This document shows positions 1 through 64,000 of a DNA stretch of 64,000 nt, piece by piece; position 1 is the stretch's first letter, and each line of letters begins with the position of its first letter. The stretch is taken from positions 124,001 to 188,000 of the forward strand of contig JASANH010000253.1 in the NCBI GenBank assembly GCA_030248295.1, read 5' to 3'. The translations under genes were made by a program, and so were the position numbers. The DNA is from Mesodorylaimus sp. YZB2_4 (taxonomy: Eukaryota > Nematoda > Enoplea > Dorylaimida > Dorylaimidae). The notes beneath the pieces were generated by a model that ran no database searches, was not told the DNA's origin, and saw only the letters and a program-made list of their open reading frames with translations.

Positions 1-2027
1 GACAAACCAAGTACCTGCCCTGGAGTCAACTCCTGAACTTTTCCAGTATAAATCAAAGGAAACGACGACCGCAGAGGCCCTTTAAGAGTGTGCTAATCGA
101 AGTCTCTGAGTGGCGGCTGGCCTGCCCCACAGTTCTGCCAATGGGGTGGACAACACAAGAGAATGGCTCTCTACAAATTCAGAACAAAAGATGGAAACGA
201 ATCGAGTGAAAACAAACAACGGAGAGCCCCGATCTCTCCCGGCGGCCTGCTCTCATACCGCCCCGGCTCCTCCTCACCGAGCCAACTACTCGAGCGACAC
301 CCCCAGGAATTCCAGGCGCCCCCCAAGCGGCAATGGTCACAACACTGAAAGATTAGTTTGTGTATTAGGCCCATTGATAGCCAACCGAACCAAGCCAACC
401 GAGTCATTTCTGCGAGCTGGCTGTTCTAGCTGAAATCGAAGTAGCCCAAGATTTCTGACGTTTTGTTTACATTGAAGTTGCTGACGCTGATGCTGCCAGG
501 CATGTCCGGGCCAGGTCAGGCTGGAACGGATCCGATCTGGCCCGAAAAATCACCATCTGAAAATTCTAAGCCAATGGTGTTCGTACAATGCTGCAATAAC
601 CGCAGGCAAACAGCCAACAATTGCACAACTTCTTTTTAACCACTCTGTCGTGTAATGTGATCAATATTCTGTGTTGATGATTCGCTGTTTTTCTGCTCTA
701 TAATTCGACTGTTATTGCACAATTAAGCTTCTCATTATTCTTCAAGACCAGAGGAAACGTGGGTGGGGGTGGGTAGTAGGGTCATTTATGATCAGCATGA
801 ATCTACTTTACTTGATCAGCTTGTATGATAGAGCTCTGAGAGGGGCTCTTGATCCATGGCACCACGATAATAAAAATGTTTATAATGGGGCGGCCTTTGA
901 AAAACTGTGGTGCTTCTGCGATTGGTCAAGAAAAATTACAACTATTTCAGATTATCCGATCCGACCATGAGCTGCCAGTCTTGCTGGTGTGTTGTGCACA
1001 TAATTATATACCGTATTTCCTTGTAGCTCGAGCGGTTGGTGAGGTTAGAAAACTTGTGAGACCCATGGACCCGCATACATTGTGCTTTTTATGTTGAAAT
1101 CCGCAGGTACTGTGCGTATGCGCGAGTACAGTATGCGAGGGCAATCTGCCAAAGGGGCGAGCAAACCATCTAAAGACATTCCCAGCCACTGTGAGCGCAC
1201 ATGCGCTGGCAACAACTGTTCAGCCCCCTCAACCAACACTGTACTGGCATCTGTGACTGGATGCGCCGACTGACTGGACGTAACACAAAAAGCAACTTAG
1301 TACCTTTATTTGCATGTATTTAACGGTGAGCTATTAAACGCTACACTCCAGTCAAAGCACTACAGCGTATTTAGGAGCACGTTACTCAATTGTCCTACTA
1401 TCTGTTTTCTATGAGAATGAACGCGCGGCACGTAAAGGGCGTGTATATTCGCAAGGAAACAGGTATATATTTTCTTTCTAGTAAGGTGGCACTCCAATGT
1501 AAGCAAGACTAGCAATGTCTTTGCACAACCGTTATGCACAATATTACAGCTTATAAAATATACTTTTTTTACACAAATAAACCCTTGTTATAAAAAAGCT
1601 TCTAAATCAGTCCATTCTATCGCAGTAAGTCCATGACTAAAAACACTACTTCTTATCCCAGCTGCCCTGAAAGAACAATGCTTTGCTCACATAGAGGAAA
1701 CTAGAGCCGCTACTTACTGTCCATAGTCGTGAACACATCGTCTATGTTGCTGAAAAATCAGAAAAAATTGATCTAACAAAGTAAGATAATGTAGAGAAGG
1801 CCTTCTTGGATTCTAAACCTTGCAATCTTCAAAAAATTCAAACTTCTTTCCAATGAACGGAGCACTAGCCATGCATGGAAGCATGAACGGTACTGGAAAC
1901 TGGTCATGCGGTTGTAACTACGATTTGCCAAGTTCAGAGCTCTATCGGGCCTCATCGTTTGAGAAATAGGGACTATGGTCTCTATACAGACTTACCAGTA
2001 TCAGTGGTGCTACTAATACGAATAATC
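1..2027. other. No supported gene
   Basis: I see no convincing gene here. A GC-rich open stretch at about 190-350 reads through on both strands, but it has no recognisable domain, no good start context and no partner exon. The rest is AT-rich, with short unrelated open frames. The region lies downstream of the minus-strand peptide gene that ends at 2028 and could include its 3' UTR. A donor-like GTAAGT on the minus strand near 1996 follows that gene's stop codon. Confidence 0.4.
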
Positions 2028-2183
2028 TTAGGGATAAGAGTCGCCGTATGGATAGTTGTCGTCGTAGGGATAGTTGTCGTCGTAGGGATAGTTGTCGTCG
2101 TAGGGATAGGGCTCAGGTTCAGGGAGTGCATGGATCATGACCATAATAATGCAGATGAACAATACCAACGCTAGCAGCCTCAT
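2028..2183 (-). CDS. Small secreted repeat peptide (YPYDDN repeats), novel
   Basis: A complete 51-residue minus-strand frame runs from ATG (2183-2181) to TAA (2030-2028). Residues 1-19 (MRLLALVLFICIIMVMIHA) form a textbook signal peptide. The remainder starts LPEPEP and then carries three perfect YPYDDN repeats and a degenerate YPYGDSYP end. The three DNA units are almost identical 18-mers, so the array looks recently expanded. The start sits in a good context (AAAA before ATG), 10 bases after a pyrimidine-rich TTTCTTTAACTAG acceptor, so the mRNA probably has a 5' UTR intron or a trans-spliced leader. The mature part is Tyr/Pro/Asp-rich and acidic, without basic cleavage sites, Cys or an amidation Gly. 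That suggests a secreted structural, cuticular or antimicrobial-type peptide rather than a classical neuropeptide. I do not recognise the family. Confidence 0.6.
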   Translation of the reverse strand: MRLLALVLFICIIMVMIHALPEPEPYPYDDNYPYDDNYPYDDNYPYGDSYP

Positions 2184-3329
2184 TTTTACTCCTAGTTAAA
2201 GAAAGGTGAATAAAATATGTGTCAACTGCAAGCTGCGCCAGTCTGACAGTCGATACTGACAAACCTCGCCAAGCGAAACCAGAGCCAATGGAGGTGGGGA
2301 AAAACTGATGCCTCTAGGACACAGATGCTCTGAACTGGAAAGATGTCTGAAGCGTCAAACCGACTGGCCTGATACTTCCCTGCTGGGGAGATTACTGGTC
2401 GCCAAACTGCCCAGAAATGCGTACAGCAGCAAATTATCCGTCGAGTGAAAACCCAAGTGAATTTATTTGGATAGCGCCCTGACCGTTTTGACCCAGCAGG
2501 AGAAAAGAGCTTAAAGACTTTTGTAACAACGTAGATCGTAAAAGTATGTCTCGAATCCACAAGCAAGACGTATGGCGTGCTCGTGCGAGAACTTAAAATA
2601 GTTAACTAATATTTCTAAGGGCGCGAACTCTGCCATGCGTCTTACTGATCTGGAAGATGTCGTTTGACACATATGCACGTACCAAAACCAGGCTGCCATC
2701 AGAGTGACTAAGGAGATTCAATGCACAGCATGGCGCCGCCCGCCACCAAATGATTAAAGGAGACATACCTGATCGTTAAAATCTGGACAATTTTATACTG
2801 CAGAGAATACTTGAGGTGTGCAATGGAGCAGGAGTCATCGGGGGGTGGGGGGCAGCTTTTATAGCTAGCTGCATGCTGATAGGCATATCAATCAAACACT
2901 AATTGCTGATTATATTGTACTCGCATTTACTCGAATTATACCCGCATTTATAGATAATAGGTCTGGCGCAGATCATACCGAGACTGGTTTGGAATCGAAC
3001 TTTTCTCGAGTCGCTGCCAACTCGCTTTAGCTGCCAGTTGGCGCGCTCCCTCGGTCCAGCTATGTACAAACGGGTGCACTTATAAAGCTTCATGGATTTT
3101 GTTTACGTGCCCCTATTGTTGTAAGCTTACTTTTACGAATAAGCAGAAATCTGGAATGCTAGCTAGTTGTGCGGCTGATGCAATCATTCCGGTCCTAGGA
3201 GTAATTGAGCGAGGCTAATGGGTGAGCACTCATTTAGCCCTTTGATGTTGATCAGCGGCACTCCTCTTTCGCGAAAGAGGAGTGCCTTTGATCGATGATC
3301 TGATCATTTGCTGCCTCGTGGTGGCCTTC
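2184..3329. other. Intergenic, no supported gene
   Basis: This is the upstream flank of the small peptide gene. Minus-strand open frames of 60-114 residues exist, but they start at non-ATG codons or have no recognisable composition. A G-rich run lies near 2839-2852. The only clear structure is the palindrome listed separately at 3257-3286. Confidence 0.4.
3257..3286. repeat. Perfect 30-bp palindrome
   Basis: Two 15-base arms (GGCACTCCTCTTTCG and its exact complement) meet with no spacer around the CGCG centre. This is one of several perfect or near-perfect palindromes of 18-45 bp in the window, the others being at 5198, 16249, 17096 and 48615. It could be the collapsed ends of a small foldback element or a cruciform-forming site. 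No gene is attached to it. Confidence 0.85.
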
Positions 3330-3935
3330 TTCATTCAGCTGCTATCCTTCTGTCAAAGATGCAGGCAAATTAGCATAGCAGCATACACGCCCACGTTGAC
3401 ACTGCAGTAAAACAGATTGCTTATAGTAAAGAAATTCGAGTAGATACGTTATTTCCCCATAACGAGGGAAGGACATGAAAGCGGCCACTTCCTCTGCGGT
3501 TGCAATAATAGCGCAGATGCTACAGCCCGAACGCGCATATCTTTCCCCACTGACGGTATCGGACTGGTGCCGTGATACTGATCATACGATCGATTGCGAT
3601 CATGCACGAGACCGTTGAATGGAATGCCCCCAGATGCCGGAAATACCATCCAGAAACAAGCACTCCAAGCCAGTGCGTTTCAACGGCAGCATACCTGATT
3701 GTATACGAATCTTATTGATACCACGCCCCATATAATGGGCTGCCACAGCCAGCAAACCGATTCCACCACCGGCAATCAGAGTGAAGCATGGTGTGTGGAG
3801 GGACTTGCTCCTGGCTATAACAACTGTCAAGGCGCTGCTATCGATGCCAACAGTTCTGAAGGTGAGAAGACCCGCTGTAGGGAAAATGATGATTCCATGG
3901 CTCGGAAAGGTAGGAACAGTAGAATTGCTAGACAT
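3330..3935 (-). pseudogene. Frameshifted Srsx-like GPCR relic
   Basis: The minus strand encodes a decayed paralogue of the receptor at 12654-13622. From the ATG at 3935 it shares the blocks KSLHTPCFTLIAGGG, an HYMGRGI segment and CLFLDGISGIWG with the intact gene. The frame then breaks after IWG near 3620. The next homologous block, CMIAIDRMISITAPVRYRQWG (the DR-Y region after helix 3), is in another frame. The following helices (the SICAII block and NLFYCSVNVGVYAAML) need at least two more frame changes and run into stop codons. No functional receptor can come from this locus. It is an old duplicate, and it shows that the GPCR family has been duplicated locally. The downstream boundary is approximate. 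Confidence 0.75.
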
Positions 3936-4543
3936 ATGAACCTAGCCACTGGATCGCGCTGCTAAGAAATAAACTCTACAGTATGAACTGCTATTTAAAA
4001 TTCTTTTTTCAACAGAGATTCTAACTAAAGATAAAACAAAGCTCACTATCAAGACATTTTTTCGGTGCAATAATGTATATTTCCCTCCTGGTTTTTCGTC
4101 AAGTTTAGCAAAGCCCTAGAAGAGTATGATGCTCTTGCCAAATGAAATGTCTAGCGATCAGATTGTTCGAGTTCTCTGAGACATGGACTAGGATGAGGGA
4201 GTATTGAGAGAGTTTACTTCAGCCTTATCAATCATCTCATGCCCCTCGGCACACAATAGTTATCAGCAGTCGATGAAGATGGTGCAACTACAAAATGTTC
4301 TCCTGGTCGTCCCTCTCTAATTAATTTGAAAGGAATTCGATAAAGAGCAAGGCAAGGCACACAAGGCATAACTAAAATGAAGTCATGTTTGCTTTTGATC
4401 TGTTTCTGAGCCTGCGAGGCCTGTCGGAAATGAAATTACTCTGGAAGAAACAGTAACATGTCTGCGTATTCATAAAAAAATTCAACTAGGTTGATCACAT
4501 AGTCGCTTCATGCGTGTGCTATAGAACTAACTTCAATCGAATA

Positions 4544-7500
4544 ATGATGGTGTCAACTGTTCACTCGGTACCAGCTATGACAGACTACGAATTTGATAGC
4601 AAAGATGGCACGATCAATGAGCTTCGACTGGAAATGGAACTTTATCGACGGACAGTAAGTACGCTGGTATCAAGAATACAAAATTTGGAAACAAAGAATG
4701 CGAAGAATGATGAAAAAAGTAATAAAAAAGGTATCCACCAATTAAAGCTACAGTAACTAGCAGGACTCTCGCGTTTAGGAAGCTTCAGTCAAAAGTTGGC
4801 GGACGATGTGTCAGCGATTGTTGGCCTAAAAGAACTTATTGCATCAAAAAATTCGTGTCTAAAACTATTTTGGGTCTGTCTTCTAATTTTTGGCATCAGC
4901 GCGACGATATTTTTTACGTACAAAACAACAGATCAATATCTAAATAGCCGATATGCCACAGACGTAAGTTAGTTTTTTCTGTAACTGTCTCCCACAGCGA
5001 AGAAACAGCACAAAGGATCCTGCGGGGTACAAAATTTTATCCGTTTTACCCCATTGGAAAACTGCTTAGTGCCCATAACGCCCACAACTGAAGCACCTTA
5101 CTTACATGCCTGCGTACAGGAGGTACCCATGCCTTTTATCCCATGTGACGGTATTCATTAAAACAGTCATGAAAACAGATTATGGAACGCTTGACTTCCA
5201 AGCCGCATGCCGAAAAAATTTTTTCGGCATGCGGCTTGGACTACTTGGGTACGACTGCAGCGGCGGAAGTTGTAACTCTTTTTGATGCACGTACAGTGCG
5301 TGAAATCGTTAAAATTCTTGTTTGAAAAAAGTTAGAGAGCATAAACTATTCGAAAATGAAAGGAACTTCTGGGCTTTGTGCCTCGAAGACTCATTTTTCA
5401 TATTCATTCCTACAGCTCCTATAGGCCTTTAAATACTGCGAACTCATGCATAACAACAGTACATAAAAAATGGATGAAGCTCTGTACTGCACTGTTTATT
5501 CCTCACGTTCCTCAATCATAAGATCGTGGGACACGCAGGAAGCAAATGAGCAGACATAATTAATTCAAAAAACACATTACAAATTGACTCTAGAACGACT
5601 GTCCAAACATCAGTGCTGTATGTCCCAAAGGACCTAGTTTGTTCGATAAAATAATAGTCGAATGCTAAAAGCACTGATCAAAAGCCTTGGTCTTAGCGAT
5701 ATTTGCAGGTAAAAACAGTGAATGCTCCTTGTTCACTCTTTCACTCATCCTCATACCAGGCTCCAATATCCGTACATGTGGAACGAGCATTCGTGAAATC
5801 GCACCCACCACGAATAAAATTTGTGAACCTGAACGTTTCCGAGCAAATGGCTTCCATCCCACAACTGATAAAAGGTCACCATATCCACTGGACAAATCGT
5901 TGATGATAAGACGAAAAGAGTGTCGCTGGGCTTGCTCCAAATTCTCAATTTCAGCCTTCAAAATCAGATCCCATGCCTGACAGGTGGGAGCTCTCTGAGG
6001 ACTTGTCAGTCCAGCCTCTCTTTTATCTTGCTCAAGTTGGCCTATGTCAATTCAGGATCGCAGGCGGCCACGGTGGTGCAGCTTTTTGGCATTCGTCTCT
6101 CTGTATTGCTCGGGGCTGGACTCGTCCCAGGTTCGATCCCCAGTGATGGAGGTCGGTTTGCGAGCCATAAACCCTCGCTGACAACGCACGCCAGCCCGTG
6201 GGTAACGGATATATCGTTACAGGAAAACGATATCGTTATCGTTCGTTAACAATACCCAAAAAATACCGTTACCAATTATCGTTAACGGGCGCTCAAAAGA
6301 TGCCGTTAACGCGTTACATATCGTTATTTTTTCGCAGAAAACTTGCCATGTTGTAGCTTAGTAAGCTCAGGAGTCTGACGGAAGGACCGCCGGAGCTCCG
6401 CTGGGCTCCTTAGCACCAGAGACAAACAGGGCCGCTTCCCAGGGGTCTGCCACATGGTCGGCCTCCGCCAAGTTCAGATAGAGGGTAGGTAAGGGCGGAT
6501 GGCCCTGAAAAACATCAGGGCACCTTCCGCCTTTTTTAACACGATGATACTGCACCCGGTAGGTGCTAGTTACAAAATAGAGTAAGTAACTATAACAAGA
6601 GATAGCAACATCGATTTGATTTCATCCTCTTTTCAATATTTGGCCCATAATTATGACACCACATTTTCAGTCAGATAAGTAAATGGACGAAGCAAAACAG
6701 TCACCATCGATCGGCCCTCTTGCCAGCCTTGCCTGCTTATTGGTATGACCCAACTCATCCTCAAAGTTTAACGATTATTCTCCACTGCCAACAGACGATA
6801 GAAATCGCGATATTCATTTCAGAATATCATTAATTTATCACTTTATAGATCCGCTTCGAGAGGGACGCTTCTTACAAATACCCAGCAATCTTACTCTGCC
6901 CCGATGGATGGATCGACTCGAGAAAGGTTGAAACACATGGCCTATCTCCAGACGCTGTCAGATATTCGTTGACATATTTCTTTTTTTACCGCAATTTTGA
7001 GTTAACAAATACGACAGCGGCTCGTCAAGAATTCGAGCAGTTTTACAATGGTCGTTTCAAATCCTTAGTTGATTATTACAAAGATATAGCCATTGACTTA
7101 GAACGAATGCAGGACGAGTTCGACTTCGCGAATTCTCTGAACGCAAGTTATTACTGCGATAAGTGTGACAAAATGGAAACCCAGTTTCATCCGTATTCCG
7201 GAATATGCTATCAGCTTTTCCTACAGGATGCCCGGTCCACGGCGCACTACTCAAATAGAGTTTTCGCTAAAATTGATTTCAGTCTGAGCGATCCTTTTTA
7301 CAAACCGCATTCCGCTTGGTATATATTTTATTCCCACGATGACAGCGGCTATATAAGTAATTCGCCAGTAATTTACATTTCCCCCTCCGAATATGCAGTA
7401 ATCCAAGTCGCGGCCAAAAGGTACATAAACCTTAAAAATTGCATCAAATCCGACTTGGGAAAATCCTACTCGGTGCAAGAATGCACAATAAAATGCGAGG

Positions 7501-8021
7501 GCGAATACAAAAAAAAACCAGCTGATTGCAAAGTGTTAGCGCACGAGTATCAAATTATGGCTAATCTGAGCGATTTGTGCAACTTTCACATCATCGGTAG
7601 TGAGTCAAATTTAGCAGTTTGGGAGTTTTTTGCGGAGCCTCCAGATGACAAGAAAGAAATCTGCGCCAAGAAATGTCTAAATATGTGTGAAAGGATGTAT
7701 TATGAGTTGACTGTGTTGTCTAGTACGCACATGGCGAATAATTTTATCGAATACTCAGAGTCTGACAGCAACAGGAATATGTCCGGTATGTTTTTGGAAT
7801 TACTTCACAGTGCACTGAACGAGGGCGGGATTATGACTTACAGGGAAGTGAATACGTACAGCTTTATTGAACTCGTCAATAACGTGGGTGGAACGCTAGG
7901 ACTTTTTGTTGGCGCAACACTCATGACATTCGCGCAACTTTTCGTGTTTCTTGCACAAAGTTGTTTTCGACAGGTTGATAGATTGATAGAAAGGAACAGG
8001 TTTCCCACTCCTAAATTATAG
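4544..8021 (+). CDS. DEG/ENaC sodium channel subunit, four exons
   Basis: Exons 4544-4730, 4779-4963, 6849-6926 and 7002-8021 join in phase to give about 489 residues. The family forms trimeric, amiloride-type Na+ channels of the plasma membrane. A cytosolic N-terminus precedes membrane segment 1 in exon 2 (the hydrophobic run LFWVCLLIFGISATIFF). Exon 3 holds YPAILLCPDGW, the equivalent of the FPAVTIC motif just outside TM1. Exon 4 carries the Cys-rich extracellular domain and the hallmark second membrane segment FIELVNNVGGTLGLFVGA, followed by a short tail. Introns are 48, 1885 and 76 bp. The long one contains a palindrome, a LINE fragment and a SINE. ATG 4544 was chosen because the open frame upstream begins with GTG; ATG 4547 is equally possible. 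A 5' exon upstream cannot be excluded. Confidence 0.85.
5198..5239. repeat. Perfect 42-bp palindrome in DEG/ENaC intron
   Basis: Two 21-base arms beginning CCAAGCCGCATGCCG and ending in a central A6T6 tract are exact complements with no spacer. It lies in intron 2 of the channel gene. It may be the fused terminal inverted repeats of a deleted transposon. In RNA it would form a long hairpin. Confidence 0.85.
5665..5980 (-). mobile_element. Non-LTR retrotransposon (LINE) reverse-transcriptase tail fragment
   Basis: On the minus strand an open frame reads KAEIENLEQAQRHSFRLI, then SGYGDLLSVVGWKPFARKRSG. This is the pattern at the C-terminus of many LINE reverse transcriptases: an LE-Q-R block, then Y--L---G---L--RR. 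No catalytic FADD box, endonuclease or poly(A) tail is present, so it is a dead fragment. It sits antisense inside intron 2 of the DEG/ENaC gene. The family call rests on pattern recognition only. Confidence 0.5.
6063..6202 (+). mobile_element. tRNA-derived SINE, family 1 copy A
   Basis: The sequence starts GGCGGCCACGGTGGTGCAGC (A-box-like) and contains a good B box, GGTTCGATCCC, about 70 bases later, then GTGATGGAGGTCGGTT. A second copy with clear base-by-base similarity lies on the minus strand at 54040-54210. Two dispersed copies with an internal RNA polymerase III promoter define a SINE family. This copy lies inside intron 2 of the channel gene. Confidence 0.75.
6203..6335. repeat. CGTTA/TAACG-rich degenerate repeat
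   Basis: Directly after the SINE, short units such as TATCGTTA, CGTTATCG and CGTTAACG recur in both orientations over about 130 bp. The pattern resembles the subterminal repeats of a small DNA transposon or a degenerate satellite. It encodes nothing. Confidence 0.5.
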
Positions 8022-8949
8022 GTAATGGTGTGTTACTAATGGTGGCGGTGGGAACTACTGTACATTTGTTGGGTCGGTTTTTTGGTATTTGGAATGGTGA
8101 CCAGATAACGCAAAATTTATGTCTCCTTTTTTTAAAATTCGCTGTGTGAGTACTGTAGAACGGAATTTTTTTAAATTTATAGAGGAAGGAGTCTTTCTCT
8201 GCGATAGAAAGGGCGCAAAATTTGAATGAAAGCTGCCTGCCAAACTGTTTCCAAAATTATTTGAAAATGCTTTGTTGTAAGTATATCTTTGAATGTGCTC
8301 GCGTGATAGTGTACAATCGAATAAGTCATATTGGTGCAGTGCACAGAAGGCATTGCTTTTCCGTAAGTATCTTGGAGGCGTGCGCAGCTCCCAAAAATAC
8401 GGGAGTGTCCATGGGACCCGCGAGAGCTTTGCAGGGACGGGAGTCTTTTTTTCGTGCGGCGGGCGATAGTGGGCGGTAAGGGGCAGACTCCAAAAATGGC
8501 GGGCGAGAGCAGGAGCGGTGTTGGTCCCGCCCAAAAAGTTAAACTCTTGCCACATTTGTGCTTTGTCTGCTATGCTGTCTGACAATGCGAGCTGCAGTCT
8601 CAAATGAACCCGAAAAAATGTTGATGATCTTTTATTTTCTAGAAGTCATGCCGCTTTGCTTGAAATGTCTTGATTTTGTGGCAGGGTGGTTTTTATGCCT
8701 TGCATTTCTTGTGAGTTTGATATACTCGACTGGTATTGCGCATGAAGAGAGAGAATCTGTGATTTTAATAGCTTTTGCTCTGCGGACAGGCGGGAGTGGG
8801 AGTGACTTTTCGTCTCATGGGCGGGAGTGGGCATGTTTTTCTTAATTGCTGGAGGGAGAAGACGGTAATGCCTCGCAGGAAAAGCCGGGGGCGGGAAGCG
8901 GGTTTGGACGGGAGCATACCACGCTCAGGCGGGACCGAAAACCCACTCC
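8022..8949. other. Non-coding, GGCGGGA-rich junction before BEL/Pao fragment
   Basis: The first part is the 3' flank of the channel gene. From about 8380 to 8945 the DNA is rich in scattered GGGCGGGAG/CTCCCGCC motifs in both orientations, a composition unlike the flanks. The retrotransposon integrase frame begins abruptly at its right edge. A long minus-strand open frame (8055-8603) shows no known domain, and I do not treat it as a gene. Confidence 0.4.
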
Positions 8950-9781
8950 CGCAACTTGGAACTGGTGGAGGACATGTCAGCCGATCAGTTTCTGTTAGCC
9001 TTCCGTCGTTTTGTGGCTCGCCGTGGGACACCTTCACACATTCTTTTAGACAATGCCAGACAATTCAAGTTAGCCAAGTCAGCCATTGATGAATTGTGGA
9101 AAAAACTCACCAAGAATGACCAGGTTCTCTCCTACATCAACCATTTGGGCATCAAGTGGACATTCATTCCTGAACGTGCGCCCTGGATGGGTGGTGTGTA
9201 TGAACGCCTGGTCCAATTGGTCAAACGCGCACTTCGCAAATCGATTTAACATCTGTGCCTCACATTTGTTCAATTCCAGACAGTCCTCAGTGAAGTCGAA
9301 GCCATGCTAAACTCCAGACCACTTGTTCATGTCGGGTCAGACTTCCAAGATGGACAAGCATTAATGCCAGCACATTTCCAAATGCAGAATCCAAAAATTG
9401 GCGTTCCTGGTATCAGTACGGCGGATGCAGATCTGGATTACGTCGACAGGATGACATTCAAGGCCGCACTTTTGGGACGCTGGACCAAGGGTGAGCGCCA
9501 CCTGCAATCATTTTGGAAGCAGTGGCGGGACGACTACCTACCTGCTTAGCATGCGAGAACGCGCTCAGTCAAAACTGCAAAGTCGCCGGGCAGCTGTCAA
9601 TCAATCACCAAAAATCGGGGACATTGTTCACATTCACCAGGGCACACCACGAGGGTCCTGGCCATTAGGCAAGATTGTTCAGCTTATTCCAAGCAGCGAT
9701 GGTGACATTCGTGCAGCCAAAGTGCAGACATCTTCTGGGAGAGTTCTCACTCGTGCAATCCTGCATTTGTACCCACTGTAA
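8950..9781 (+). mobile_element. BEL/Pao integrase C-terminal region, broken
   Basis: The frame has the BEL/Pao integrase signature: SADQFLLAFRRFVARRGTP, then the acidic-residue block DNARQF, then GIKWTFIPERAPWMGG, the -RPL- block and the DUF5641-like end (WKQWRDDYL, then GTPRGSWPLGKI). It is interrupted by an in-frame TAA at 9247-9249 and a frame change near 9545, so it is inactive. All of gag, protease, reverse transcriptase and RNase H are missing on the left, where the frame starts in GGCGGGA-rich DNA. The envelope-like region downstream belongs to the same element. Confidence 0.85.
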
Positions 9782-9989
9782 GTTTCTCACAATGACAGCA
9801 ATTCCAGCACTATCCCAGTGAAGGAAGCACCACCAATGAAGACCACTGGCAGCACTCCAAAACTTGTACCCGATTCATTAGCGTAACGCCCGCAACGCAA
9901 GGCCGCACTTGTACCCAACCAACGTATTCGAGACATGGCAACGAATTAAGCTGACAGCGTCCAGTTCACTTCAAGTCGTTCAGCTTGGT

Positions 9990-11797
9990 CAATTTTATCT
10001 GTCGCACTCCTTTTGCTCACATGCGCCTTCCTGATGCCTGGAGTGAATTCTCAGCCACTGCTCTGCGAGAGAGGAAGTGCGAAAATCACCTTGAATCTGA
10101 CAATAGATGCTTACAATTGCAAGACCGCACTGAAGGACAATGACCGAACAAAGGTTTATGTCGCGACGGTCGCCATTTACAAGCGCAACATCGCAAAGTA
10201 CGACAGCGCTGCCTACAAGTGTTCGAAGGTCAGAACTGTGGTCGAAGCTTACACAAACTTCGCGAAATCAGGATGGGAACAGCCCCATCATGAGGAAGCT
10301 GTCCCAATTATGGCCCCTGAATGTTGGGAAATAATCGGACATGGTCGCTATCGGGAAGGCCCACTATTGGGGAGAGAGACTTCTGCATTCACCGAAAACC
10401 GTGTGGAGCCACCATACACAAGCGGCAATGATTGGGACTGCTGTAAGTGGTATGCCAGAGAGACTACTAATTGTTTTCTGATCAAAGGCAAAGTCTACCA
10501 ATCATACCATGGCCACATGGAATCGAACTTGGCGAACTTCGCGCACTGCGACTACGAGAAGGCCTGCACATTACATGATCAAAGCGCCCTAGTGTGGAAG
10601 ATAAACAAAACGGCCAAGTGTGAATACGTGATCTGGAAGTCAATCGATTGAGAACTTTGAAACAATCAATTCCTAAGTGACGACTATGAACTGGCATTCA
10701 CCTGGAATAATGGTCGAGGGAAGGTCACGGTTTGGGACAGCTTAGAAGCAACAATGACGGATCAAGAAGCCCCTCTTGTCATCACAATGGGTCCAGTCAT
10801 CGCGCCGAGTGATCTACGGGGATCTAAACGTCAAGCAGGAGACAATGGAGAGAGTGACATTGTGACCCCACGACTGCAAGCACTGGAATCTCGGTGAGAG
10901 TACTTATTCAAAGTGCTCTTGCATCACGCCTTCTATTCGGTTTGTCGATCCACCCATGAACTTCAACAGATCAGCATGCTACTGGCACACTCTGAGCCCA
11001 CCCTCATCGCCAGGAAGCTTTCCAACGACAGCAACGTCATGGGTCGTCTTCATGGAACGATCTTAGAAATCTGGCCATGCAACCAAGTCGAAAGCAACAC
11101 ATTTCTCAGCATGGGCAAGAAATGTACAGAATGGGTCCCATTAAATTACGCGGTGCATGGGCAGGCCACAACGGGATTCATGGAACCGAAAACTAGAATC
11201 ATTTACGCCCACTCTGCGCCCACAGAATGCGATTTAGTGCAGGAAACATTTCTGCAAGATGCGAGTGGAAAGATTCTTCTTTATTCTGCTCACTCAGGAG
11301 AACTGCGCCCATACAACGGACCATTAGCTGACCACGCTATGTTCACGACAACGCTATCAGCCTATGCCCACTTCAAACCTGTTATCCACAAGCCGCTTCT
11401 GATGTACACAAGGGACAAACTGCGAGTGCAGATCAGCCTGAATGACATTTTCGCCTCAGTTGAAGAACACGACAGTACACTACGGGAGTTGAGCCAAGTC
11501 GTTGGACAGTCAGCTGGTTCACAAGCGAATGCTTTTTTGGACGCAGCCAGCAGATATACGCCTATGGGACTACTCGATCAGTTTACGGGCAAACTCTATT
11601 GGATCTGGGTGCAACTATCTTGTGCGTATATTACAGCCAAACCCATCTTGAACGTTATCAAATGGCTTCTGTTGAAAATCCTCAAAGGTCACGACACGGA
11701 ACCTATTGTGCATCATCCACCCACTATGAGTCAAGAAGAGCCCTGCCCCATGAAGGGCCCAGTCAATCACCCATCCAAGCCCAGCAGCCTGAACCGA
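9990..11797 (+). pseudogene. Envelope-like glycoprotein of the BEL/Pao element, degraded
   Basis: Downstream of the integrase, a long frame begins with a signal-peptide-like hydrophobic stretch and continues with a Cys-rich ectodomain-like region. After a TGA near 10651 the coding signal continues through a zone with stop codons and a frame change (10652-10912), then reopens to 11797. A basic, furin-like cleavage motif lies near 10830. A hydrophobic stretch resembling a membrane anchor occurs at about 11600-11690, followed by a Pro-rich tail. This layout (signal, basic cleavage site, C-terminal anchor) is that of retroviral-type envelope proteins captured by some invertebrate LTR elements. 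Several stops make it non-functional. Assignment is by layout and position, not by a recognised motif. Confidence 0.6.
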
Positions 11798-12653
11798 TGA
11801 GCTCGCCAATACGAGCTCTGATCGAGGCCATGAAGGAGGATCATTGAACATGTTCATCCAGTGATCATATACTTATCCGCATTTACCTTTCATCCTTTCC
11901 TCTTAACGCCTTACTGCATCCCATCATTTCCATTCTTTTCCTCTCGCGGGAGTGTCGCGACTCTCGCGATAATGACCTTTCCTTCATCTCATCGAATCAT
12001 CACATCACCTTTCAACACAGTAACCTTCTCGCGGCTCTTCCTGAAACAATCCAGTTTCCCACATGTACATTCTGGCGCACTCTCTGCTTCTAACCCAAAC
12101 AGATTTCTTTCCCTATCCACATTCCACTCTCTTCAGCTATTCTGTGCCTATTAGCTGTAGGATGATATTTTAGTGTGCAGTAAAAGACTGGCGAGACTCA
12201 GCTGCGTTCTCTCCAGTAAGGAATCATCGCTACACAAGCTTTTCATTTATGGATACACCAGCTCTGGGGCTTTTAAAAAAAAACTATGAATGAAAGTCAT
12301 AAGCCAAAAGATAAAATACTGTCTCACAATACATCTTGATTTCAAGCTCAGGAGGGGGACTTTTCGCCTGTGTGCAGCTTACAGAAGGAGATTCAAATTC
12401 TGCGATGAACGTCACCTGTGAAATGGTCGCAGCCTCGATGAGCTGTTGGAACAAGCTATTTTATACATTTTTCCTTGTAATCAGACGCATAATACATACA
12501 GTAGGTCGATGAGACCTGGTGAAAATTAGAAACTTCTTGTATCGCTGTATAATTTTATTTCAAACCGCAAACTTTTTAAACCATTTGAATTCAAGAACCT
12601 GCTTTTAACTCACTCCAACTCGGTCTTTATCATGACTAAAATTCGACGAAATA
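11798..12653. other. Probable LTR remnant and intergenic DNA
   Basis: After the envelope-like frame, a C/T-rich stretch (11860-12150) and a segment ending near 12230 could be the 3' LTR of the BEL/Pao element. I could not find a matching 5' LTR in the window, so this is only positional. From 12240 to 12653 there is AT-rich DNA, the 3' flank of the minus-strand GPCR. Confidence 0.3.
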
Positions 12654-13622
12654 TTATCCATTATTTTTCCCAGTTCTTACAGCTTGAATACTAGCAGCTG
12701 TTGTGTTGACACTGCTCACTTTCCATCCAATCAGTAATCGAGCGCAATTTCGAAATTTTTTGCTCCGTATCATTAAAGAAACACCTTCAACTGCAGAACT
12801 GGCATCTTTTAGGACAGCTCCAAAATTAATCAGTGCAAACATAAATTGGCCGATTGGGAGAGACAAACCAATATTGAGTAATATCTCGGCCAGGATGCCA
12901 GTGAGTGAGTAAAGGATGGTCATTAATTGTATAGCCGGCATGACGGCTAGTTGCTGCTTCATGAAATGATCAGTCATATACGCTCCATCACCGCAGAATT
13001 TTTGGCGGTAGTGAAAACAGAAAAGCATAGCCGCATAGGCAGCTACGTTAAAGATGCAATAAAAAAGGTTTAAAGCTGCATAAATTGCCATAAAGGTTGG
13101 ATGCATTGCTTCTTGAAATTCTGTACATTCGATATTCTCATATAACGAGGCTGTTAGAAATCCTGCTATCTCCAAACCAGTAGTAAACAGAGCGCAACTG
13201 CACAGGATGCCAAGCGCGTACCATTTGCCCAGTTGCCTGTATCGATGAGGTAATGTTGTGCTGATCAAACGATCCACAGCCACGAAACAAGAAATTTTTG
13301 AGTGAAATGCGATGCCCCAGACTCCAATAACCCCATCCAAAAATAAACACCTCAGTCCAGCTCGCTGGCGCCCTGCCAAGCCCACTTGCAGTAAAACATT
13401 TTTGATGCCGCGGACAAAATAATGGGTGGCTACCATAAATGATCCCAGACCACCGCCTGCTATTAGCACAAAACAAGGTGTATGCAGTGATCTGCTTGCC
13501 ACAATCACGATCACTGTGATGCCACTGCTCACAATGCCAAGCAGGCTAAAAATGAGAAAACCAGCAGTGCTCACGATCAGCGTGACTCGACTGGGTTCCA
13601 CTAGGCCCGTTGTGTTATTCAT
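12654..13622 (-). CDS. Chemoreceptor-like GPCR (Srsx-type)
   Basis: A single-exon frame of 322 residues. Seven hydrophobic segments are visible, starting with a short N-terminus bearing an N-glycosylation site (NNTT). Conserved blocks fit the nematode Srsx-type rhodopsin-like receptors: an SLHTPCF loop, a Cys before helix 3 (GLRCLFLDG), and the DR motif in CFVAVDRLIS followed by P-RYRQ. Such receptors sit in the plasma membrane of sensory or neuronal cells; the ligand is unknown. ATG 13622 is preferred because the open frame upstream starts with TTG and an acceptor-like ACTTTCTAG ends five bases before the ATG, suggesting a 5' UTR intron or leader splicing. A decayed paralogue lies at 3330-3935. 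The Srsx label is from memory of the motif pattern. Confidence 0.75.
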   Translation of the reverse strand: MNNTTGLVEPSRVTLIVSTAGFLIFSLLGIVSSGITVIVIVASRSLHTPCFVLIAGGGLGSFMVATHYFVRGIKNVLLQVGLAGRQRAGLRCLFLDGVIGVWGIAFHSKISCFVAVDRLISTTLPHRYRQLGKWYALGILCSCALFTTGLEIAGFLTASLYENIECTEFQEAMHPTFMAIYAALNLFYCIFNVAAYAAMLFCFHYRQKFCGDGAYMTDHFMKQQLAVMPAIQLMTILYSLTGILAEILLNIGLSLPIGQFMFALINFGAVLKDASSAVEGVSLMIRSKKFRNCARLLIGWKVSSVNTTAASIQAVRTGKNNG

Positions 13623-16248
13623 AACTCCTAGAAAGTATAAAGTAATAATTATCGAAGACAAGATTCTCCAAAGTTTTCGAAGACAAGATTGCCAGTCTAT
13701 GACTCACTGACTCTGGCATACGTACTACCTTTGGATTCATATCTCTACAGTAGACACGAATATCAACAGTGCCACTCTGCACTACATATAAATTCTGTAT
13801 TTCTCATCCCTCAGTTTTTACAATAGAAACCGACCGCATCCTGCACCATATTAATCACATTAAACATATACCACTAACAACGACCCAGGGAGTTTCCTGA
13901 TCGTACGAACTTGGAAAAGATTTAAAAATATGCCCCATCTGAAGGTCAATACCTTTATCGGGAACAGTTATGGAACATTGCTACAGTAGTGCGGCACAGC
14001 CTCAGTAGACTTCAATTTTCCGGATGACAAGACTACGTAGGAGTAAGCAACTGTAGAGCGTGGTCTCATCAGGGATAAGCAAGGAAGGAAAATGAGTGGC
14101 CAACAGACTATAATGAGCTTTCTGATGAAGTCCATCGAAGCACAGAAAATAGTCCTTCTCTGGCGATGCGAATAAAACCATTGCCAGCTTTCCTTGGCAC
14201 TTGTCGGCCAAAATTTCAGTTGCTGCGAGCACATGTAAGAGGACGTGTAAGAGGGATAGTGAGTAAAATTGACTATCTGACAATCGACTCTGTGCTCTAT
14301 TGCAACATACAATAGAAAAGGCGGGTGTAAAAAATTCTGTAAAAGGTGAAAATTCTACAGTAGCATGCAACTGGGAGCCACGATCGTGCATTATGCGCTT
14401 TCAGCTAGCCGTAAGAAAGTGATTGTCAGAAGACCAAATTTTCTGGGTTTCTGAGCAAGGACTTTCTCGCAAATGGGAATTCGAAAGAGCAACAAAAAAT
14501 GTTATTTTCACCATTGTCCAATATTTTCCAAGTTTTTCATTTTTCCCGCCCACTGGAGCGGAGCCCATTCGGCTTTACTGGCAAAGCCTGCTAAGCAAGG
14601 CCGAGGGGAGCAGCCACGGGGTCTTTCCTTTGTGTTCACTATGTGTGTAGGAGCACGCCGACAGTAATCAGTCATAGATAGTGCAGTTTTTACAAACCGA
14701 CGTCTGCACCAGGGCTGATGATGAGATTTGATGAGGTTGCGATGGGATGAGGATAGCTGTGCGTTGACTGACCACCCCCAAGATGGTCTCACGAAAACCC
14801 AATGGGGCAGCCACGGAGTCTTTCCTGTCTTCACTCGCCTTGGGCTAGCCGACCACTTCAACACGGAAGCTTCTTAGTTGTCCAATACCGATCTTAACAG
14901 ACACTTGACGGAGCTGGCACGACAACAAAAAGTTCCCTCACGATCAGGTTCACTGTGTCTCAACAGATTTTTCGAATGCAGTGTTGGATAGGCGTCCCGA
15001 GTTTGATCGCCCAGTACCCGTAGTCTGGCCTGTCGCACCAAAATACTCACATGCAAATACAGTATATCAGATGTGTCCCCTTCCACCCCATACCGCTCGG
15101 AAATCGTAAAAGTGGTTCACAGATCACCTCCCTCGTCCTCATTATTGAAGCAAAGGGGTGGCCTCCCAAAAATGTCATTCTTATTTTACATTCTTATCAC
15201 CCCTTTTCGTTTCATCCTTGCGATTTACGCCAAGTAATTAAAATAACTTTACTGAAACGGGAAAGTATGTGACAGCATCTATCGTAGAATTGCCATAAAT
15301 TAAAAAATGGTGGTGGTGGTTTTGAGGGTGGGGCACCACCAATTTCCAAACCAATCACACAGCAGCATAGTACGAGAATCAGCAAACTGCTGGACACAGT
15401 ACTGTGTCCTCATTTACAAACTCATTTCCTAATGTTAAAAGAACAAAAATTAGTAAATAAAGAAGAAAATGACTCATTTTCACTCCTATACTCTGTTTCC
15501 ACTACAGTAGATGTTACATGTTACATAGACGAAAAAGATCCTAAGATCTCCTTCGTTTTTAGAGCATAAAGAAATATAAAGATTTATGTTAAGATGTTAA
15601 GATTTATTAAGATTTATTAATCGAATAGAACAGGATTAGCCAGGGATAAAATGTGCCAAAACAGAGCTGCCACTAAAAGGAAAGAGATTTCTCGCTTTAG
15701 GAAACTACAGATAATCTTTTAACTAGGTCACGCTAGCAGCGAGAGATGTTATAGCTGTTGAGACACAATCCAGAGCTTGTGCCTAGGGAGGTGCATGGGT
15801 ACAGTTGTCTTGCATTTGGGACCTGGGTTGACTAATTACATGTGCACACGAAAACGAGAGAGGAGGAAGAGTTCGGACATGCCTCGCACTCGTTTAATGG
15901 CCGCCAAGCACTCACAGAACATACACGAGGGAAATTAACGTCGAAAGGTCTTTGGTGGTTAAAATGAGGTTTATGGGGTAGGTATCTTGTTCCTGCCCCG
16001 CTACAGAAGACGCCTGTTTTACAAATGTGCGTCATAAGAACGGCAAGAAAACACTTATAGGAACAGAGGGTTGAATGGACACTCCACCACGCACCTGAAA
16101 TAAATGTCATGAAGCTTCAATAACAAAGAAAATGTGAGTCATGCAAGCTGTTGCTATATGAACTGTTCTTGCAGTTAGGGCATTTATTGTTGCGAGGAAC
16201 GGCCTGAGGAAACGGGAAAAGTGAATTGCTGCTTGGCAATGTCCGTAG

Positions 16249-16292
16249 CATGCCTCTACTCTGTATATTGCAATATACAGAGTCGAGGCATG
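16249..16292. repeat. Near-perfect 44-bp palindrome
   Basis: Arms beginning CATGCCTCTACTCTGTATAT are complementary around the central TGCA except for one position (A opposite C). It resembles the foldback cores at 3257 and 5198 but has no sequence in common with them. Confidence 0.8.
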
Positions 16293-17095
16293 GTCCGAAG
16301 CAGCGAAAAAGCAGCTAACTCATAAAAAAGTCAAAACCTAGCAGCTCATTTGAACTCGGTTGAGTGTAAAGCGCAGACCCTCCTTGCCCGAAGGAAGATC
16401 GTCCCCATGCTCTCACTGCGTACTGCTTCACATGCTGACCAAGGCAGCGTGTAATCGCACGTATGGGCGGAAAGTTGGATTTCCAGAAAATGTTAAAAGA
16501 GTCTTGGGGGCAACGATGAATTTTAGCGCTGTTGCTGTCGCGAGCTTCACGGATTTTGTTTGACCAATAAGAACTGTAAATTAGTCAAGACCCGCGTACA
16601 TCGTCCCGCCCGAATCTCCAGTTACCAGCAACGTGTTTGGAAAACGAGTCTTTCTTGATCTTTTAAAATAAGACAGAAAAAGAAGGCGTCAGTATTAAAA
16701 CAGCGCACTCATACACAGGAAAAAGATGCACTGGATCGCTACAGCGGGCGTAGCCTTGGTCTTTCGCTAATCGATCGAAATAAGTGATCTTTGATGATCG
16801 CCCCCCCCCCCCCGCGGTCCGATGTAGATCGAACAGGGGGGGGGGGCGCCAGAGACTTGGAAAAAAGAAAATAATACCCTACTGCCGCCTACCGAAGAAA
16901 CCCAGCTTATACCCCTCTTGGTTGGCCGGACAAGCTCGTCAGTCATTCTTGTCAATCTCTCCAACACCATCCTTCTTTCACTCATTGAACTTGCCTCCGA
17001 TCCGACAGTCATCTTAGTGAGCAGCGCCAAAGGCCAGACGTTTCATGGGCGGATCGGTTCGGCTCAATCAATCAAAAAGGTGGAACCGAAATTTT

Positions 17096-17113
17096 GGTTC
17101 GGTGCACCGAACC
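17096..17113. repeat. GGTTCGGTGCACCGAACC palindrome in GGTTCGG repeat field
   Basis: A perfect 18-bp palindrome lies among further GGTTCGG/CCGAACC units. Related CCGAAC-rich units recur about 550 bp downstream (17640-17700), so these may be the two ends of a roughly 650-bp non-autonomous element. No terminal repeats or target-site duplication could be fixed by eye. Confidence 0.5.
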
Positions 17114-18833
17114 AAAGTTGTTTCGGTTCCATGACACACCAAGCAGCTGATGTTGCGAAATCGTGGATCAATGAATATACATGAGCCTTTCCCCCGCGCT
17201 ACCAGCGCAAGGCTGTGTGTGGTATTGGGTACTCGGAGCACTTTTAAAATCAGCAACTTCCCGCTGGTTTTTTGGCGCCGAAAAGGAGAGCAGTGACCGA
17301 CTTTACAGTTACGGGCTCGGAAATATTTGGCGATTCCTGCCACATCAGTCCCTTTTGAGCAAATCTTTTCCTTGGCCTCGAGAATTCTGACTGATCGCAG
17401 ATCCATGATGAGTGCGCGAAAATTGGAGATGTCTTTTTTCTGTAAGAAGAATATCCGAGAGTGGTAACTGTTTCTCTGTTCTTATCTGATGCAAAAAATA
17501 GTACGATGTCATGATTTAGCTTAAAATATGGCTCGCTTTCATTTTTCTTTGTTGGTGATTTGCTATGAAGCATGCTTTGTGGAGGTAAAGTATCACAAAT
17601 GAGGGTCTTATCGTAAGTTGAGGCTTGAAAAAACTAGTGCTCCAAAACCGAAAAATTGAACCGAACTGAAAGGTAAAGAACCGAGAGCCGAACCAAACCT
17701 AGCTAGAACTGAAGCATGTGTAACCGACCCGGCCGTGACAGACGTTCCTCAGCTTCACCATCGGATCAGGATTTTGCTAGTGCAAAGCATGTTTTGTTAG
17801 TCACTTCATTTCGTTGCCATAGTCAAAACAATTCATTAGTTGAATTTCCAAGCAGTCGAGAATCGGGAAGGTCAGAGTACATGGCTGGTTGAAAATAGTT
17901 AGCACGGATACACCTCATCGTCAGGCAAGATCATTCGTACGTGAAGACTTCCAATATGCGAACTCCTTGGTGAATGTCAGATGAGCTGCAAGCCAACAAC
18001 TTAAGGATTGCTAGCGTAGCCAAGTATAAACTAAAAAATATTTTGGCCTCGACATAAATCCTGCACAACGGAAATCATTGTAAAACAAGTGATTCGCGAT
18101 AAAGCACATTCAAACAAAGAATACCCATTCCCATACCCATTATCAGCTGCCCCACCCCTCAGCAGTGACAATGGTGATTAAAAGAGTTAAAGATAGCCCT
18201 TTCGTGGAAGCTGATAAATCAAGAATCAATTCCTATAATTTTCAGCTTGGTATTTCAATCCTGAATAAAATAACTAAGTAAACTTCTGACAGCTCGTGAC
18301 CTTTGAAACAGGAAGCCATGCATAATATTTGAAATAAAATTTATGGCTTAATACACATATTGCCTGCAAGGGCTACATAAGATAAGCAATGCTGCAATGC
18401 TATGCAAGATGACGAAATTGAAAAGTGAACTGAATGACGATTGATTTGATCGAAGAGCTATACGTAATTATGAGAAACCATTGCAGGTGTTGTATTAATC
18501 GATCCGATCCAAAACTGTCTGAAAATTCTCCAAAAACGTCGAATACAAAATGAGGGCCATTGAAAGCACTTGAAGTGGTCCTGTCTAGGTATCTACCGGT
18601 CTAGCCTCTACCGGTTCACGGCTAAAGAAATATGTCCGAGGTAACTAGCTTTGCGCGTACAGAGGGTTACATATGCGTTTTGTCTCTCCTATGCGGATTT
18701 GTCGCCAGTTTTTGCAACAAATTCTGGATGGACTAATCAACGAGACGTGATTTGGTGTGTTATGAATTTTGAAGAGCTATTGTGTTCCCATCGGTGAGTT
18801 CACTGGTTTCTTGGCCTTTTTCTCGAACTGTAC

Positions 18834-19515
18834 ATGGGTTGCAAAAGGAAGAAGAAATTTCGGCAATGTTTTAATCTCAATCGCCCAATACCTTCTGGAG
18901 ACCGAGTGATAACAAGGCTTTCAGTTTCAGGTAAGTGCTAAACAAGGGCTTGGGCTCAGACTATATTCCACTTGCGATCAAAGGGCCTTGATGGAATGTA
19001 CGATTGGGAGATTACTGTCGGGAAATATCCAATATCTGAAAATGTGGGGTTTCAATTGAGAAGAACCGATGGAAGAATTGAGAATTACGTGAGATTCAGG
19101 TGGACCCACTATTCGACGGAGGTATGACTAGAATACGAATACAATAGGGACATTTATTGAGGCGTCATATCACATTCCAATTTGTTAGTTGCTGTACGAA
19201 GTGGGGCAAACTATGTACGGGTCAAAGCTGAATTCCATGAAAAGAATACGATTTGGTGGACAGAAAACTGCTTTAATTTTTGAATATCTTATTACAGCTG
19301 TTCGATGGTCGGCCAGCATTATCGTTCGATCCCAATTATGTACTTATAGAGAATCCAAATCATCTCAGTCGATCAGGCAAGGAGCCGCCAAGAGAAGATT
19401 TATCCAGCTCAAAAAGGCCAAATTTTTGAAAATTTGATAAATTCGAAACTGTTTGTTGTGCGTACTGGTTTGGAAGCCTTTGAAAACACAGATCAATCTA
19501 ATCGTGTGCAGGTAT
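18834..19515 (+). other. Possible unassigned multi-exon gene
   Basis: Several consecutive segments look like exons. ATG 18834 opens MGCKRKKKFRQCFN and ends SGDRVITRLSVS at a perfect donor (CAG/GTAAGT, 18930/18931). A second open block, 18955-19122, reads GLDGMYDWEITVGKYPI and ends YVRFRWTHYSTE at GAG/GTATGA. A third starts after TTTGTTAG at 19189. A fourth ends at CAG/GTATGA (19515). The phase between the first two blocks does not fit with the sites I can see, and three frames compete in the last. I cannot build a clean protein or name a family. Confidence 0.25.
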
Positions 19516-20795
19516 GAGTACTTTGTTGTTTCTGTATTGAATTTTTAGCTCAACTTGAAATTTGCAATCGCACTGCGTAGCTCATGTGTCGGACTTTTTC
19601 ATAAAAAGGAATCATCTTAGCTGGCTGTCTTCGTTTAAGCGAGGTTTACCTGTTGTGAATCTATATTAGCGATTAGAACATTAGTTCTGGTTCTAAAACG
19701 TACAAAGCATCGCTTCCGACCGGCCTTGCGCGCGGTCGCAATATTTTGGTTAGCCGTGGATACTGTAGCGGTAGATACCTATACCAGTAGAGAGCTAGAC
19801 AGTACCCTTAAAGTTTCAAATAGATAATCTTTCAGAAACTGCAGACATATTGAGTAGAGAAAAGCGTGAACAGCACGTAGTACTTTAAAACATATGCTAA
19901 CAGGAAAGAGGGGAAGCTGGGGAACCAACCAGCCGGGCGCCAGCAGAAGGAAGGTTTCTTGGAAAACGAGTTTATTTCGCCGATAAGGCGAGCAAATTCG
20001 CCAACTAATGTTCTACCACTCGCTAGAATCGCAATTTTCTTCACGGATGCTGAGATCATTCGTGCGTAGAGCTACTAGAATTTCGTTTTGGGTTGATTTC
20101 ACTCGGCAAGGTGTCTGCATGCGAAACACGATTCTGGGATTGCTCGACATCATAATCCACGATCCAAGTCCAGCAAACCTTCCAGTCTAGGACACTTTTA
20201 TGGTCTTCGAAATGGTTATTTATGTGTTTGCTGACAATGTCACGTAATTAGTTACAGTATGGGACTGGATGCACTGACCTAGTTACTACACGGAAAATAC
20301 GCAATACGCAAACTTGTATGCATAAATTTTGGAGTACGTTGCGTATTACGCAATACATATACGCAATGAAGAGACTTTGCTTACAGGCATACGAATTCAA
20401 ATCAAGTACATATTTTCACCAACCGTATTGCCTTTGTAAAGGTGTAATCGTGGAAATCGTTAATTTTCGCGTATCTGTGCAGGAAACTGTGCTTTGCGAA
20501 CTTTTCAGACAAACTTCTGGATAAGAATTATATCACTAAAATCTATTCAAAGTATTACGAGAATATTTGCTTTTAAATACAGATTGAAACTTCTCTATTT
20601 ATCTCTGATTTAGCGTTATAACGCCCCGGGAAAGTGTTTTCGATGCTGATATAAAGGCCGCTGTACCTGCAGATCATACTGCGCACAGCCGTCGCCGGTT
20701 ACAGTAAGCCAAACCTGAATAAACCTGTTTACATTTTTCTCCTTTCTGTCGCGTTACACATTCAATATAATTCGAATTTCCGAATTGTCACTGAA
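19516..20795. other. Intergenic, no supported gene
   Basis: AT-rich DNA. Repeated TACGCAATACGCAA-type phrases in both orientations at 20295-20370 suggest a small element. The last 150 bases would contain the promoter and 5' UTR of LAMTOR3. Confidence 0.4.
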
Positions 20796-21179
20796 ATGTT
20801 TTCGGTGGAATTAGTTCGCAAGCATATCAATGGGATAGTTCAGGGCGTGGATGGTCTTTATACTGTGATTATTACTGATCGCGATGGTGTGCCATTGTTG
20901 AAAACGTCCGTTGATCACGCGCCTGACATTTCTGTTCGTCCTCACATGTTGGCCATGCATGGACTGGCGTTGGAACAATCGGCCAAAATGGGTTTGGGCG
21001 AAGTGAAACACGTGGCTTGCGCGTATAACCAATATCAACTGGTACTGCTCAATTATGGCCCGCTGCTGGTCACATTGATCGGATCGTCCGAAGCGAACAC
21101 TGGCCTCATGATTGCTTTGCAAAATGAGCTGGAACCCATCGTTAGCCAGTTGCGCCAAGTCACAGTGGATGCACTGTAG
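20796..21179 (+). CDS. LAMTOR3: LAMTOR3 (MP1), Ragulator roadblock subunit
   Basis: A single-exon frame of 127 residues, close to the usual 124. It matches the family along its whole length: VDGLYTVIITDRDGVPLLK, the RP-- block, an LG--K segment, YNTYQ-like YNQYQLV, and SSEANTGLMIALQNELEPI near the end. LAMTOR3 is one of two roadblock-fold pairs in the Ragulator complex on the lysosomal surface, where it anchors Rag GTPases for mTORC1 activation and scaffolds MEK1-ERK. All conserved blocks are intact and the frame has no intron. ATG 20796 is the first in-frame ATG. An AATAAA lies 150 bases after the stop. It is an ordinary, host-type gene and a good marker that the contig is animal DNA. Confidence 0.93.
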   Translation: MFSVELVRKHINGIVQGVDGLYTVIITDRDGVPLLKTSVDHAPDISVRPHMLAMHGLALEQSAKMGLGEVKHVACAYNQYQLVLLNYGPLLVTLIGSSEANTGLMIALQNELEPIVSQLRQVTVDAL

Positions 21180-21332
21180 ATTTGTGATCACTTTGTGGTG
21201 ATTACGAAAGGACACACTCTTTCAAATGTATGGTCACTTTCTGTGGAATGTACATGGGTTTGGTGGACATCAGGTTTTGTTGGAAGTGGGTTTGGGTCTA
21301 ACAATAGTGTTTGAGGTGACTGACGAAGACTG

Positions 21333-21338
21333 AATAAA
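21333..21338 (+). terminator. Polyadenylation signal of LAMTOR3
   Basis: A canonical AATAAA occurs about 150 bases after the LAMTOR3 stop, followed by a T-rich stretch (ATTTTTATTTTTCATTG), a normal cleavage/polyadenylation context. Confidence 0.65.
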
Positions 21339-21595
21339 CTTGATATTCAATCAGATTTTTATTTTTCATTGTGGCAGATCGCTACACCATTTTCTTGCGA
21401 AATAAGTATATGACTACGGGGTGTGTGAACTGGGCTGGAAATAATTGGAATATGTAATGAAAACGTTAATACTTGGACGCTGAATGTTTGCCATGCTGCG
21501 CACTGTCATGCTGAGTTTGTCGTTATTTCTTTACAGTAAGCTGTAAATTTCAGGGTCGCCAGGTATAGGTCTTGGTCCTCCTTGCGGCTTGGACT

Positions 21596-24289
21596 ATGTT
21601 TTGCAGACGTCTCCCATTGGTCTTTGGCGGGCATGTGGCACCTGGGTACGAAAATGTGGAGCGCGTTTTTCGGTAAGCGTGTCCACGATTGAAGAAATCT
21701 GGTATTTTGCTGGCTTATGTACTAATTTGCATAAGTTTCTACCCATTACTGGTGCACTTCACAAGGGCATGGTCTTTTTAAAAGCACTCACATACGACCG
21801 CATGTTTTGTAGCAAAATGGGAAAAAATTTGATGATTTCTTAACCTGGGGAATTTGAAAATTTGCTTGGCAAATTCAGATAAAACGTATTCGTTAGATAG
21901 CATGTAAAAACGAATTTGCTTAGGGGATTGTGGGTGTGGGAAAAGAAACGCACGATACTGTGACGAGGCATATTTTATGTTCTCAGGGGGAACTCTCGAT
22001 TAAGCGAATCTGATCAAGAAGTCAACCCCAACACGCCATATATTACTGATCTGGTAATTGTTCCCTCACACCACTCCGCTACGATACGAGCAGCTGACTA
22101 ATATCCTCGGTCTGGCACTAATTCCAGACTATCAGTACAGTAATTCGGTCTGACGATGAGACCTGACTTCGGCGGTTAAGCCTGCAAATCAGCTTACTCC
22201 GTGCAAACCAATAGTCCAGCGACATTTCAGGTTCATCAGAGGCATGGGAAGAAATAACATAAAATAGGATCGCGCCGTAGCTCGATCCTATTGCAGAACC
22301 AAATCCTGCAATGCAAATCGCCATGAAATCCATGTGGCCCCCACAGTAAAAACTGGATTTTCAGGAATTTGGGCTCGTGACTAGGTTCTCGTGTTACCAG
22401 TTGCGCACTCTCTTGGCAATCAGCGAGGGACATGCTGGCTCGAAGCAGTGTCACCTGATCGAGTTTCAACTTTTTAACCATACTCATCACTGATCACAAA
22501 CTCTGCGTTATGGAAATCATCTTCCAGTCCAGAAATCGATGCCACAACATGCGGAAGCCTGAACAATGTGGCAGCGGTTTTGATTAATTATTGCCTAGTC
22601 CTGATATGGCAATGTCCAAAATACGACTATGATGTTGGTCAGAAAGACCTTATGAGAGGTTTAAAGCTCATTCTTTTTCTGACTGCCCGACGATGATGCG
22701 GCACACATTCAGGCTAGGCTTGCTCTGTAGTTACTGTTCGTCACCTTCCAGCGAAGGCTCGGAGCAGGGACTGATCGTGAGGAGAAAGTTGGAGGGTGTG
22801 GGGCTCATCGTGCGATGTCCTATTTGCACCACCGAAACTCACTCAGTTTGACAAGGGATCATGTATTCGGAAAAGCATTTTCAGGCAGAACTTTGAGAAG
22901 GACTACGAAACGCATGGTGGCGCTGCCTTTGCTGCCTACCACAAGGGACAGCTGGTGGTCGATTTGTGGGGTGGATATGCAGACTCCGATGCGTATCGAC
23001 CGTGGACGGCGGACACTTTAGCATTGGTATTCTCGTCCACCAAAGTCAGTTGTTTGGCCTGTTCTCCAGTACCCATTCGTGCATTCCCGATTGCAGGCAG
23101 TTGGCTCGCTGTGCGTGGCCATGTTGGTCGATCGAGGTCATGTGGCCTATGACGACTTGGTGACCAAATATTGGCCAGAATTCGGGCAGCAAGGAAAGGA
23201 AATGACCACTGTTCGAATGTTGCTTGATCACCAGGTAATGGAAATTTGTTTAAAAATTATGTTCATGTGAAGACTTCTGTGAAATTTCAGGCAGGACTGC
23301 CAGCACTGGACGCGAAAGTGGCACTGAACCAAGTCGATGATTGGCGACTGATCAGCACTTTGATCGAAAATCAAAAACCGCTCTGGACGCCCGGCACGGC
23401 AACGGGCTACCACGGATTCACATTCGGATGGCTGGTCGACCAACTAGTCCGTCGTGTCGATCCCAAACAAAGAGGGATTGCAGAGTTTTATCAACAAGAA
23501 ATAGCTGAGCCATATGGTAACACTTTATAACACTCCTGTGCGCGAAGACATGCCAAGCTTTTTAGATTTGGAATTTTCCATTGGATTGCAGCCTGAGGAC
23601 AACTATCGGGCAGTCCGCCTGACTCAAGCAGGATTCTGCGAGATGCTAAAATACATATTCGATTTGGATGCCCTACGCGTTGTGTGGAAGATGATTACCG
23701 CGCCCAGGGATTCCGCTTTTAACAAATTACGTAACAGTGTGGATTGGCTGTTTGGACCAAGAGTAAGAATAGTGTCTTTTCTGACTATTTTTAAGCTCTG
23801 AAAACTGCACTTATTTATTTCCTAGGGCACAATAGTTTTCAACAATCCGGATATTCGTGCCTTGAAACTCGTCTCAATGAGTGGTGCTGGCACTGCGAGA
23901 TCGCTGGCTCGCATTTTCTCCTTGGCCAATTCTAAAAACGGCTTATTCACCAACCGAACCATTCTAGACACTCTGAGCGAGCCAGTTTTGGTCAATCAGG
24001 TTGATGTATTATTGGGATTTCGAGTAACTCGTGGTCATGGGTTCCAATATTGGAAAAGCCCAGACGTAATAATATTGCTTTTCAGAAGCACTGTAATTCC
24101 CTGATTGTATGGAATTTTTAGGACCAATATCAATTTGGTCACCCAGGATTTGGTGGCCAGAATGTGAAGCTCGATGTACACAAGGATGTGTCCCTGGCTT
24201 ATTTCCGGAGTCATTTAATTCCAGACATGTACGGCATGCCTTGCCCGTTGAAACGACTTGAAAACGCCCTGTATGACTGCATCGCCTAA
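21596..24289 (+). CDS. Serine beta-lactamase-like protein (lact type), copy 1
   Basis: Seven exons join in phase to 401 residues: 21596-21672, 22885-23044, 23097-23234, 23291-23516, 23566-23762, 23826-24065, 24122-24289. The N-terminus reads MFCRRLPLVFGGHVAPGYENV, then GQLVVDLWGGYAD. The catalytic SxxK box is SSTK at residues 76-79, ending exactly at an exon boundary. A Tyr motif lies in TGYHGFTFGWLVDQ and the third box in HPGFGGQN. This is the class C beta-lactamase/esterase fold (LACTB, C. elegans lact genes, EstB). Members can be beta-lactam hydrolases, esterases or peptidases, so substrate is unknown. No signal peptide is evident. Intron 1 is 1.2 kb; the rest are 50-63 bp. A close inverted paralogue lies at 29263-31138, and a beta-lactam synthesis pair begins 14 kb away. 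It could be for self-protection or be unrelated. Confidence 0.88.
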
Positions 24290-26089
24290 AACAATAATCT
24301 ACGCTTTCTCGCGAAAGTATTAATCACAATTGGTATCAAAATTTGTCAGCGATGCATGCGGTAATTTATAAGTGAAGGCAGGGTTTAATGTGGCACATGA
24401 TTGGGGTTGTTGAAGTGATTTCTGGATAAAAATCTTAGCTGGAACATTGGGAACACCTGGTGTCTCACTCATATCTTAGCTGCATACTGTAGCTGTCGAA
24501 TTTGCATTTGTGGCTGGAATTTCCAGAGAGACGTTTTAATGACTCTAGACACAGGCGCGAAAGAACGATTTTATTACGAAGCATTTAAAACCGCCGCTGA
24601 TCCGAGGTACTGCTGGATGGAAACCTTTTCAGCTTACGGAAGCGCTTCGAATTTGACACGGGGGTATTTCGCGCAATTTATTTCATGAGATCACTGCAGA
24701 CACAATCTGCAGTTGTGACTGCATCACCTGAAAAGTGCGAGCAATCGCACTTCCCAGGCGCCTGAGCTGCCATTACCCCCCCCCCCCTTTTCGTGTTTTT
24801 GACGAAGTGACGTGAGACATCGGCTGGCAGCAGATATGATACTGAGGCACGAATTTTTGTTATCAGTTACCTAATGGGAAGGTCTTTGAGATCTGAGGCC
24901 GTACCACAGAAAGCAGGTAGGGGGTACCTTTTGGCAAAGATAGGCCTACCTGGAGGTAGAGACAGGGCTACCTGACCCTTACCAGTACCGCAGAAAGAGC
25001 AGCTAGAGGGAGCCAACTGGTAGAGGTAGGTGTCTACCCCATCATTTGGCTACCCTGCTCTAGAGGAGAACAGCCAACAGGTAGGGAAAGAAATCAATGC
25101 GAAAGAGCGCGCAAAAGATGCTAGGCTGCACAGAATGATAGACAGCGGGCAGGATAAGGTAGTCAACCTATCTAAATGCGGAAGAATGTCAGTCTTTCTT
25201 CCTGGCAGCATTGGCTATTTTATGTGTTGCCGCCACTGATAATGGGTAGAAAAACCTGTTTTCTTCTAAGTGCAGACTTATTAGCGGAGTTCAACAGAAA
25301 AACGAAATGGATTGCTGGCAGCAAAGATCAGGTAGTTCTATCTTTTCCCTATCCGCATTTATGCAGCGGAAGGCCTGTCTCTACCTCTGCCCGTTACTAA
25401 ATGGTAATCCTATCTTTTGGCACCCCCTACCTCTACCAAACGGTAGTGCCCTACCTCAATCTGCTTTCTGTGGTACGGGTCCTGATCAGAACAACTGCGC
25501 TTGGCTTCTCGGTGGATTTTGGTCTATCAGTTACAGATTAGTCAATTCCAGCCTTTGAATCTCTGCAGATCTCTCTGGAAGTAGGTAAAAAATACGAATA
25601 TAGTTGTGGTCTCTGGGAAAGAACCACTCTGAAGCTGGTACATTTCTAGTGAAATCCACTTCGAAAGCTAGGTGCCCGCCTGCAGTCCCAACGAAATCTT
25701 ATCTCTTGCGGACAGAGTTCGAGACTGTGTAGAATATGTATTGAAAGATAATATCATGTTCTCAAGGATATGTGTCATACTTGACGACATTTCACTCATA
25801 AAAAGTGAATTTTGTGTGTTTTGCCTAATTTTTTCAAAAATGCAACTTTTCGGGCTAGGTTTGGGTCGAAATTTGAACCCATTGTCGCACGTGAAGTAAA
25901 TAATCGGTTAGGGGCGAGAACGTTGTCGACTCTTCACTCCTGAAACAAACCCGCAACACTATTTCTTTCCAGTATATATTCTAGGTTTATTACTACTTAA
26001 ACATTCTCTGTGCCTAAATTTCGAACTATCAGTTTCACGCATCTAGTGCTGTCCATCTACAAACGGATACTCATGAAGTTCTCGACTTC
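24290..26089. other. Non-coding, contains a MITE
   Basis: No gene is visible apart from the transposon remnant listed at 24899-25478. A C-run of about 11 lies near 24775. The last part is the 3' flank of the minus-strand neuropeptide gene. Confidence 0.5.
24899..25478. mobile_element. MITE with 18-bp terminal inverted repeats
   Basis: CCGTACCACAGAAAGCAG at the left end is the exact reverse complement of the right end. Inside, GGTAGAGGTAG-type phrases recur in both orientations, so the inverted similarity extends imperfectly for more than 100 bp at each side. The 580-bp unit has no transposase frame. Size and structure fit a miniature inverted-repeat transposon. A target-site duplication is not obvious. 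Confidence 0.75.
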
Positions 26090-26760
26090 TCATCCTCCAA
26101 TATACAAGCACTGGATGGGTGTGAAGAAACAATTCATGTAAACGCGTTCTGGTCGTGGATTTTTTATCTTAGTCACTTGTCTTGGACCTTTTCTTTCGTA
26201 CGTTTGTAAGGTAGGTGACACCATGGTAAATGAGTTCCGAACATATTTGCCTGCGTTTTTTGGCGAACGATCAACGTGTATGATACTTTTGCGACCCATT
26301 CGGTTCCTAAAAAGCAGATGTGTATTTTTCAAAGGAGCTGACTGAAATACCCCCTCCCCCCAACTCCATGAAAACTCGCAGCTAAGTATGAAACTTAACC
26401 AAGTTGTGTGCCACTTTTCCTGTTTTTGTTATTCCATTGCCTATGCAAAGTATGTGTCCTATTTAGTCGGCTGCATTGAGTGTTGATCAGTTGGTACTGC
26501 TTGTGTTGAAGTATGCATGGACTGTGAGAATGCCTGGACTGTGAGAATATACTACAGTACCTATGTTGCATTCACATGTGAATGAAACCCATGCTGCCAA
26601 ACCAAGTTTGCTTACGCTCATTATTCTGACTTCGCGGTCGATAGCAGCCACAGTCTTACCTTAGATTCAGGAAAGGTGGCAATCGAATGCCCGCAGCGTC
26701 AATCAAAGGAATAGCCAGCAGTACAAGTGCGAAAATCAAATATACTTTTACTGATTCCAT
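26090..26760 (-). CDS. Allatostatin-C-like neuropeptide precursor
   Basis: Two minus-strand exons, 26760-26660 and 26306-26090, join in phase (AG/G) to give a complete 105-residue protein. Residues 1-22 (MESVKVYLIFALVLLAIPLIDA) are a strong signal peptide. The precursor is basic and ends VYMNCFFTPIQCLYIGG, then stop. The C-F-F-T-P-I-Q-C core mirrors allatostatin C (C-Y-F-N-P-I-S-C), in which the two Cys form a disulphide ring. As in other AST-C precursors there is one peptide copy, at the very C-terminus. Processing is unclear: the nearest dibasic is RK at 72-73, and single Arg residues at 85 and 88 may be used. The terminal Gly-Gly could allow amidation. The 353-bp intron has good GTAAGA and TTTTTAG sites. 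The gene lies between the two inverted beta-lactamase-like genes. Confidence 0.65.
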
Positions 26761-27679
26761 GGTTGGCTTTTCGACCAAGGAAACAAGCTGGCGAGAACTC
26801 GTATCAGGTGTTAGAGAGCACTTATTTTATATGCCACCTCATCCGACAAAATTAGCGGATATGTGTCGAGAAATAACAGTTTGACGATGAGCATATCCGC
26901 AGTGTCTCGTTATAAATGTTTACACTTTACAGCAAAGATGAAGAAATTAAGACCTAATGATGCAACTAATGAGAGCCAAGGTCCGACAACTAACGAGTCT
27001 TGGAAACTCTGTGACATGACGTTATTCCGGTCTCGAGTTTGTTATCACGAAGGTGAATGTTTATCGTCAGAGAAAAGGCTGATGAGTGCTTTAGGCGCCA
27101 GGATTAGGATTCACGTGCCCAGCTATGCCTATGTCGAAGCTAAACGGTTACATCACGAGTTGTATCATTTGCGCTCGCGTGGGCGAAATTAGAGGTGTGT
27201 CTGTCAAGAACATACTCGTACCACGAGTAATAGCCCGTCATCGGCGGCCCACCCGGAACTTGGCCAGTTCGCGAACTGTGATGACAGGCCCCTCAAACGC
27301 GGAAATGACTAGAAGCGGGCAAAGCGCGAGAATTGCCTGGATTCCCCCCAGAGTTCGCGAACAACCTGTTGGCGCTTTCAGAACCCATCGCACTGTTAGG
27401 TGCGTCCTTTTTGCTTCAAGACGCCATCTGTCTCACGCGTTCAGTATAAACTTACCCTCGATGATGAAATGAACTGACGGCATTCCAAGAAGTATGCAAA
27501 ATCCAACAAAATCTGACTGAATAGTTTCATTTACTGCAGTTCTCTCGATCTCCAATGAAAATTCTTCTAACTTCACTTTTGTTTGATGCAGTTTCAAATC
27601 TTGATTTTTTAAGGCCCGCATGTATGCGCTAATTTTGAATCATGCTGCAATAGAAAATGGAAGGAAAGTCGATTGCTAT

Positions 27680-27966
27680 TACTGGGCATTGCTTGCAGAG
27701 ATAAGTTAGGAGCAAAGCACAGCTCCAAAGGTTTAGGGTCATTAGCTTCATATTCCAGCGCATCCAACAGTCCCACACCATCCTTAGATTTCTCGTTAGT
27801 ACGTTTGTGGAATAGGCTTCCCTACCACGTAACAAAATATGATAAAGTTAGAAAATTCATGCTTTACAGATTAGATAATAGATTACATAATAGATTGGAA
27901 ATATTTTCCGGCATTTTTCCCTCCGCCTTTGTGATCAGGACCGTTCGATTTATTCTGTTAGCCTGA
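27680..27966 (+). mobile_element. Non-LTR retrotransposon C-terminal remnant
   Basis: The plus frame contains SLVRLWNRLPYHVTKYDKV followed by F---L, the widespread xxxLWNxLPxxV...F motif that closes reverse-transcriptase ORFs of LINE elements. Nothing else of the element is present and no poly(A) tail was seen. Confidence 0.55.
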
Positions 27967-28839
27967 TCTCGCTATGTTCCCCGCTCTTTTTACGGCTTCC
28001 ACCCCAGATTGCACATCAATTCTAACCCCCGTTACAACTGCAAGTTATTATTTTATATGAAAGCCAATGATAAAATCCACTGAATGTACAAAACGTCATA
28101 CTGCATGCGAAGCACCCAAATTTCAGGAAATATGCGGACAGGTATTACTGAAACGGAAGGACAACGGAGGAATCAGGCGACAAGAAACCATGCGGCGCCT
28201 TATATTTCATAAGACGTCAAGACAAATTTACCGCTGGTAATACCGCGTTTAAAAAAGACCGGACACAAAATGACCGAAAATAAACAAAGAAGGTCAGATA
28301 GATAGGGGATTGATGTTGTTAGTTTTTTGATCTAATTGTGAATAGCCTTTGACCTTTATCAAGAGTCAGAAAGACTTCGATTTGTTGCTTCATCATGGAT
28401 ACCTTAGTGATTGGTCAAGAAGAAGGAAAGAGGGAAAGATTTTCAGGGAACGCACATTTTATAAGAAGGCGAAGTGTCCTGCTCGGATGCAGAGGGCGAA
28501 CGACGCAATCACAAAGGAGTCGTGATCATTCGCATACAGCTCCTGATACAGCTAGAACAGATGAAAATTATCGTGTTGGAAAAGAAAGTACAAGCTTCTG
28601 CTTCTCAAAAAAATGCATATAATTGTTGCAGCGGTAACTGTTGGATTGTCAGATCAGTGAAAGGTGCACTGCCGTCAGTGCCGTCGCTGGAATGTACTGC
28701 GTTGTACTGTACAAAAAACGCGGCATCGCGGTCGCTGGGGAAACTAATCATTCCTCATGAGTACCAGCTGACTGAAGCTGGCCAGGCGCTTTTGCTGTTT
28801 GGTAACCAGGAAAAGGCTGGTATAAGGCTGGCTGAAGCC

Positions 28840-29083
28840 TAATATCAGCCTAAGCTCAAGTCGTATACCAGACTGAGCCTGAGCCTAATACCAGCCTAAG
28901 CTAACCCATGTTGGGGACCAAACAGCAAAAGTGCCAGCTATTCTTATGTGACAGCGTATGACACTGTCACATATGTGACAAAGTATGAAAACGCGGTCTT
29001 TTGTCGCCGCGGCCATCTGCGTCTGCGGTCTCATTGCACGCGGTCTTTTGTCGCATGGTCTTTTGTTGGCGGTCTTTTGTCGT
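28840..29083. repeat. Two short tandem-like repeat tracts
   Basis: At 28840-28910, units like AGCCTAATACCAGCCTAAGCT repeat imperfectly. At 28993-29083, GCGGTCTTTTGTCG occurs four times with variable spacers. Both are non-coding minisatellite-like tracts. Confidence 0.65.
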
Positions 29084-29262
29084 GCGTTGGAGTAGTAAGA
29101 GGCGAAAGGGGATTCCTTTTAATGATAAGATCCTCCAAGAGAACTTGTGTCACAAAGTAGTTCTATAAATACACTAAGGAACTTACATATATTTAAACCT
29201 AATTTCTAGAATAATTTCATAGATTTCACATAACAAATGGGCAGCAGCAGTATCGCACACGT

Positions 29263-31138
29263 TTATTGTTTGCGAATGCTGTCGTACAAAGCCTTTTCAA
29301 GCCGTTTCAATGGACAAGGCGAGCCGTACAGTTCAGGAATCAAGTGATTCCGGAAATAAGCCAGTGATAAATCCTCGTGCATATCGAGTTTAATATTCTG
29401 ACCACCATAGCCTTCGTGACCGAGCTGATAATGGCCCTAAAACAAATCATGAGCAGTAATGATCGAGGTTGCCCAAAAAACGGTTCCGTACGTCTGAGCT
29501 TTTCCAATATTGGAGCCCATGACCACGAGTTACTCGAAATCCCAATAATGCATCAACCTGATTGACCAAAACTGGCTCGCTCAGAGTGTCCAGAATGGTT
29601 CGGTTGGTGAATAAGCCGCTTTTAGTATTGGCCAAGGAGAAAATGCGAGCCAGCGATCTCGCAGTGCCAGCACCACTCATTGAGACGAGTTTCAAGGCAC
29701 GAATATCCGGATTGTTAAAAACTATTGTGCCCTGCAAAGCAAAAAGGGGAGCTTTTTGAGGAAATCAATAGATTATTTTTACACTTGGTCCAAACAACCA
29801 CTCCACACTGCTACGTAATTTGTTCGAATTCGAACCGCTTGTCATCACGCGCATGGCATCCAAAAGACCCATGTCAAGACATGCCATAGCCATGTATAGC
29901 AACCTTTCGCAGAATCCTGCTTGAGTCAAGCGGACTGCCCGATAGTTTTTCTCAGGCGGCAATCCAATGGAAAATTCCAAACCTAAAAAGTTTCACATTG
30001 CTTCGCGCACAGGAGTGTTATAAAGTGTTACCATATGGCTCAGCTATTTCTTGTTGATAAAACTCTGCAATCCCTCTTTGTTTGGGATCGACACGACGGA
30101 CTAGTTGGTCGACCAGCCACCCGAATGTGAATCCGTGGTAGCCCGTTGCCGTGCCGGGCGTCCAGATTGGTTTTTGATTTTCGATCAAAGTGCTGATCAG
30201 TCGCCAATCATCGACTTGGTCGAGTGCCACTTTCGCGTCCAGTGCTGGCAGTCCCGCCTGAAATCTCACAAAAGTCTTCACATGAACATAATTTTTAAAC
30301 AAATTTCCATTACCTGGTGATCAAGTAGCATTCGAACAGTGGTCATTTCCTTTCCTTGCTGCCCGAATTCTGGCCAATATTTGGTCACCAAGTCGTCATA
30401 GGCCACATGACCTCGATCGACCAACATGGCCACGCACAGCGAGCCAACTGCCTGCAATCGGGAATGCACGAATGGGTACTGGAGAACAGGCCAAACAACT
30501 GACTTTGGTGGACGAGAATACCAATGCTAAAGTGTCCGCCGTCCACGGTCGATACGCATCGGAGTCTGCATATCCACCCCACAAATCGACCACCAGCTGT
30601 CCCTTGTGATAGGCAGCAAAGACAGCGCCACCATGCGTTTCGTAGTCCTTCTCAAAGTTCTGCCTGAAAATGTTCGACTGCATCGACCATTTCCTACAGT
30701 TTCAGCTACTCGATCACATAGTGGGCGATGTTTAAAAATGAAGTTTATGACTGAAGCATTCAACTGTCCGAATGTCGAATGGGGATTTTTTCTGACAAAC
30801 TTCCATGCTACAGTTTCATAAAATCAGCAAATGCTGGCGGTAGATTCGGTGGGCCCACATTCTAATTATTTTGCAATTTATAGCAAAGAAAGGATAGGAA
30901 GGACAATATTATTGAGAAAAAACCTATAAATAGTCCTGGTTTCTTCAAATTAGGTCTTAATTTAAGTCAAGAAAATACTTGGTGTCAGCCCTACAGGATG
31001 GAATCGAAAGAAGAAATGCGCAACTTTTTATGCAGTAAAGAACATTAGTAGGAGATCTTACTGAAAAATGCGCTCCACATTTTCAAATCCAGGTGCCACC
31101 TGCCCGCCGAAGACCAAGGGAAGACGTCCGCAAAACAT
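29263..31138 (-). CDS. Serine beta-lactamase-like protein (lact type), copy 2
   Basis: Seven exons on the minus strand join in phase to 404 residues: 31138-31062, 30663-30504, 30451-30314, 30257-30032, 29982-29783, 29731-29492, 29436-29263. Intron positions and phases are identical to copy 1 (21596-24289). Exons 2-4 and 6 are nearly the same in protein, so this is a tail-to-tail inverted duplicate. The SSTK nucleophile box, TGYHGFTFGWLVDQ and third box HEGYGGQN are intact. Exon 5 has diverged in its middle (copy 1 reads KYIFDLDALRVV where copy 2 reads a different, slightly longer segment), and the C-termini differ (YDCIA versus YDSIRKQ). Both copies therefore appear to be under constraint while diverging. 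The same functional uncertainty applies: hydrolase of the class C beta-lactamase fold, substrate unknown, no signal peptide seen. Confidence 0.88.
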
Positions 31139-32735
31139 AGTCCAAAGGCCACCAGTAAGTTAACCAGTATTGTACAAGCGCTCTAAAATCTACAACACGC
31201 ATAAACGGGGCAAATTTAATGTCAATTGTAACGAAAATAATGTCGAGCTCTCATCGTCAGTTGCAACTGCAACTGCAGACTACAGATGCAAAAAAAGCTG
31301 AAATGACTTCCTAGAAGATCCGAAGATGCTGTAAAGGCGCACCTTTTTGTCGACTATAAATGCGCCTTAAAACTCTCGGTACTGCATATACATCGACAGT
31401 GTAAACAGAAGCGATGTTAGGCCCACACTATAAGCTGCCTGTGAGATTCCGGACTTGAGCATGAGACTTGAACTTGAGCATGTACTGTAGATGTTTTTGC
31501 TGACTTGTACTTACAATTAGTACTGCATCCAGTACGTATGTGCGCATTTGTGATCGATTCAATACTCGGTAAAGAGCCCCTGAATCGCATAACAGCTTAC
31601 GAACGAAGTAAGCGGGTAACGATGCGAATCGCATTCTACCTGCTGGTATCTGCGTCAACAGTATTGCCTCGGCGTGTTATTTTCAAAAATTTTTTTAGAA
31701 CATGGTTAGTTGTAGTGACTGTAGTCGTGGCTTTACAGGTTGCACGCACGCATTGCTCATCTCGGTCCCGTCTAGGCCGTAATGGAGCACGAAAACCAGG
31801 AGCCGGTTTCACAATCGCTTTGGACATGTCCTAAATATTAGGACATCTAGTTAAAGCCCTTTCTTACATCATTGTAATTCGACCGTCCTAACTTCGGGAC
31901 ATGTCCTAGCTGATTGTGAAAGTGCTTCCAGCAGGTGCTGATTGCACTAGAAAAGGCGTAACGGCGTTAATGCGAACGCGACTTTCTGATGGTACTGAGT
32001 GACTACCTAAAGCCATAAGTTCGTAACTGAGACTGGTGTGACTGCGGCCAAAGATTGGCGAATTCAATTCAAGTTCAAGTTGATGTGGGATCCTGATCAA
32101 TATTTGCGAGAATGTCAGAGGTTAGCTGAATCCTGATCAAGTTTCACGTACACGTGAGGTGTGCACGCAATCTTGATTCTGGCCTTTATCGTATTCCATT
32201 AACATGTAGTCGTTTTTTAAATCTTGGTTGTTTATTTTAAAAAAATAGATACTGCTTGCAAAAGCAAATCGTTAACAGCATCGATAATTTTACAAAGCGC
32301 GTTGGATAATTGTTTCCAAAACCTACTGTAGTTATCACTCGCAGAAGGTAGCTAAAGCATTTCCCAGCCAGTTACAAAATTCCAAAACGAGCAGAACAGC
32401 ACGTCAAAGAATAGCTGATAGCTTCGTGGACTAACGCAACACACAACTTAACGGCACGTACAACAGGTGGCCTGAGTCGAAGCGAAACTCCCAAAAAAGC
32501 TGCGGTGAAAAAAGCTGGAAAAGTTTTTTTTTCCAGCAGCAGGTGCTTTGACGTAAGCAACAACTTTTAGCTGCGTAAGACGGCGTGGCGGAAGAAGGAT
32601 AGTGAAGGCGGGGGCTGGCGAGGAGCGACATTTCTTTTGCAATGAGTTGTTGTAAGCTGTATGTTCTGCCATTTCCTTTCCAAAAGAAGCTCGAAAATAC
32701 TGAATTTCGGCACAACAAAAAGAAAATGACAATTT
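31139..32735. other. Intergenic, no supported gene
   Basis: Overlapping short frames occur on both strands without recognisable content. A 105-residue plus frame (31520-31834) has a hydrophobic segment but ends in an inverted-repeat element (31805-31925), so I do not call it. Minus-strand frames at 32370-32740 are the 3' flank of the glycosyltransferase gene. Confidence 0.4.
31805..31925. repeat. Small inverted-repeat element (GGACATGTCC ends)
   Basis: Arms containing TTTCACAATC and GGACATGTCC face each other at about 31808-31845 and 31888-31921, with a short AT-rich centre (TAAATATTA). The roughly 115-bp unit resembles a minimal foldback/MITE. Confidence 0.6.
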
Positions 32736-34577
32736 TTAGCAAGTAAAATCATTCTTAGTCTGTAAATTGTGATATCTAACTGCTGGCAAGTTCTGATAAT
32801 AGTTTTCTTCAAAGGACTTTTCAGTTATTCCATTTACTCGATTCCAGTGCCAATGCTCCAAACAGAATAATGTAGCTGGTTCGAATTCTTCATAGATCTT
32901 ATGAGCCGTCAGTTCAGGCCTTTGAATCAGGGTTGATACATCGCCAACTCCAAAAACGCATGAGAATTTCCAAAATTTGCCAAAGCATTTTGATGGATGC
33001 CACCAGTCGCGATCCCAGATTTGATATCGAGAAATGAATGGTTTCCATTTATTCCAATGTTGGTAAAAGTATAAGCATTGGCCAGGGAATGAACCAGGTG
33101 CACCTAAATGAATGTTATGGATTATGGTGGTCCAATAATGTTCTTCTGCGCATTTCGTATTGTTTAACCATTCATAAAATCGAATACTCGTGGGATTCGT
33201 GAATAAAAATTTCACAAAATCTTTGGTCATTGACGTAGCAAAGCTACCTTTATAAATTGTTAAGCCATCAGGCAACACTGGTCTAACTTCCGGAGTCTCT
33301 TTCGAGTCTGAAAACCAAGTGGGGACAAAAAATTCATTGATCAATGGATCCAAAGCGCTGTCTTGGCTGCCGTTGAGAATTTGAAAAATTTTCACCATTT
33401 CTTTATTAGTTTTTAATGGGAAGTCATTCCATGACACAATTTGAACATAACGCCAAGGAATCTGACGCGATTTTTCCAATAAAATTTTCAAACATTCCAT
33501 CACTGTGTGTAGAATTGAATACAATCCATAATAGACGGGTTCTGGGTTGGGATTTATAAAAACATTATTTTCCATAGCGAAACATTTTGACAATTGATTA
33601 ATCGTTTTTTGATAAGCTTCTGAACTTTTATTATCATAAGTTAAACAATAAGCGTTTTGTGGCTGGTAAATTGTTCGAAAAAATCGAACACTTTGAGCAG
33701 CATTTCTGGCTCCCAGAAAAACGTAGGCTAACGGAAAATCTTTCTCCTCCTTGGACAATGACTCAGTTGGGAAAGAAACAATATGACGAAATTCCGTGCA
33801 GTTTGAGACCAAGTCAAGTATCGATTGATCAGTATGTGGGAATGGGATGGTCCAATTATGCGGAGAAATAGGAATCGACATACTATCACTAGACGGTCTC
33901 AGAATCGAGTCGCACATTCCTGTAACTTCAGACCAGTTGACTACATCTGGATATTGGCTCCATAAACGAAACTCGAAGGAGGGTGGGGATTGTGTTTGGC
34001 CATCGTGGTCTTGGGGGATAGTTGAATTATCTCTTTGGAAAATATCGATAATAGTTTCTACGTTTTCACCCACGGCAGAGCTTATTCTTTCGTGATGGTT
34101 GATTGAATTCGGGCCCTGCACTTGGTCCAATTTGAGACTTCCAATTGTTGAACTATGTTGGAAAACCGTTATTTCTGCAGGCCGACCATCACTCAAACTC
34201 TGAACTGGACCACGATTCGACGATTCTGCCTGGCTGGTGTGGTAATTGATCAGCTTAGGGTTGAAATAACTTTTATCAGACGGCTCTTGGTTAACATGAA
34301 CTTGTTTATAATTCACCATTGAATAAAATACTGCATGAAAACTGAATGCAGTTGGATTCTGATTGGAGTTATTCCAAGTATAAGTAATTACGAATAAGAT
34401 TATAGCACAAAAAATTGATAAGACGCGAAAACCAGTTCTGGGTTCCCGTATTCGAAGCATTTCTAGCTTTAGTCCGCACCAACACGCTTCATCTGAACCG
34501 AAATGCGATTCTTGCGTTCTAGAATTCCCCATTACGCTGTCCATTTTGATGTCCCCGCCTCGGTTGGAGGGGTGCAT
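32736..34577 (-). CDS. Core-2/I-branching beta-1,6-N-acetylglucosaminyltransferase family (GT14)
   Basis: A single-exon frame of 613 residues with type II Golgi layout: short cytosolic N-terminus, one membrane anchor at about residues 53-72 (VLSIFCAIILFVITY), a variable stem, and a luminal catalytic region from about residue 280. Family motifs are LAYVFLGARNAAQSVRFFR, then IYQPQNAYCLTYDNKS, then YVQIVSWNDFPLKTN and the Cys-containing C-terminal region ending near HWHWN. GT14 enzymes transfer GlcNAc (or xylose in the xylosyltransferase branch) to O-glycans or proteoglycans; the sugar here is not decidable. ATG 34577 gives the longest protein and ATG 34541 (MDSVMGN) is an alternative. Nematodes have many such genes. 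The lack of introns is unusual but not disabling. It lies between a beta-lactamase-like gene and a retrotransposon remnant. Confidence 0.82.
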   Translation of the reverse strand: MHPSNRGGDIKMDSVMGNSRTQESHFGSDEACWCGLKLEMLRIREPRTGFRVLSIFCAIILFVITYTWNNSNQNPTAFSFHAVFYSMVNYKQVHVNQEPSDKSYFNPKLINYHTSQAESSNRGPVQSLSDGRPAEITVFQHSSTIGSLKLDQVQGPNSINHHERISSAVGENVETIIDIFQRDNSTIPQDHDGQTQSPPSFEFRLWSQYPDVVNWSEVTGMCDSILRPSSDSMSIPISPHNWTIPFPHTDQSILDLVSNCTEFRHIVSFPTESLSKEEKDFPLAYVFLGARNAAQSVRFFRTIYQPQNAYCLTYDNKSSEAYQKTINQLSKCFAMENNVFINPNPEPVYYGLYSILHTVMECLKILLEKSRQIPWRYVQIVSWNDFPLKTNKEMVKIFQILNGSQDSALDPLINEFFVPTWFSDSKETPEVRPVLPDGLTIYKGSFATSMTKDFVKFLFTNPTSIRFYEWLNNTKCAEEHYWTTIIHNIHLGAPGSFPGQCLYFYQHWNKWKPFISRYQIWDRDWWHPSKCFGKFWKFSCVFGVGDVSTLIQRPELTAHKIYEEFEPATLFCLEHWHWNRVNGITEKSFEENYYQNLPAVRYHNLQTKNDFTC

Positions 34578-35640
34578 CTATGAATAGACAATCAGCAAAG
34601 GTACCACGTGCGTGATATTCGTTATCTCGGGTTGATATGACAACTGTTCGCGTGCCTAGCAGCGAGAAATGCCAGCTGACACAAATCAGTCGGGCTGCTA
34701 ACGACTCATTTTTCAATTATAAGAAAGGAAATCTTGGATCTTTTGATCTTATGTACATCTGACCTTATAGTACGTGGATGCTGGTGTTATATTGCTCACT
34801 GCATGATGCCATCTTTCTTGCTTGACAGTATAACCATTTTCGCCAATAGTACATATAGCATAATCTTCACGGGGGGCCACATAATTGCAAGAGGCCTTGC
34901 GCGCGCGTTCATGCCTAAGCTATGCTAGCTTGCAATGAAGCGGGACTATTGATTCCTGTTGGGTTCACCTATTTTGCGGCACTTGCAGAAATCAAGAATG
35001 ACTGCTGTCTTTGTTGCAGCTGTTCAAATTTCCTTGTGGGCGGGGTATCAGTCCAGTAACATTCCATCTGCACCATCTGCTGGATCTGTCAGTAGGAGTA
35101 ATTACCTAAAAATGACCGCGTGTTTACGTTCGTAGGCATACCGTTAATACTCATCTACTGCAGTCTCCATCTCTTTTATTTTCTTCTCCCAGGCTCCTTT
35201 CGGTTTAATTATTCCCTCTTGACAGTTTCCCATGTTGCGTATGCAGCGCAAGTGTGCAAGTACCATGGTGCTACAGGAGATGTCGCGAAGTGCGCGATTG
35301 ATACGAGGAAGCGGCGGCTCGCCTATTGCACAATGCCCGAGAATGAAACACATTACACTTCTAGGTGATATGTGATTTGGTATCGTTCGTGTGCGTTTTC
35401 TCTGTTGACCTGAACGGTCTGTTTATCTCGCTTCTCTTGATTACTTTAAAGCACTAAACTCGAAGCAACGTCAGGATAAGTTGAGCAGTGACTAGCCCAG
35501 TGGCTTCAATTGCAGAGCTGGCAGAATTGCCTTCGCTTTTGAGTGACGTGACGCTGAGTTGTGTACAGTTAACGTACTGGCAGTTGATTGACGTCGTAGA
35601 TCACGTTTCGCTGGCGATATAGCAGACGACGTTTCCCCAG
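34578..35640. other. Intergenic, no supported gene
   Basis: At 35120-35368 all three plus frames and one minus frame stay open together, which points to composition rather than a gene. A Cys-containing stretch after a TTGACAG acceptor-like site (35226) might be an exon, but it has no partner. Nothing else is visible. Confidence 0.35.
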
Positions 35641-35659
35641 CGGATTCGTGTATGGATGT

Positions 35660-35990
35660 TTAAGGATGCTCTTTGCGAGTCTGAAATTGATCAGTCATTT
35701 CTAGATTGACGATATGCTGTCGTAGACGATCCCGTAGAGAATCGGCAGTGAACTGCTGATAGTCGTTTCGTTCACGCAAGTGACTAAGGACGTATGATGG
35801 GATGAGATTCTGGATCGTGAGGAGTAGTATTGCGCTTTGGTTTAACTGCTGTCCAAGAGCGATTAACGACTTGCAGTGCGAGTTTAGACTGTCATAACAC
35901 ATGCGAAGTGAATGAGCATCTGTGCGAGGTGTCGTGAGTTTCTGAATGCTCTGATAGTGCTGCGTAACGATGATCTGATGTTAACTCCCG
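35660..35990 (-). mobile_element. BEL/Pao gag fragment, inverted
   Basis: The minus strand reads YDSLNSHCKSLIALGQQL, then LIPSYVLSHLRERND and TADSLRDRLRQHI. This matches the BEL/Pao gag pattern (Y--L--H---L--LG, then LP/IP, then L---L---I). It points away from the pol fragment that starts only about 10 bases to the right on the plus strand, so the element has been rearranged by an inversion between gag and the zinc-knuckle region. Confidence 0.6.
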
Positions 35991-36000
35991 TAGAAAGCGT

Positions 36001-37423
36001 GTGAATGAATTGAAGTTATGTTTCAATTGCCTTGGAAATCGACATCGTGTCGACGAGTGCAAGAGCAGTCGAAGCTGTCCAACCTGCAATGCAGCGTCAC
36101 CGTCGATCAATCTGCTCTGGTTACGGACAGAAACCAGGTTCTCCTTCTGTCCCCGCTACAACGATGACCACGGAAAATTCTTCGAAGGCTTCGTTTATGC
36201 TCTCAGCCAAAGTGTTCGTTTCTTGTGGCTCCTCTCCAGCCTCCTTTAAAGGAAATGCGGTACTCGATTCCGCTAGTCAGCGTTCATACATCTCCTCAGA
36301 GTTGGCAAAGAAAATCAATGCTTGTACTGTTCAAACTGAAAAGGTTTTGGTTTCTGCTTTCGGAGGTTCGCAAAGTACCTTCAAAGCTCGCGTGGTATCA
36401 TTCCATATTCGCACAAAATCTGGTCCTCCGATTTATGTTTACGCCTATGTAGTGGCCACTATCACTGACTCGACGAGTCGACCATTTATTCGTCTCTCCC
36501 CTGCAGGCACTCAATTCTTAAAGCAGCACGACCTCGCAGATTCGATTCCCACCTCTCCCGAAAATCGCTCTATCTATCTTCTGATCGGCGCTGAATATTG
36601 GAATCAAATAGAGATTCCTGCGTCCTAGTACCAGGCCACCCCTCTCTTTCGCTCGTTTCTTCTCCTCTCGGGTGGGTGCTGACTGGAGCAGGTGAGTCTC
36701 CTGTTGATACTGCGTAGTGCATCCACGATTATCGTCTCTCGCTTCACTACTCTCTTCACAATGGCATCGTCTCAGGATCAGAATGATCAGCATAAAACTC
36801 TAGAGCTGGATCATTGCGCCCGCGCTGCAGTCGATATTTCTGTGTTTTGGGATCTCGAACAAATCGGCATAAAGGATGCGGCTACGGATCACAATGATGA
36901 ACTCGTTCTTCGGAACTTTGAAGAAACCATTCAGTTTTCCAATAATCGCTATTACGTGAAATAACCTCGGATTTATCCCGATTATAACCTTCCGAAAAAC
37001 TATAAACTGTCTCTTCACTTACTTAACTCGATGCTAAAGCGTCATGGCTCTTCTCCAGAGGTTTTCGGTCAGTATCAAGCGGTAATCGATTATCAGCTCG
37101 AGAAAGGCATTATCGAGAAGGTCCCAGAATCTGCCTGTGCGGCAAAGGAGCACTATATTTCTCACCACGCCGTCATCACCCCAGGCCGCTCCACAAAACT
37201 TCGCGTTGTCCACGATGGCTCAGCCAAGATTAGCAAGTCCGATCTCAGCCTGAACGAATGCTTCTATCGCGGACCAGTAATACTCGAAAACATCGTTAAT
37301 CTTCTCATTCGCTTTCAACTTCATCCTATCGGAATCGTATCAGATATTGAGAAGGCCTTTATGCAAATCGGCCTGCAAGAGGAAGCAGATTTTGGCAAAG
37401 CAGTTTTCTCATTTACGATACAT
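36001..37423 (+). mobile_element. BEL/Pao pol fragment: zinc knuckle, aspartic protease, start of reverse transcriptase
   Basis: In order: a CCHC-type zinc knuckle (CFNCLGNRHRVDEC) at 36024; the DUF1758-like aspartic protease (AVLDSASQRSYIS, where D-S-A is the active-site region); then LIGAEYW; the Pao linker FWDLEQIGI near 36846; and the reverse-transcriptase N-terminus (RVVHDGSAK, then SDIEKAFMQIGLQ) ending at 37423. A frame change near 36095 and in-frame stops at 36626 and 36962 show it is dead. The catalytic YxDD box, RNase H and integrase are absent. It is a different copy from the integrase/envelope remnant at 8950. Confidence 0.85.
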
Positions 37424-37908
37424 TAGGCTCGTCTTCGTTGTCCTTGAACCAGTCGAGCGCAGCCGAAGGAGTAAACGTGAAGCAAGCATTTTAGGCCGCT
37501 ATCACAACATGGCTTTTAAAGCATGACAGTCGAATGAAGATTCAACAAAATCGTGGAGTGTTTGAGGCATATTTCATGTCGTCTAGGACAAGCGATGAAG
37601 ATTTATGCACGGGTACTTATTTCTATACGAAAGCTTAAAATTTGAATAGCCACAGTTTCGCAACACTGACAGTGGGGGAAACGACTCATTGAGCCGATTG
37701 GTTGGACAGAGTGAGGAAGTCGGCTCAGTGGGGGAATCGACTAAATGGGCGGAACGTCTCACAATCGAGGAGATAGCCTAGAAATTTATGCTACATTGAT
37801 TTCATGGCGACACTTTCCTGCTACGCTCAATGCAAGAACATAACCACTACAGCAGCTCCTTTTACGCTTGCATATACAGCGAGAAATATATTCTGCAAAC
37901 GGCACTAT
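37424..37908. other. 3' flank of the ACV synthetase gene
   Basis: A 485-bp interval separates the dead retrotransposon from the synthetase stop codon. It is non-coding and presumably contains the synthetase 3' UTR. I see no canonical AATAAA in the first 150 bases of the minus strand. Confidence 0.4.
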
Positions 37909-40900
37909 CTACCCCTTGATATAAAAACTCTCAATCACATTTCTCATCTCGTCTAAAATTTCCTGATTATATATCCAAGACGTATGATTATCATCATTCA
38001 TTTCCACTAAACGAATCCTCTGTCTGTCGATGAGTGTGTCCAAGTCATTACACTCAGTCTGCATATAATATTCGTACATTCGCATCTCGTCCTCCGTCTT
38101 ATACATATCATTCAATTTCTTGGCTTGGAATAAGGCGATATGTGCTGCAGTTGACGCCAGTTTCTTGAAATCTCCTGCTCGTCTCGATTCAGCATAAAGA
38201 TAGTTTATTTTGTCAAGTATGCATTCTTCTTCTTTCTTGCCGATTACATTGGTTGCTTTTGGAGCATTGAAGTAAGAATCGATAAAAATTACATTATCGA
38301 TTGTTTCACCACTTTGAACTAATTGTCGGGCGATTTCGAGTGAGAGAACCCCACCAAAACTCCAACCCAGAAGACTGTATGGCCCAGACGGTTGAATCTG
38401 TCGGATATACTTGATGTAGACCTTTGCCAAGTCCTCGAAAGTAGTCGGTGGCTTGTTGGAATATAGGTAATAGTTGTTGAAAAGAATGAGCCGAAGTGAT
38501 GTTAATTTTTGCACAAGATTGTTGAAGTAGCTTTCTGCACCGCCCTCTCCAGGAGGAAGCATGAACAAGATGTTGTCAGACGTACCAGAAAATTCCACGA
38601 ATGGTTCGAACCCGCCCAAAGAACCAATTCCAGGTTGAACAAGTGAGGTTGGTTCAGTGAAGTGATGAATGATTTCTTCCAACTTGGACTTAAAAATTGC
38701 AGAAAACGTTTCAGTTTCCATTCGACCGAGACGGGAGGCAATACTGAACTGCATGCGATTATTAGAACAAATCCCTGTGATGCTAATCAAGTCGTGATCA
38801 GCGTCTTGGCTCTCTGCTGATCGATCTTGTCGGAATTTCCCCGTCACGTCGGTCAAAGTCCATTTTTTCTGTTTCTCGGCCTCAAACTGTCCTAAATAAT
38901 TGAAACTGACTCTCGGCAAATCACTACCATATCCAACTGCTGGTCCATAACCAATGCCCTTGTTGGGGACAGCCAAGTTCAAGTAATCTTTTACTGATTG
39001 AATGCTGCTTCGAATATTTTCTCCAACTGTCAGTTCGACTGGATACATTGTCGTGAACCAACCGACTGTGCGACTTACGTCAAGAGTACTGTCGATCTCC
39101 TGACGGCCATGGCTTTCCAAAGTGACGTAGTTCGTGCTGTCTTGAGTTATGTATTGAAGAGCATAGGCCAGCGCGGTCAGCAATAGATCGTTGATTTGGG
39201 CCCCATAAATCTGGTTGCAACTACGAAGAAGATGATCTGTCTGCTCGCTAGACAGCATGATGTGGGCTTCTGCTGCTGTTGTCGCCGATCCCACAACAGT
39301 TTCGAGTTTTTTATTATATGTATCTGTCTTGTTGGCCAAGGTTCTCCAGAAGTGTGCCTCGCTGTCTGACTTGGCTGGGTACTCGAGTACAGCTTTCGCC
39401 CATTGCCGGTAGCTGCTACCTTTTGGACCCAACTCGCCTCCATTGTAAAGCGTATGCAAGTCCTGACAAATGATTCGCCAGCTGACTGTGTCCACTACCA
39501 AATGATGCATAGCAAACCAGACGCGAGCTGATCTATCCTCATAGCCATGCAGGTACACAATGCAGTATGTGGGACCCACCTCCAGTTTAAACGAGCTTTG
39601 CCATTTTGCCAGCGTCTCGAAAAATGGCTGATCGCATCGTACATCAAGAACCTCCAACCCGACTACTTCTGACGCTGGATCATAGAATTGTACCCAGCTA
39701 TCGCCAGTTTTCTTGTATCTTAGTCGAAATGCGTCGTGATACTCAATCAACTTTCCCAAAGCACATTTGAGCTTCTGCAAATCCAGTTCAGGGGTCTGAA
39801 TAGCAAATGATTGATTCCAATGTGCGTAATTGGTGAGACTTTTGCTGAAGAACCATTCTTGGACTGGAAGCATTGGCACGGTGCCACTCAATATGCCTTT
39901 CTCTGATTGAATATCGACTTTAGATTGAGTTTTAAACGAAAAATTATCTACAATTTTTCGAATCGTTTTGTGAACGAAAATGTCTTTGACTGAAATTGTA
40001 ATATTTAGGGCGTGCCGCATTCGTCCGCATACTTGTTGAGACATAATGCTGTCTCCGCCAAGTCTAAAGAAATCGTCGTCGATTCCGATGCTTGAGATGC
40101 TCAGTGATTCCGACCAAATTTGGCATATGCTTTTTTCTGTGGCATTTCTTGGTGCTGCGTAGCCTTCCTTATCACACGCGAAATCTACTATTGGCAGCGC
40201 TTTAATGTCCAGCTTGCCATTTATGGTTGTTGGCAGATGATCATCAACGCGGATAAATCGTGCTGGTATCATGAAGCTTGGCAGTCTGCCCTGCATTGCT
40301 GTAATTATCGCGCCCTCATCCAATTTCTGGTTATTCTCTGAGACATAATATCCAACCAGGCAGTCGTACCCTAGACCAGGGTCATTCTGACGATTCAATG
40401 GCACCACAGCGCATTGCTTGACTGCAGGATATGAGGATAATTCCAACTCGATTTCATGCAGTTCAATTCTCAGCCCATGGATTTTCACCTGCAGATCATT
40501 TCTACGCAAATATTCCAGTTCTCCTAGAGCATTATACCGAACCAGATCTCCACTTTTGTAGAGACGATCAAATCGGCCAGTTTTCTTCTCTTCTTCCGTT
40601 TGATATGGGTTCGGCAAGAATCTTTGCGACGTTAACTCAGGCCTGTTCAAATATCCTCGAGTCAAACAGTCTCCAGCCAAATAAAGTTCTCCGATAGCGC
40701 CAGGTGGCAATATCTGCAGACTTTCATTCAATACGAACAGTTTCATATTTGATAGCACTTGACCCAATGCGTTCCTGTATTTGTCATCGTTCTCATACCG
40801 ACATGCCATATTGTAGACTGTGGTCTCAGTAATACCATAAGCATTGACTAAAGGTCCAGGAAATTCCCGTCGTATCTTTTCAAATTGATTTTTAGTAAAG

Positions 40901-43900
40901 GCTTCTCCAGCCACAGTCACCTGCCTCAAATGCTGCAATTTAGACAGGTCGATCTGTTCCAGGTAGGTTGGTGTCCCACTGAGGTATGTGAGACCATTCG
41001 AATTTACATAGTCATAAAATTGATCATCAAACGTCCAATCTGAATCGATCAGAATGAGCTTATTCGAGCTCAAAATGGACAATGCAAATTGCTCTACTGA
41101 AAAATCAAAAACATAGTTCGATAAGAACAATACCGACTGCTGTTGAGCAGGACGATGGCCAAAATATCTTTTTTGTATGTCATTAGAAAAATTTACCACT
41201 GATCGATGTTCAACTAAGACACCTTTTGGATGTCCTGTGGTGCCTGATGTATAAATAACATAAGCCAAGTTATTGGAGGCTGCCAATGACTGGTAGTTGA
41301 CAACAGGATGATTGTTAATCGAGTCCATAATTTCAGGATTATCGATTTCGATCAATGTCGTCCCGCTTCCAGTCACTTTCCTAATCCTGTCGGCATACTT
41401 CCGATTAGCGATGATCACTTTGGCTTCAATGTCTTGGAGAATAAATTGAATTCGTTTATTTGGGTAGCTAGGATCGATGGGTACATAGGCAGCTCCTGCT
41501 TTCCAAACTCCCAGAATGCTGATGAGCATCAATTCACTCTTGTCCAGGAAAAGTGCTATCATGGAATCTGGCATGATGGGACTGATCGTTTGCAAATAAT
41601 AAGCCATTTGATTCGACCTATTATTCAGATCCCCATATGTAAGCACCTTGTCCAGGTGAACTATTGCTGTTTTGTCACGACAATTAACCACTTGTTCTTC
41701 AAAGACTTGATGAAGCGTCATGTCAGAGACGATGTCCAAACTAGATGCCATCAGTGGATCAACCACTTTCCTATCGACCAACTCGATATTCGCCAGTTTC
41801 ACGTCGTCAGGGTCACTTATTTTGGCAAATTGCCTGAGAGTCTGCGCGTAAGTGTCGATGAATCTGCTGACAGTTCTTTTCTTGAAAAGTTTTGAGCAGA
41901 AGTTGAAATTCCCTTTGATTGATTGACCCAAATCAGTAATGGTTGTCGATAAATCATACTTGGCAATGCGCTGATTAAACTGATCAGGCGTGTACCCGGC
42001 CACTTCCATATTTGACGAGTCGCTTTGTTCACTCTTGATGCTGGTTTCAAATGGGTTCAAACTGAACACAACTTGTACAATGGGATGACGACTCAAATCC
42101 TTGGGCACTTTCAACTCCTTGACTAATTTCTCAAATGGCATTTCCTGATGAATCTGCGCTTTGATAACTTCGTCGCTTACCATTTGAATGAATCGATCTA
42201 CCGAGGCATTATGATCAATTTTCACTCTAAGGACCAGCATGTTGACAAAAAATCCAATCATATTCTCCAGTTCAGCGCGATTTCTGTTTGCAACTGGTGT
42301 TCCTATGACGATGTCATTTTGATTGGCGTAAATACTCATGGTCAGACAGTAGGCACTGACCAACAAGCTGAACATGCTGACTCTCAGCTGCATTGCCAAC
42401 TGCTTCAATTGACTGGTTGTATCAGGATCCAATTCGAACGGCAAGTCAATTCCAGAATAGTCGAATTGGAGAGGTCGTGAGAAATCTGTAGTCAGATTTA
42501 ATATTTCGAATCCCTCCAGTTTTGGCTTCCAATAATCCATGAGACTTTTTAAATTGGTATTTGAAAAGTTCTGCCTCTGCCAAGCTGAGAAATCCTTGTA
42601 TTGTACACTGAGCACTGGAAGACCCACGTTTTTGGCAGCTTTGGCATGAAATACGTAGAAAGCCTTCAAATCACGTTGAAACAGTGTCCAGGACCATCCA
42701 TCAAAGCAGATGTGGTGGGTCACAACTGTCATGAACCATCGACATTGACCATTGGTTGCCAATTCGAGTAAAGTTACCTGAATTGGTAAGTCGTACTCCA
42801 AGTGGAAGATGTGCTTCGATGCTTTGATCATCTCATGGTCCAAAGCTTTCAAGTCACTGACCTCGACTTCATCAATGATCAGCATTTTTTCAGCTTCATC
42901 CTCTGCCAAAACTCTCTGCAAATAACCTCCGTGTGGTTTCTGGCGCAAGAAAACAGTTCTGAGAATTTCGTGCCTTGCAACCACAGATTTCAGTGATTTT
43001 TTCAAGATTCTACGGTTCACAGTTTTTGCTAATTCCAAGTGCATGGTAACATTGTAAGCTTCATTACCGCCGTCGTATTCGTTGATGAATAGAAGTCTTT
43101 CTTGCGCAAAGGAAACTTCGGCCTCGTTACACTTGACTTGTTGGATAGCATGAGCCGCATCCTCCTTGTCCAAGATATAGCTTGACATGGCCTCGATAGT
43201 CTTGTTTTGAAAAATCGTGGTCACAGTGAAATTGCGCGAAAAAATGCTCGAAAGTTTGAAAAATAGCCTTTGAACCATCAAGCTGTCACCACCCAGACTG
43301 AAGAAATCATCGTGAATACCGATATTTGTCACAGGAATGCCCAATAAGTCTGACCAAAGGTGACATAGTTTCATCTCGATCTCATTTCTTGGTGCCACGT
43401 GGTTGCTGCCGGTTCTCAAAAATTCAACAGCTGGAAGACTTTTGCTGTCCAATTTCCCGCTAATACTTACAGGAACTTCTTCGATTTGAACCAATCGATT
43501 GGGAACCATATAGTCTGGTAATCGGGATTGCATATACTTTTTAATCTCATTTTCTTGGATAGAGTCACCTGCGACGAAATATCCAACCAGGTACTTCCTA
43601 ACTGCTCCTCCATTTTGCTTGTGATCTCTGGCCACAACAACCCCTTGCTTGACTCCTGTATAGGAGGCTAGCACTGACTCGATTTCGCCTAATTCAATTC
43701 TTAAACCACGTATTTTGACTTGGAAATCATTTCGACCTAAATATTCAATCTCTCCATTCCGTAACCATCGAACCATATCACCAGTTTTGTAAATTCGACC
43801 GTTTCGTCCTTGCAGCTTCTCCTGTTCACTTTGGAATGGATTTACTCGGAATCGATCGCTGGTCAATTCTGGACGGTTTAGATACCCGCGTGCTACACCC

Positions 43901-46900
43901 ACACCGCCCAGATACAATTCCCCAACTCCACCGATGGGCACACGTTTCATGTCATTGTTGAGAACATAGCAGGTTGTATTTGCCACTTGAGTACCGATAC
44001 TTTTGTTGGTTCTTCTGTCTTGGATTAGATAAGGCCGTTTATGGCTCGTGATCGATACTTCTGTGGGTCCGTATCCATTGATGATCATTCCATCGAATGT
44101 GCTCCTGATCTTGTTGAACGTTACTTCACTGAAATCCTCTCCAACTGCGTCGATTCGAGTGAGGCAATGGTCGAATTGGTCATAACCGTACATTTGCAAA
44201 ACTGATGGTGTCCCAGACAGGTAAGTCACTTTGTTCTTGGATATATACTCGTACAGACGTTTTTTGTCCACTCGCATTTCATCGTTTAGTACAGCCAAGG
44301 TTTGGCCATTTAGCAGAGCGTCAGTCATTTGTTCAATGAAATGATCAAAGACAAAGTTGGAAAATGACAAAATGACTTCCTCCTGTTGTTGAAGTGAAAA
44401 AATTTTAGCCAACGAGATTTGAAGATTGACTACGCCGATGTGCTCCACCATGACGCCCTTGGGATTGCCAGAAGTGCCGGAAGTGTAAATCACATAGGCA
44501 AGATCGGTGGCCTTAGCAATCGGCTGGGGATTTGCTGTTTCGATGACCAAATTTGATGGATATCTAAGCGTCTCAATTTCTATTATTTTGATGCTGGCAC
44601 CAAAAAGTTGATGTAATTTTGCCGAATGCTTTTGATCAGCTATGATCACTTTTGAATGTGTATCGCCCAAAATGAATTTGATTCTGTCGTCAGGATAGCT
44701 TGGATCGATTGGGACATAGGCAGCTCCAGATTTCCATACTCCGAAGATACTCATGATCATAAGTTCGCTTTTGTCTTGGATTATTGCAATGAGGGTATCA
44801 GGCCTGATCTCAGTGACTGATCGTAAATAATGGGCTAGCTGATTGGATCGTTTGTTGAATTCACGATAGGTCATGTTTGCATTTTCATATATTACCGCCA
44901 CCTTTTCTGGATACTTTTCCGCCATATCTTCAAAAATTTGGTGTAGTAACTTCGTTTCTGGAAATTCTGCTTCTGTGTTATTCCATTGATTTATAATATC
45001 GATATCCACGGGACTGATCAGTTCCAAATCAGCGACTAATTTGTGGCAGTCGATTGTGATTTGGGCCAGCAGGACTTTGATCAGAGTGAGCATGCCAGTT
45101 ATCACGTCTTCTTCGAACAACTCACCAGCATACAATAAATTAAATTTGATGGACTCCCCAATTTCGTAAGCCATTACTGCCAATGGATAATTTAATTTTT
45201 CTACTGTTTCCTTCAGTTCGAATCGTAAAAGTTCTTTGTTCGCCGCAACTCGAGTTTTGTTCAAATGCGCATAATTCTCCAATACGAATAAGCTATCGAA
45301 CAAGTTGTGCATTGTCTCACCTTGATTCAACCTCGCCAGTTCTACGTGATCTCGAGTGTTGATTTCGTTCACTTGGTTTTGTAATTCTTTGATCGCATCA
45401 ATTATCGATTTTTCCCGATATCGTTCGTGATCAACAACTAATGGCAAAGTATTGATAAATAGTCCTACTGATGTTTCAATATTATCGATTGGAATATTCC
45501 TTCCAGAAACTAAAGTGCCTGTAATTGTCTGATTGCTGTTTCCATATGCATTCAGCAATTTGTGCCAAGCAAATTGGAGGACAGAATGCAAAGTGATGCA
45601 GTTTGATGAGCAAAAATTCTTGATCTTCGAGTATAATTCGGCATCAATAACGAGAGCTTTTTCTTTTTGCTCTTTGATGTGGTCGTAGTCACTGAGAGCA
45701 ACTTTGTACTTGTGCTCTTGCCTTACCAAACCGTTCAAATCGCACCGCTCTACAATTTGATCGATTTGTTGCCGCCAATATTCCAAGTGGTCATCACGAT
45801 GTTCTTCAAGATAGGTTTGGGCGAGGCAATAGCTAGTATCTGGGACTACGGTTACATGATTGCCTTTGACCAGTTCCAAGTAGGTCGTATGAACAAAGTC
45901 GTTCAAGATTGGGAAACTCCAGCCATCCAGGATGATATGGTGGCAGCTAAGCAATAGTTTGAATTTCTCCTCAGTTTGTTTGATCAAGTAGATACGAAAT
46001 AAGCTGCCTTTCTCCAATTGATATTTCTCCAAACGGTCTTGTTCTTGAATTCGCTTAATTTCTGATTCCTGCTTTGCTAATTCAGCTTGACTCAAGTCGA
46101 TGAATCGCCAGTCCAAGGCCTGAACTCGACACACTTTTTGTAAGACATTTTTTTCAGTGGCAAGAAAACGCAGCCGCAAGCTTGGATATTTAAATTGAGC
46201 GAATTCCCACGCCTGACGATATGTTTTTGGCTCAAGTGCGGTTTTGTACTCGTAGATGTATTGGACGATGTAGGCGTCATCGATGTGGCTCTGTTTCAAA
46301 TAGTGGTACATGAATCCTTGCTGCAAACTGTTGGCCAGATAGACCGCTTCGACATCCTCGTCCAACTCTGAACTTAGATCGGCGATGAACTTTTCTTTTG
46401 GCCTGTCATCGGTTGAATATGGCTCGGATGAGCTGATTTTTTCGGTCAAGAACTTAGCCAAGTTCTCAATATTCTTCAAAGCAAAAATTTCGTTTAGCGA
46501 TATATTGACTGCAAATAGTTTTCTGATTTGACTAATTAGTTGAATCGATCTAATACTATCACCTCCTAATCGCATGAAATCGTCCGTTTTGCTAATCTTG
46601 TCCCATGGGAAGTCAAGAATTTCAGACCAAATATAGATTAATTTATATTCCATTTGGGTCAGTGAACTAGGCTCGACCTCGCTGCCATCCAGTGTGTCCA
46701 AATCCGGTAGCGCCTTCACGTCAAGTTTTCCGTTAATTGTTACTGGAATCTTGTCCAATTTGATCAGCCGTATTGGAACCATATATTGTGGCAATTTAGA
46801 CTCCAAATACGTCATCATTTCGTTTTCTGATGATACAACGGCTGAATCAGGAACGAAGTAGCCAACCAAATACTTGCTTGTGCGTGACCCATCGTCATTT

Positions 46901-48369
46901 TGTGTTTGCTTAGCCACCACCACGCATTGCTTTACGCCTTGGAATAACGACCAAACTGATTCGATTTCACCCGGCTCGATCCGAATGCCATTTATCTTTA
47001 CTTGAGTATCGTTTCGGCCCAGATATTCCAGCTCACCATTCGGCAGCCATCGAGCAATGTCGCCAGTTTTGTAGATGCGATCATTCCAACCATCAAACTT
47101 CTCGTTTATGTTCTGGAAAGGATTGGTCAAGAATCGCTGCGATGTTAGGTCTGGGCGATTCAAATAGCCACGCGACACTCCGAGTCCACCAATAAATAGC
47201 TCACCACATTGACCTTCGGCAACTTCCTTTAAGTCACTATCCAGCACATAGCACCTCGCATGGGTCACTGGCTTTCCAACACTTCTGTCAACTCTCTCAT
47301 CATCTGGCCCATATTCTTTGAAGGCTGTAACAAAAGCAGATTCTGTGGGGCCGTATTCGTTGATAATTGCGCCTTTGAAGGTTTTTCTGATCTTCTTATA
47401 ACATGCCAAAGTCAATTCTTCGCCAGCAAATAGCAGTCGACGTAGGTTCGGACATTGAGAGTACTCATATTCCTGGAGCACTGAAGCAGTTCCATTCAGG
47501 TACGTGACCTGATGTTGTTTCAAGAATTGCTCAAATTTTGCAGGATCCTTTTTCATACTATCGTTGACAACAGCCAGGGTCTGTGAATTTAGCAAGGCCA
47601 TCAGTAGCTGCCTCATGAATGGTTCGAATACATAGGCTGAGAACAGGGCGATGACTTCTCGCTGCTCGCGAATTTTATACTTTTTTGCCAAATCCATAAT
47701 TGCATTGACCACATTTCTGTGTTCTTTGATGACCCCTTTCGGATTTCCAGTCGTTCCAGACGTATAGGTCACATAGGCCAGATTGAAGGCGGTCAGGTTT
47801 GGAACTGGATTTGATGCTTTTGTTTCCGCAGGTATTGACTCAATTTCTGTCACATTCAGACTAGCGTTCATCAGTTCGCTCAATCTCGAAGTATATTTTT
47901 TATTGGTGATTACCAATTTGGACTTGGTATCATCGAGGATGAATCTGATTCTTTCGTCAGGATAACTAGGATCAATCGGCACAAAAGCACCGCCCGACTT
48001 CCACACTCCGATGATGCTCATGATCATGTATTCGTTTTTGTCCAGTAGCAGCGCAATCAAGTTATCCGGATGAACACTGACCACTGAGTGAATGTGGTGG
48101 GCCAACTGGTTTGATCGAGTATTTAATTCTTTGTAGGTCATCTTGGCTTCATCGCAGATTACAGCTGTTTTTTCAGGCGATTCATTGGCCTTATCTTCGA
48201 AAATCTGGTTCAGGGTTTTGATCATTGGAAAATTAAGACCATCGTTTGTTTCCGCTGGCATATCGAAGGCAAAGCATTCCTTCAATCGAGGGCTAAGGAT
48301 TTCAGGGCTCTTTAACGGCCGTTCCAAAGTAGCGGTTTCGCGCTCATCGACTTCGCTTTCTTTGACCAT
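37909..48369 (-). CDS. pcbAB: ACV synthetase: tripeptide NRPS for L-aminoadipyl-L-Cys-D-Val
   Basis: One uninterrupted frame of 3486 residues. Domains, by approximate motif residue: A1 (YTSGTTGNPKG 205), T1 (LGGDSI 603), C1 (HHIILDGW 811), A2 (YTSGTSGNPKG 1298), T2 (1694), C2 (HHICFDGW 1888), A3 (2376), T3 (2772), E (HHLVVDTVSW 2956, then ESHGRQ and GWFTTMYPV) and TE (GWSFGG 3337). This order is that of ACV synthetase. By-eye pocket codes are EPRNLAEFVK (fungal aminoadipate code EPRNIVEFVK, 8/10), DHESDVGITK (Cys) and DFESTAAVYK (Val). The E domain would give D-Val and the TE would release ACV. All carrier Ser and His catalytic motifs are present. It starts only about 50 residues before A1, shorter than the fungal and bacterial enzymes I recall (3650-3790). 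Intronless, unlike its partner IPNS, which lies divergently 2.7 kb away. It needs a phosphopantetheinyl transferase from elsewhere. Horizontal transfer is likely. Confidence 0.95.
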   Translation of the reverse strand: MVKESEVDERETATLERPLKSPEILSPRLKECFAFDMPAETNDGLNFPMIKTLNQIFEDKANESPEKTAVICDEAKMTYKELNTRSNQLAHHIHSVVSVHPDNLIALLLDKNEYMIMSIIGVWKSGGAFVPIDPSYPDERIRFILDDTKSKLVITNKKYTSRLSELMNASLNVTEIESIPAETKASNPVPNLTAFNLAYVTYTSGTTGNPKGVIKEHRNVVNAIMDLAKKYKIREQREVIALFSAYVFEPFMRQLLMALLNSQTLAVVNDSMKKDPAKFEQFLKQHQVTYLNGTASVLQEYEYSQCPNLRRLLFAGEELTLACYKKIRKTFKGAIINEYGPTESAFVTAFKEYGPDDERVDRSVGKPVTHARCYVLDSDLKEVAEGQCGELFIGGLGVSRGYLNRPDLTSQRFLTNPFQNINEKFDGWNDRIYKTGDIARWLPNGELEYLGRNDTQVKINGIRIEPGEIESVWSLFQGVKQCVVVAKQTQNDDGSRTSKYLVGYFVPDSAVVSSENEMMTYLESKLPQYMVPIRLIKLDKIPVTINGKLDVKALPDLDTLDGSEVEPSSLTQMEYKLIYIWSEILDFPWDKISKTDDFMRLGGDSIRSIQLISQIRKLFAVNISLNEIFALKNIENLAKFLTEKISSSEPYSTDDRPKEKFIADLSSELDEDVEAVYLANSLQQGFMYHYLKQSHIDDAYIVQYIYEYKTALEPKTYRQAWEFAQFKYPSLRLRFLATEKNVLQKVCRVQALDWRFIDLSQAELAKQESEIKRIQEQDRLEKYQLEKGSLFRIYLIKQTEEKFKLLLSCHHIILDGWSFPILNDFVHTTYLELVKGNHVTVVPDTSYCLAQTYLEEHRDDHLEYWRQQIDQIVERCDLNGLVRQEHKYKVALSDYDHIKEQKEKALVIDAELYSKIKNFCSSNCITLHSVLQFAWHKLLNAYGNSNQTITGTLVSGRNIPIDNIETSVGLFINTLPLVVDHERYREKSIIDAIKELQNQVNEINTRDHVELARLNQGETMHNLFDSLFVLENYAHLNKTRVAANKELLRFELKETVEKLNYPLAVMAYEIGESIKFNLLYAGELFEEDVITGMLTLIKVLLAQITIDCHKLVADLELISPVDIDIINQWNNTEAEFPETKLLHQIFEDMAEKYPEKVAVIYENANMTYREFNKRSNQLAHYLRSVTEIRPDTLIAIIQDKSELMIMSIFGVWKSGAAYVPIDPSYPDDRIKFILGDTHSKVIIADQKHSAKLHQLFGASIKIIEIETLRYPSNLVIETANPQPIAKATDLAYVIYTSGTSGNPKGVMVEHIGVVNLQISLAKIFSLQQQEEVILSFSNFVFDHFIEQMTDALLNGQTLAVLNDEMRVDKKRLYEYISKNKVTYLSGTPSVLQMYGYDQFDHCLTRIDAVGEDFSEVTFNKIRSTFDGMIINGYGPTEVSITSHKRPYLIQDRRTNKSIGTQVANTTCYVLNNDMKRVPIGGVGELYLGGVGVARGYLNRPELTSDRFRVNPFQSEQEKLQGRNGRIYKTGDMVRWLRNGEIEYLGRNDFQVKIRGLRIELGEIESVLASYTGVKQGVVVARDHKQNGGAVRKYLVGYFVAGDSIQENEIKKYMQSRLPDYMVPNRLVQIEEVPVSISGKLDSKSLPAVEFLRTGSNHVAPRNEIEMKLCHLWSDLLGIPVTNIGIHDDFFSLGGDSLMVQRLFFKLSSIFSRNFTVTTIFQNKTIEAMSSYILDKEDAAHAIQQVKCNEAEVSFAQERLLFINEYDGGNEAYNVTMHLELAKTVNRRILKKSLKSVVARHEILRTVFLRQKPHGGYLQRVLAEDEAEKMLIIDEVEVSDLKALDHEMIKASKHIFHLEYDLPIQVTLLELATNGQCRWFMTVVTHHICFDGWSWTLFQRDLKAFYVFHAKAAKNVGLPVLSVQYKDFSAWQRQNFSNTNLKSLMDYWKPKLEGFEILNLTTDFSRPLQFDYSGIDLPFELDPDTTSQLKQLAMQLRVSMFSLLVSAYCLTMSIYANQNDIVIGTPVANRNRAELENMIGFFVNMLVLRVKIDHNASVDRFIQMVSDEVIKAQIHQEMPFEKLVKELKVPKDLSRHPIVQVVFSLNPFETSIKSEQSDSSNMEVAGYTPDQFNQRIAKYDLSTTITDLGQSIKGNFNFCSKLFKKRTVSRFIDTYAQTLRQFAKISDPDDVKLANIELVDRKVVDPLMASSLDIVSDMTLHQVFEEQVVNCRDKTAIVHLDKVLTYGDLNNRSNQMAYYLQTISPIMPDSMIALFLDKSELMLISILGVWKAGAAYVPIDPSYPNKRIQFILQDIEAKVIIANRKYADRIRKVTGSGTTLIEIDNPEIMDSINNHPVVNYQSLAASNNLAYVIYTSGTTGHPKGVLVEHRSVVNFSNDIQKRYFGHRPAQQQSVLFLSNYVFDFSVEQFALSILSSNKLILIDSDWTFDDQFYDYVNSNGLTYLSGTPTYLEQIDLSKLQHLRQVTVAGEAFTKNQFEKIRREFPGPLVNAYGITETTVYNMACRYENDDKYRNALGQVLSNMKLFVLNESLQILPPGAIGELYLAGDCLTRGYLNRPELTSQRFLPNPYQTEEEKKTGRFDRLYKSGDLVRYNALGELEYLRRNDLQVKIHGLRIELHEIELELSSYPAVKQCAVVPLNRQNDPGLGYDCLVGYYVSENNQKLDEGAIITAMQGRLPSFMIPARFIRVDDHLPTTINGKLDIKALPIVDFACDKEGYAAPRNATEKSICQIWSESLSISSIGIDDDFFRLGGDSIMSQQVCGRMRHALNITISVKDIFVHKTIRKIVDNFSFKTQSKVDIQSEKGILSGTVPMLPVQEWFFSKSLTNYAHWNQSFAIQTPELDLQKLKCALGKLIEYHDAFRLRYKKTGDSWVQFYDPASEVVGLEVLDVRCDQPFFETLAKWQSSFKLEVGPTYCIVYLHGYEDRSARVWFAMHHLVVDTVSWRIICQDLHTLYNGGELGPKGSSYRQWAKAVLEYPAKSDSEAHFWRTLANKTDTYNKKLETVVGSATTAAEAHIMLSSEQTDHLLRSCNQIYGAQINDLLLTALAYALQYITQDSTNYVTLESHGRQEIDSTLDVSRTVGWFTTMYPVELTVGENIRSSIQSVKDYLNLAVPNKGIGYGPAVGYGSDLPRVSFNYLGQFEAEKQKKWTLTDVTGKFRQDRSAESQDADHDLISITGICSNNRMQFSIASRLGRMETETFSAIFKSKLEEIIHHFTEPTSLVQPGIGSLGGFEPFVEFSGTSDNILFMLPPGEGGAESYFNNLVQKLTSLRLILFNNYYLYSNKPPTTFEDLAKVYIKYIRQIQPSGPYSLLGWSFGGVLSLEIARQLVQSGETIDNVIFIDSYFNAPKATNVIGKKEEECILDKINYLYAESRRAGDFKKLASTAAHIALFQAKKLNDMYKTEDEMRMYEYYMQTECNDLDTLIDRQRIRLVEMNDDNHTSWIYNQEILDEMRNVIESFYIKG

Positions 48370-48393
48370 TATTCAGTGTGATCGAGCGCAGCA

Positions 48394-48409
48394 CTGAAAA
48401 GAGAGTAAA
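48394..48409 (-). promoter_or_regulatory. Strong 3' splice site 24 nt upstream of ACVS ATG
   Basis: On the minus strand TTTACTCTCTTTTCAG lies immediately 5' of a 24-base leader and the ACVS start codon. It could close a 5' UTR intron or accept a spliced leader. Either way, the otherwise intronless synthetase has an animal-type expression signal. Confidence 0.5.
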
Positions 48410-48614
48410 GTCTGGTTCATGAGAGCTTTACTGTCTTAAAGAAGAAATAGGGAAGGGATTAATTTTACAAAGGTACTTTCACTCAACTCTTATGTCGCTT
48501 TGCTGCCTGTCACTTTTAATTCAGTTCTGTGCGGTTTTTCAGCGAACATTCTTACTACGCCTCAAGCCTCAGGCATAGTTAGGACTGCTGATCCTCTTTG
48601 AGAACCTCTTAGCA

Positions 48615-48659
48615 GCACCTATTAACTATAGTAAACTGTTTACTTTAGTTGATAGGTGC
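48615..48659. repeat. 45-bp near-palindrome upstream of ACVS
   Basis: Arms GCACCTATTAACTATAGTAAAC and its complement differ at two positions around a central base. It lies 245 bp upstream of the synthetase ATG, inside the divergent intergenic region. It may be a foldback-element scar or a dyad binding site. Confidence 0.7.
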
Positions 48660-51045
48660 GGAACAACACACCAAAGGAATGCTATATGGGGTATGTTCTG
48701 CCGCAGAGCAATGTCACAGTGTTATGACGATTTGTACAGCTTAAAATCAGATACTATAGATTTCGGTCTGGATGTGTGTGACGAGCGGTCAAGTGAAATT
48801 TGTTAATAAATCTGATGTGGACCCTACGACGTGGAAAAGAAGAAAATGCAAAGCCGCAGACGATGAACTGAAATTTTAAATGGATCCTAGCGCTTGCATA
48901 TACAAGTGGTCAGTGGTCAGTGGACAGTGGACAAGAAGGTGCCAGACGCCAGGACAGCTAGTTGACTTGTAAGTTAACTATGTACAGTATGTACAGTTTC
49001 GAGAAGGCTACGGATAAGGGATGAGTTGGATTTGAATTTTAAAAGGGTTCGGTCTTTGGCTCATATCCGTTATAAAAAGGTCCTTTTTGTGGAGTAAACT
49101 GTGTAGCCAAGTCTTTTGCAAGGTCTCCAAGGTGGGAACATGGACTTCATTAAAACTTAATGAAGTTCAAGTAACATGGCTCACCACTGTTAATTCCTAT
49201 CACTGCGTAGCTCCATCCGAAACTCAGTCACCCTCCAGCCGCGTCAGCCTGAGAGTTACTACTTTTCTAGCATTATTCAGTACTACTCAACAGTTCAGCC
49301 AGATCATAGGAATCATCTCAGAAAGTGCCACTTACCTATTTTTCCCACGTCGAAAAGCAATTTCTCTTACCCACACTCACGATCAGCTCGTCTCGAGCTT
49401 TTACAGTAAACAAACGTCTTCTTTGAAGGTTCAGTGTAAACCGACTGATCAGCACTTAACTTTGACAGACTTTCTGAATTCTAAGACTTGCGCATCTTTA
49501 AAAAGGAGGCGTGCCTACACTGGTGCAGGCCGTGTTGACATGCAGCCAACCTCCGGGTTGAAGATAAGATGTGCTCATACGTAAGGGTCGCGTTTATGGC
49601 ATGTATATACAGGCAATTAGGATAACCACCTTGGCATGTTCAGCTAACAGCACCGCAATATTTACGTCAAAATTGCTTCACAAAGTGCAACACTTGCTGT
49701 CAATATCCTGCATACATCGTCATTTGTAAATGGTGGTGGCGTTCGTCGAAATTGTCTTTCAAGAGATGAGCGTGTGTCATACTCTTGTAAACTGCACGGT
49801 GTCAGACCCCGCCATGTAGCTGGCCTTTCAGTAAGCACTTGCGCTAAAAGTTAATTGACCACCCAGTTTGTTGACAGATGGCAACTTAAGCTTAACAAAG
49901 CGCACACGTGCATCCAATATGCTGCTTACTTTCGTACCTTCCAGCCAGCTTCACTGCGTGCGTCACAGTCGACGCAAGTAAAATACAGATTGACAGATAA
50001 GACAATGTTGGCTGTAATGCATCAAGATACGATTTCATTTTTGTAAACGTTTGCGGTGCATGGCTTCTTCCATCCACGACAGGTGCTAATCAGAATCACT
50101 GGTGCTTGCTCGATGAAGAAAGCACTTCACACCCATTCCTTGTTCGTCGAACGTGATATGGTTTGACGAAAAGTCCCCCCCCCCCTCTTTGACATTGTTA
50201 TAGTAACAACCTTATCTGGCCAGAGCCCACGAGATTTTTGGTGTGCGTGGTCAGGTACAAACAAGGTTCTTGATTCGAAATGCTGTTCTTTCTGGTGAAC
50301 TTAGCTATAAAAGCTCCGCGTGAGCCAGTAGCTATAAAGTGCCCTTGAGACGAGCTATCATTGCAGGCAAATAATTGCGACATTGGTGCGAGGAGAACCA
50401 TTATTGAATATAACTTTGAACAAGAGCTCAGAAAAAGAAGTAAGCTCTTCTGTTTTTTAAGTTTTACTGGTGTGATCATCCCCAACTGCTCTGTTTGAGC
50501 ATGGGATATAGAGAAGCGGTCGCTAGCCGCGTGCTAGCTCGTCCTGTCATCGTGGTGAGATACCTAGATGATAAGCGAGCAATGCACCTATGTAAAGTCA
50601 GGATGTCAGGTGAGAAATAAACTCAAAGATAAGGACGGGCTAAGAATGTCTTCTTTGATGCCAACAATCAAAAGCGACTCCGCATAAAAACACCCTACTC
50701 TCACACCGAACTCACGAATTCTGATATCCGCTCCTTATCAACGCTATCATATCAATTACTAGGGTAGGGCCTCTAGTGGCTAAACCAAGTCAACTAAAAA
50801 AGCCCTATGAAGCTGGCTTTGCCCGCTGTTAATTTTAAATCTCATAAGACCCGTGCTGGAGGTGTGCTGAGGGGTCCTATAATGAATTTTTAAGTTTGTG
50901 GAAAGACCCCTAAAAGGGCTTAGCCGATATCGATTTCTTTCACAGTGGTGATCTGCCTGATATGCAGGTTTTCCGTTGCATAGCCGCTTGTCCGATTGAT
51001 CAATGCAATACTATCATCGATCCAAAAAAAGCATATCCAACTAGA

Positions 51046-51058
51046 CTGAATATTTTAG
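51046..51058 (+). promoter_or_regulatory. 3' splice site 6 nt upstream of IPNS ATG
   Basis: ACTGAATATTTTAG is followed by only six bases before ATG 51065. Such close spacing is typical of a trans-spliced leader acceptor, or of a 5' UTR intron ending just before the start codon. Confidence 0.45.
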
Positions 51059-51064
51059 GCAATC

Positions 51065-52432
51065 ATGATCACCAAACAAGCGGATATTCCGACCATCGAT
51101 ATGTCGCCTCTTTTTGGTGACGATATGGAAGCAAAACAACAAGTCGCAAAACAGATCGATGAGGCATGTCGAGACACTGGCTTCTTTTTCGCTAGTGGTC
51201 ACGGAATCGATTGTTTGCGGGAGTTTTTCAACATCGTTGATCACTTTCACCAGAATGTCACCGAGGAGGAAAAATGGAAAATGGCAATTGCCGCCTATGA
51301 TCCAAGTCACACTGATCATGTCCTCACTGGCTACTACTTACCTATCAAGGATAAGAAGGCTGTGCAGTCATTCGTAAGAGCATAGCTAGGGCAAAGGGAC
51401 ACCATTTCAGATGATTTCTTGCTTTAGTATCTTCAAAATCCATCATTCAATCCTGAACATGCATTGATCAAGGCCAAGACCCCACTTCACGAGGTCAACA
51501 TCTGGCCAGACGAAGCCAAGTATCCTGGTTTCAGAAAATTTATTGAAGGCTATTATTGGAAAGCGTTTGAAATGTCGCGCGTGCTCTTGCGAGGGTTTGC
51601 CTTGGCGATGGGGAAAGATGAACGTTTTTTCGATCAATTCTTCAACAAAGAAGACACCATGTCTTCGATGAGGCTGATCCGATACCCTTTCATCGATCCA
51701 TATCCACAAGGAGCCATCAAAACGGCAGCTGATGGTGAATTACTCAGTTTTGAGACTCACACCGACGTTTCATTGCTGACAGTCCTGTATCAGCCTCGTA
51801 AGTTAAGCTTTTTTTTTAATACAGTAGTTTTATCATGTGAGAAGGGCCAAAAAACAGGTTAAACTGACAACTGATGTTCGATACGATACGATAGCTCAAT
51901 TGCTGCCAAAGTCTGCCATACTGTACTTGCTTTGTCTTGTCAGACTTGACAGAACAGAATTTGGTTCTGGTATAAGGGTAGCTGTGGCGTGCTATCAGAA
52001 AGCTGAAAAAGTTGTGGGAATGAGGTAACGCAAAGCACAAGCATCTTTCTTTTACAGATGTGGCCAACTTGCAAGTTGATACCCTCGGTGGATACAAAAA
52101 TATTCGCGCTTCGGATGAAACTTTTCTGGTAAACGGCGGTCTATTCCTGCAAGGCATTAGCAACGATTACTACAAGGTGATTATATTTCGCTGTTATAAG
52201 CGGCTGCTGACTGACTACCCAATTTCCGTTCAAGGCTCCCCTTCATCGAGTGAAATACGTCAATGCTGAGCGTCTATCTCTTCCATTCTTTGTGCACTTG
52301 GCATATGACAGTGTATTGGATGGTTGGTCACCTGACGATCCTAGCGCTGCTCCCAAGTATCCGACCATTTCATATGGACAATTCTTCCAATCAGAACGGT
52401 TGGTGTTGATAAAGAAGAACGGCCAGACATGA
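51065..52432 (+). CDS. pcbC: Isopenicillin N synthase, four exons
   Basis: Exons 51065-51373, 51428-51797, 52058-52176 and 52235-52432 join in phase to 331 residues, the same length as Aspergillus IPNS. IPNS is a cytosolic non-haem Fe(II) oxidase that closes ACV to isopenicillin N with O2. Matching blocks: [70 protein letters not shown] and the C-terminus LIKKNGQT. Iron ligands are present: HTD (His214, Asp216) and His270 in APLHRVKYV. The RxS motif (Arg279, Ser281), Ser183, Tyr189 and the terminal Gln-Thr are also kept. Odd points: Arg87, which binds the aminoadipyl carboxylate, is Leu; Val185 is Arg; Cys104 is Tyr; and the MAH block near 260 is LQG. Introns of 54, 260 and 58 bp show it is adapted to an animal nucleus. 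Confidence 0.95.
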
Positions 52433-53299
52433 CATAATTCCGCAAGAGTATGCGATCTTTTGGATAAGTTGAATGACATGCGGCGACATATTGCACAGTA
52501 GTTGCTGGCCTATGTATTCTTTGATTAAAAAAACTTGCAAGTAACATATCTTCCTATCGAAACCTTGACTCCTCCGCCTGCCTAGCCTATGGCTACACAA
52601 GTAAGTCCACTACAAACCCCTAAACCAAGTACCATAAGCCCAAGCGTTATTTGGCCATAAAGGATTTCAGGGGTCCCGCCAGGCCGTTGTTTTTTAAGTG
52701 ACGGGGACAATTAATGTGTTACGGTATTGTGATAAGAGTATTTGAAGTCGAAGTTTGCCGCGCGTTGAACATTACGCCCCATGGCAAGCGGGGTGTCAAA
52801 CCAGGATTATCAACGGATACTCATGCATTAGAATAGGTCCTGTTGATCATGTTTGATTAGGCATACACAAACAAGATGATCACGGGCTAGCCCCGTGCTG
52901 TACCCCATCTTGCATGATTATTTCGCCTCATTCCACTGACTTGGACCTGTTCCCTTTTGTTCGTGTTTGTGCTGATAGACTAGCTCTCAACCAAGCATGT
53001 GTGTTAGGAAGGGTATAAATAGGGAGTGCCTATGCATGTATCATCAGTCAGAGCGCATTTTCGCACTAGTCAATGTACGGTCTTTCAATCGCTCGTATTG
53101 GTTTTTGTTTTCATTATTCCCCACGAATTGGACTCGGCAAGTCGATGGCACGCCTGGTCGGTGCATGTGGCAGCAACCGACTTCATCCGTACCGCCAGCC
53201 AGCGTACGATCGTTAAGCAATAATCGAGTGTGGTGTAGTTGAGTCAGTACGATCAGCTAGGTCGAAGTCCCTCTCCCTCGCCCAGCTTCATCTTTTTTT
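52433..53299. other. Intergenic downstream of IPNS
   Basis: No gene is visible. Open frames of 60-80 residues lack start context and known content. No canonical AATAAA was found in the first 100 bases after the IPNS stop. Confidence 0.4.
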
Positions 53300-53960
53300 T
53301 TGTTTTAAATTTTTGTGGGCCGAAGCCCTTTTTGCCTCTAGCCAGCCAGCAGTCAAACCTAATAAGCAGGGCTGTGCGGAGGCCAGCACTCACAGCAGCT
53401 TCCCTCTGCGTGTCTCCACTAGGAGCGCTTCCACGCGAGGGCATCGTGGACAATGGCTGAGCAGCGGTGGCTCAGTTGGTTTAAGGCGTTGATCCCGCAT
53501 TGCTTGGGCCAGCAACCCTGCTCGGGAGGCCGCAGTTCTGTTCCGACTGAGGACGGCAGTTTAGTAAGCCCGTTTTCAGAGTGGGAACTGGTCTCCGATG
53601 GCGATTTAGTAAGTCCGTCGCTGGCATGACGGTATGGGGCGACTCACCCGGTACCGTAATGTGGCAGACGCCTAACGAGTAGAAAATCAGGAAACTGGTT
53701 CCCGAACACGCGGGAAGGTCCCCTTCTCGCCCAGTATCATCCTGGGACGCTGGTGCTGGCACAGGATGCCCTCGTGTGGAGGTGCTCCTAGTGGACACAC
53801 ACAGCGCGAAGCTGCCGTGAGAGCTGGTCAGCTCACGGCCCCGCTGATCATTTCAACACTGCTGGCCGGCTATAGGCATAACGAGTTGGAAGTCTCGTGG
53901 GGAACTGGAGCGGCACAGGGCCCAACCCAAAAAATTTTTTTGCAAAATCCTGGACATCGG
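53300..53960. repeat. Inverted pair of a dispersed repeat (arms about 53300-53455 and 53755-53960)
   Basis: The left arm ends CTTCCACGCGAGGGCATCG. The right arm starts ATGCCCTCGTGTGGAGGTGC, its near complement, and the similarity continues outward through the CCAGCCAGCAGT and TTTTTTGGG... GGCC blocks. A third related copy lies at 62160-62330 on the plus strand. The arms flank a tRNA-like SINE (53461-53560). Together they form a nested or foldback mobile element. No protein is encoded. Confidence 0.65.
53461..53560 (+). mobile_element. tRNA-derived SINE, family 2
   Basis: GCGGTGGCTCAGTTGGTTTA is an excellent RNA polymerase III A box (TGGCTCAGTTGG). A B-box-like GTTCTGTTCC follows about 65 bases later. 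It is not a foldable tRNA. It lies between the inverted arms at 53300 and 53755. Confidence 0.55.
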
Positions 53961-54039
53961 CGGGTGGGCTTTGAACCCTGTCGGTGTTCGACAGCCGAAA
54001 CCAGCTACTCGTTTGCCTTCCGTCTTTCCTCTCGGAGCA

Positions 54040-54210
54040 CCTTGGCGATTCCGGGTGAGTCACCCACGGCCTGGCGTGCAACGTCAGCGAGGTATATGGC
54101 TCGCTAACCGACCTCCATCACCGGGGATCGAACCCGGGACGAGTCCAGCCACTCGCTCCCAAGCAATATGGAGAGACGAATGCCGGACCGCTGCACCACC
54201 GCGGCCGCTC
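54040..54210 (-). mobile_element. tRNA-derived SINE, family 1 copy B
   Basis: Read on the minus strand it contains GCGGCCGCGGTGGTGCAGC, GGCATTCGTCTCTCC, GGACTCGTCCCGGGTTCGAT and GGTGATGGAGGTCGGTTAGC. These match the copy at 6063-6202 in order and spacing. The B box is better preserved here. Confidence 0.75.
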
Positions 54211-55614
54211 CCAACTTCATCTATCATCCCCTCATTCACACATTACATATCATCCAATGACCTTAACGCCCGCACACTTAGGAAATCTTCACGGATATCA
54301 CGCAAAAAAGCTTACACTTTTCATGTATAATGTAGTATTGATTGATATCTTAGCGCTAGCAAAAACTGATCTCCTTATAGGCTTACGGATATTTTTTGCG
54401 TATGTATAATAACTTTGGAATATACAGCTCGTCGCACTGCACCTTGATCTCACGCGGGCATTCTACGGGCTTACAATTGGATTGACTATGTGTCATTTCC
54501 ACAAATACTACTAAGTATACGAGCATACCCAGGTCGGTAACAGTTACCTACGATACAAGGTCTAATATTTTTTAATTATGCACCTGTAATTTCAGCCGGA
54601 AAATCTGTTTTGTCGTTCCCCTTCTTCGCCTACAAAAGTTCGCAAACATCGGGTTAGCCAGTCGTTGTCGTGGAGCAAAACGAGTTTTATTCAAGACCCC
54701 TGAACGAAGATGATGTATTAATATCACAGTGCATCGTTCGCTTTACTCAGCGAGGTCCTCTATTCTCCTTTGTACGAACATCCCCTCTATTCGCACAGCT
54801 GACCATGGGAACATGCCGATTTCTATTGTTCTGCACCTGAAACTCCGCTACCTTCGCAATTTTCTTAAACGCATGGGAATGTTAACAAGTCCGATTTCCG
54901 TGCCCAAATCTTATCGTTAGATTGATTTAGTCGATAAAAGCAGTCCGCTTCGAGTCCGCATAGCCGTCGGACACGAGACATGACGCGACAAGTTTGTAGG
55001 CGTCTTTTCTTACGAATATCCAGTAGCGGCAGGAGTACTTATTACAGCCTCGGAGTGTGGTGGATACGTGCGTGAAATAATGTTTTCGTAATTTGGTTTT
55101 ATCCAATATCTGCTACTCGAAAAGAGTCGAGTATTTCTAATTCTATGCTACTCGTTGCTCGGCATCCCGCCTTGGTCGTAGAAACAATACAAAGTGGATG
55201 AACATGGACAAACGACTTTCCAACTCGTATAAACCATGCACATGCTTCGGCTCGTTCGTGTTGGCCACGAGGGAGCGGGGCATCCATGGTGTCCAGATAG
55301 GATTTTTCTCCGTCTCCTCGATCATCTCATCGTCGTCGCATTGCCACTCTGGTGAGATGGTCGTGATGAGACGAGCAGAGGCCAGTTAAAACCTGACCTT
55401 ACATCCTCGCCCTTGATCCTAGCTGTTTAGTGGCCATTGGATATTACGTCTGCTCATGCTCGCCGCTTGTGATTATCAACGACTAATCCGTCCGAAGTGG
55501 AAGGAGATCATTTGCCTCGCACTAGCCGACACAGAGACAGCGAGTTTTTGCATTGATTCGGTACAGGTTGAAACGAACCCTTGTATATGAAATTCTGAGC
55601 TAAGGAGGGCGCTC
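54211..55614. other. Intergenic, no supported gene
   Basis: Short open frames on both strands lack domains. The region is the upstream flank of the Ly6-type gene. TATACAAGGGTTCG-type or other promoter motifs could not be identified with confidence. Confidence 0.35.
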
Positions 55615-57947
55615 ATGCTCACAATAGAAACTTTGTGGATCATTTATTCGCTCTTTGCAGCCTTTTTTATCCGCAGCGGTAAGTTGCCTCGTTCTGCTTA
55701 GGCGGTCTCTTGTCTTTCGTCTAATAAGCTTAGGCTTTTATGGATTTTTCATCTCCTTCTAACTTCCTACGCTCGTTCTAGTCCGTAATTATTGGTTCGT
55801 GCTTGTCTCATCGTCAGCGTGCGGGTATTCTTAATAGGCTATAAATTTTTCAGCTCTCTGCGTTCAGTGCTACGCGTGTCAGCATCTTCCCTGCGCCGAA
55901 TTGACGTGCGAAGGAAGTTGGTGCATGAAATCTATCGTCTACGATAAATCAAGAGGTTCGTAAATTTAGTTTGTTCATTTTTCCTTTCCGGCAAAATGTA
56001 AAATTTATGACGCAACTCAGCTTTGGCTCAATCAGATGGCGTCTAAGAGGCTGTCTGTCTAGAACATGTACAATGCCTGGACAAGGCAACGTTTTTTAAC
56101 CTGTCTCATTATCCATAACAGACTAACGGGATGATTTGCCATGAGACAAAATGGTGGGTGGGCCTAACTGCTCTTCATGTACATAGGCACATTCTTCACA
56201 ATACAATGCAAGCCCGTGGGAGTTGTCACGAAAGTAGAAGGCATCAGTTCTCAAGGGGAGGCCGAATGGTCACAAACTGTATTAAAAATAAATGGTGAAG
56301 CGTTATTTAACTGCATCATCTACGTCCGGTCAGGAGAAGGATGACTACAAGATTAAACAGCTCTGCGTTTATCCCTTGAATAGGTATTGGTCGGAATAAT
56401 TGTCTGATGTATTATAGCACCATAGGTTCTACCCCTTGTTGCGATAAAAGCCTGAAACATCGGTCGGGAGTCCATCTAGCAAGCGGAAGGATAAAGCTAC
56501 AAGACTCTTGACTTCGGATGCTTTGTTTTTTAATAAATTTTGGGTTTAGGAATCAAGTGCAATATCCTTAAAGCGCTCCTTTAATATATTTCGCAATGCT
56601 GTAGGTGTCGCCAAATTTTTGACAAACCACAAGCAAAACAGATTAAGAAGAAAAATCAGATCAAATGAATTCAAAAACAGATCAAAATTTTGTCCGTCTA
56701 TTTGGGAGGTGGATTATACTAGTTACTGTAGGTGGAAGCAATGGCAATTCACAGTTATTTAGCCAGCTCCGCTGCAGCGAGTCCGTCTTCGGAGTTCATG
56801 CACAGACACACTGAGATAGCGAAACTTACGCTATACTTTTTTCAAAAAGCGTAGTATTTGACTCACCCAGAGAGAGTAGTTTCTTCCAACCTTTCCAATC
56901 TAAACCATATCATGGCAGTGTCAATGTGTGGGCCATACTTCATCCTGTATTGTCGCAAGGCATATAGTAGGGTCCAAGCTACCCTGGGAAAACGAAGGTT
57001 AACAAGAAAAGACACCGGTAAATCAATTAGATCGCTTCTATGATATATTCTATTCCAAAGTGCCAAAATTCCTAGGAACCATCAAAAATTCAAAATTTTT
57101 GCTAAAAATTGTAGATTTACCCTTTTCTGTGCACCATAATCCTTGAGCATCCGCGATAGCGGAATAAATGCACTTGTAGGCATAAATTCGAATAAAACGT
57201 TTTGAAATGGCATTTTTAAGGTTTTTGTGAGTAGTGTATGAAGTGCTAAACAAAGATAAAGTTTAGTTTGGTTTTAGTTGCTCATATTTGTTTTTGCGCA
57301 GAAGCTGTGCCCAGTAATCGGCGTTGCTTGCGTGAGGGCGGGGCATGCGTGGATGGTTGATCGTGGCCTAATATTTCTATGCATATGTTCGTTTTTTTTT
57401 TAAATCCTACCATCCAATGTAAACATACAGCATACATATAAGCCGAGGGTCAGGCACATAAAATATATTACGCAACCACTGTTTGACCGAGATAAGATTA
57501 TGTAATCGATTTTAATTTTTTTGCCAAGAACATATCCATTGGGCGCAAATTTCAGACACCTACAAATATGTTCTTTGGCGTGACTACTGTAATGCCTTCC
57601 CCAACGACAGGGAAAACAGAGGAGCGTAGGTTTCGATTACATATGGCCCTTTCTCGTTTTCAGCGCAGCCAAAAGTAATTGCTGATTGCGTACCAGAGGA
57701 CATACGGGATCGCGTGAAGAAAGAAGAATGCGAAGACATACGCAACGAGGATTTAGGGCTGTGGGGCACGCGATGTTTCTGCAAGACGAAGCTATGCAAC
57801 GGTGCAGCTCGGCGTTATTCGAACCAGATCACATTCATCAGTCGAGCTCAATTATTATCTAGTTCCCGTGGTAATTTTGCATTTCTAATAGCCTTATATG
57901 GTAGCTTAGTCCTATTACTACATAGTCTTTTAGGGGGGAACATTTAG
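55615..57947 (+). CDS. Ly6/three-finger (LU domain) GPI-anchored protein
   Basis: Four exons join in phase to 185 residues: 55615-55678, 55854-55955, 56187-56294 and 57664-57947. Exon 1 is the signal peptide (MLTIETLWIIYSLFAAFFIRS). Exon 2 opens the LU domain with CVQCYACQHLPC and CEGSWC. The last exon ends it with TRCFCKTKLCNGA, the C-x-C----CN signature of Ly6/uPAR folds. The C-terminus is a Ser-rich spacer and a hydrophobic tail (FAFLIALYGSLVLLLHSLL), the layout of a GPI-attachment signal. The protein should therefore sit on the outer face of the plasma membrane. Relatives modulate ion channels, receptors or cell adhesion; the partner is unknown. Exon 3 is the least certain: its donor at 56294/56295 was chosen because it is the one that keeps phase with the last exon. 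Intron 3 is 1.37 kb. Confidence 0.72.
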
Positions 57948-58849
57948 CGATTACTTTTCGTCTTATCGTGCACACTACTGTAGATGCTATGAGTTTTGGT
58001 AGATTTACATGTCTTATCGAAGTTCATGTAAGAAAAAAATAATAGCAAGTTCGTCGTATGACACATGAGAAACAATTTGGTCATGGGAAACGGAATTTAT
58101 TACAGGTCATACTCTCATCTGAATCTGAATTATTTGTCGGTGAAATGACATGGAAAGATGACATAATAATATTTCTAGATAATGTTCTCAAAGCAATGTA
58201 TTTTAAATCTTTGCTTGCACTTTTCCCTCTTCCAACACCCAATGCACACAAACGGTAAGCACGCCAGTGTCTTTGCCACTTTACTAAACGAAGATTTTGG
58301 ATGCCGTCACGGTTGTAACAGACTTCATAGTCCTTTGCCATCTTTGCTGCTACTGTACGTTGTTGATCGGGGAATAGCGAGTGGAGCGGAGAACATTCTA
58401 GATGCTAATAAAAATGCGCAAGTGTGACATCAAGACAATAAATTTCAAAAGGAAGTGTGAGCCGCCCTACATTTTGACTTTGTCATAGTCAATTCTAGTC
58501 CACTGTCATTTCAAGTTCGCGCAGTAAGTGTTGAAGGCAAGAGCCTGTACCTGACCAATGTTGTCGTGTCCCGCAACGTACAGCGGACCAGCTGGGAACT
58601 CATAAGATTGTTCCAAACCAAGACTTCTGGAAACACAGACAGGTGACGATGTCTCGACTCCTCATCGGGGGCCCCCCCCCCCCCACCCCAAATATGCGAT
58701 CTTTCGCCACTTCGATCTTTTTTCGAGCATTTTTGATTCTCCACTTGCGTTACGGTCAAAGAACTTGCCCAGCGCTCTCCGTCAGCCAGTTCATCCCTCT
58801 GTCGAAAATGACACGCCCAATATTACCTTACCTCAACGGCCAGGCGCGA

Positions 58850-59215
58850 CATCGGGTAAGGAAAGTATACCCGACCCGACCCGACCTGACCCGACTTTTT
58901 TCTGACTCCTTTTCTCTGACTTTTTGAGTGAGATATCCATTTTTCATGCTGGAGGTATATCTTCCGTATTTCAATTCCATATTATTTTCATCCAAATAAC
59001 GCTTAAAAAGTGGGCCATAAGCAGTTTGAGAAGCCAATCCGTACACGTATCGAGAAATTTTGATCTAATTGTGATGTCGTAAAAGTCGGGTTTCTTGGGG
59101 GTCCAAAATCAAAACCCGACCTGTCCTGACTTGAGAGAACTCAAACCTGACTAGAACCGAAAACGACTTTTCGGGTTTTCAAGTAAGGGTAAGGGTCAAG
59201 TACCCGATTCGGACC
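58850..59215. repeat. CCCGACCCGACC-ended repeat unit
   Basis: Runs of ACCCGACCCGACCTGACC at the left and AACCCGACCTGTCC... CTTTTCGGGTTTT at the right enclose about 250 bp of ordinary DNA. Similar CCGACCCGACCC units recur at 62068-62095. Such ends are typical of small non-autonomous DNA elements. Confidence 0.5.
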
Positions 59216-60349
59216 TGGCTCGGCGGAGGTATGGTTTGGCGTCCTAACCTGACGGACAATGTATTGCGTTAGTATAAGCACAGGTACGGCTTGTGCGCAG
59301 ATTTGTCAGTGGGTAGATCTGAGAAAGACGACACTTGTCTTGCATCGCTGTGGTCGTGATCCTCAGGTGTTATCTTGCTGCGCCATCGACAGTGGAGCTG
59401 GTTGCCAGCGTGGGTGTTCAGTGACCAGCCAGGCTAGTGAAGCATTGAGGGAGCATTTGCAGCCCAGACTGCCTGCTTCATAAAGATTCAGTACGGACCC
59501 AATGACTTCTCTACTGATCCCCACGCGTCCCACATGCATCCATTCCAGAACGGATCTATGTACATGGATTCAAGATCCGTCCATAAAGAATCTCTACTGG
59601 AATCAGGCGAGTGGCATGTGGAACCCGTATGGACCCACATCGTCAGCAGCTACTGGTCGCGAAGAAGCACTCTGGCCGTCTTGATGGTACTTCTTTGCGA
59701 AAATTACGCCAGTAAGAGCCTTCGCAAATTTTAAGTTTCTTAGTTGATTCTATGCCGTAACAACATCCTACGGTGCTCTAGAAAAGGTACACCATCATCA
59801 TAACACTTGAAACTGCTTTCTTCACGTCAGATATTGACAAGGACAAAATAAACAAAGCAAATCTGTCTCCGAGACATGTAAGGTAAGTGCAACAATGGTT
59901 CCTCTGGTGTGGCAGATATTTGCCCACGGAATTGGGATCTGGGCATTAGGCAATGTGCCCCTCACTTAATCCCCCCCCCCCCCCCACAGCACTGCCCAGA
60001 CCCCTGGTCATGTCAGTACAAAAGTTTGAGCCGAGGTAAAAATCTGTGATTTCTTTTAAACTGCGGGTAGAACGGCTTAGAACTTTATTGCCATCAAATA
60101 TTTTTGAGGTTCCCAGCCAGAGAACGAGTGTCTGCGTGCTCTTTCTGAAGATCGCGTGTACGGCTCATTCTTTCATGTCGTCTGGAAGATTGATGAATTG
60201 GAATGTGTGCTGATGATGAATATTATTTGCACAGCCGTTTTAATTGAAGCTTTTGGGACAGTGACTGCAACTGATTTGATGCCTTTTGAGCATGATTAAA
60301 ATTTTGCCAATCTCTCTTGTCACTTTTATTACTTACTGTCGAACAAGTC

Positions 60350-60610
60350 ATTGTGGGAGTCCATAGTGTTATGGATCCACGTGGAACCACGAATATCCAC
60401 ACATGGTCCCCACGAAAATTCCAACGTGGATTCAAGACAGTTTCCATGCCAGTCCATGTGGAAGCCAAACTATTCCATAGTGGATCCATGCGGCACATGG
60501 ATGGAAGATCTGGAAACCACATGGAAGATGCATGGATCCGCATGGAAGGCGTGGAAAATAGGGTTCCATGCGGTAACCAGATGGATCCACAGTGTAATCT
60601 CGTGGTATGA
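60350..60610. repeat. Degenerate CCATGTGGA/TCCACGTGG repeat field
   Basis: Over 260 bp, words of the type TCCATG(T/C)GGA, often palindromic, occur more than ten times in varying spacing. A smaller patch with the same words lies at 59530-59640. The open frames across it are by-products of this repeat. Confidence 0.65.
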
Positions 60611-60797
60611 GGGATCTGGGCCCTCTCACTACACCCTGCGCGGATCCCGACTGGATAGTTTTGAGAATAAGGGCAGTCAAACTTTACTTTACTTTACTTT
60701 TTTCGGCACCTCCTCATGTTCATCTCCATGTTTTACCACATCACCAAACGCTTATACGCACTCGAGGGTGAAGGGGCACATTTTATACGAAATGATT

Positions 60798-60883
60798 TAC
60801 CGGCCCGCGAGTCGAACACTCGCCCATAATTGCGTACCCAGCGTGATAGGCAGACGCCGAACCCGCCAGGCCACGAGGCCGGC
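60798..60883 (-). mobile_element. tRNA-like SINE head, family 3
   Basis: On the minus strand the sequence GCCGGCCTCGTGGCCTGGCG (A-box-like) is followed about 55 bases later by GAGTGTTCGACTC, a B-box-like hairpin. The whole does not fold as a normal tRNA, so I read it as a tRNA-derived repeat rather than a tRNA gene. Confidence 0.4.
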
Positions 60884-62159
60884 TCAAGAGGGCATCCTGG
60901 ATTGGACATTGCCATCGTCGTTCAATGTTAAGTCTCTGACCTAAGTTTTGACTTTGCGCAGAAATACTGACAGGCTTCGTGCCGCAGTCGTGTTATCACC
61001 GTGATAGGAAAGGCACGGGTTTATTTTCACATGGCGCTGAGGGGAGAGAAGCAGAGATGGGCGCCAAATGTATTGATGCCATGGGAATAAGTGTAGACCT
61101 GGCTAACCAGGTAGATTATTCGCCCTCTCATAGAGCACAGCAGCTTAGCAGTGTACGATTCCGTGGCTGGCACCGGCTTCCTGCCAGAAGAAGGTCCTAA
61201 CAGCCAGCCTATCACAGAGTTTATATTGCGTCCGCATGCGGAATCTGCTTCGCGACCCAAGAATATTCTCTGATGCCTTGCTGTGTACTGTAACGTCGCG
61301 TAATGGTAGGTGAGTCGTAAGGGTGTTTGACATATGAATCAAGCAATATGAGCTTCTGGATGATCAGCAAATTATTGTTTTATGCGTGATTTGCCGGCTA
61401 ATCATTTTTGGGCAAATATCATTGCGGAAAATAGAGACCGGATTGTGGCATAGATGAAGAGAGTGCACCGGTCTGCTAACTGCAAGAGAAGCTCACTAAA
61501 ACGGTACGCTATTTTGACTAAAAGAGTGGGTATTTTGCAATGTTTACATGTTTTTTGCTGGATCTGCTTATCGTTGGACTCTGTGCGTTGAGTCTTCTTT
61601 GCTCTCCAAACGTAGTAACACACTTTTTGGTTCAGTCTGTGCCGGAACTGCCCTTATTGGTCGGCAAATTTGCTTTTAATTCTCTCTTCAACTGCCCCCA
61701 TCTTCGCTGTCGGTTACAGACTGGTCACTTGAGACTAAACATATGGTTCTGATAAAGAATGCACTTGTTTCATCCACACAATCGTTTCTAAGCCTCTAAA
61801 GTTTTAGATTCCTAATGAAGCGCCCTCAATATTGCATATGTATACAGTATAGTTACTGCCTAATAATGTAATCAGGTTTGATTTCTTTCCAGAACTTCTT
61901 GAGACCCTATAATTAGTCCAAGTCACGCCACTTCGCGTCACTCCGCCATTATCGCCTTCTAAGCGTCAAAATGTTCATGAAGAAGATGCTAATTATACAC
62001 CAGGAGGTGAGCGTTTTATGATTGTGCTTTGAGCCAGCATCGACTGACCCGGGTGTGAGGTCACCAAACCGACCCGACCCAATCCGACCGACCCAACGCT
62101 GTATTGTTTCGCTTCTAGACTTCTTAGAGTGGAAGGTGGTCGGTATGAGGACAGCTTTT

Positions 62160-62330
62160 TAAATGTTTTTGCGGTGGGCCCCCACCAACCCAAAATTCCT
62201 ATGGGTTTTGCCAATTGCCAGCCAGCAGTCATATTGACGTGCAGCCATGTGTGAGGCGACTAACTCTTGTGGCAGGTTCCCTCTGACGGCTCCGCTAAGG
62301 GCTGCTCCCTGGATGATGGAGGGCAAGAAC
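62160..62330 (+). repeat. Third copy of the 53300/53755 dispersed repeat
   Basis: GTGGGC..., GGGTTTTGCC, GCCAGCCAGCAGTC and CAGGTTCCCTCTGACGGCTC follow one another in the same order as in the left arm at 53300-53455. This defines a repeat family with at least three copies in the window. Confidence 0.55.
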
Positions 62331-62538
62331 GGAGGGCCCCGACTGGCAATTAGGACCAGTTTTCTCAATCTAGGGCGGCATGGGTGTCCACCACTTCCAC
62401 CTCCAATTGAATTTCTGGAGAGTCGCCCAGGGCCAGTTCCCTCTCTGAGAACGGGTTTCCTAAACTGACGTCTTCAGCCAGAATAGAACTGACGCTTTAC
62501 AGTCAGGGTTGCCCTTCAATTAAGCTCTTACAAGATAA

Positions 62539-63661
62539 ATGAGCCCCTGTGCTCCCATGTGGACAGAAGGTGGGTGGGGTCGAAAATTCAAAAATAGCGT
62601 CGATGTCATGCATGGGCGGCCAGTCCAGTGGGTTAAACTATCGACCGTAGCTGCCTGCATGAAGACATGGCTGGAAGCCCGAGATGATATTTTGGCTACA
62701 GCTCGAAAGAATTACAACGAAAAGGATCAGATGGGTGACGAAATAATTAAACGTGAGTAGCATGAATTTACTAGGGGGGGGGGGGGGGGGGATGGTGGGT
62801 GAAGATAAGTTCGTATTACTGCAAAAGGAGGCATTTATTAATAATGAAGTGCCCTTGATACTTCTTTAATTCTTTTTAGATATTCTGAAACGCATAACAG
62901 TCGAAATGCGGGTAGCCATCAAACGATGCGAGCTGGAAGGAGAGGCGGATGATGTTATTGAAAGCCGTTCAGAAAATTATCGGAAAGCGTTGATTGGCTC
63001 AAAGGCAGTCGAAGAGTTTGTCCAAGAAGCCGCCTAGTCAGCTGGAAACGATCTCAAGAAAGAAAAGTGAGTTTCATTTCCAAGGACTGGCACGTGTCGA
63101 TACCAAATTACGTCGTGAGTTTCTCCAAACGCATAAAGGGGGGCCTAATTGATGTGTCGCACGAAGGTTTCTGTAATAAACTAGTTGAACATCGCTGACA
63201 ACGTCTGCGGGCAGGGGGCTGATCTTCTTCCTGAGGGGGGGGGGGGGGGGGGGTGGGCATTTTTTTTTCTTTTAAAATTTTAATTTTTTTCATCATTCAA
63301 GTTTTGGCGGGAAAATTTAATTTTTTGGCGGCAAATTAAAATTATTTCACTGTAATTAGTTCACAATGTCTCTAGGTACTAGTTCAAGTATTTATTGTTT
63401 AGATGGCCATTGGAGGAGGGGTCGTTTTATTGGGATCTGCTCCAAAAAAAATTGCGGAAGCCATCGAACGATTGGACAATTTGGGACGAAGTTAATGTTT
63501 GCCGGGCAGCACGTATGGAATTCCAGAAACGGAAGCAGAAGTCCGGTTTGACAGCTTTATATAAACGGATGGTACAATTGAAGCTAGAGATTACCGATAT
63601 CAGCGAAGAAGAAAGGACTGATTTTATGAGCAAGTACGATGAATATGGCGAGTCATTGTGA
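62539..63661 (+). pseudogene. Helical three-exon gene with in-frame stop, function unknown
   Basis: Exons 62539-62752, 62880-63066 and 63403-63661 join in phase with good GTGAGT/TTTTTAG and GTGAGT/TTGTTTAG sites. The protein is charged and probably all-helical: KTWLEARDDILATARKNYN, IKRCELEGEADDV, SENYRKALIG, then FYWDLLQKKLRKPSNDW and RMVQLKLEITDI. One TAG at 63035-63037 lies inside exon 2, ten codons before its donor, so either the gene is a pseudogene, the exon uses an alternative end, or there is a sequence error. If translation stops there, a shorter protein of about 125 residues results. ATG 62539 is the longest start and ATG 62659 (MKTWLEARDD) is more plausible. I do not recognise the family. 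A frame opening at 63929 has similar composition. Confidence 0.5.
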
Positions 63662-64000
63662 AAACGTGTAACGAAAATTTTAGCTGCGCCATGTTTAATG
63701 TGTCAGGAGTAATAAATAAATGCCTGAAATGGATTCGAAAGCAAAGAGTATGCCTACAGGAAATGTAAGGATCTTAGTAAGAAGCTTAAAAACGTCTCTA
63801 GGATCCCCCTGCTCTGCCTAAGATCTGGGTTAAATCTGACTAAGATCTCAGCACGGACTCACGAAATCTTAGTGAGAAAATAGCAAAGATCTTAGTGAGA
63901 AAATGCTAATTTGGGAAATACGGGCAATGTCCGCCAATGATGAGTCGTCAATTGAGGCGATTCGCAGACGGAATGCCATTGTGATCAAGCGAGCTGAAGC
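63662..64000 (+). other. Repeat tract and start of a possible next gene
   Basis: AAGATCTTAGTGAGAAAAT-type words recur four times between 63770 and 63915. From ATG 63929 a frame (MSANDESSIEAIRRRNAIVI) stays open to the window edge. Its charged helical character resembles the preceding gene, so it may be a tandem paralogue. It is too short to judge. Confidence 0.25.

Follow-up and report, generated by a model that had tools for sequence, protein, structure and literature searches.

Beta-lactam genes were reported in 2023 from the nematode Plectus sambesii and from springtails, with aminoadipate, cysteine and valine as the predicted substrates (PMC10531068). In the available part of that survey Plectus sambesii is also credited with a DAOC synthase, and two tardigrade species are given as lacking NRPS genes. 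The annelid Enchytraeus crypticus has an isopenicillin N synthase (IPNS) that is listed as horizontally acquired in the accessible portion of PMC8460440. In the consulted sections of PMC5637899 and PMC8378823, Arg87 of IPNS is described as the salt-bridge partner of the aminoadipoyl carboxylate of the substrate, and Tyr189 and Ser281 (with Arg279) and Gln330-Thr331, with Lys98, are assigned to the valine carboxylate. This side-chain end of the pocket has been engineered in the IPNS of Streptomyces cattleya, and the excerpted text of the 2026 paper gives conversions of 50.6% for penicillin G, 62% for penicillin V and 57.4% for amoxicillin with the S185R R87L variant, S185R by itself already reaching 44–54% (PMC13338154). 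The S185R R87A/L/S variants are described there as inactive on the native tripeptide ACV, and L319 is listed as close to the aminoadipate side chain.

The locus analysed here lies in a stretch of 64,000 nucleotides (the window) from a nematode genome and consists of a synthetase gene and an IPNS gene, which are divergent and about 2.7 kb apart:

37909-48369, minus strand: ACVS-like nonribosomal peptide synthetase, A1-T-C-A2-T-C-A3-T-E-TE, single open frame, 3486 aa
48370-51064, no strand: stretch between the divergent genes, presumably both promoters; 48400-51060 is single copy in the genome
51065-52432, plus strand: IPNS, four exons, 331 aa, three GT-AG introns of 54, 260 and 58 bp
51065-51373, plus strand: IPNS exon 1; intron follows codon 103, phase 0
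51428-51797, plus strand: IPNS exon 2, with His214 and Asp216; intron follows codon 226, phase 1
52058-52176, plus strand: IPNS exon 3; intron follows codon 266, phase 0
52235-52432, plus strand: IPNS exon 4, with His270, Arg279, Ser281, the C-terminal NGQT and the stop

The first-pass annotation had placed a 3486-residue A-T-C-A-T-C-A-T-E-TE synthetase head to head with a 331-residue IPNS. The placement was confirmed, with the synthetase on the minus and IPNS on the plus strand; the synthetase was borne out by its open frame, Pfam domains and motif order, and IPNS by the four-exon model and by its closest solved relatives, which are IPNS chains (E 7.7e-126, versus 1.8e-30 for the best non-IPNS chain).

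The synthetase frame contains no internal stop over its whole length, and with the stop frequency found outside the gene (4.6%) an equally long stop-free run has a log10 P of -71.6. Three AMP-binding, three Condensation-type, three PP-binding and one Thioesterase domain of Pfam were detected, and the active-site residues of an ACV synthetase are present, with LGGDS three times, HHxxxDG, HHxxxDG and HHxxxDT, three A10 lysines and GWSFGG. In the three A domains the A3 motif lies at residues 202, 1295 and 2373, and the TE serine motif is at 3335. A search of NCBIfam with the synthetase returned general NRPS models only. The N-terminal region of ACVS is regarded as important. The window synthetase lacks it, unlike almost all of the other rows, with 201 residues ahead of the first A3 motif versus a median of 421 in 101 other ACVS rows, among which only P0238, probably a fragment, has fewer than 260. 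Location of this domain in a separate upstream exon was rejected, as nine queries revealed no homologous exon upstream of the synthetase, 48370-51064 included. A shortened ACVS paralogue with the order A-T-E-TE was found on another contig of the genome.

The IPNS exon ends were picked by eye in the genomic sequence and represent predicted splice sites. The 2-His-1-Asp iron triad (His214, Asp216, His270) is kept, and so are the residues of the valine end, Tyr189, Arg279, Ser281, Lys98 and the C-terminal Gln330-Thr331. No IPNS family match was obtained in NCBIfam (0 families). IPNS relatives on contigs C86, C283, C17 and C245 are 27–31% identical, and L008, the one relative checked, resembles IPNS less closely than it does other 2OG/Fe oxygenases. 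For the cephalosporin branch, one bacterial DAOCS query, run with no positive control, gave no match.

The phylogenetic check proposed in the first-pass annotation placed the window IPNS on the animal side. In a tree of 52 rows, 15 animal-side rows were split from fungi and bacteria with a support of 100/98, and the window fell within a subclade of seven of them (subclade I; 100/99, or 99/97 with the pocket columns masked). This subclade is common to the tardigrade Paramacrobiotus, Rotaria rotifers and, for IPNS, Panagrolaimus; among its seven IPNS rows, the gene models of two are broken, P0006 having no end and P0075 no middle. A tree joining the three nematode rows, the window with Plectus, was rejected (p-AU 2.3e-67, for a group named after the tree had been seen and with one row a broken model). 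In the ACVS tree of 35 rows, the window grouped with both Paramacrobiotus copies (support 99) and then with Rotaria/P0144 (98). The fly row was placed elsewhere, the animal rows were not gathered and the backbone support was 41, so a single animal acquisition is not supported for ACVS by this tree. A species-genome scan with two short peptide patterns yielded 11 bacterial IPNS loci, 44–51% identical and all with R87, C104 and S185, and none of them pointed to a bacterial source of the subclade. A viral carrier of the pair was rejected, as no contig in IMG/VR matched.

The specificity letters of the A domains, at positions placed by PheA numbering, read EPRNLAEFV (A1), DHESDVGIT (A2) and DFESTAAVY (A3) and fit aminoadipate, cysteine and valine. 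The A2 code is identical in 44 and the nine-letter A3 code in 39 of the 101 other ACVS rows, and A1 is one letter off the commonest code, EPRNLVEFV (51 of 101). Four subclade rows have a first module of the aminoadipate type, and position 301 of A1 is A in all of them; in 99 of the 101 others it is V. Apart from this subclade-specific V to A change, which would match the change in the IPNS pocket, A1 reads as an aminoadipate pocket. Such a synthetase would activate an aminoadipate-type first residue, cysteine and valine, join the three, epimerise the valine and then release the tripeptide. The simplest predicted tripeptide is ACV, because EPRN-EFV is retained in A1 and the codes of A2 and A3 are canonical.

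At position 87 of IPNS, all seven subclade rows carry L or V (Leu87 in the window), where R stands in each of the 125 other rows, and at position 104 all seven carry Tyr, versus C in 124 of the 125. Tyr104, Gln106 and Thr88 accompany Leu87 in the natural rows. Position 185 is R in the six subclade I rows that have a letter there; in subclade II it is R in seven and K in one of eight rows. Position 321, to which S. cattleya L319 is taken to correspond with an offset of two, is R in 6/6 subclade I rows with a letter and in 7/8 subclade II rows. All canonical IPNS rows compared differ from the window IPNS at what is predicted to be the first-residue end of the pocket. Since the subclade has lost Arg87 and Cys104 and has Arg185 and Arg321, and since A1 has co-varied (Ala301), it probably has either another first residue or another way of holding it. 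To our knowledge, no natural IPNS set without Arg87 was known earlier.

The surroundings of the pair contained the following features:

20655-21179, plus strand: LAMTOR3-like exon, host gene (PF08923, 2.7e-31)
22886-23518, plus strand: beta-lactamase-fold (PF00144) serine hydrolase, copy 1, three matched exons, SxxK motif SSTK
30030-30662, minus strand: copy 2 of the beta-lactamase-fold (PF00144) gene, duplicating copy 1 in inverted orientation
32736-34577, minus strand: core-2/I-branching (GT14-type) glycosyltransferase, 613 aa, the host gene nearest the ACVS 3' end (PF02485, 4.3e-27)
52728-53292, no strand: dispersed host repeat directly downstream of IPNS, found again on contigs C79, C21 and C7 (79–84%)
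53459-53950, no strand: dispersed host repeat of high abundance, found on many further contigs (81–87%)

The left flank also encodes a DEG/ENaC channel (PF00858, 8.6e-25) and an Srsx-type GPCR (PF10320, 2.1e-13). The right flank is rich in host repeats, which start about 300 bp beyond the IPNS stop, and its gene matches are weak (QVR 0.01; ASC 3.6e-5, just below the cut-off). The earlier statement that the other genes of the contig are animal holds for the left flank, with LAMTOR3, DEG/ENaC, GPCR and the GT14-type gene, but on the right it is host repeats that take the place of clear gene matches. Copy 1 of the PF00144 hydrolase is a possible candidate member of the gene neighbourhood. No telomere pattern occurs within the window.

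In the host genome, nematode cuticle collagen (PF01484) was matched 133 times, at best with 1.8e-19, and the one match inspected by eye is a typical cuticle collagen. These matches ruled out a springtail host as well as a tardigrade, considered because the nearest named IPNS is from a tardigrade. Among tardigrade markers, a CAHS D query and Catalase_C had no match in the host genome, in searches with no suitable positive control (Catalase_C was found in two bacteria only). The exact SL1 pattern gave 0 matches, which is weak evidence against an SL1-bearing nematode. COX1 frames are present in the assembly.

We consider it quite likely that the locus is a host-integrated, intact two-gene pathway of the penam type in a nematode, horizontally acquired, and that its IPNS and ACVS fall in a lineage carried by animals which also includes those of tardigrades and bdelloid rotifers. 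Microbial contamination or misassembly is very unlikely because host-dispersed repeats begin so close to the IPNS stop. Most of what is known of ACVS and IPNS otherwise comes from fungi and bacteria, and the stretch between the genes is single copy with no host signature; on the other hand, IPNS has introns, the contig is 250 kb long, the nearest named IPNS rows are animals, the 11 bacterial loci are distant and canonical in the pocket, and no viral contig matched. It is improbable, though less remote, that the pair is drifting or kept for a non-antibiotic role, for example as a source of a thiol tripeptide resembling ACV or as an uncoupled oxidase. That Arg87 and the N-terminal region of ACVS have been lost would agree with this, as would the A-T-E-TE paralogue, which suggests that ACVS copies decay or specialise in this genome, but the frame is stop-free over 10.5 kb, both enzymes retain their catalytic residues and identical pocket letters recur across several phyla.

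The activity and product of the pair are what we infer from sequence, and a penam pathway is likely. Ordinary isopenicillin N may still be made from ACV, with Arg185, Arg321 and Tyr104 replacing Arg87 in holding the aminoadipoyl carboxylate, a reading not far short of an even chance. It is in line with the A1, A2 and A3 codes, with Arg185 and Arg321 in animal-side rows and with the reported proximity of S. cattleya L319 to the aminoadipate side chain, whereas the invariant R at position 87 of the 125 other rows and the inactivity of the S185R R87A/L/S variants on ACV (PMC13338154, as excerpted) argue against it. Slightly less probable is a penam with a different side chain in the subclade, the first residue being related to or modified from aminoadipate and the IPNS pocket matched to it, with no acyl exchange. 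The natural enzyme has both changes of the engineered S185R R87L, a variant that made penicillins G and V and amoxicillin and whose kind lost ACV (PMC13338154), and A1 position 301 is altered in the same lineage; yet R87L added only modestly to the 44–54% reached with S185R by itself, A1 matches aminoadipate in eight of nine letters, and Val to Ala may be neutral. The first-pass annotation had called the genes the two committed steps to isopenicillin N. The ACVS/IPNS pair is real, but this product is not secure because IPNS lacks Arg87.

Within the preferred reading of a host-integrated penam-type pathway, a nematode whose IPNS has no usual side-chain anchor may make an unusual penicillin. The boldest form, which we regard as unlikely, would be an animal-borne penicillin lineage of nematode, tardigrade and rotifer in which the synthase dispenses with the aminoadipoyl anchor and the lineage's own side chain is built on the assembly line, with no Penicillium-type acyl exchange, the R87L and R185 pocket being that which engineers chose for phenyl-type side chains. 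The pair makes two matters directly testable, penicillin-making by animals via ACVS and IPNS, and one-step penicillins with non-aminoadipoyl side chains by a natural enzyme, the latter being a present aim of engineers. Animal beta-lactam genes are widened from springtails and one plectid nematode, plus the annelid IPNS, to a lineage crossing nematodes, tardigrades and bdelloid rotifers. The earlier expectation of a new animal lineage if the host were no springtail was met in part: the host is not a springtail and the gene subclade is a different one, but beta-lactam genes of nematodes as such were already known from Plectus sambesii (PMC10531068, in its available part).

Compared with known systems, the window resembles Plectus and the springtails in its animal-type ACVS and IPNS, the soil habit of the animals and the same predicted substrates, the springtail placement being taken from the accessible text of PMC10531068, as the 120 named IPNS rows include no springtail. 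The Plectus IPNS (P0005), which is only 61% identical, retains both Arg87 and Cys104 and belongs to the other animal subclade. Enchytraeus crypticus shares an animal IPNS, a likeness by description in the extract of PMC8460440, not by sequence; the extract makes no mention of an ACVS. Fungal and bacterial systems have the same domain order, A2 and A3 codes and iron ligands, but differ in their canonical Arg87/Cys104 and longer ACVS N-terminus; the window ACVS is 45–46% identical to most of their rows and 51% to the Arachnomyces row P0145. The engineered S. cattleya S185R R87L agrees at both pocket positions but is a laboratory mutant of a bacterial enzyme without the Tyr104, Gln106 and Thr88 of natural Leu87 rows (PMC13338154, as excerpted). 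The closest system is that of the tardigrade Paramacrobiotus metropolitanus, for which a literature search of partial coverage found no published report of ACVS or IPNS. P0006 of this species is the nearest named IPNS (70% over 81%), and in the tree no ACVS row lies closer to the window than its ACVS, of which there are two copies (P0149, P0153). P0006 and P0149 share a listed longest contig of 874,946 bp, which makes linkage of the pair probable in the tardigrade as well. Although it belongs to another phylum, Paramacrobiotus has the same Leu87, Tyr104 and Arg185, the same A1 code EPRNLAEFV and the same short ACVS N-terminus.

The ACVS synthetase and the isopenicillin N synthase (IPNS) that the first-pass annotation had reported as a pair were both borne out by the analysis, the former as a single frame in the order A-T-C-A-T-C-A-T-E-TE.

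Features of the window and of contig C154 of the same assembly
22876-24282 and 29276-30672, inverted duplication with the PF00144 genes, arms 96%, 93% and 79%
37909-48369, minus strand, ACVS, single open frame of 3486 codons
51065-52432, plus strand, IPNS, four predicted exons, 331 aa, head to head with ACVS
52728-53292, dispersed repeat, copies on contigs C79, C21 and C7
53459-53950, dispersed repeat on many contigs, at least 84 matches, 40 of 4611 candidates scored
C154, locus L015 2182-6345, second NRPS gene, stand-alone A-T-E-TE only

Three adenylation, three carrier, two condensation, one epimerisation and one thioesterase domains were recognized in ACVS using Pfam and motifs, Pfam labelling both condensation domains and the epimerisation domain alike as Condensation. 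The chance of a stop-free run of this length, with the stop frequency taken from the remainder of the window, was log10 P = -71.6. The IPNS introns, with splice sites picked by eye, are of the GT-AG type and 54, 260 and 58 bp long. Solved IPNS chains matched the protein with E = 7.7e-126, the next oxygenase only with 1.8e-30. Three IPNS relatives (P0002-P0004), 79-84% identical to the window protein, each had an unbroken frame, their contigs being 1299, 1221 and 1010 bp long; as these are shorter than the 1368 bp spanned by the window gene, we infer that they are spliced transcripts or intronless genes. Single-exon 2OG/Fe oxygenase relatives of IPNS (L008-L012, 27-31% identical) were present on four contigs of the assembly.

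The host is a nematode. In the assembly (145,146,385 bases in 1067 contigs, with the window at 124001-188000 on a contig of 250,283 bp), the nematode cuticle collagen N-terminal family PF01484 gave 133 matches among 137 candidates scored (best E 1.8e-19) and none in 14 control genomes, all prokaryotic. One collagen gene inspected by eye had the hydrophobic N-terminus, furin-type RQRR site and Gly-X-Y repeat of cuticle collagens. The exact SL1 pattern had no match in the assembly. A COX1 frame (L018, contig C73), open only if TGA encodes tryptophan and followed by a nad4-like frame judged by eye, was located within a 488-kb contig; together with COX1 pieces on several contigs, it points to mitochondrial DNA in the nuclear assembly.

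The animal flanks described in the first-pass annotation were found on the left as LAMTOR3, DEG/ENaC and Srsx-type receptor genes, with a GT14-type enzyme gene 3.3 kb off the ACVS stop, and on the right, where gene matches were weak, as repeat DNA with copies elsewhere in the assembly, starting about 300 bp beyond the IPNS stop. The 2.7 kb separating ACVS and IPNS is single copy and uninformative on host origin in either direction. Retroelement remains occupied 8869-11800 of the window, with a weak integrase match and further frames, of which 10898-11797 matched a Monjiviricetes fusion glycoprotein (E 9.4e-9), resembling an envelope-bearing retrotransposon. The interval between the GT14 gene and ACVS (35660-37426) held BEL/Pao-type-like remains, named by eye, with a weak aspartyl protease match. 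A scan of bacteria and archaea with two short peptide patterns and one genome per species revealed 11 loci with IPNS, 44-51% identical; none was found in the viral sequences scanned.

Two genes encoding PF00144 beta-lactamase-fold serine hydrolases, 93-96% alike over the gene, were located 18-25 kb off the pair. PF00144 occurred at only three places in the assembly: an array on contig C100 with 19 of 27 exon matches, contig C179 with 2 and the window pair with 6. The family is common across animals. The window copies, noticed post hoc, are suggestive candidates for self-protection or side-chain chemistry.

Among the 120 of 221 hits listed, the closest named IPNS belonged to a tardigrade, Paramacrobiotus metropolitanus, with 70% identity across 81% of the query; Panagrolaimus, Plectus, Rotaria and a fly were other near rows. 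The IPNS tree, built from 52 rows, set 15 of them (6 being the window and named animals, 9 others) apart from every fungal and bacterial row (support 100/98), with the window protein on the animal side. Subclade I, comprising the window, P0002-P0004, Paramacrobiotus, Panagrolaimus and Rotaria, had support of 100/99, and still 99/97 with the pocket columns masked (41 rows); a second group held Plectus, the fly and others (96/80). A tree forcing the three nematode rows together, a group defined after tree inspection and including a Panagrolaimus row without its middle, was rejected (log-likelihood 208.85 lower, p-AU 2.3e-67).

A quick-method tree of 35 ACVS rows agreed with the IPNS tree on the surroundings of the window: the two Paramacrobiotus copies were its nearest neighbours (99), and Rotaria and P0144 joined next (98). 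Its backbone support was 41 and the fly row was placed apart, so ACVS alone gives no support for one animal acquisition. The phylum-crossing of the lineage may reflect animal-to-animal transfer or repeated transfer out of one unsampled source. Paramacrobiotus IPNS and one ACVS copy are probably linked, since each lists a contig of 874,946 bp. Of P0145 (Arachnomyces) and P0147, the fungal ACVS row of Arachnomyces was 51% identical to the window ACVS, about equal to the tardigrade's; most other fungal and bacterial rows showed 45-46%.

The window ACVS has 201 residues ahead of the first A3 motif and the Paramacrobiotus copies 190 and 90, against a median of 421 in 101 others, only one of which, probably a fragment, had fewer than 260; the rotifer-like P0144 has 438. 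No N-terminal exon was found upstream of the window gene with nine homologous N-termini as queries. The A-T-E-TE synthetase of C154 shared 56% identity with the final module of the window ACVS and had a valine-type code, DFESTAAIY, read by eye.

Beta-lactam genes of the springtail Folsomia candida and an IPNS of the annelid Enchytraeus (PMC8460440) have been published, as have those of the nematode Plectus sambesii (PMC10531068). The proposal of a new animal lineage with the pathway is therefore upheld only for a separate gene subclade, subclade I, which the window shares with tardigrade and rotifer rows; nematodes as such are not new to it. A search of open-licence papers turned up none that describes ACVS/IPNS of tardigrades or of rotifers and none on IPNS lineages lacking Arg87, which with this coverage is weak evidence of absence; the words penicillin and lactam are absent from the bdelloid NRPS paper.

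Specificity letters, read from an alignment of the window ACVS with 105 other rows, were EPRNLAEFV, DHESDVGIT and DFESTAAVY. As the second and third codes are present unaltered in many canonical ACVS and the first is one letter off the commonest, EPRNLVEFV (51 of 101 others; two letters off EPRNIVEFV, 32 of 101), aminoadipate-Cys-Val is the simplest prediction for the tripeptide. IPNS retains His214, Asp216, His270, Tyr189, Arg279, Ser281, Gln330 and Thr331, and should close both rings. In Folsomia, aminoadipate and the phosphopantetheinyl transferase are native animal supporting functions (PMC5200902).

The pocket for the first residue is altered. Position 87 is L (6) or V (1) in subclade I and R in all 125 other rows (among them 8 from the second animal group and 11 species-genome loci, many of the 125 being outside any tree); according to crystallographic work, Arg87 forms a salt bridge with the aminoadipoyl carboxylate (PMC5637899, PMC8378823). 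Position 104 is Y in 7/7 subclade I rows and C in 124/125 others, and positions 88, 106, 142, 181 and 255 are likewise subclade-specific. At 185 both animal groups have R, or K, and at 321 R predominates in both; R185 and R321 were found elsewhere in 4/106 and 3/117 rows, respectively. In ACVS, all four subclade rows whose first module is of the aminoadipate type carry A at position 301 of the first adenylation domain (A1), where 99/101 others have V; the fifth row, the partial Rotaria P0202 with a valine-type domain at the A1 place, was outside this count. The change in A1 parallels that of the IPNS pocket.

The two committed steps to isopenicillin N read from the pair fit the predicted tripeptide and the catalytic residues kept, but are uncertain given the loss of Arg87. 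Whether subclade I yields ordinary isopenicillin N or a penam with a different side chain is almost evenly balanced, because the pocket changes are offset by an A1 code conservative apart from position 301 and by Tyr104, Gln106 and Arg321, which could re-form the carboxylate site in the natural enzyme. A different side chain is favored by the concerted change at position 301 and by the likeness to Streptomyces cattleya IPNS, engineered in 2026 for other side chains (PMC13338154). There, S185R widened the substrate range (conversion to penicillin G 44.3%, penicillin V 54.0%, amoxicillin 50.5%), S185R R87L was the top variant for three of four non-native tripeptides (50.6%, 62% and 57.4%, respectively) and the S185R R87A/L/S variants had no activity on ACV, the native substrate (PMC13338154). 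The natural enzymes of subclade I bear the letter pair at positions 87 and 185 that matches this engineered S185R R87L enzyme.
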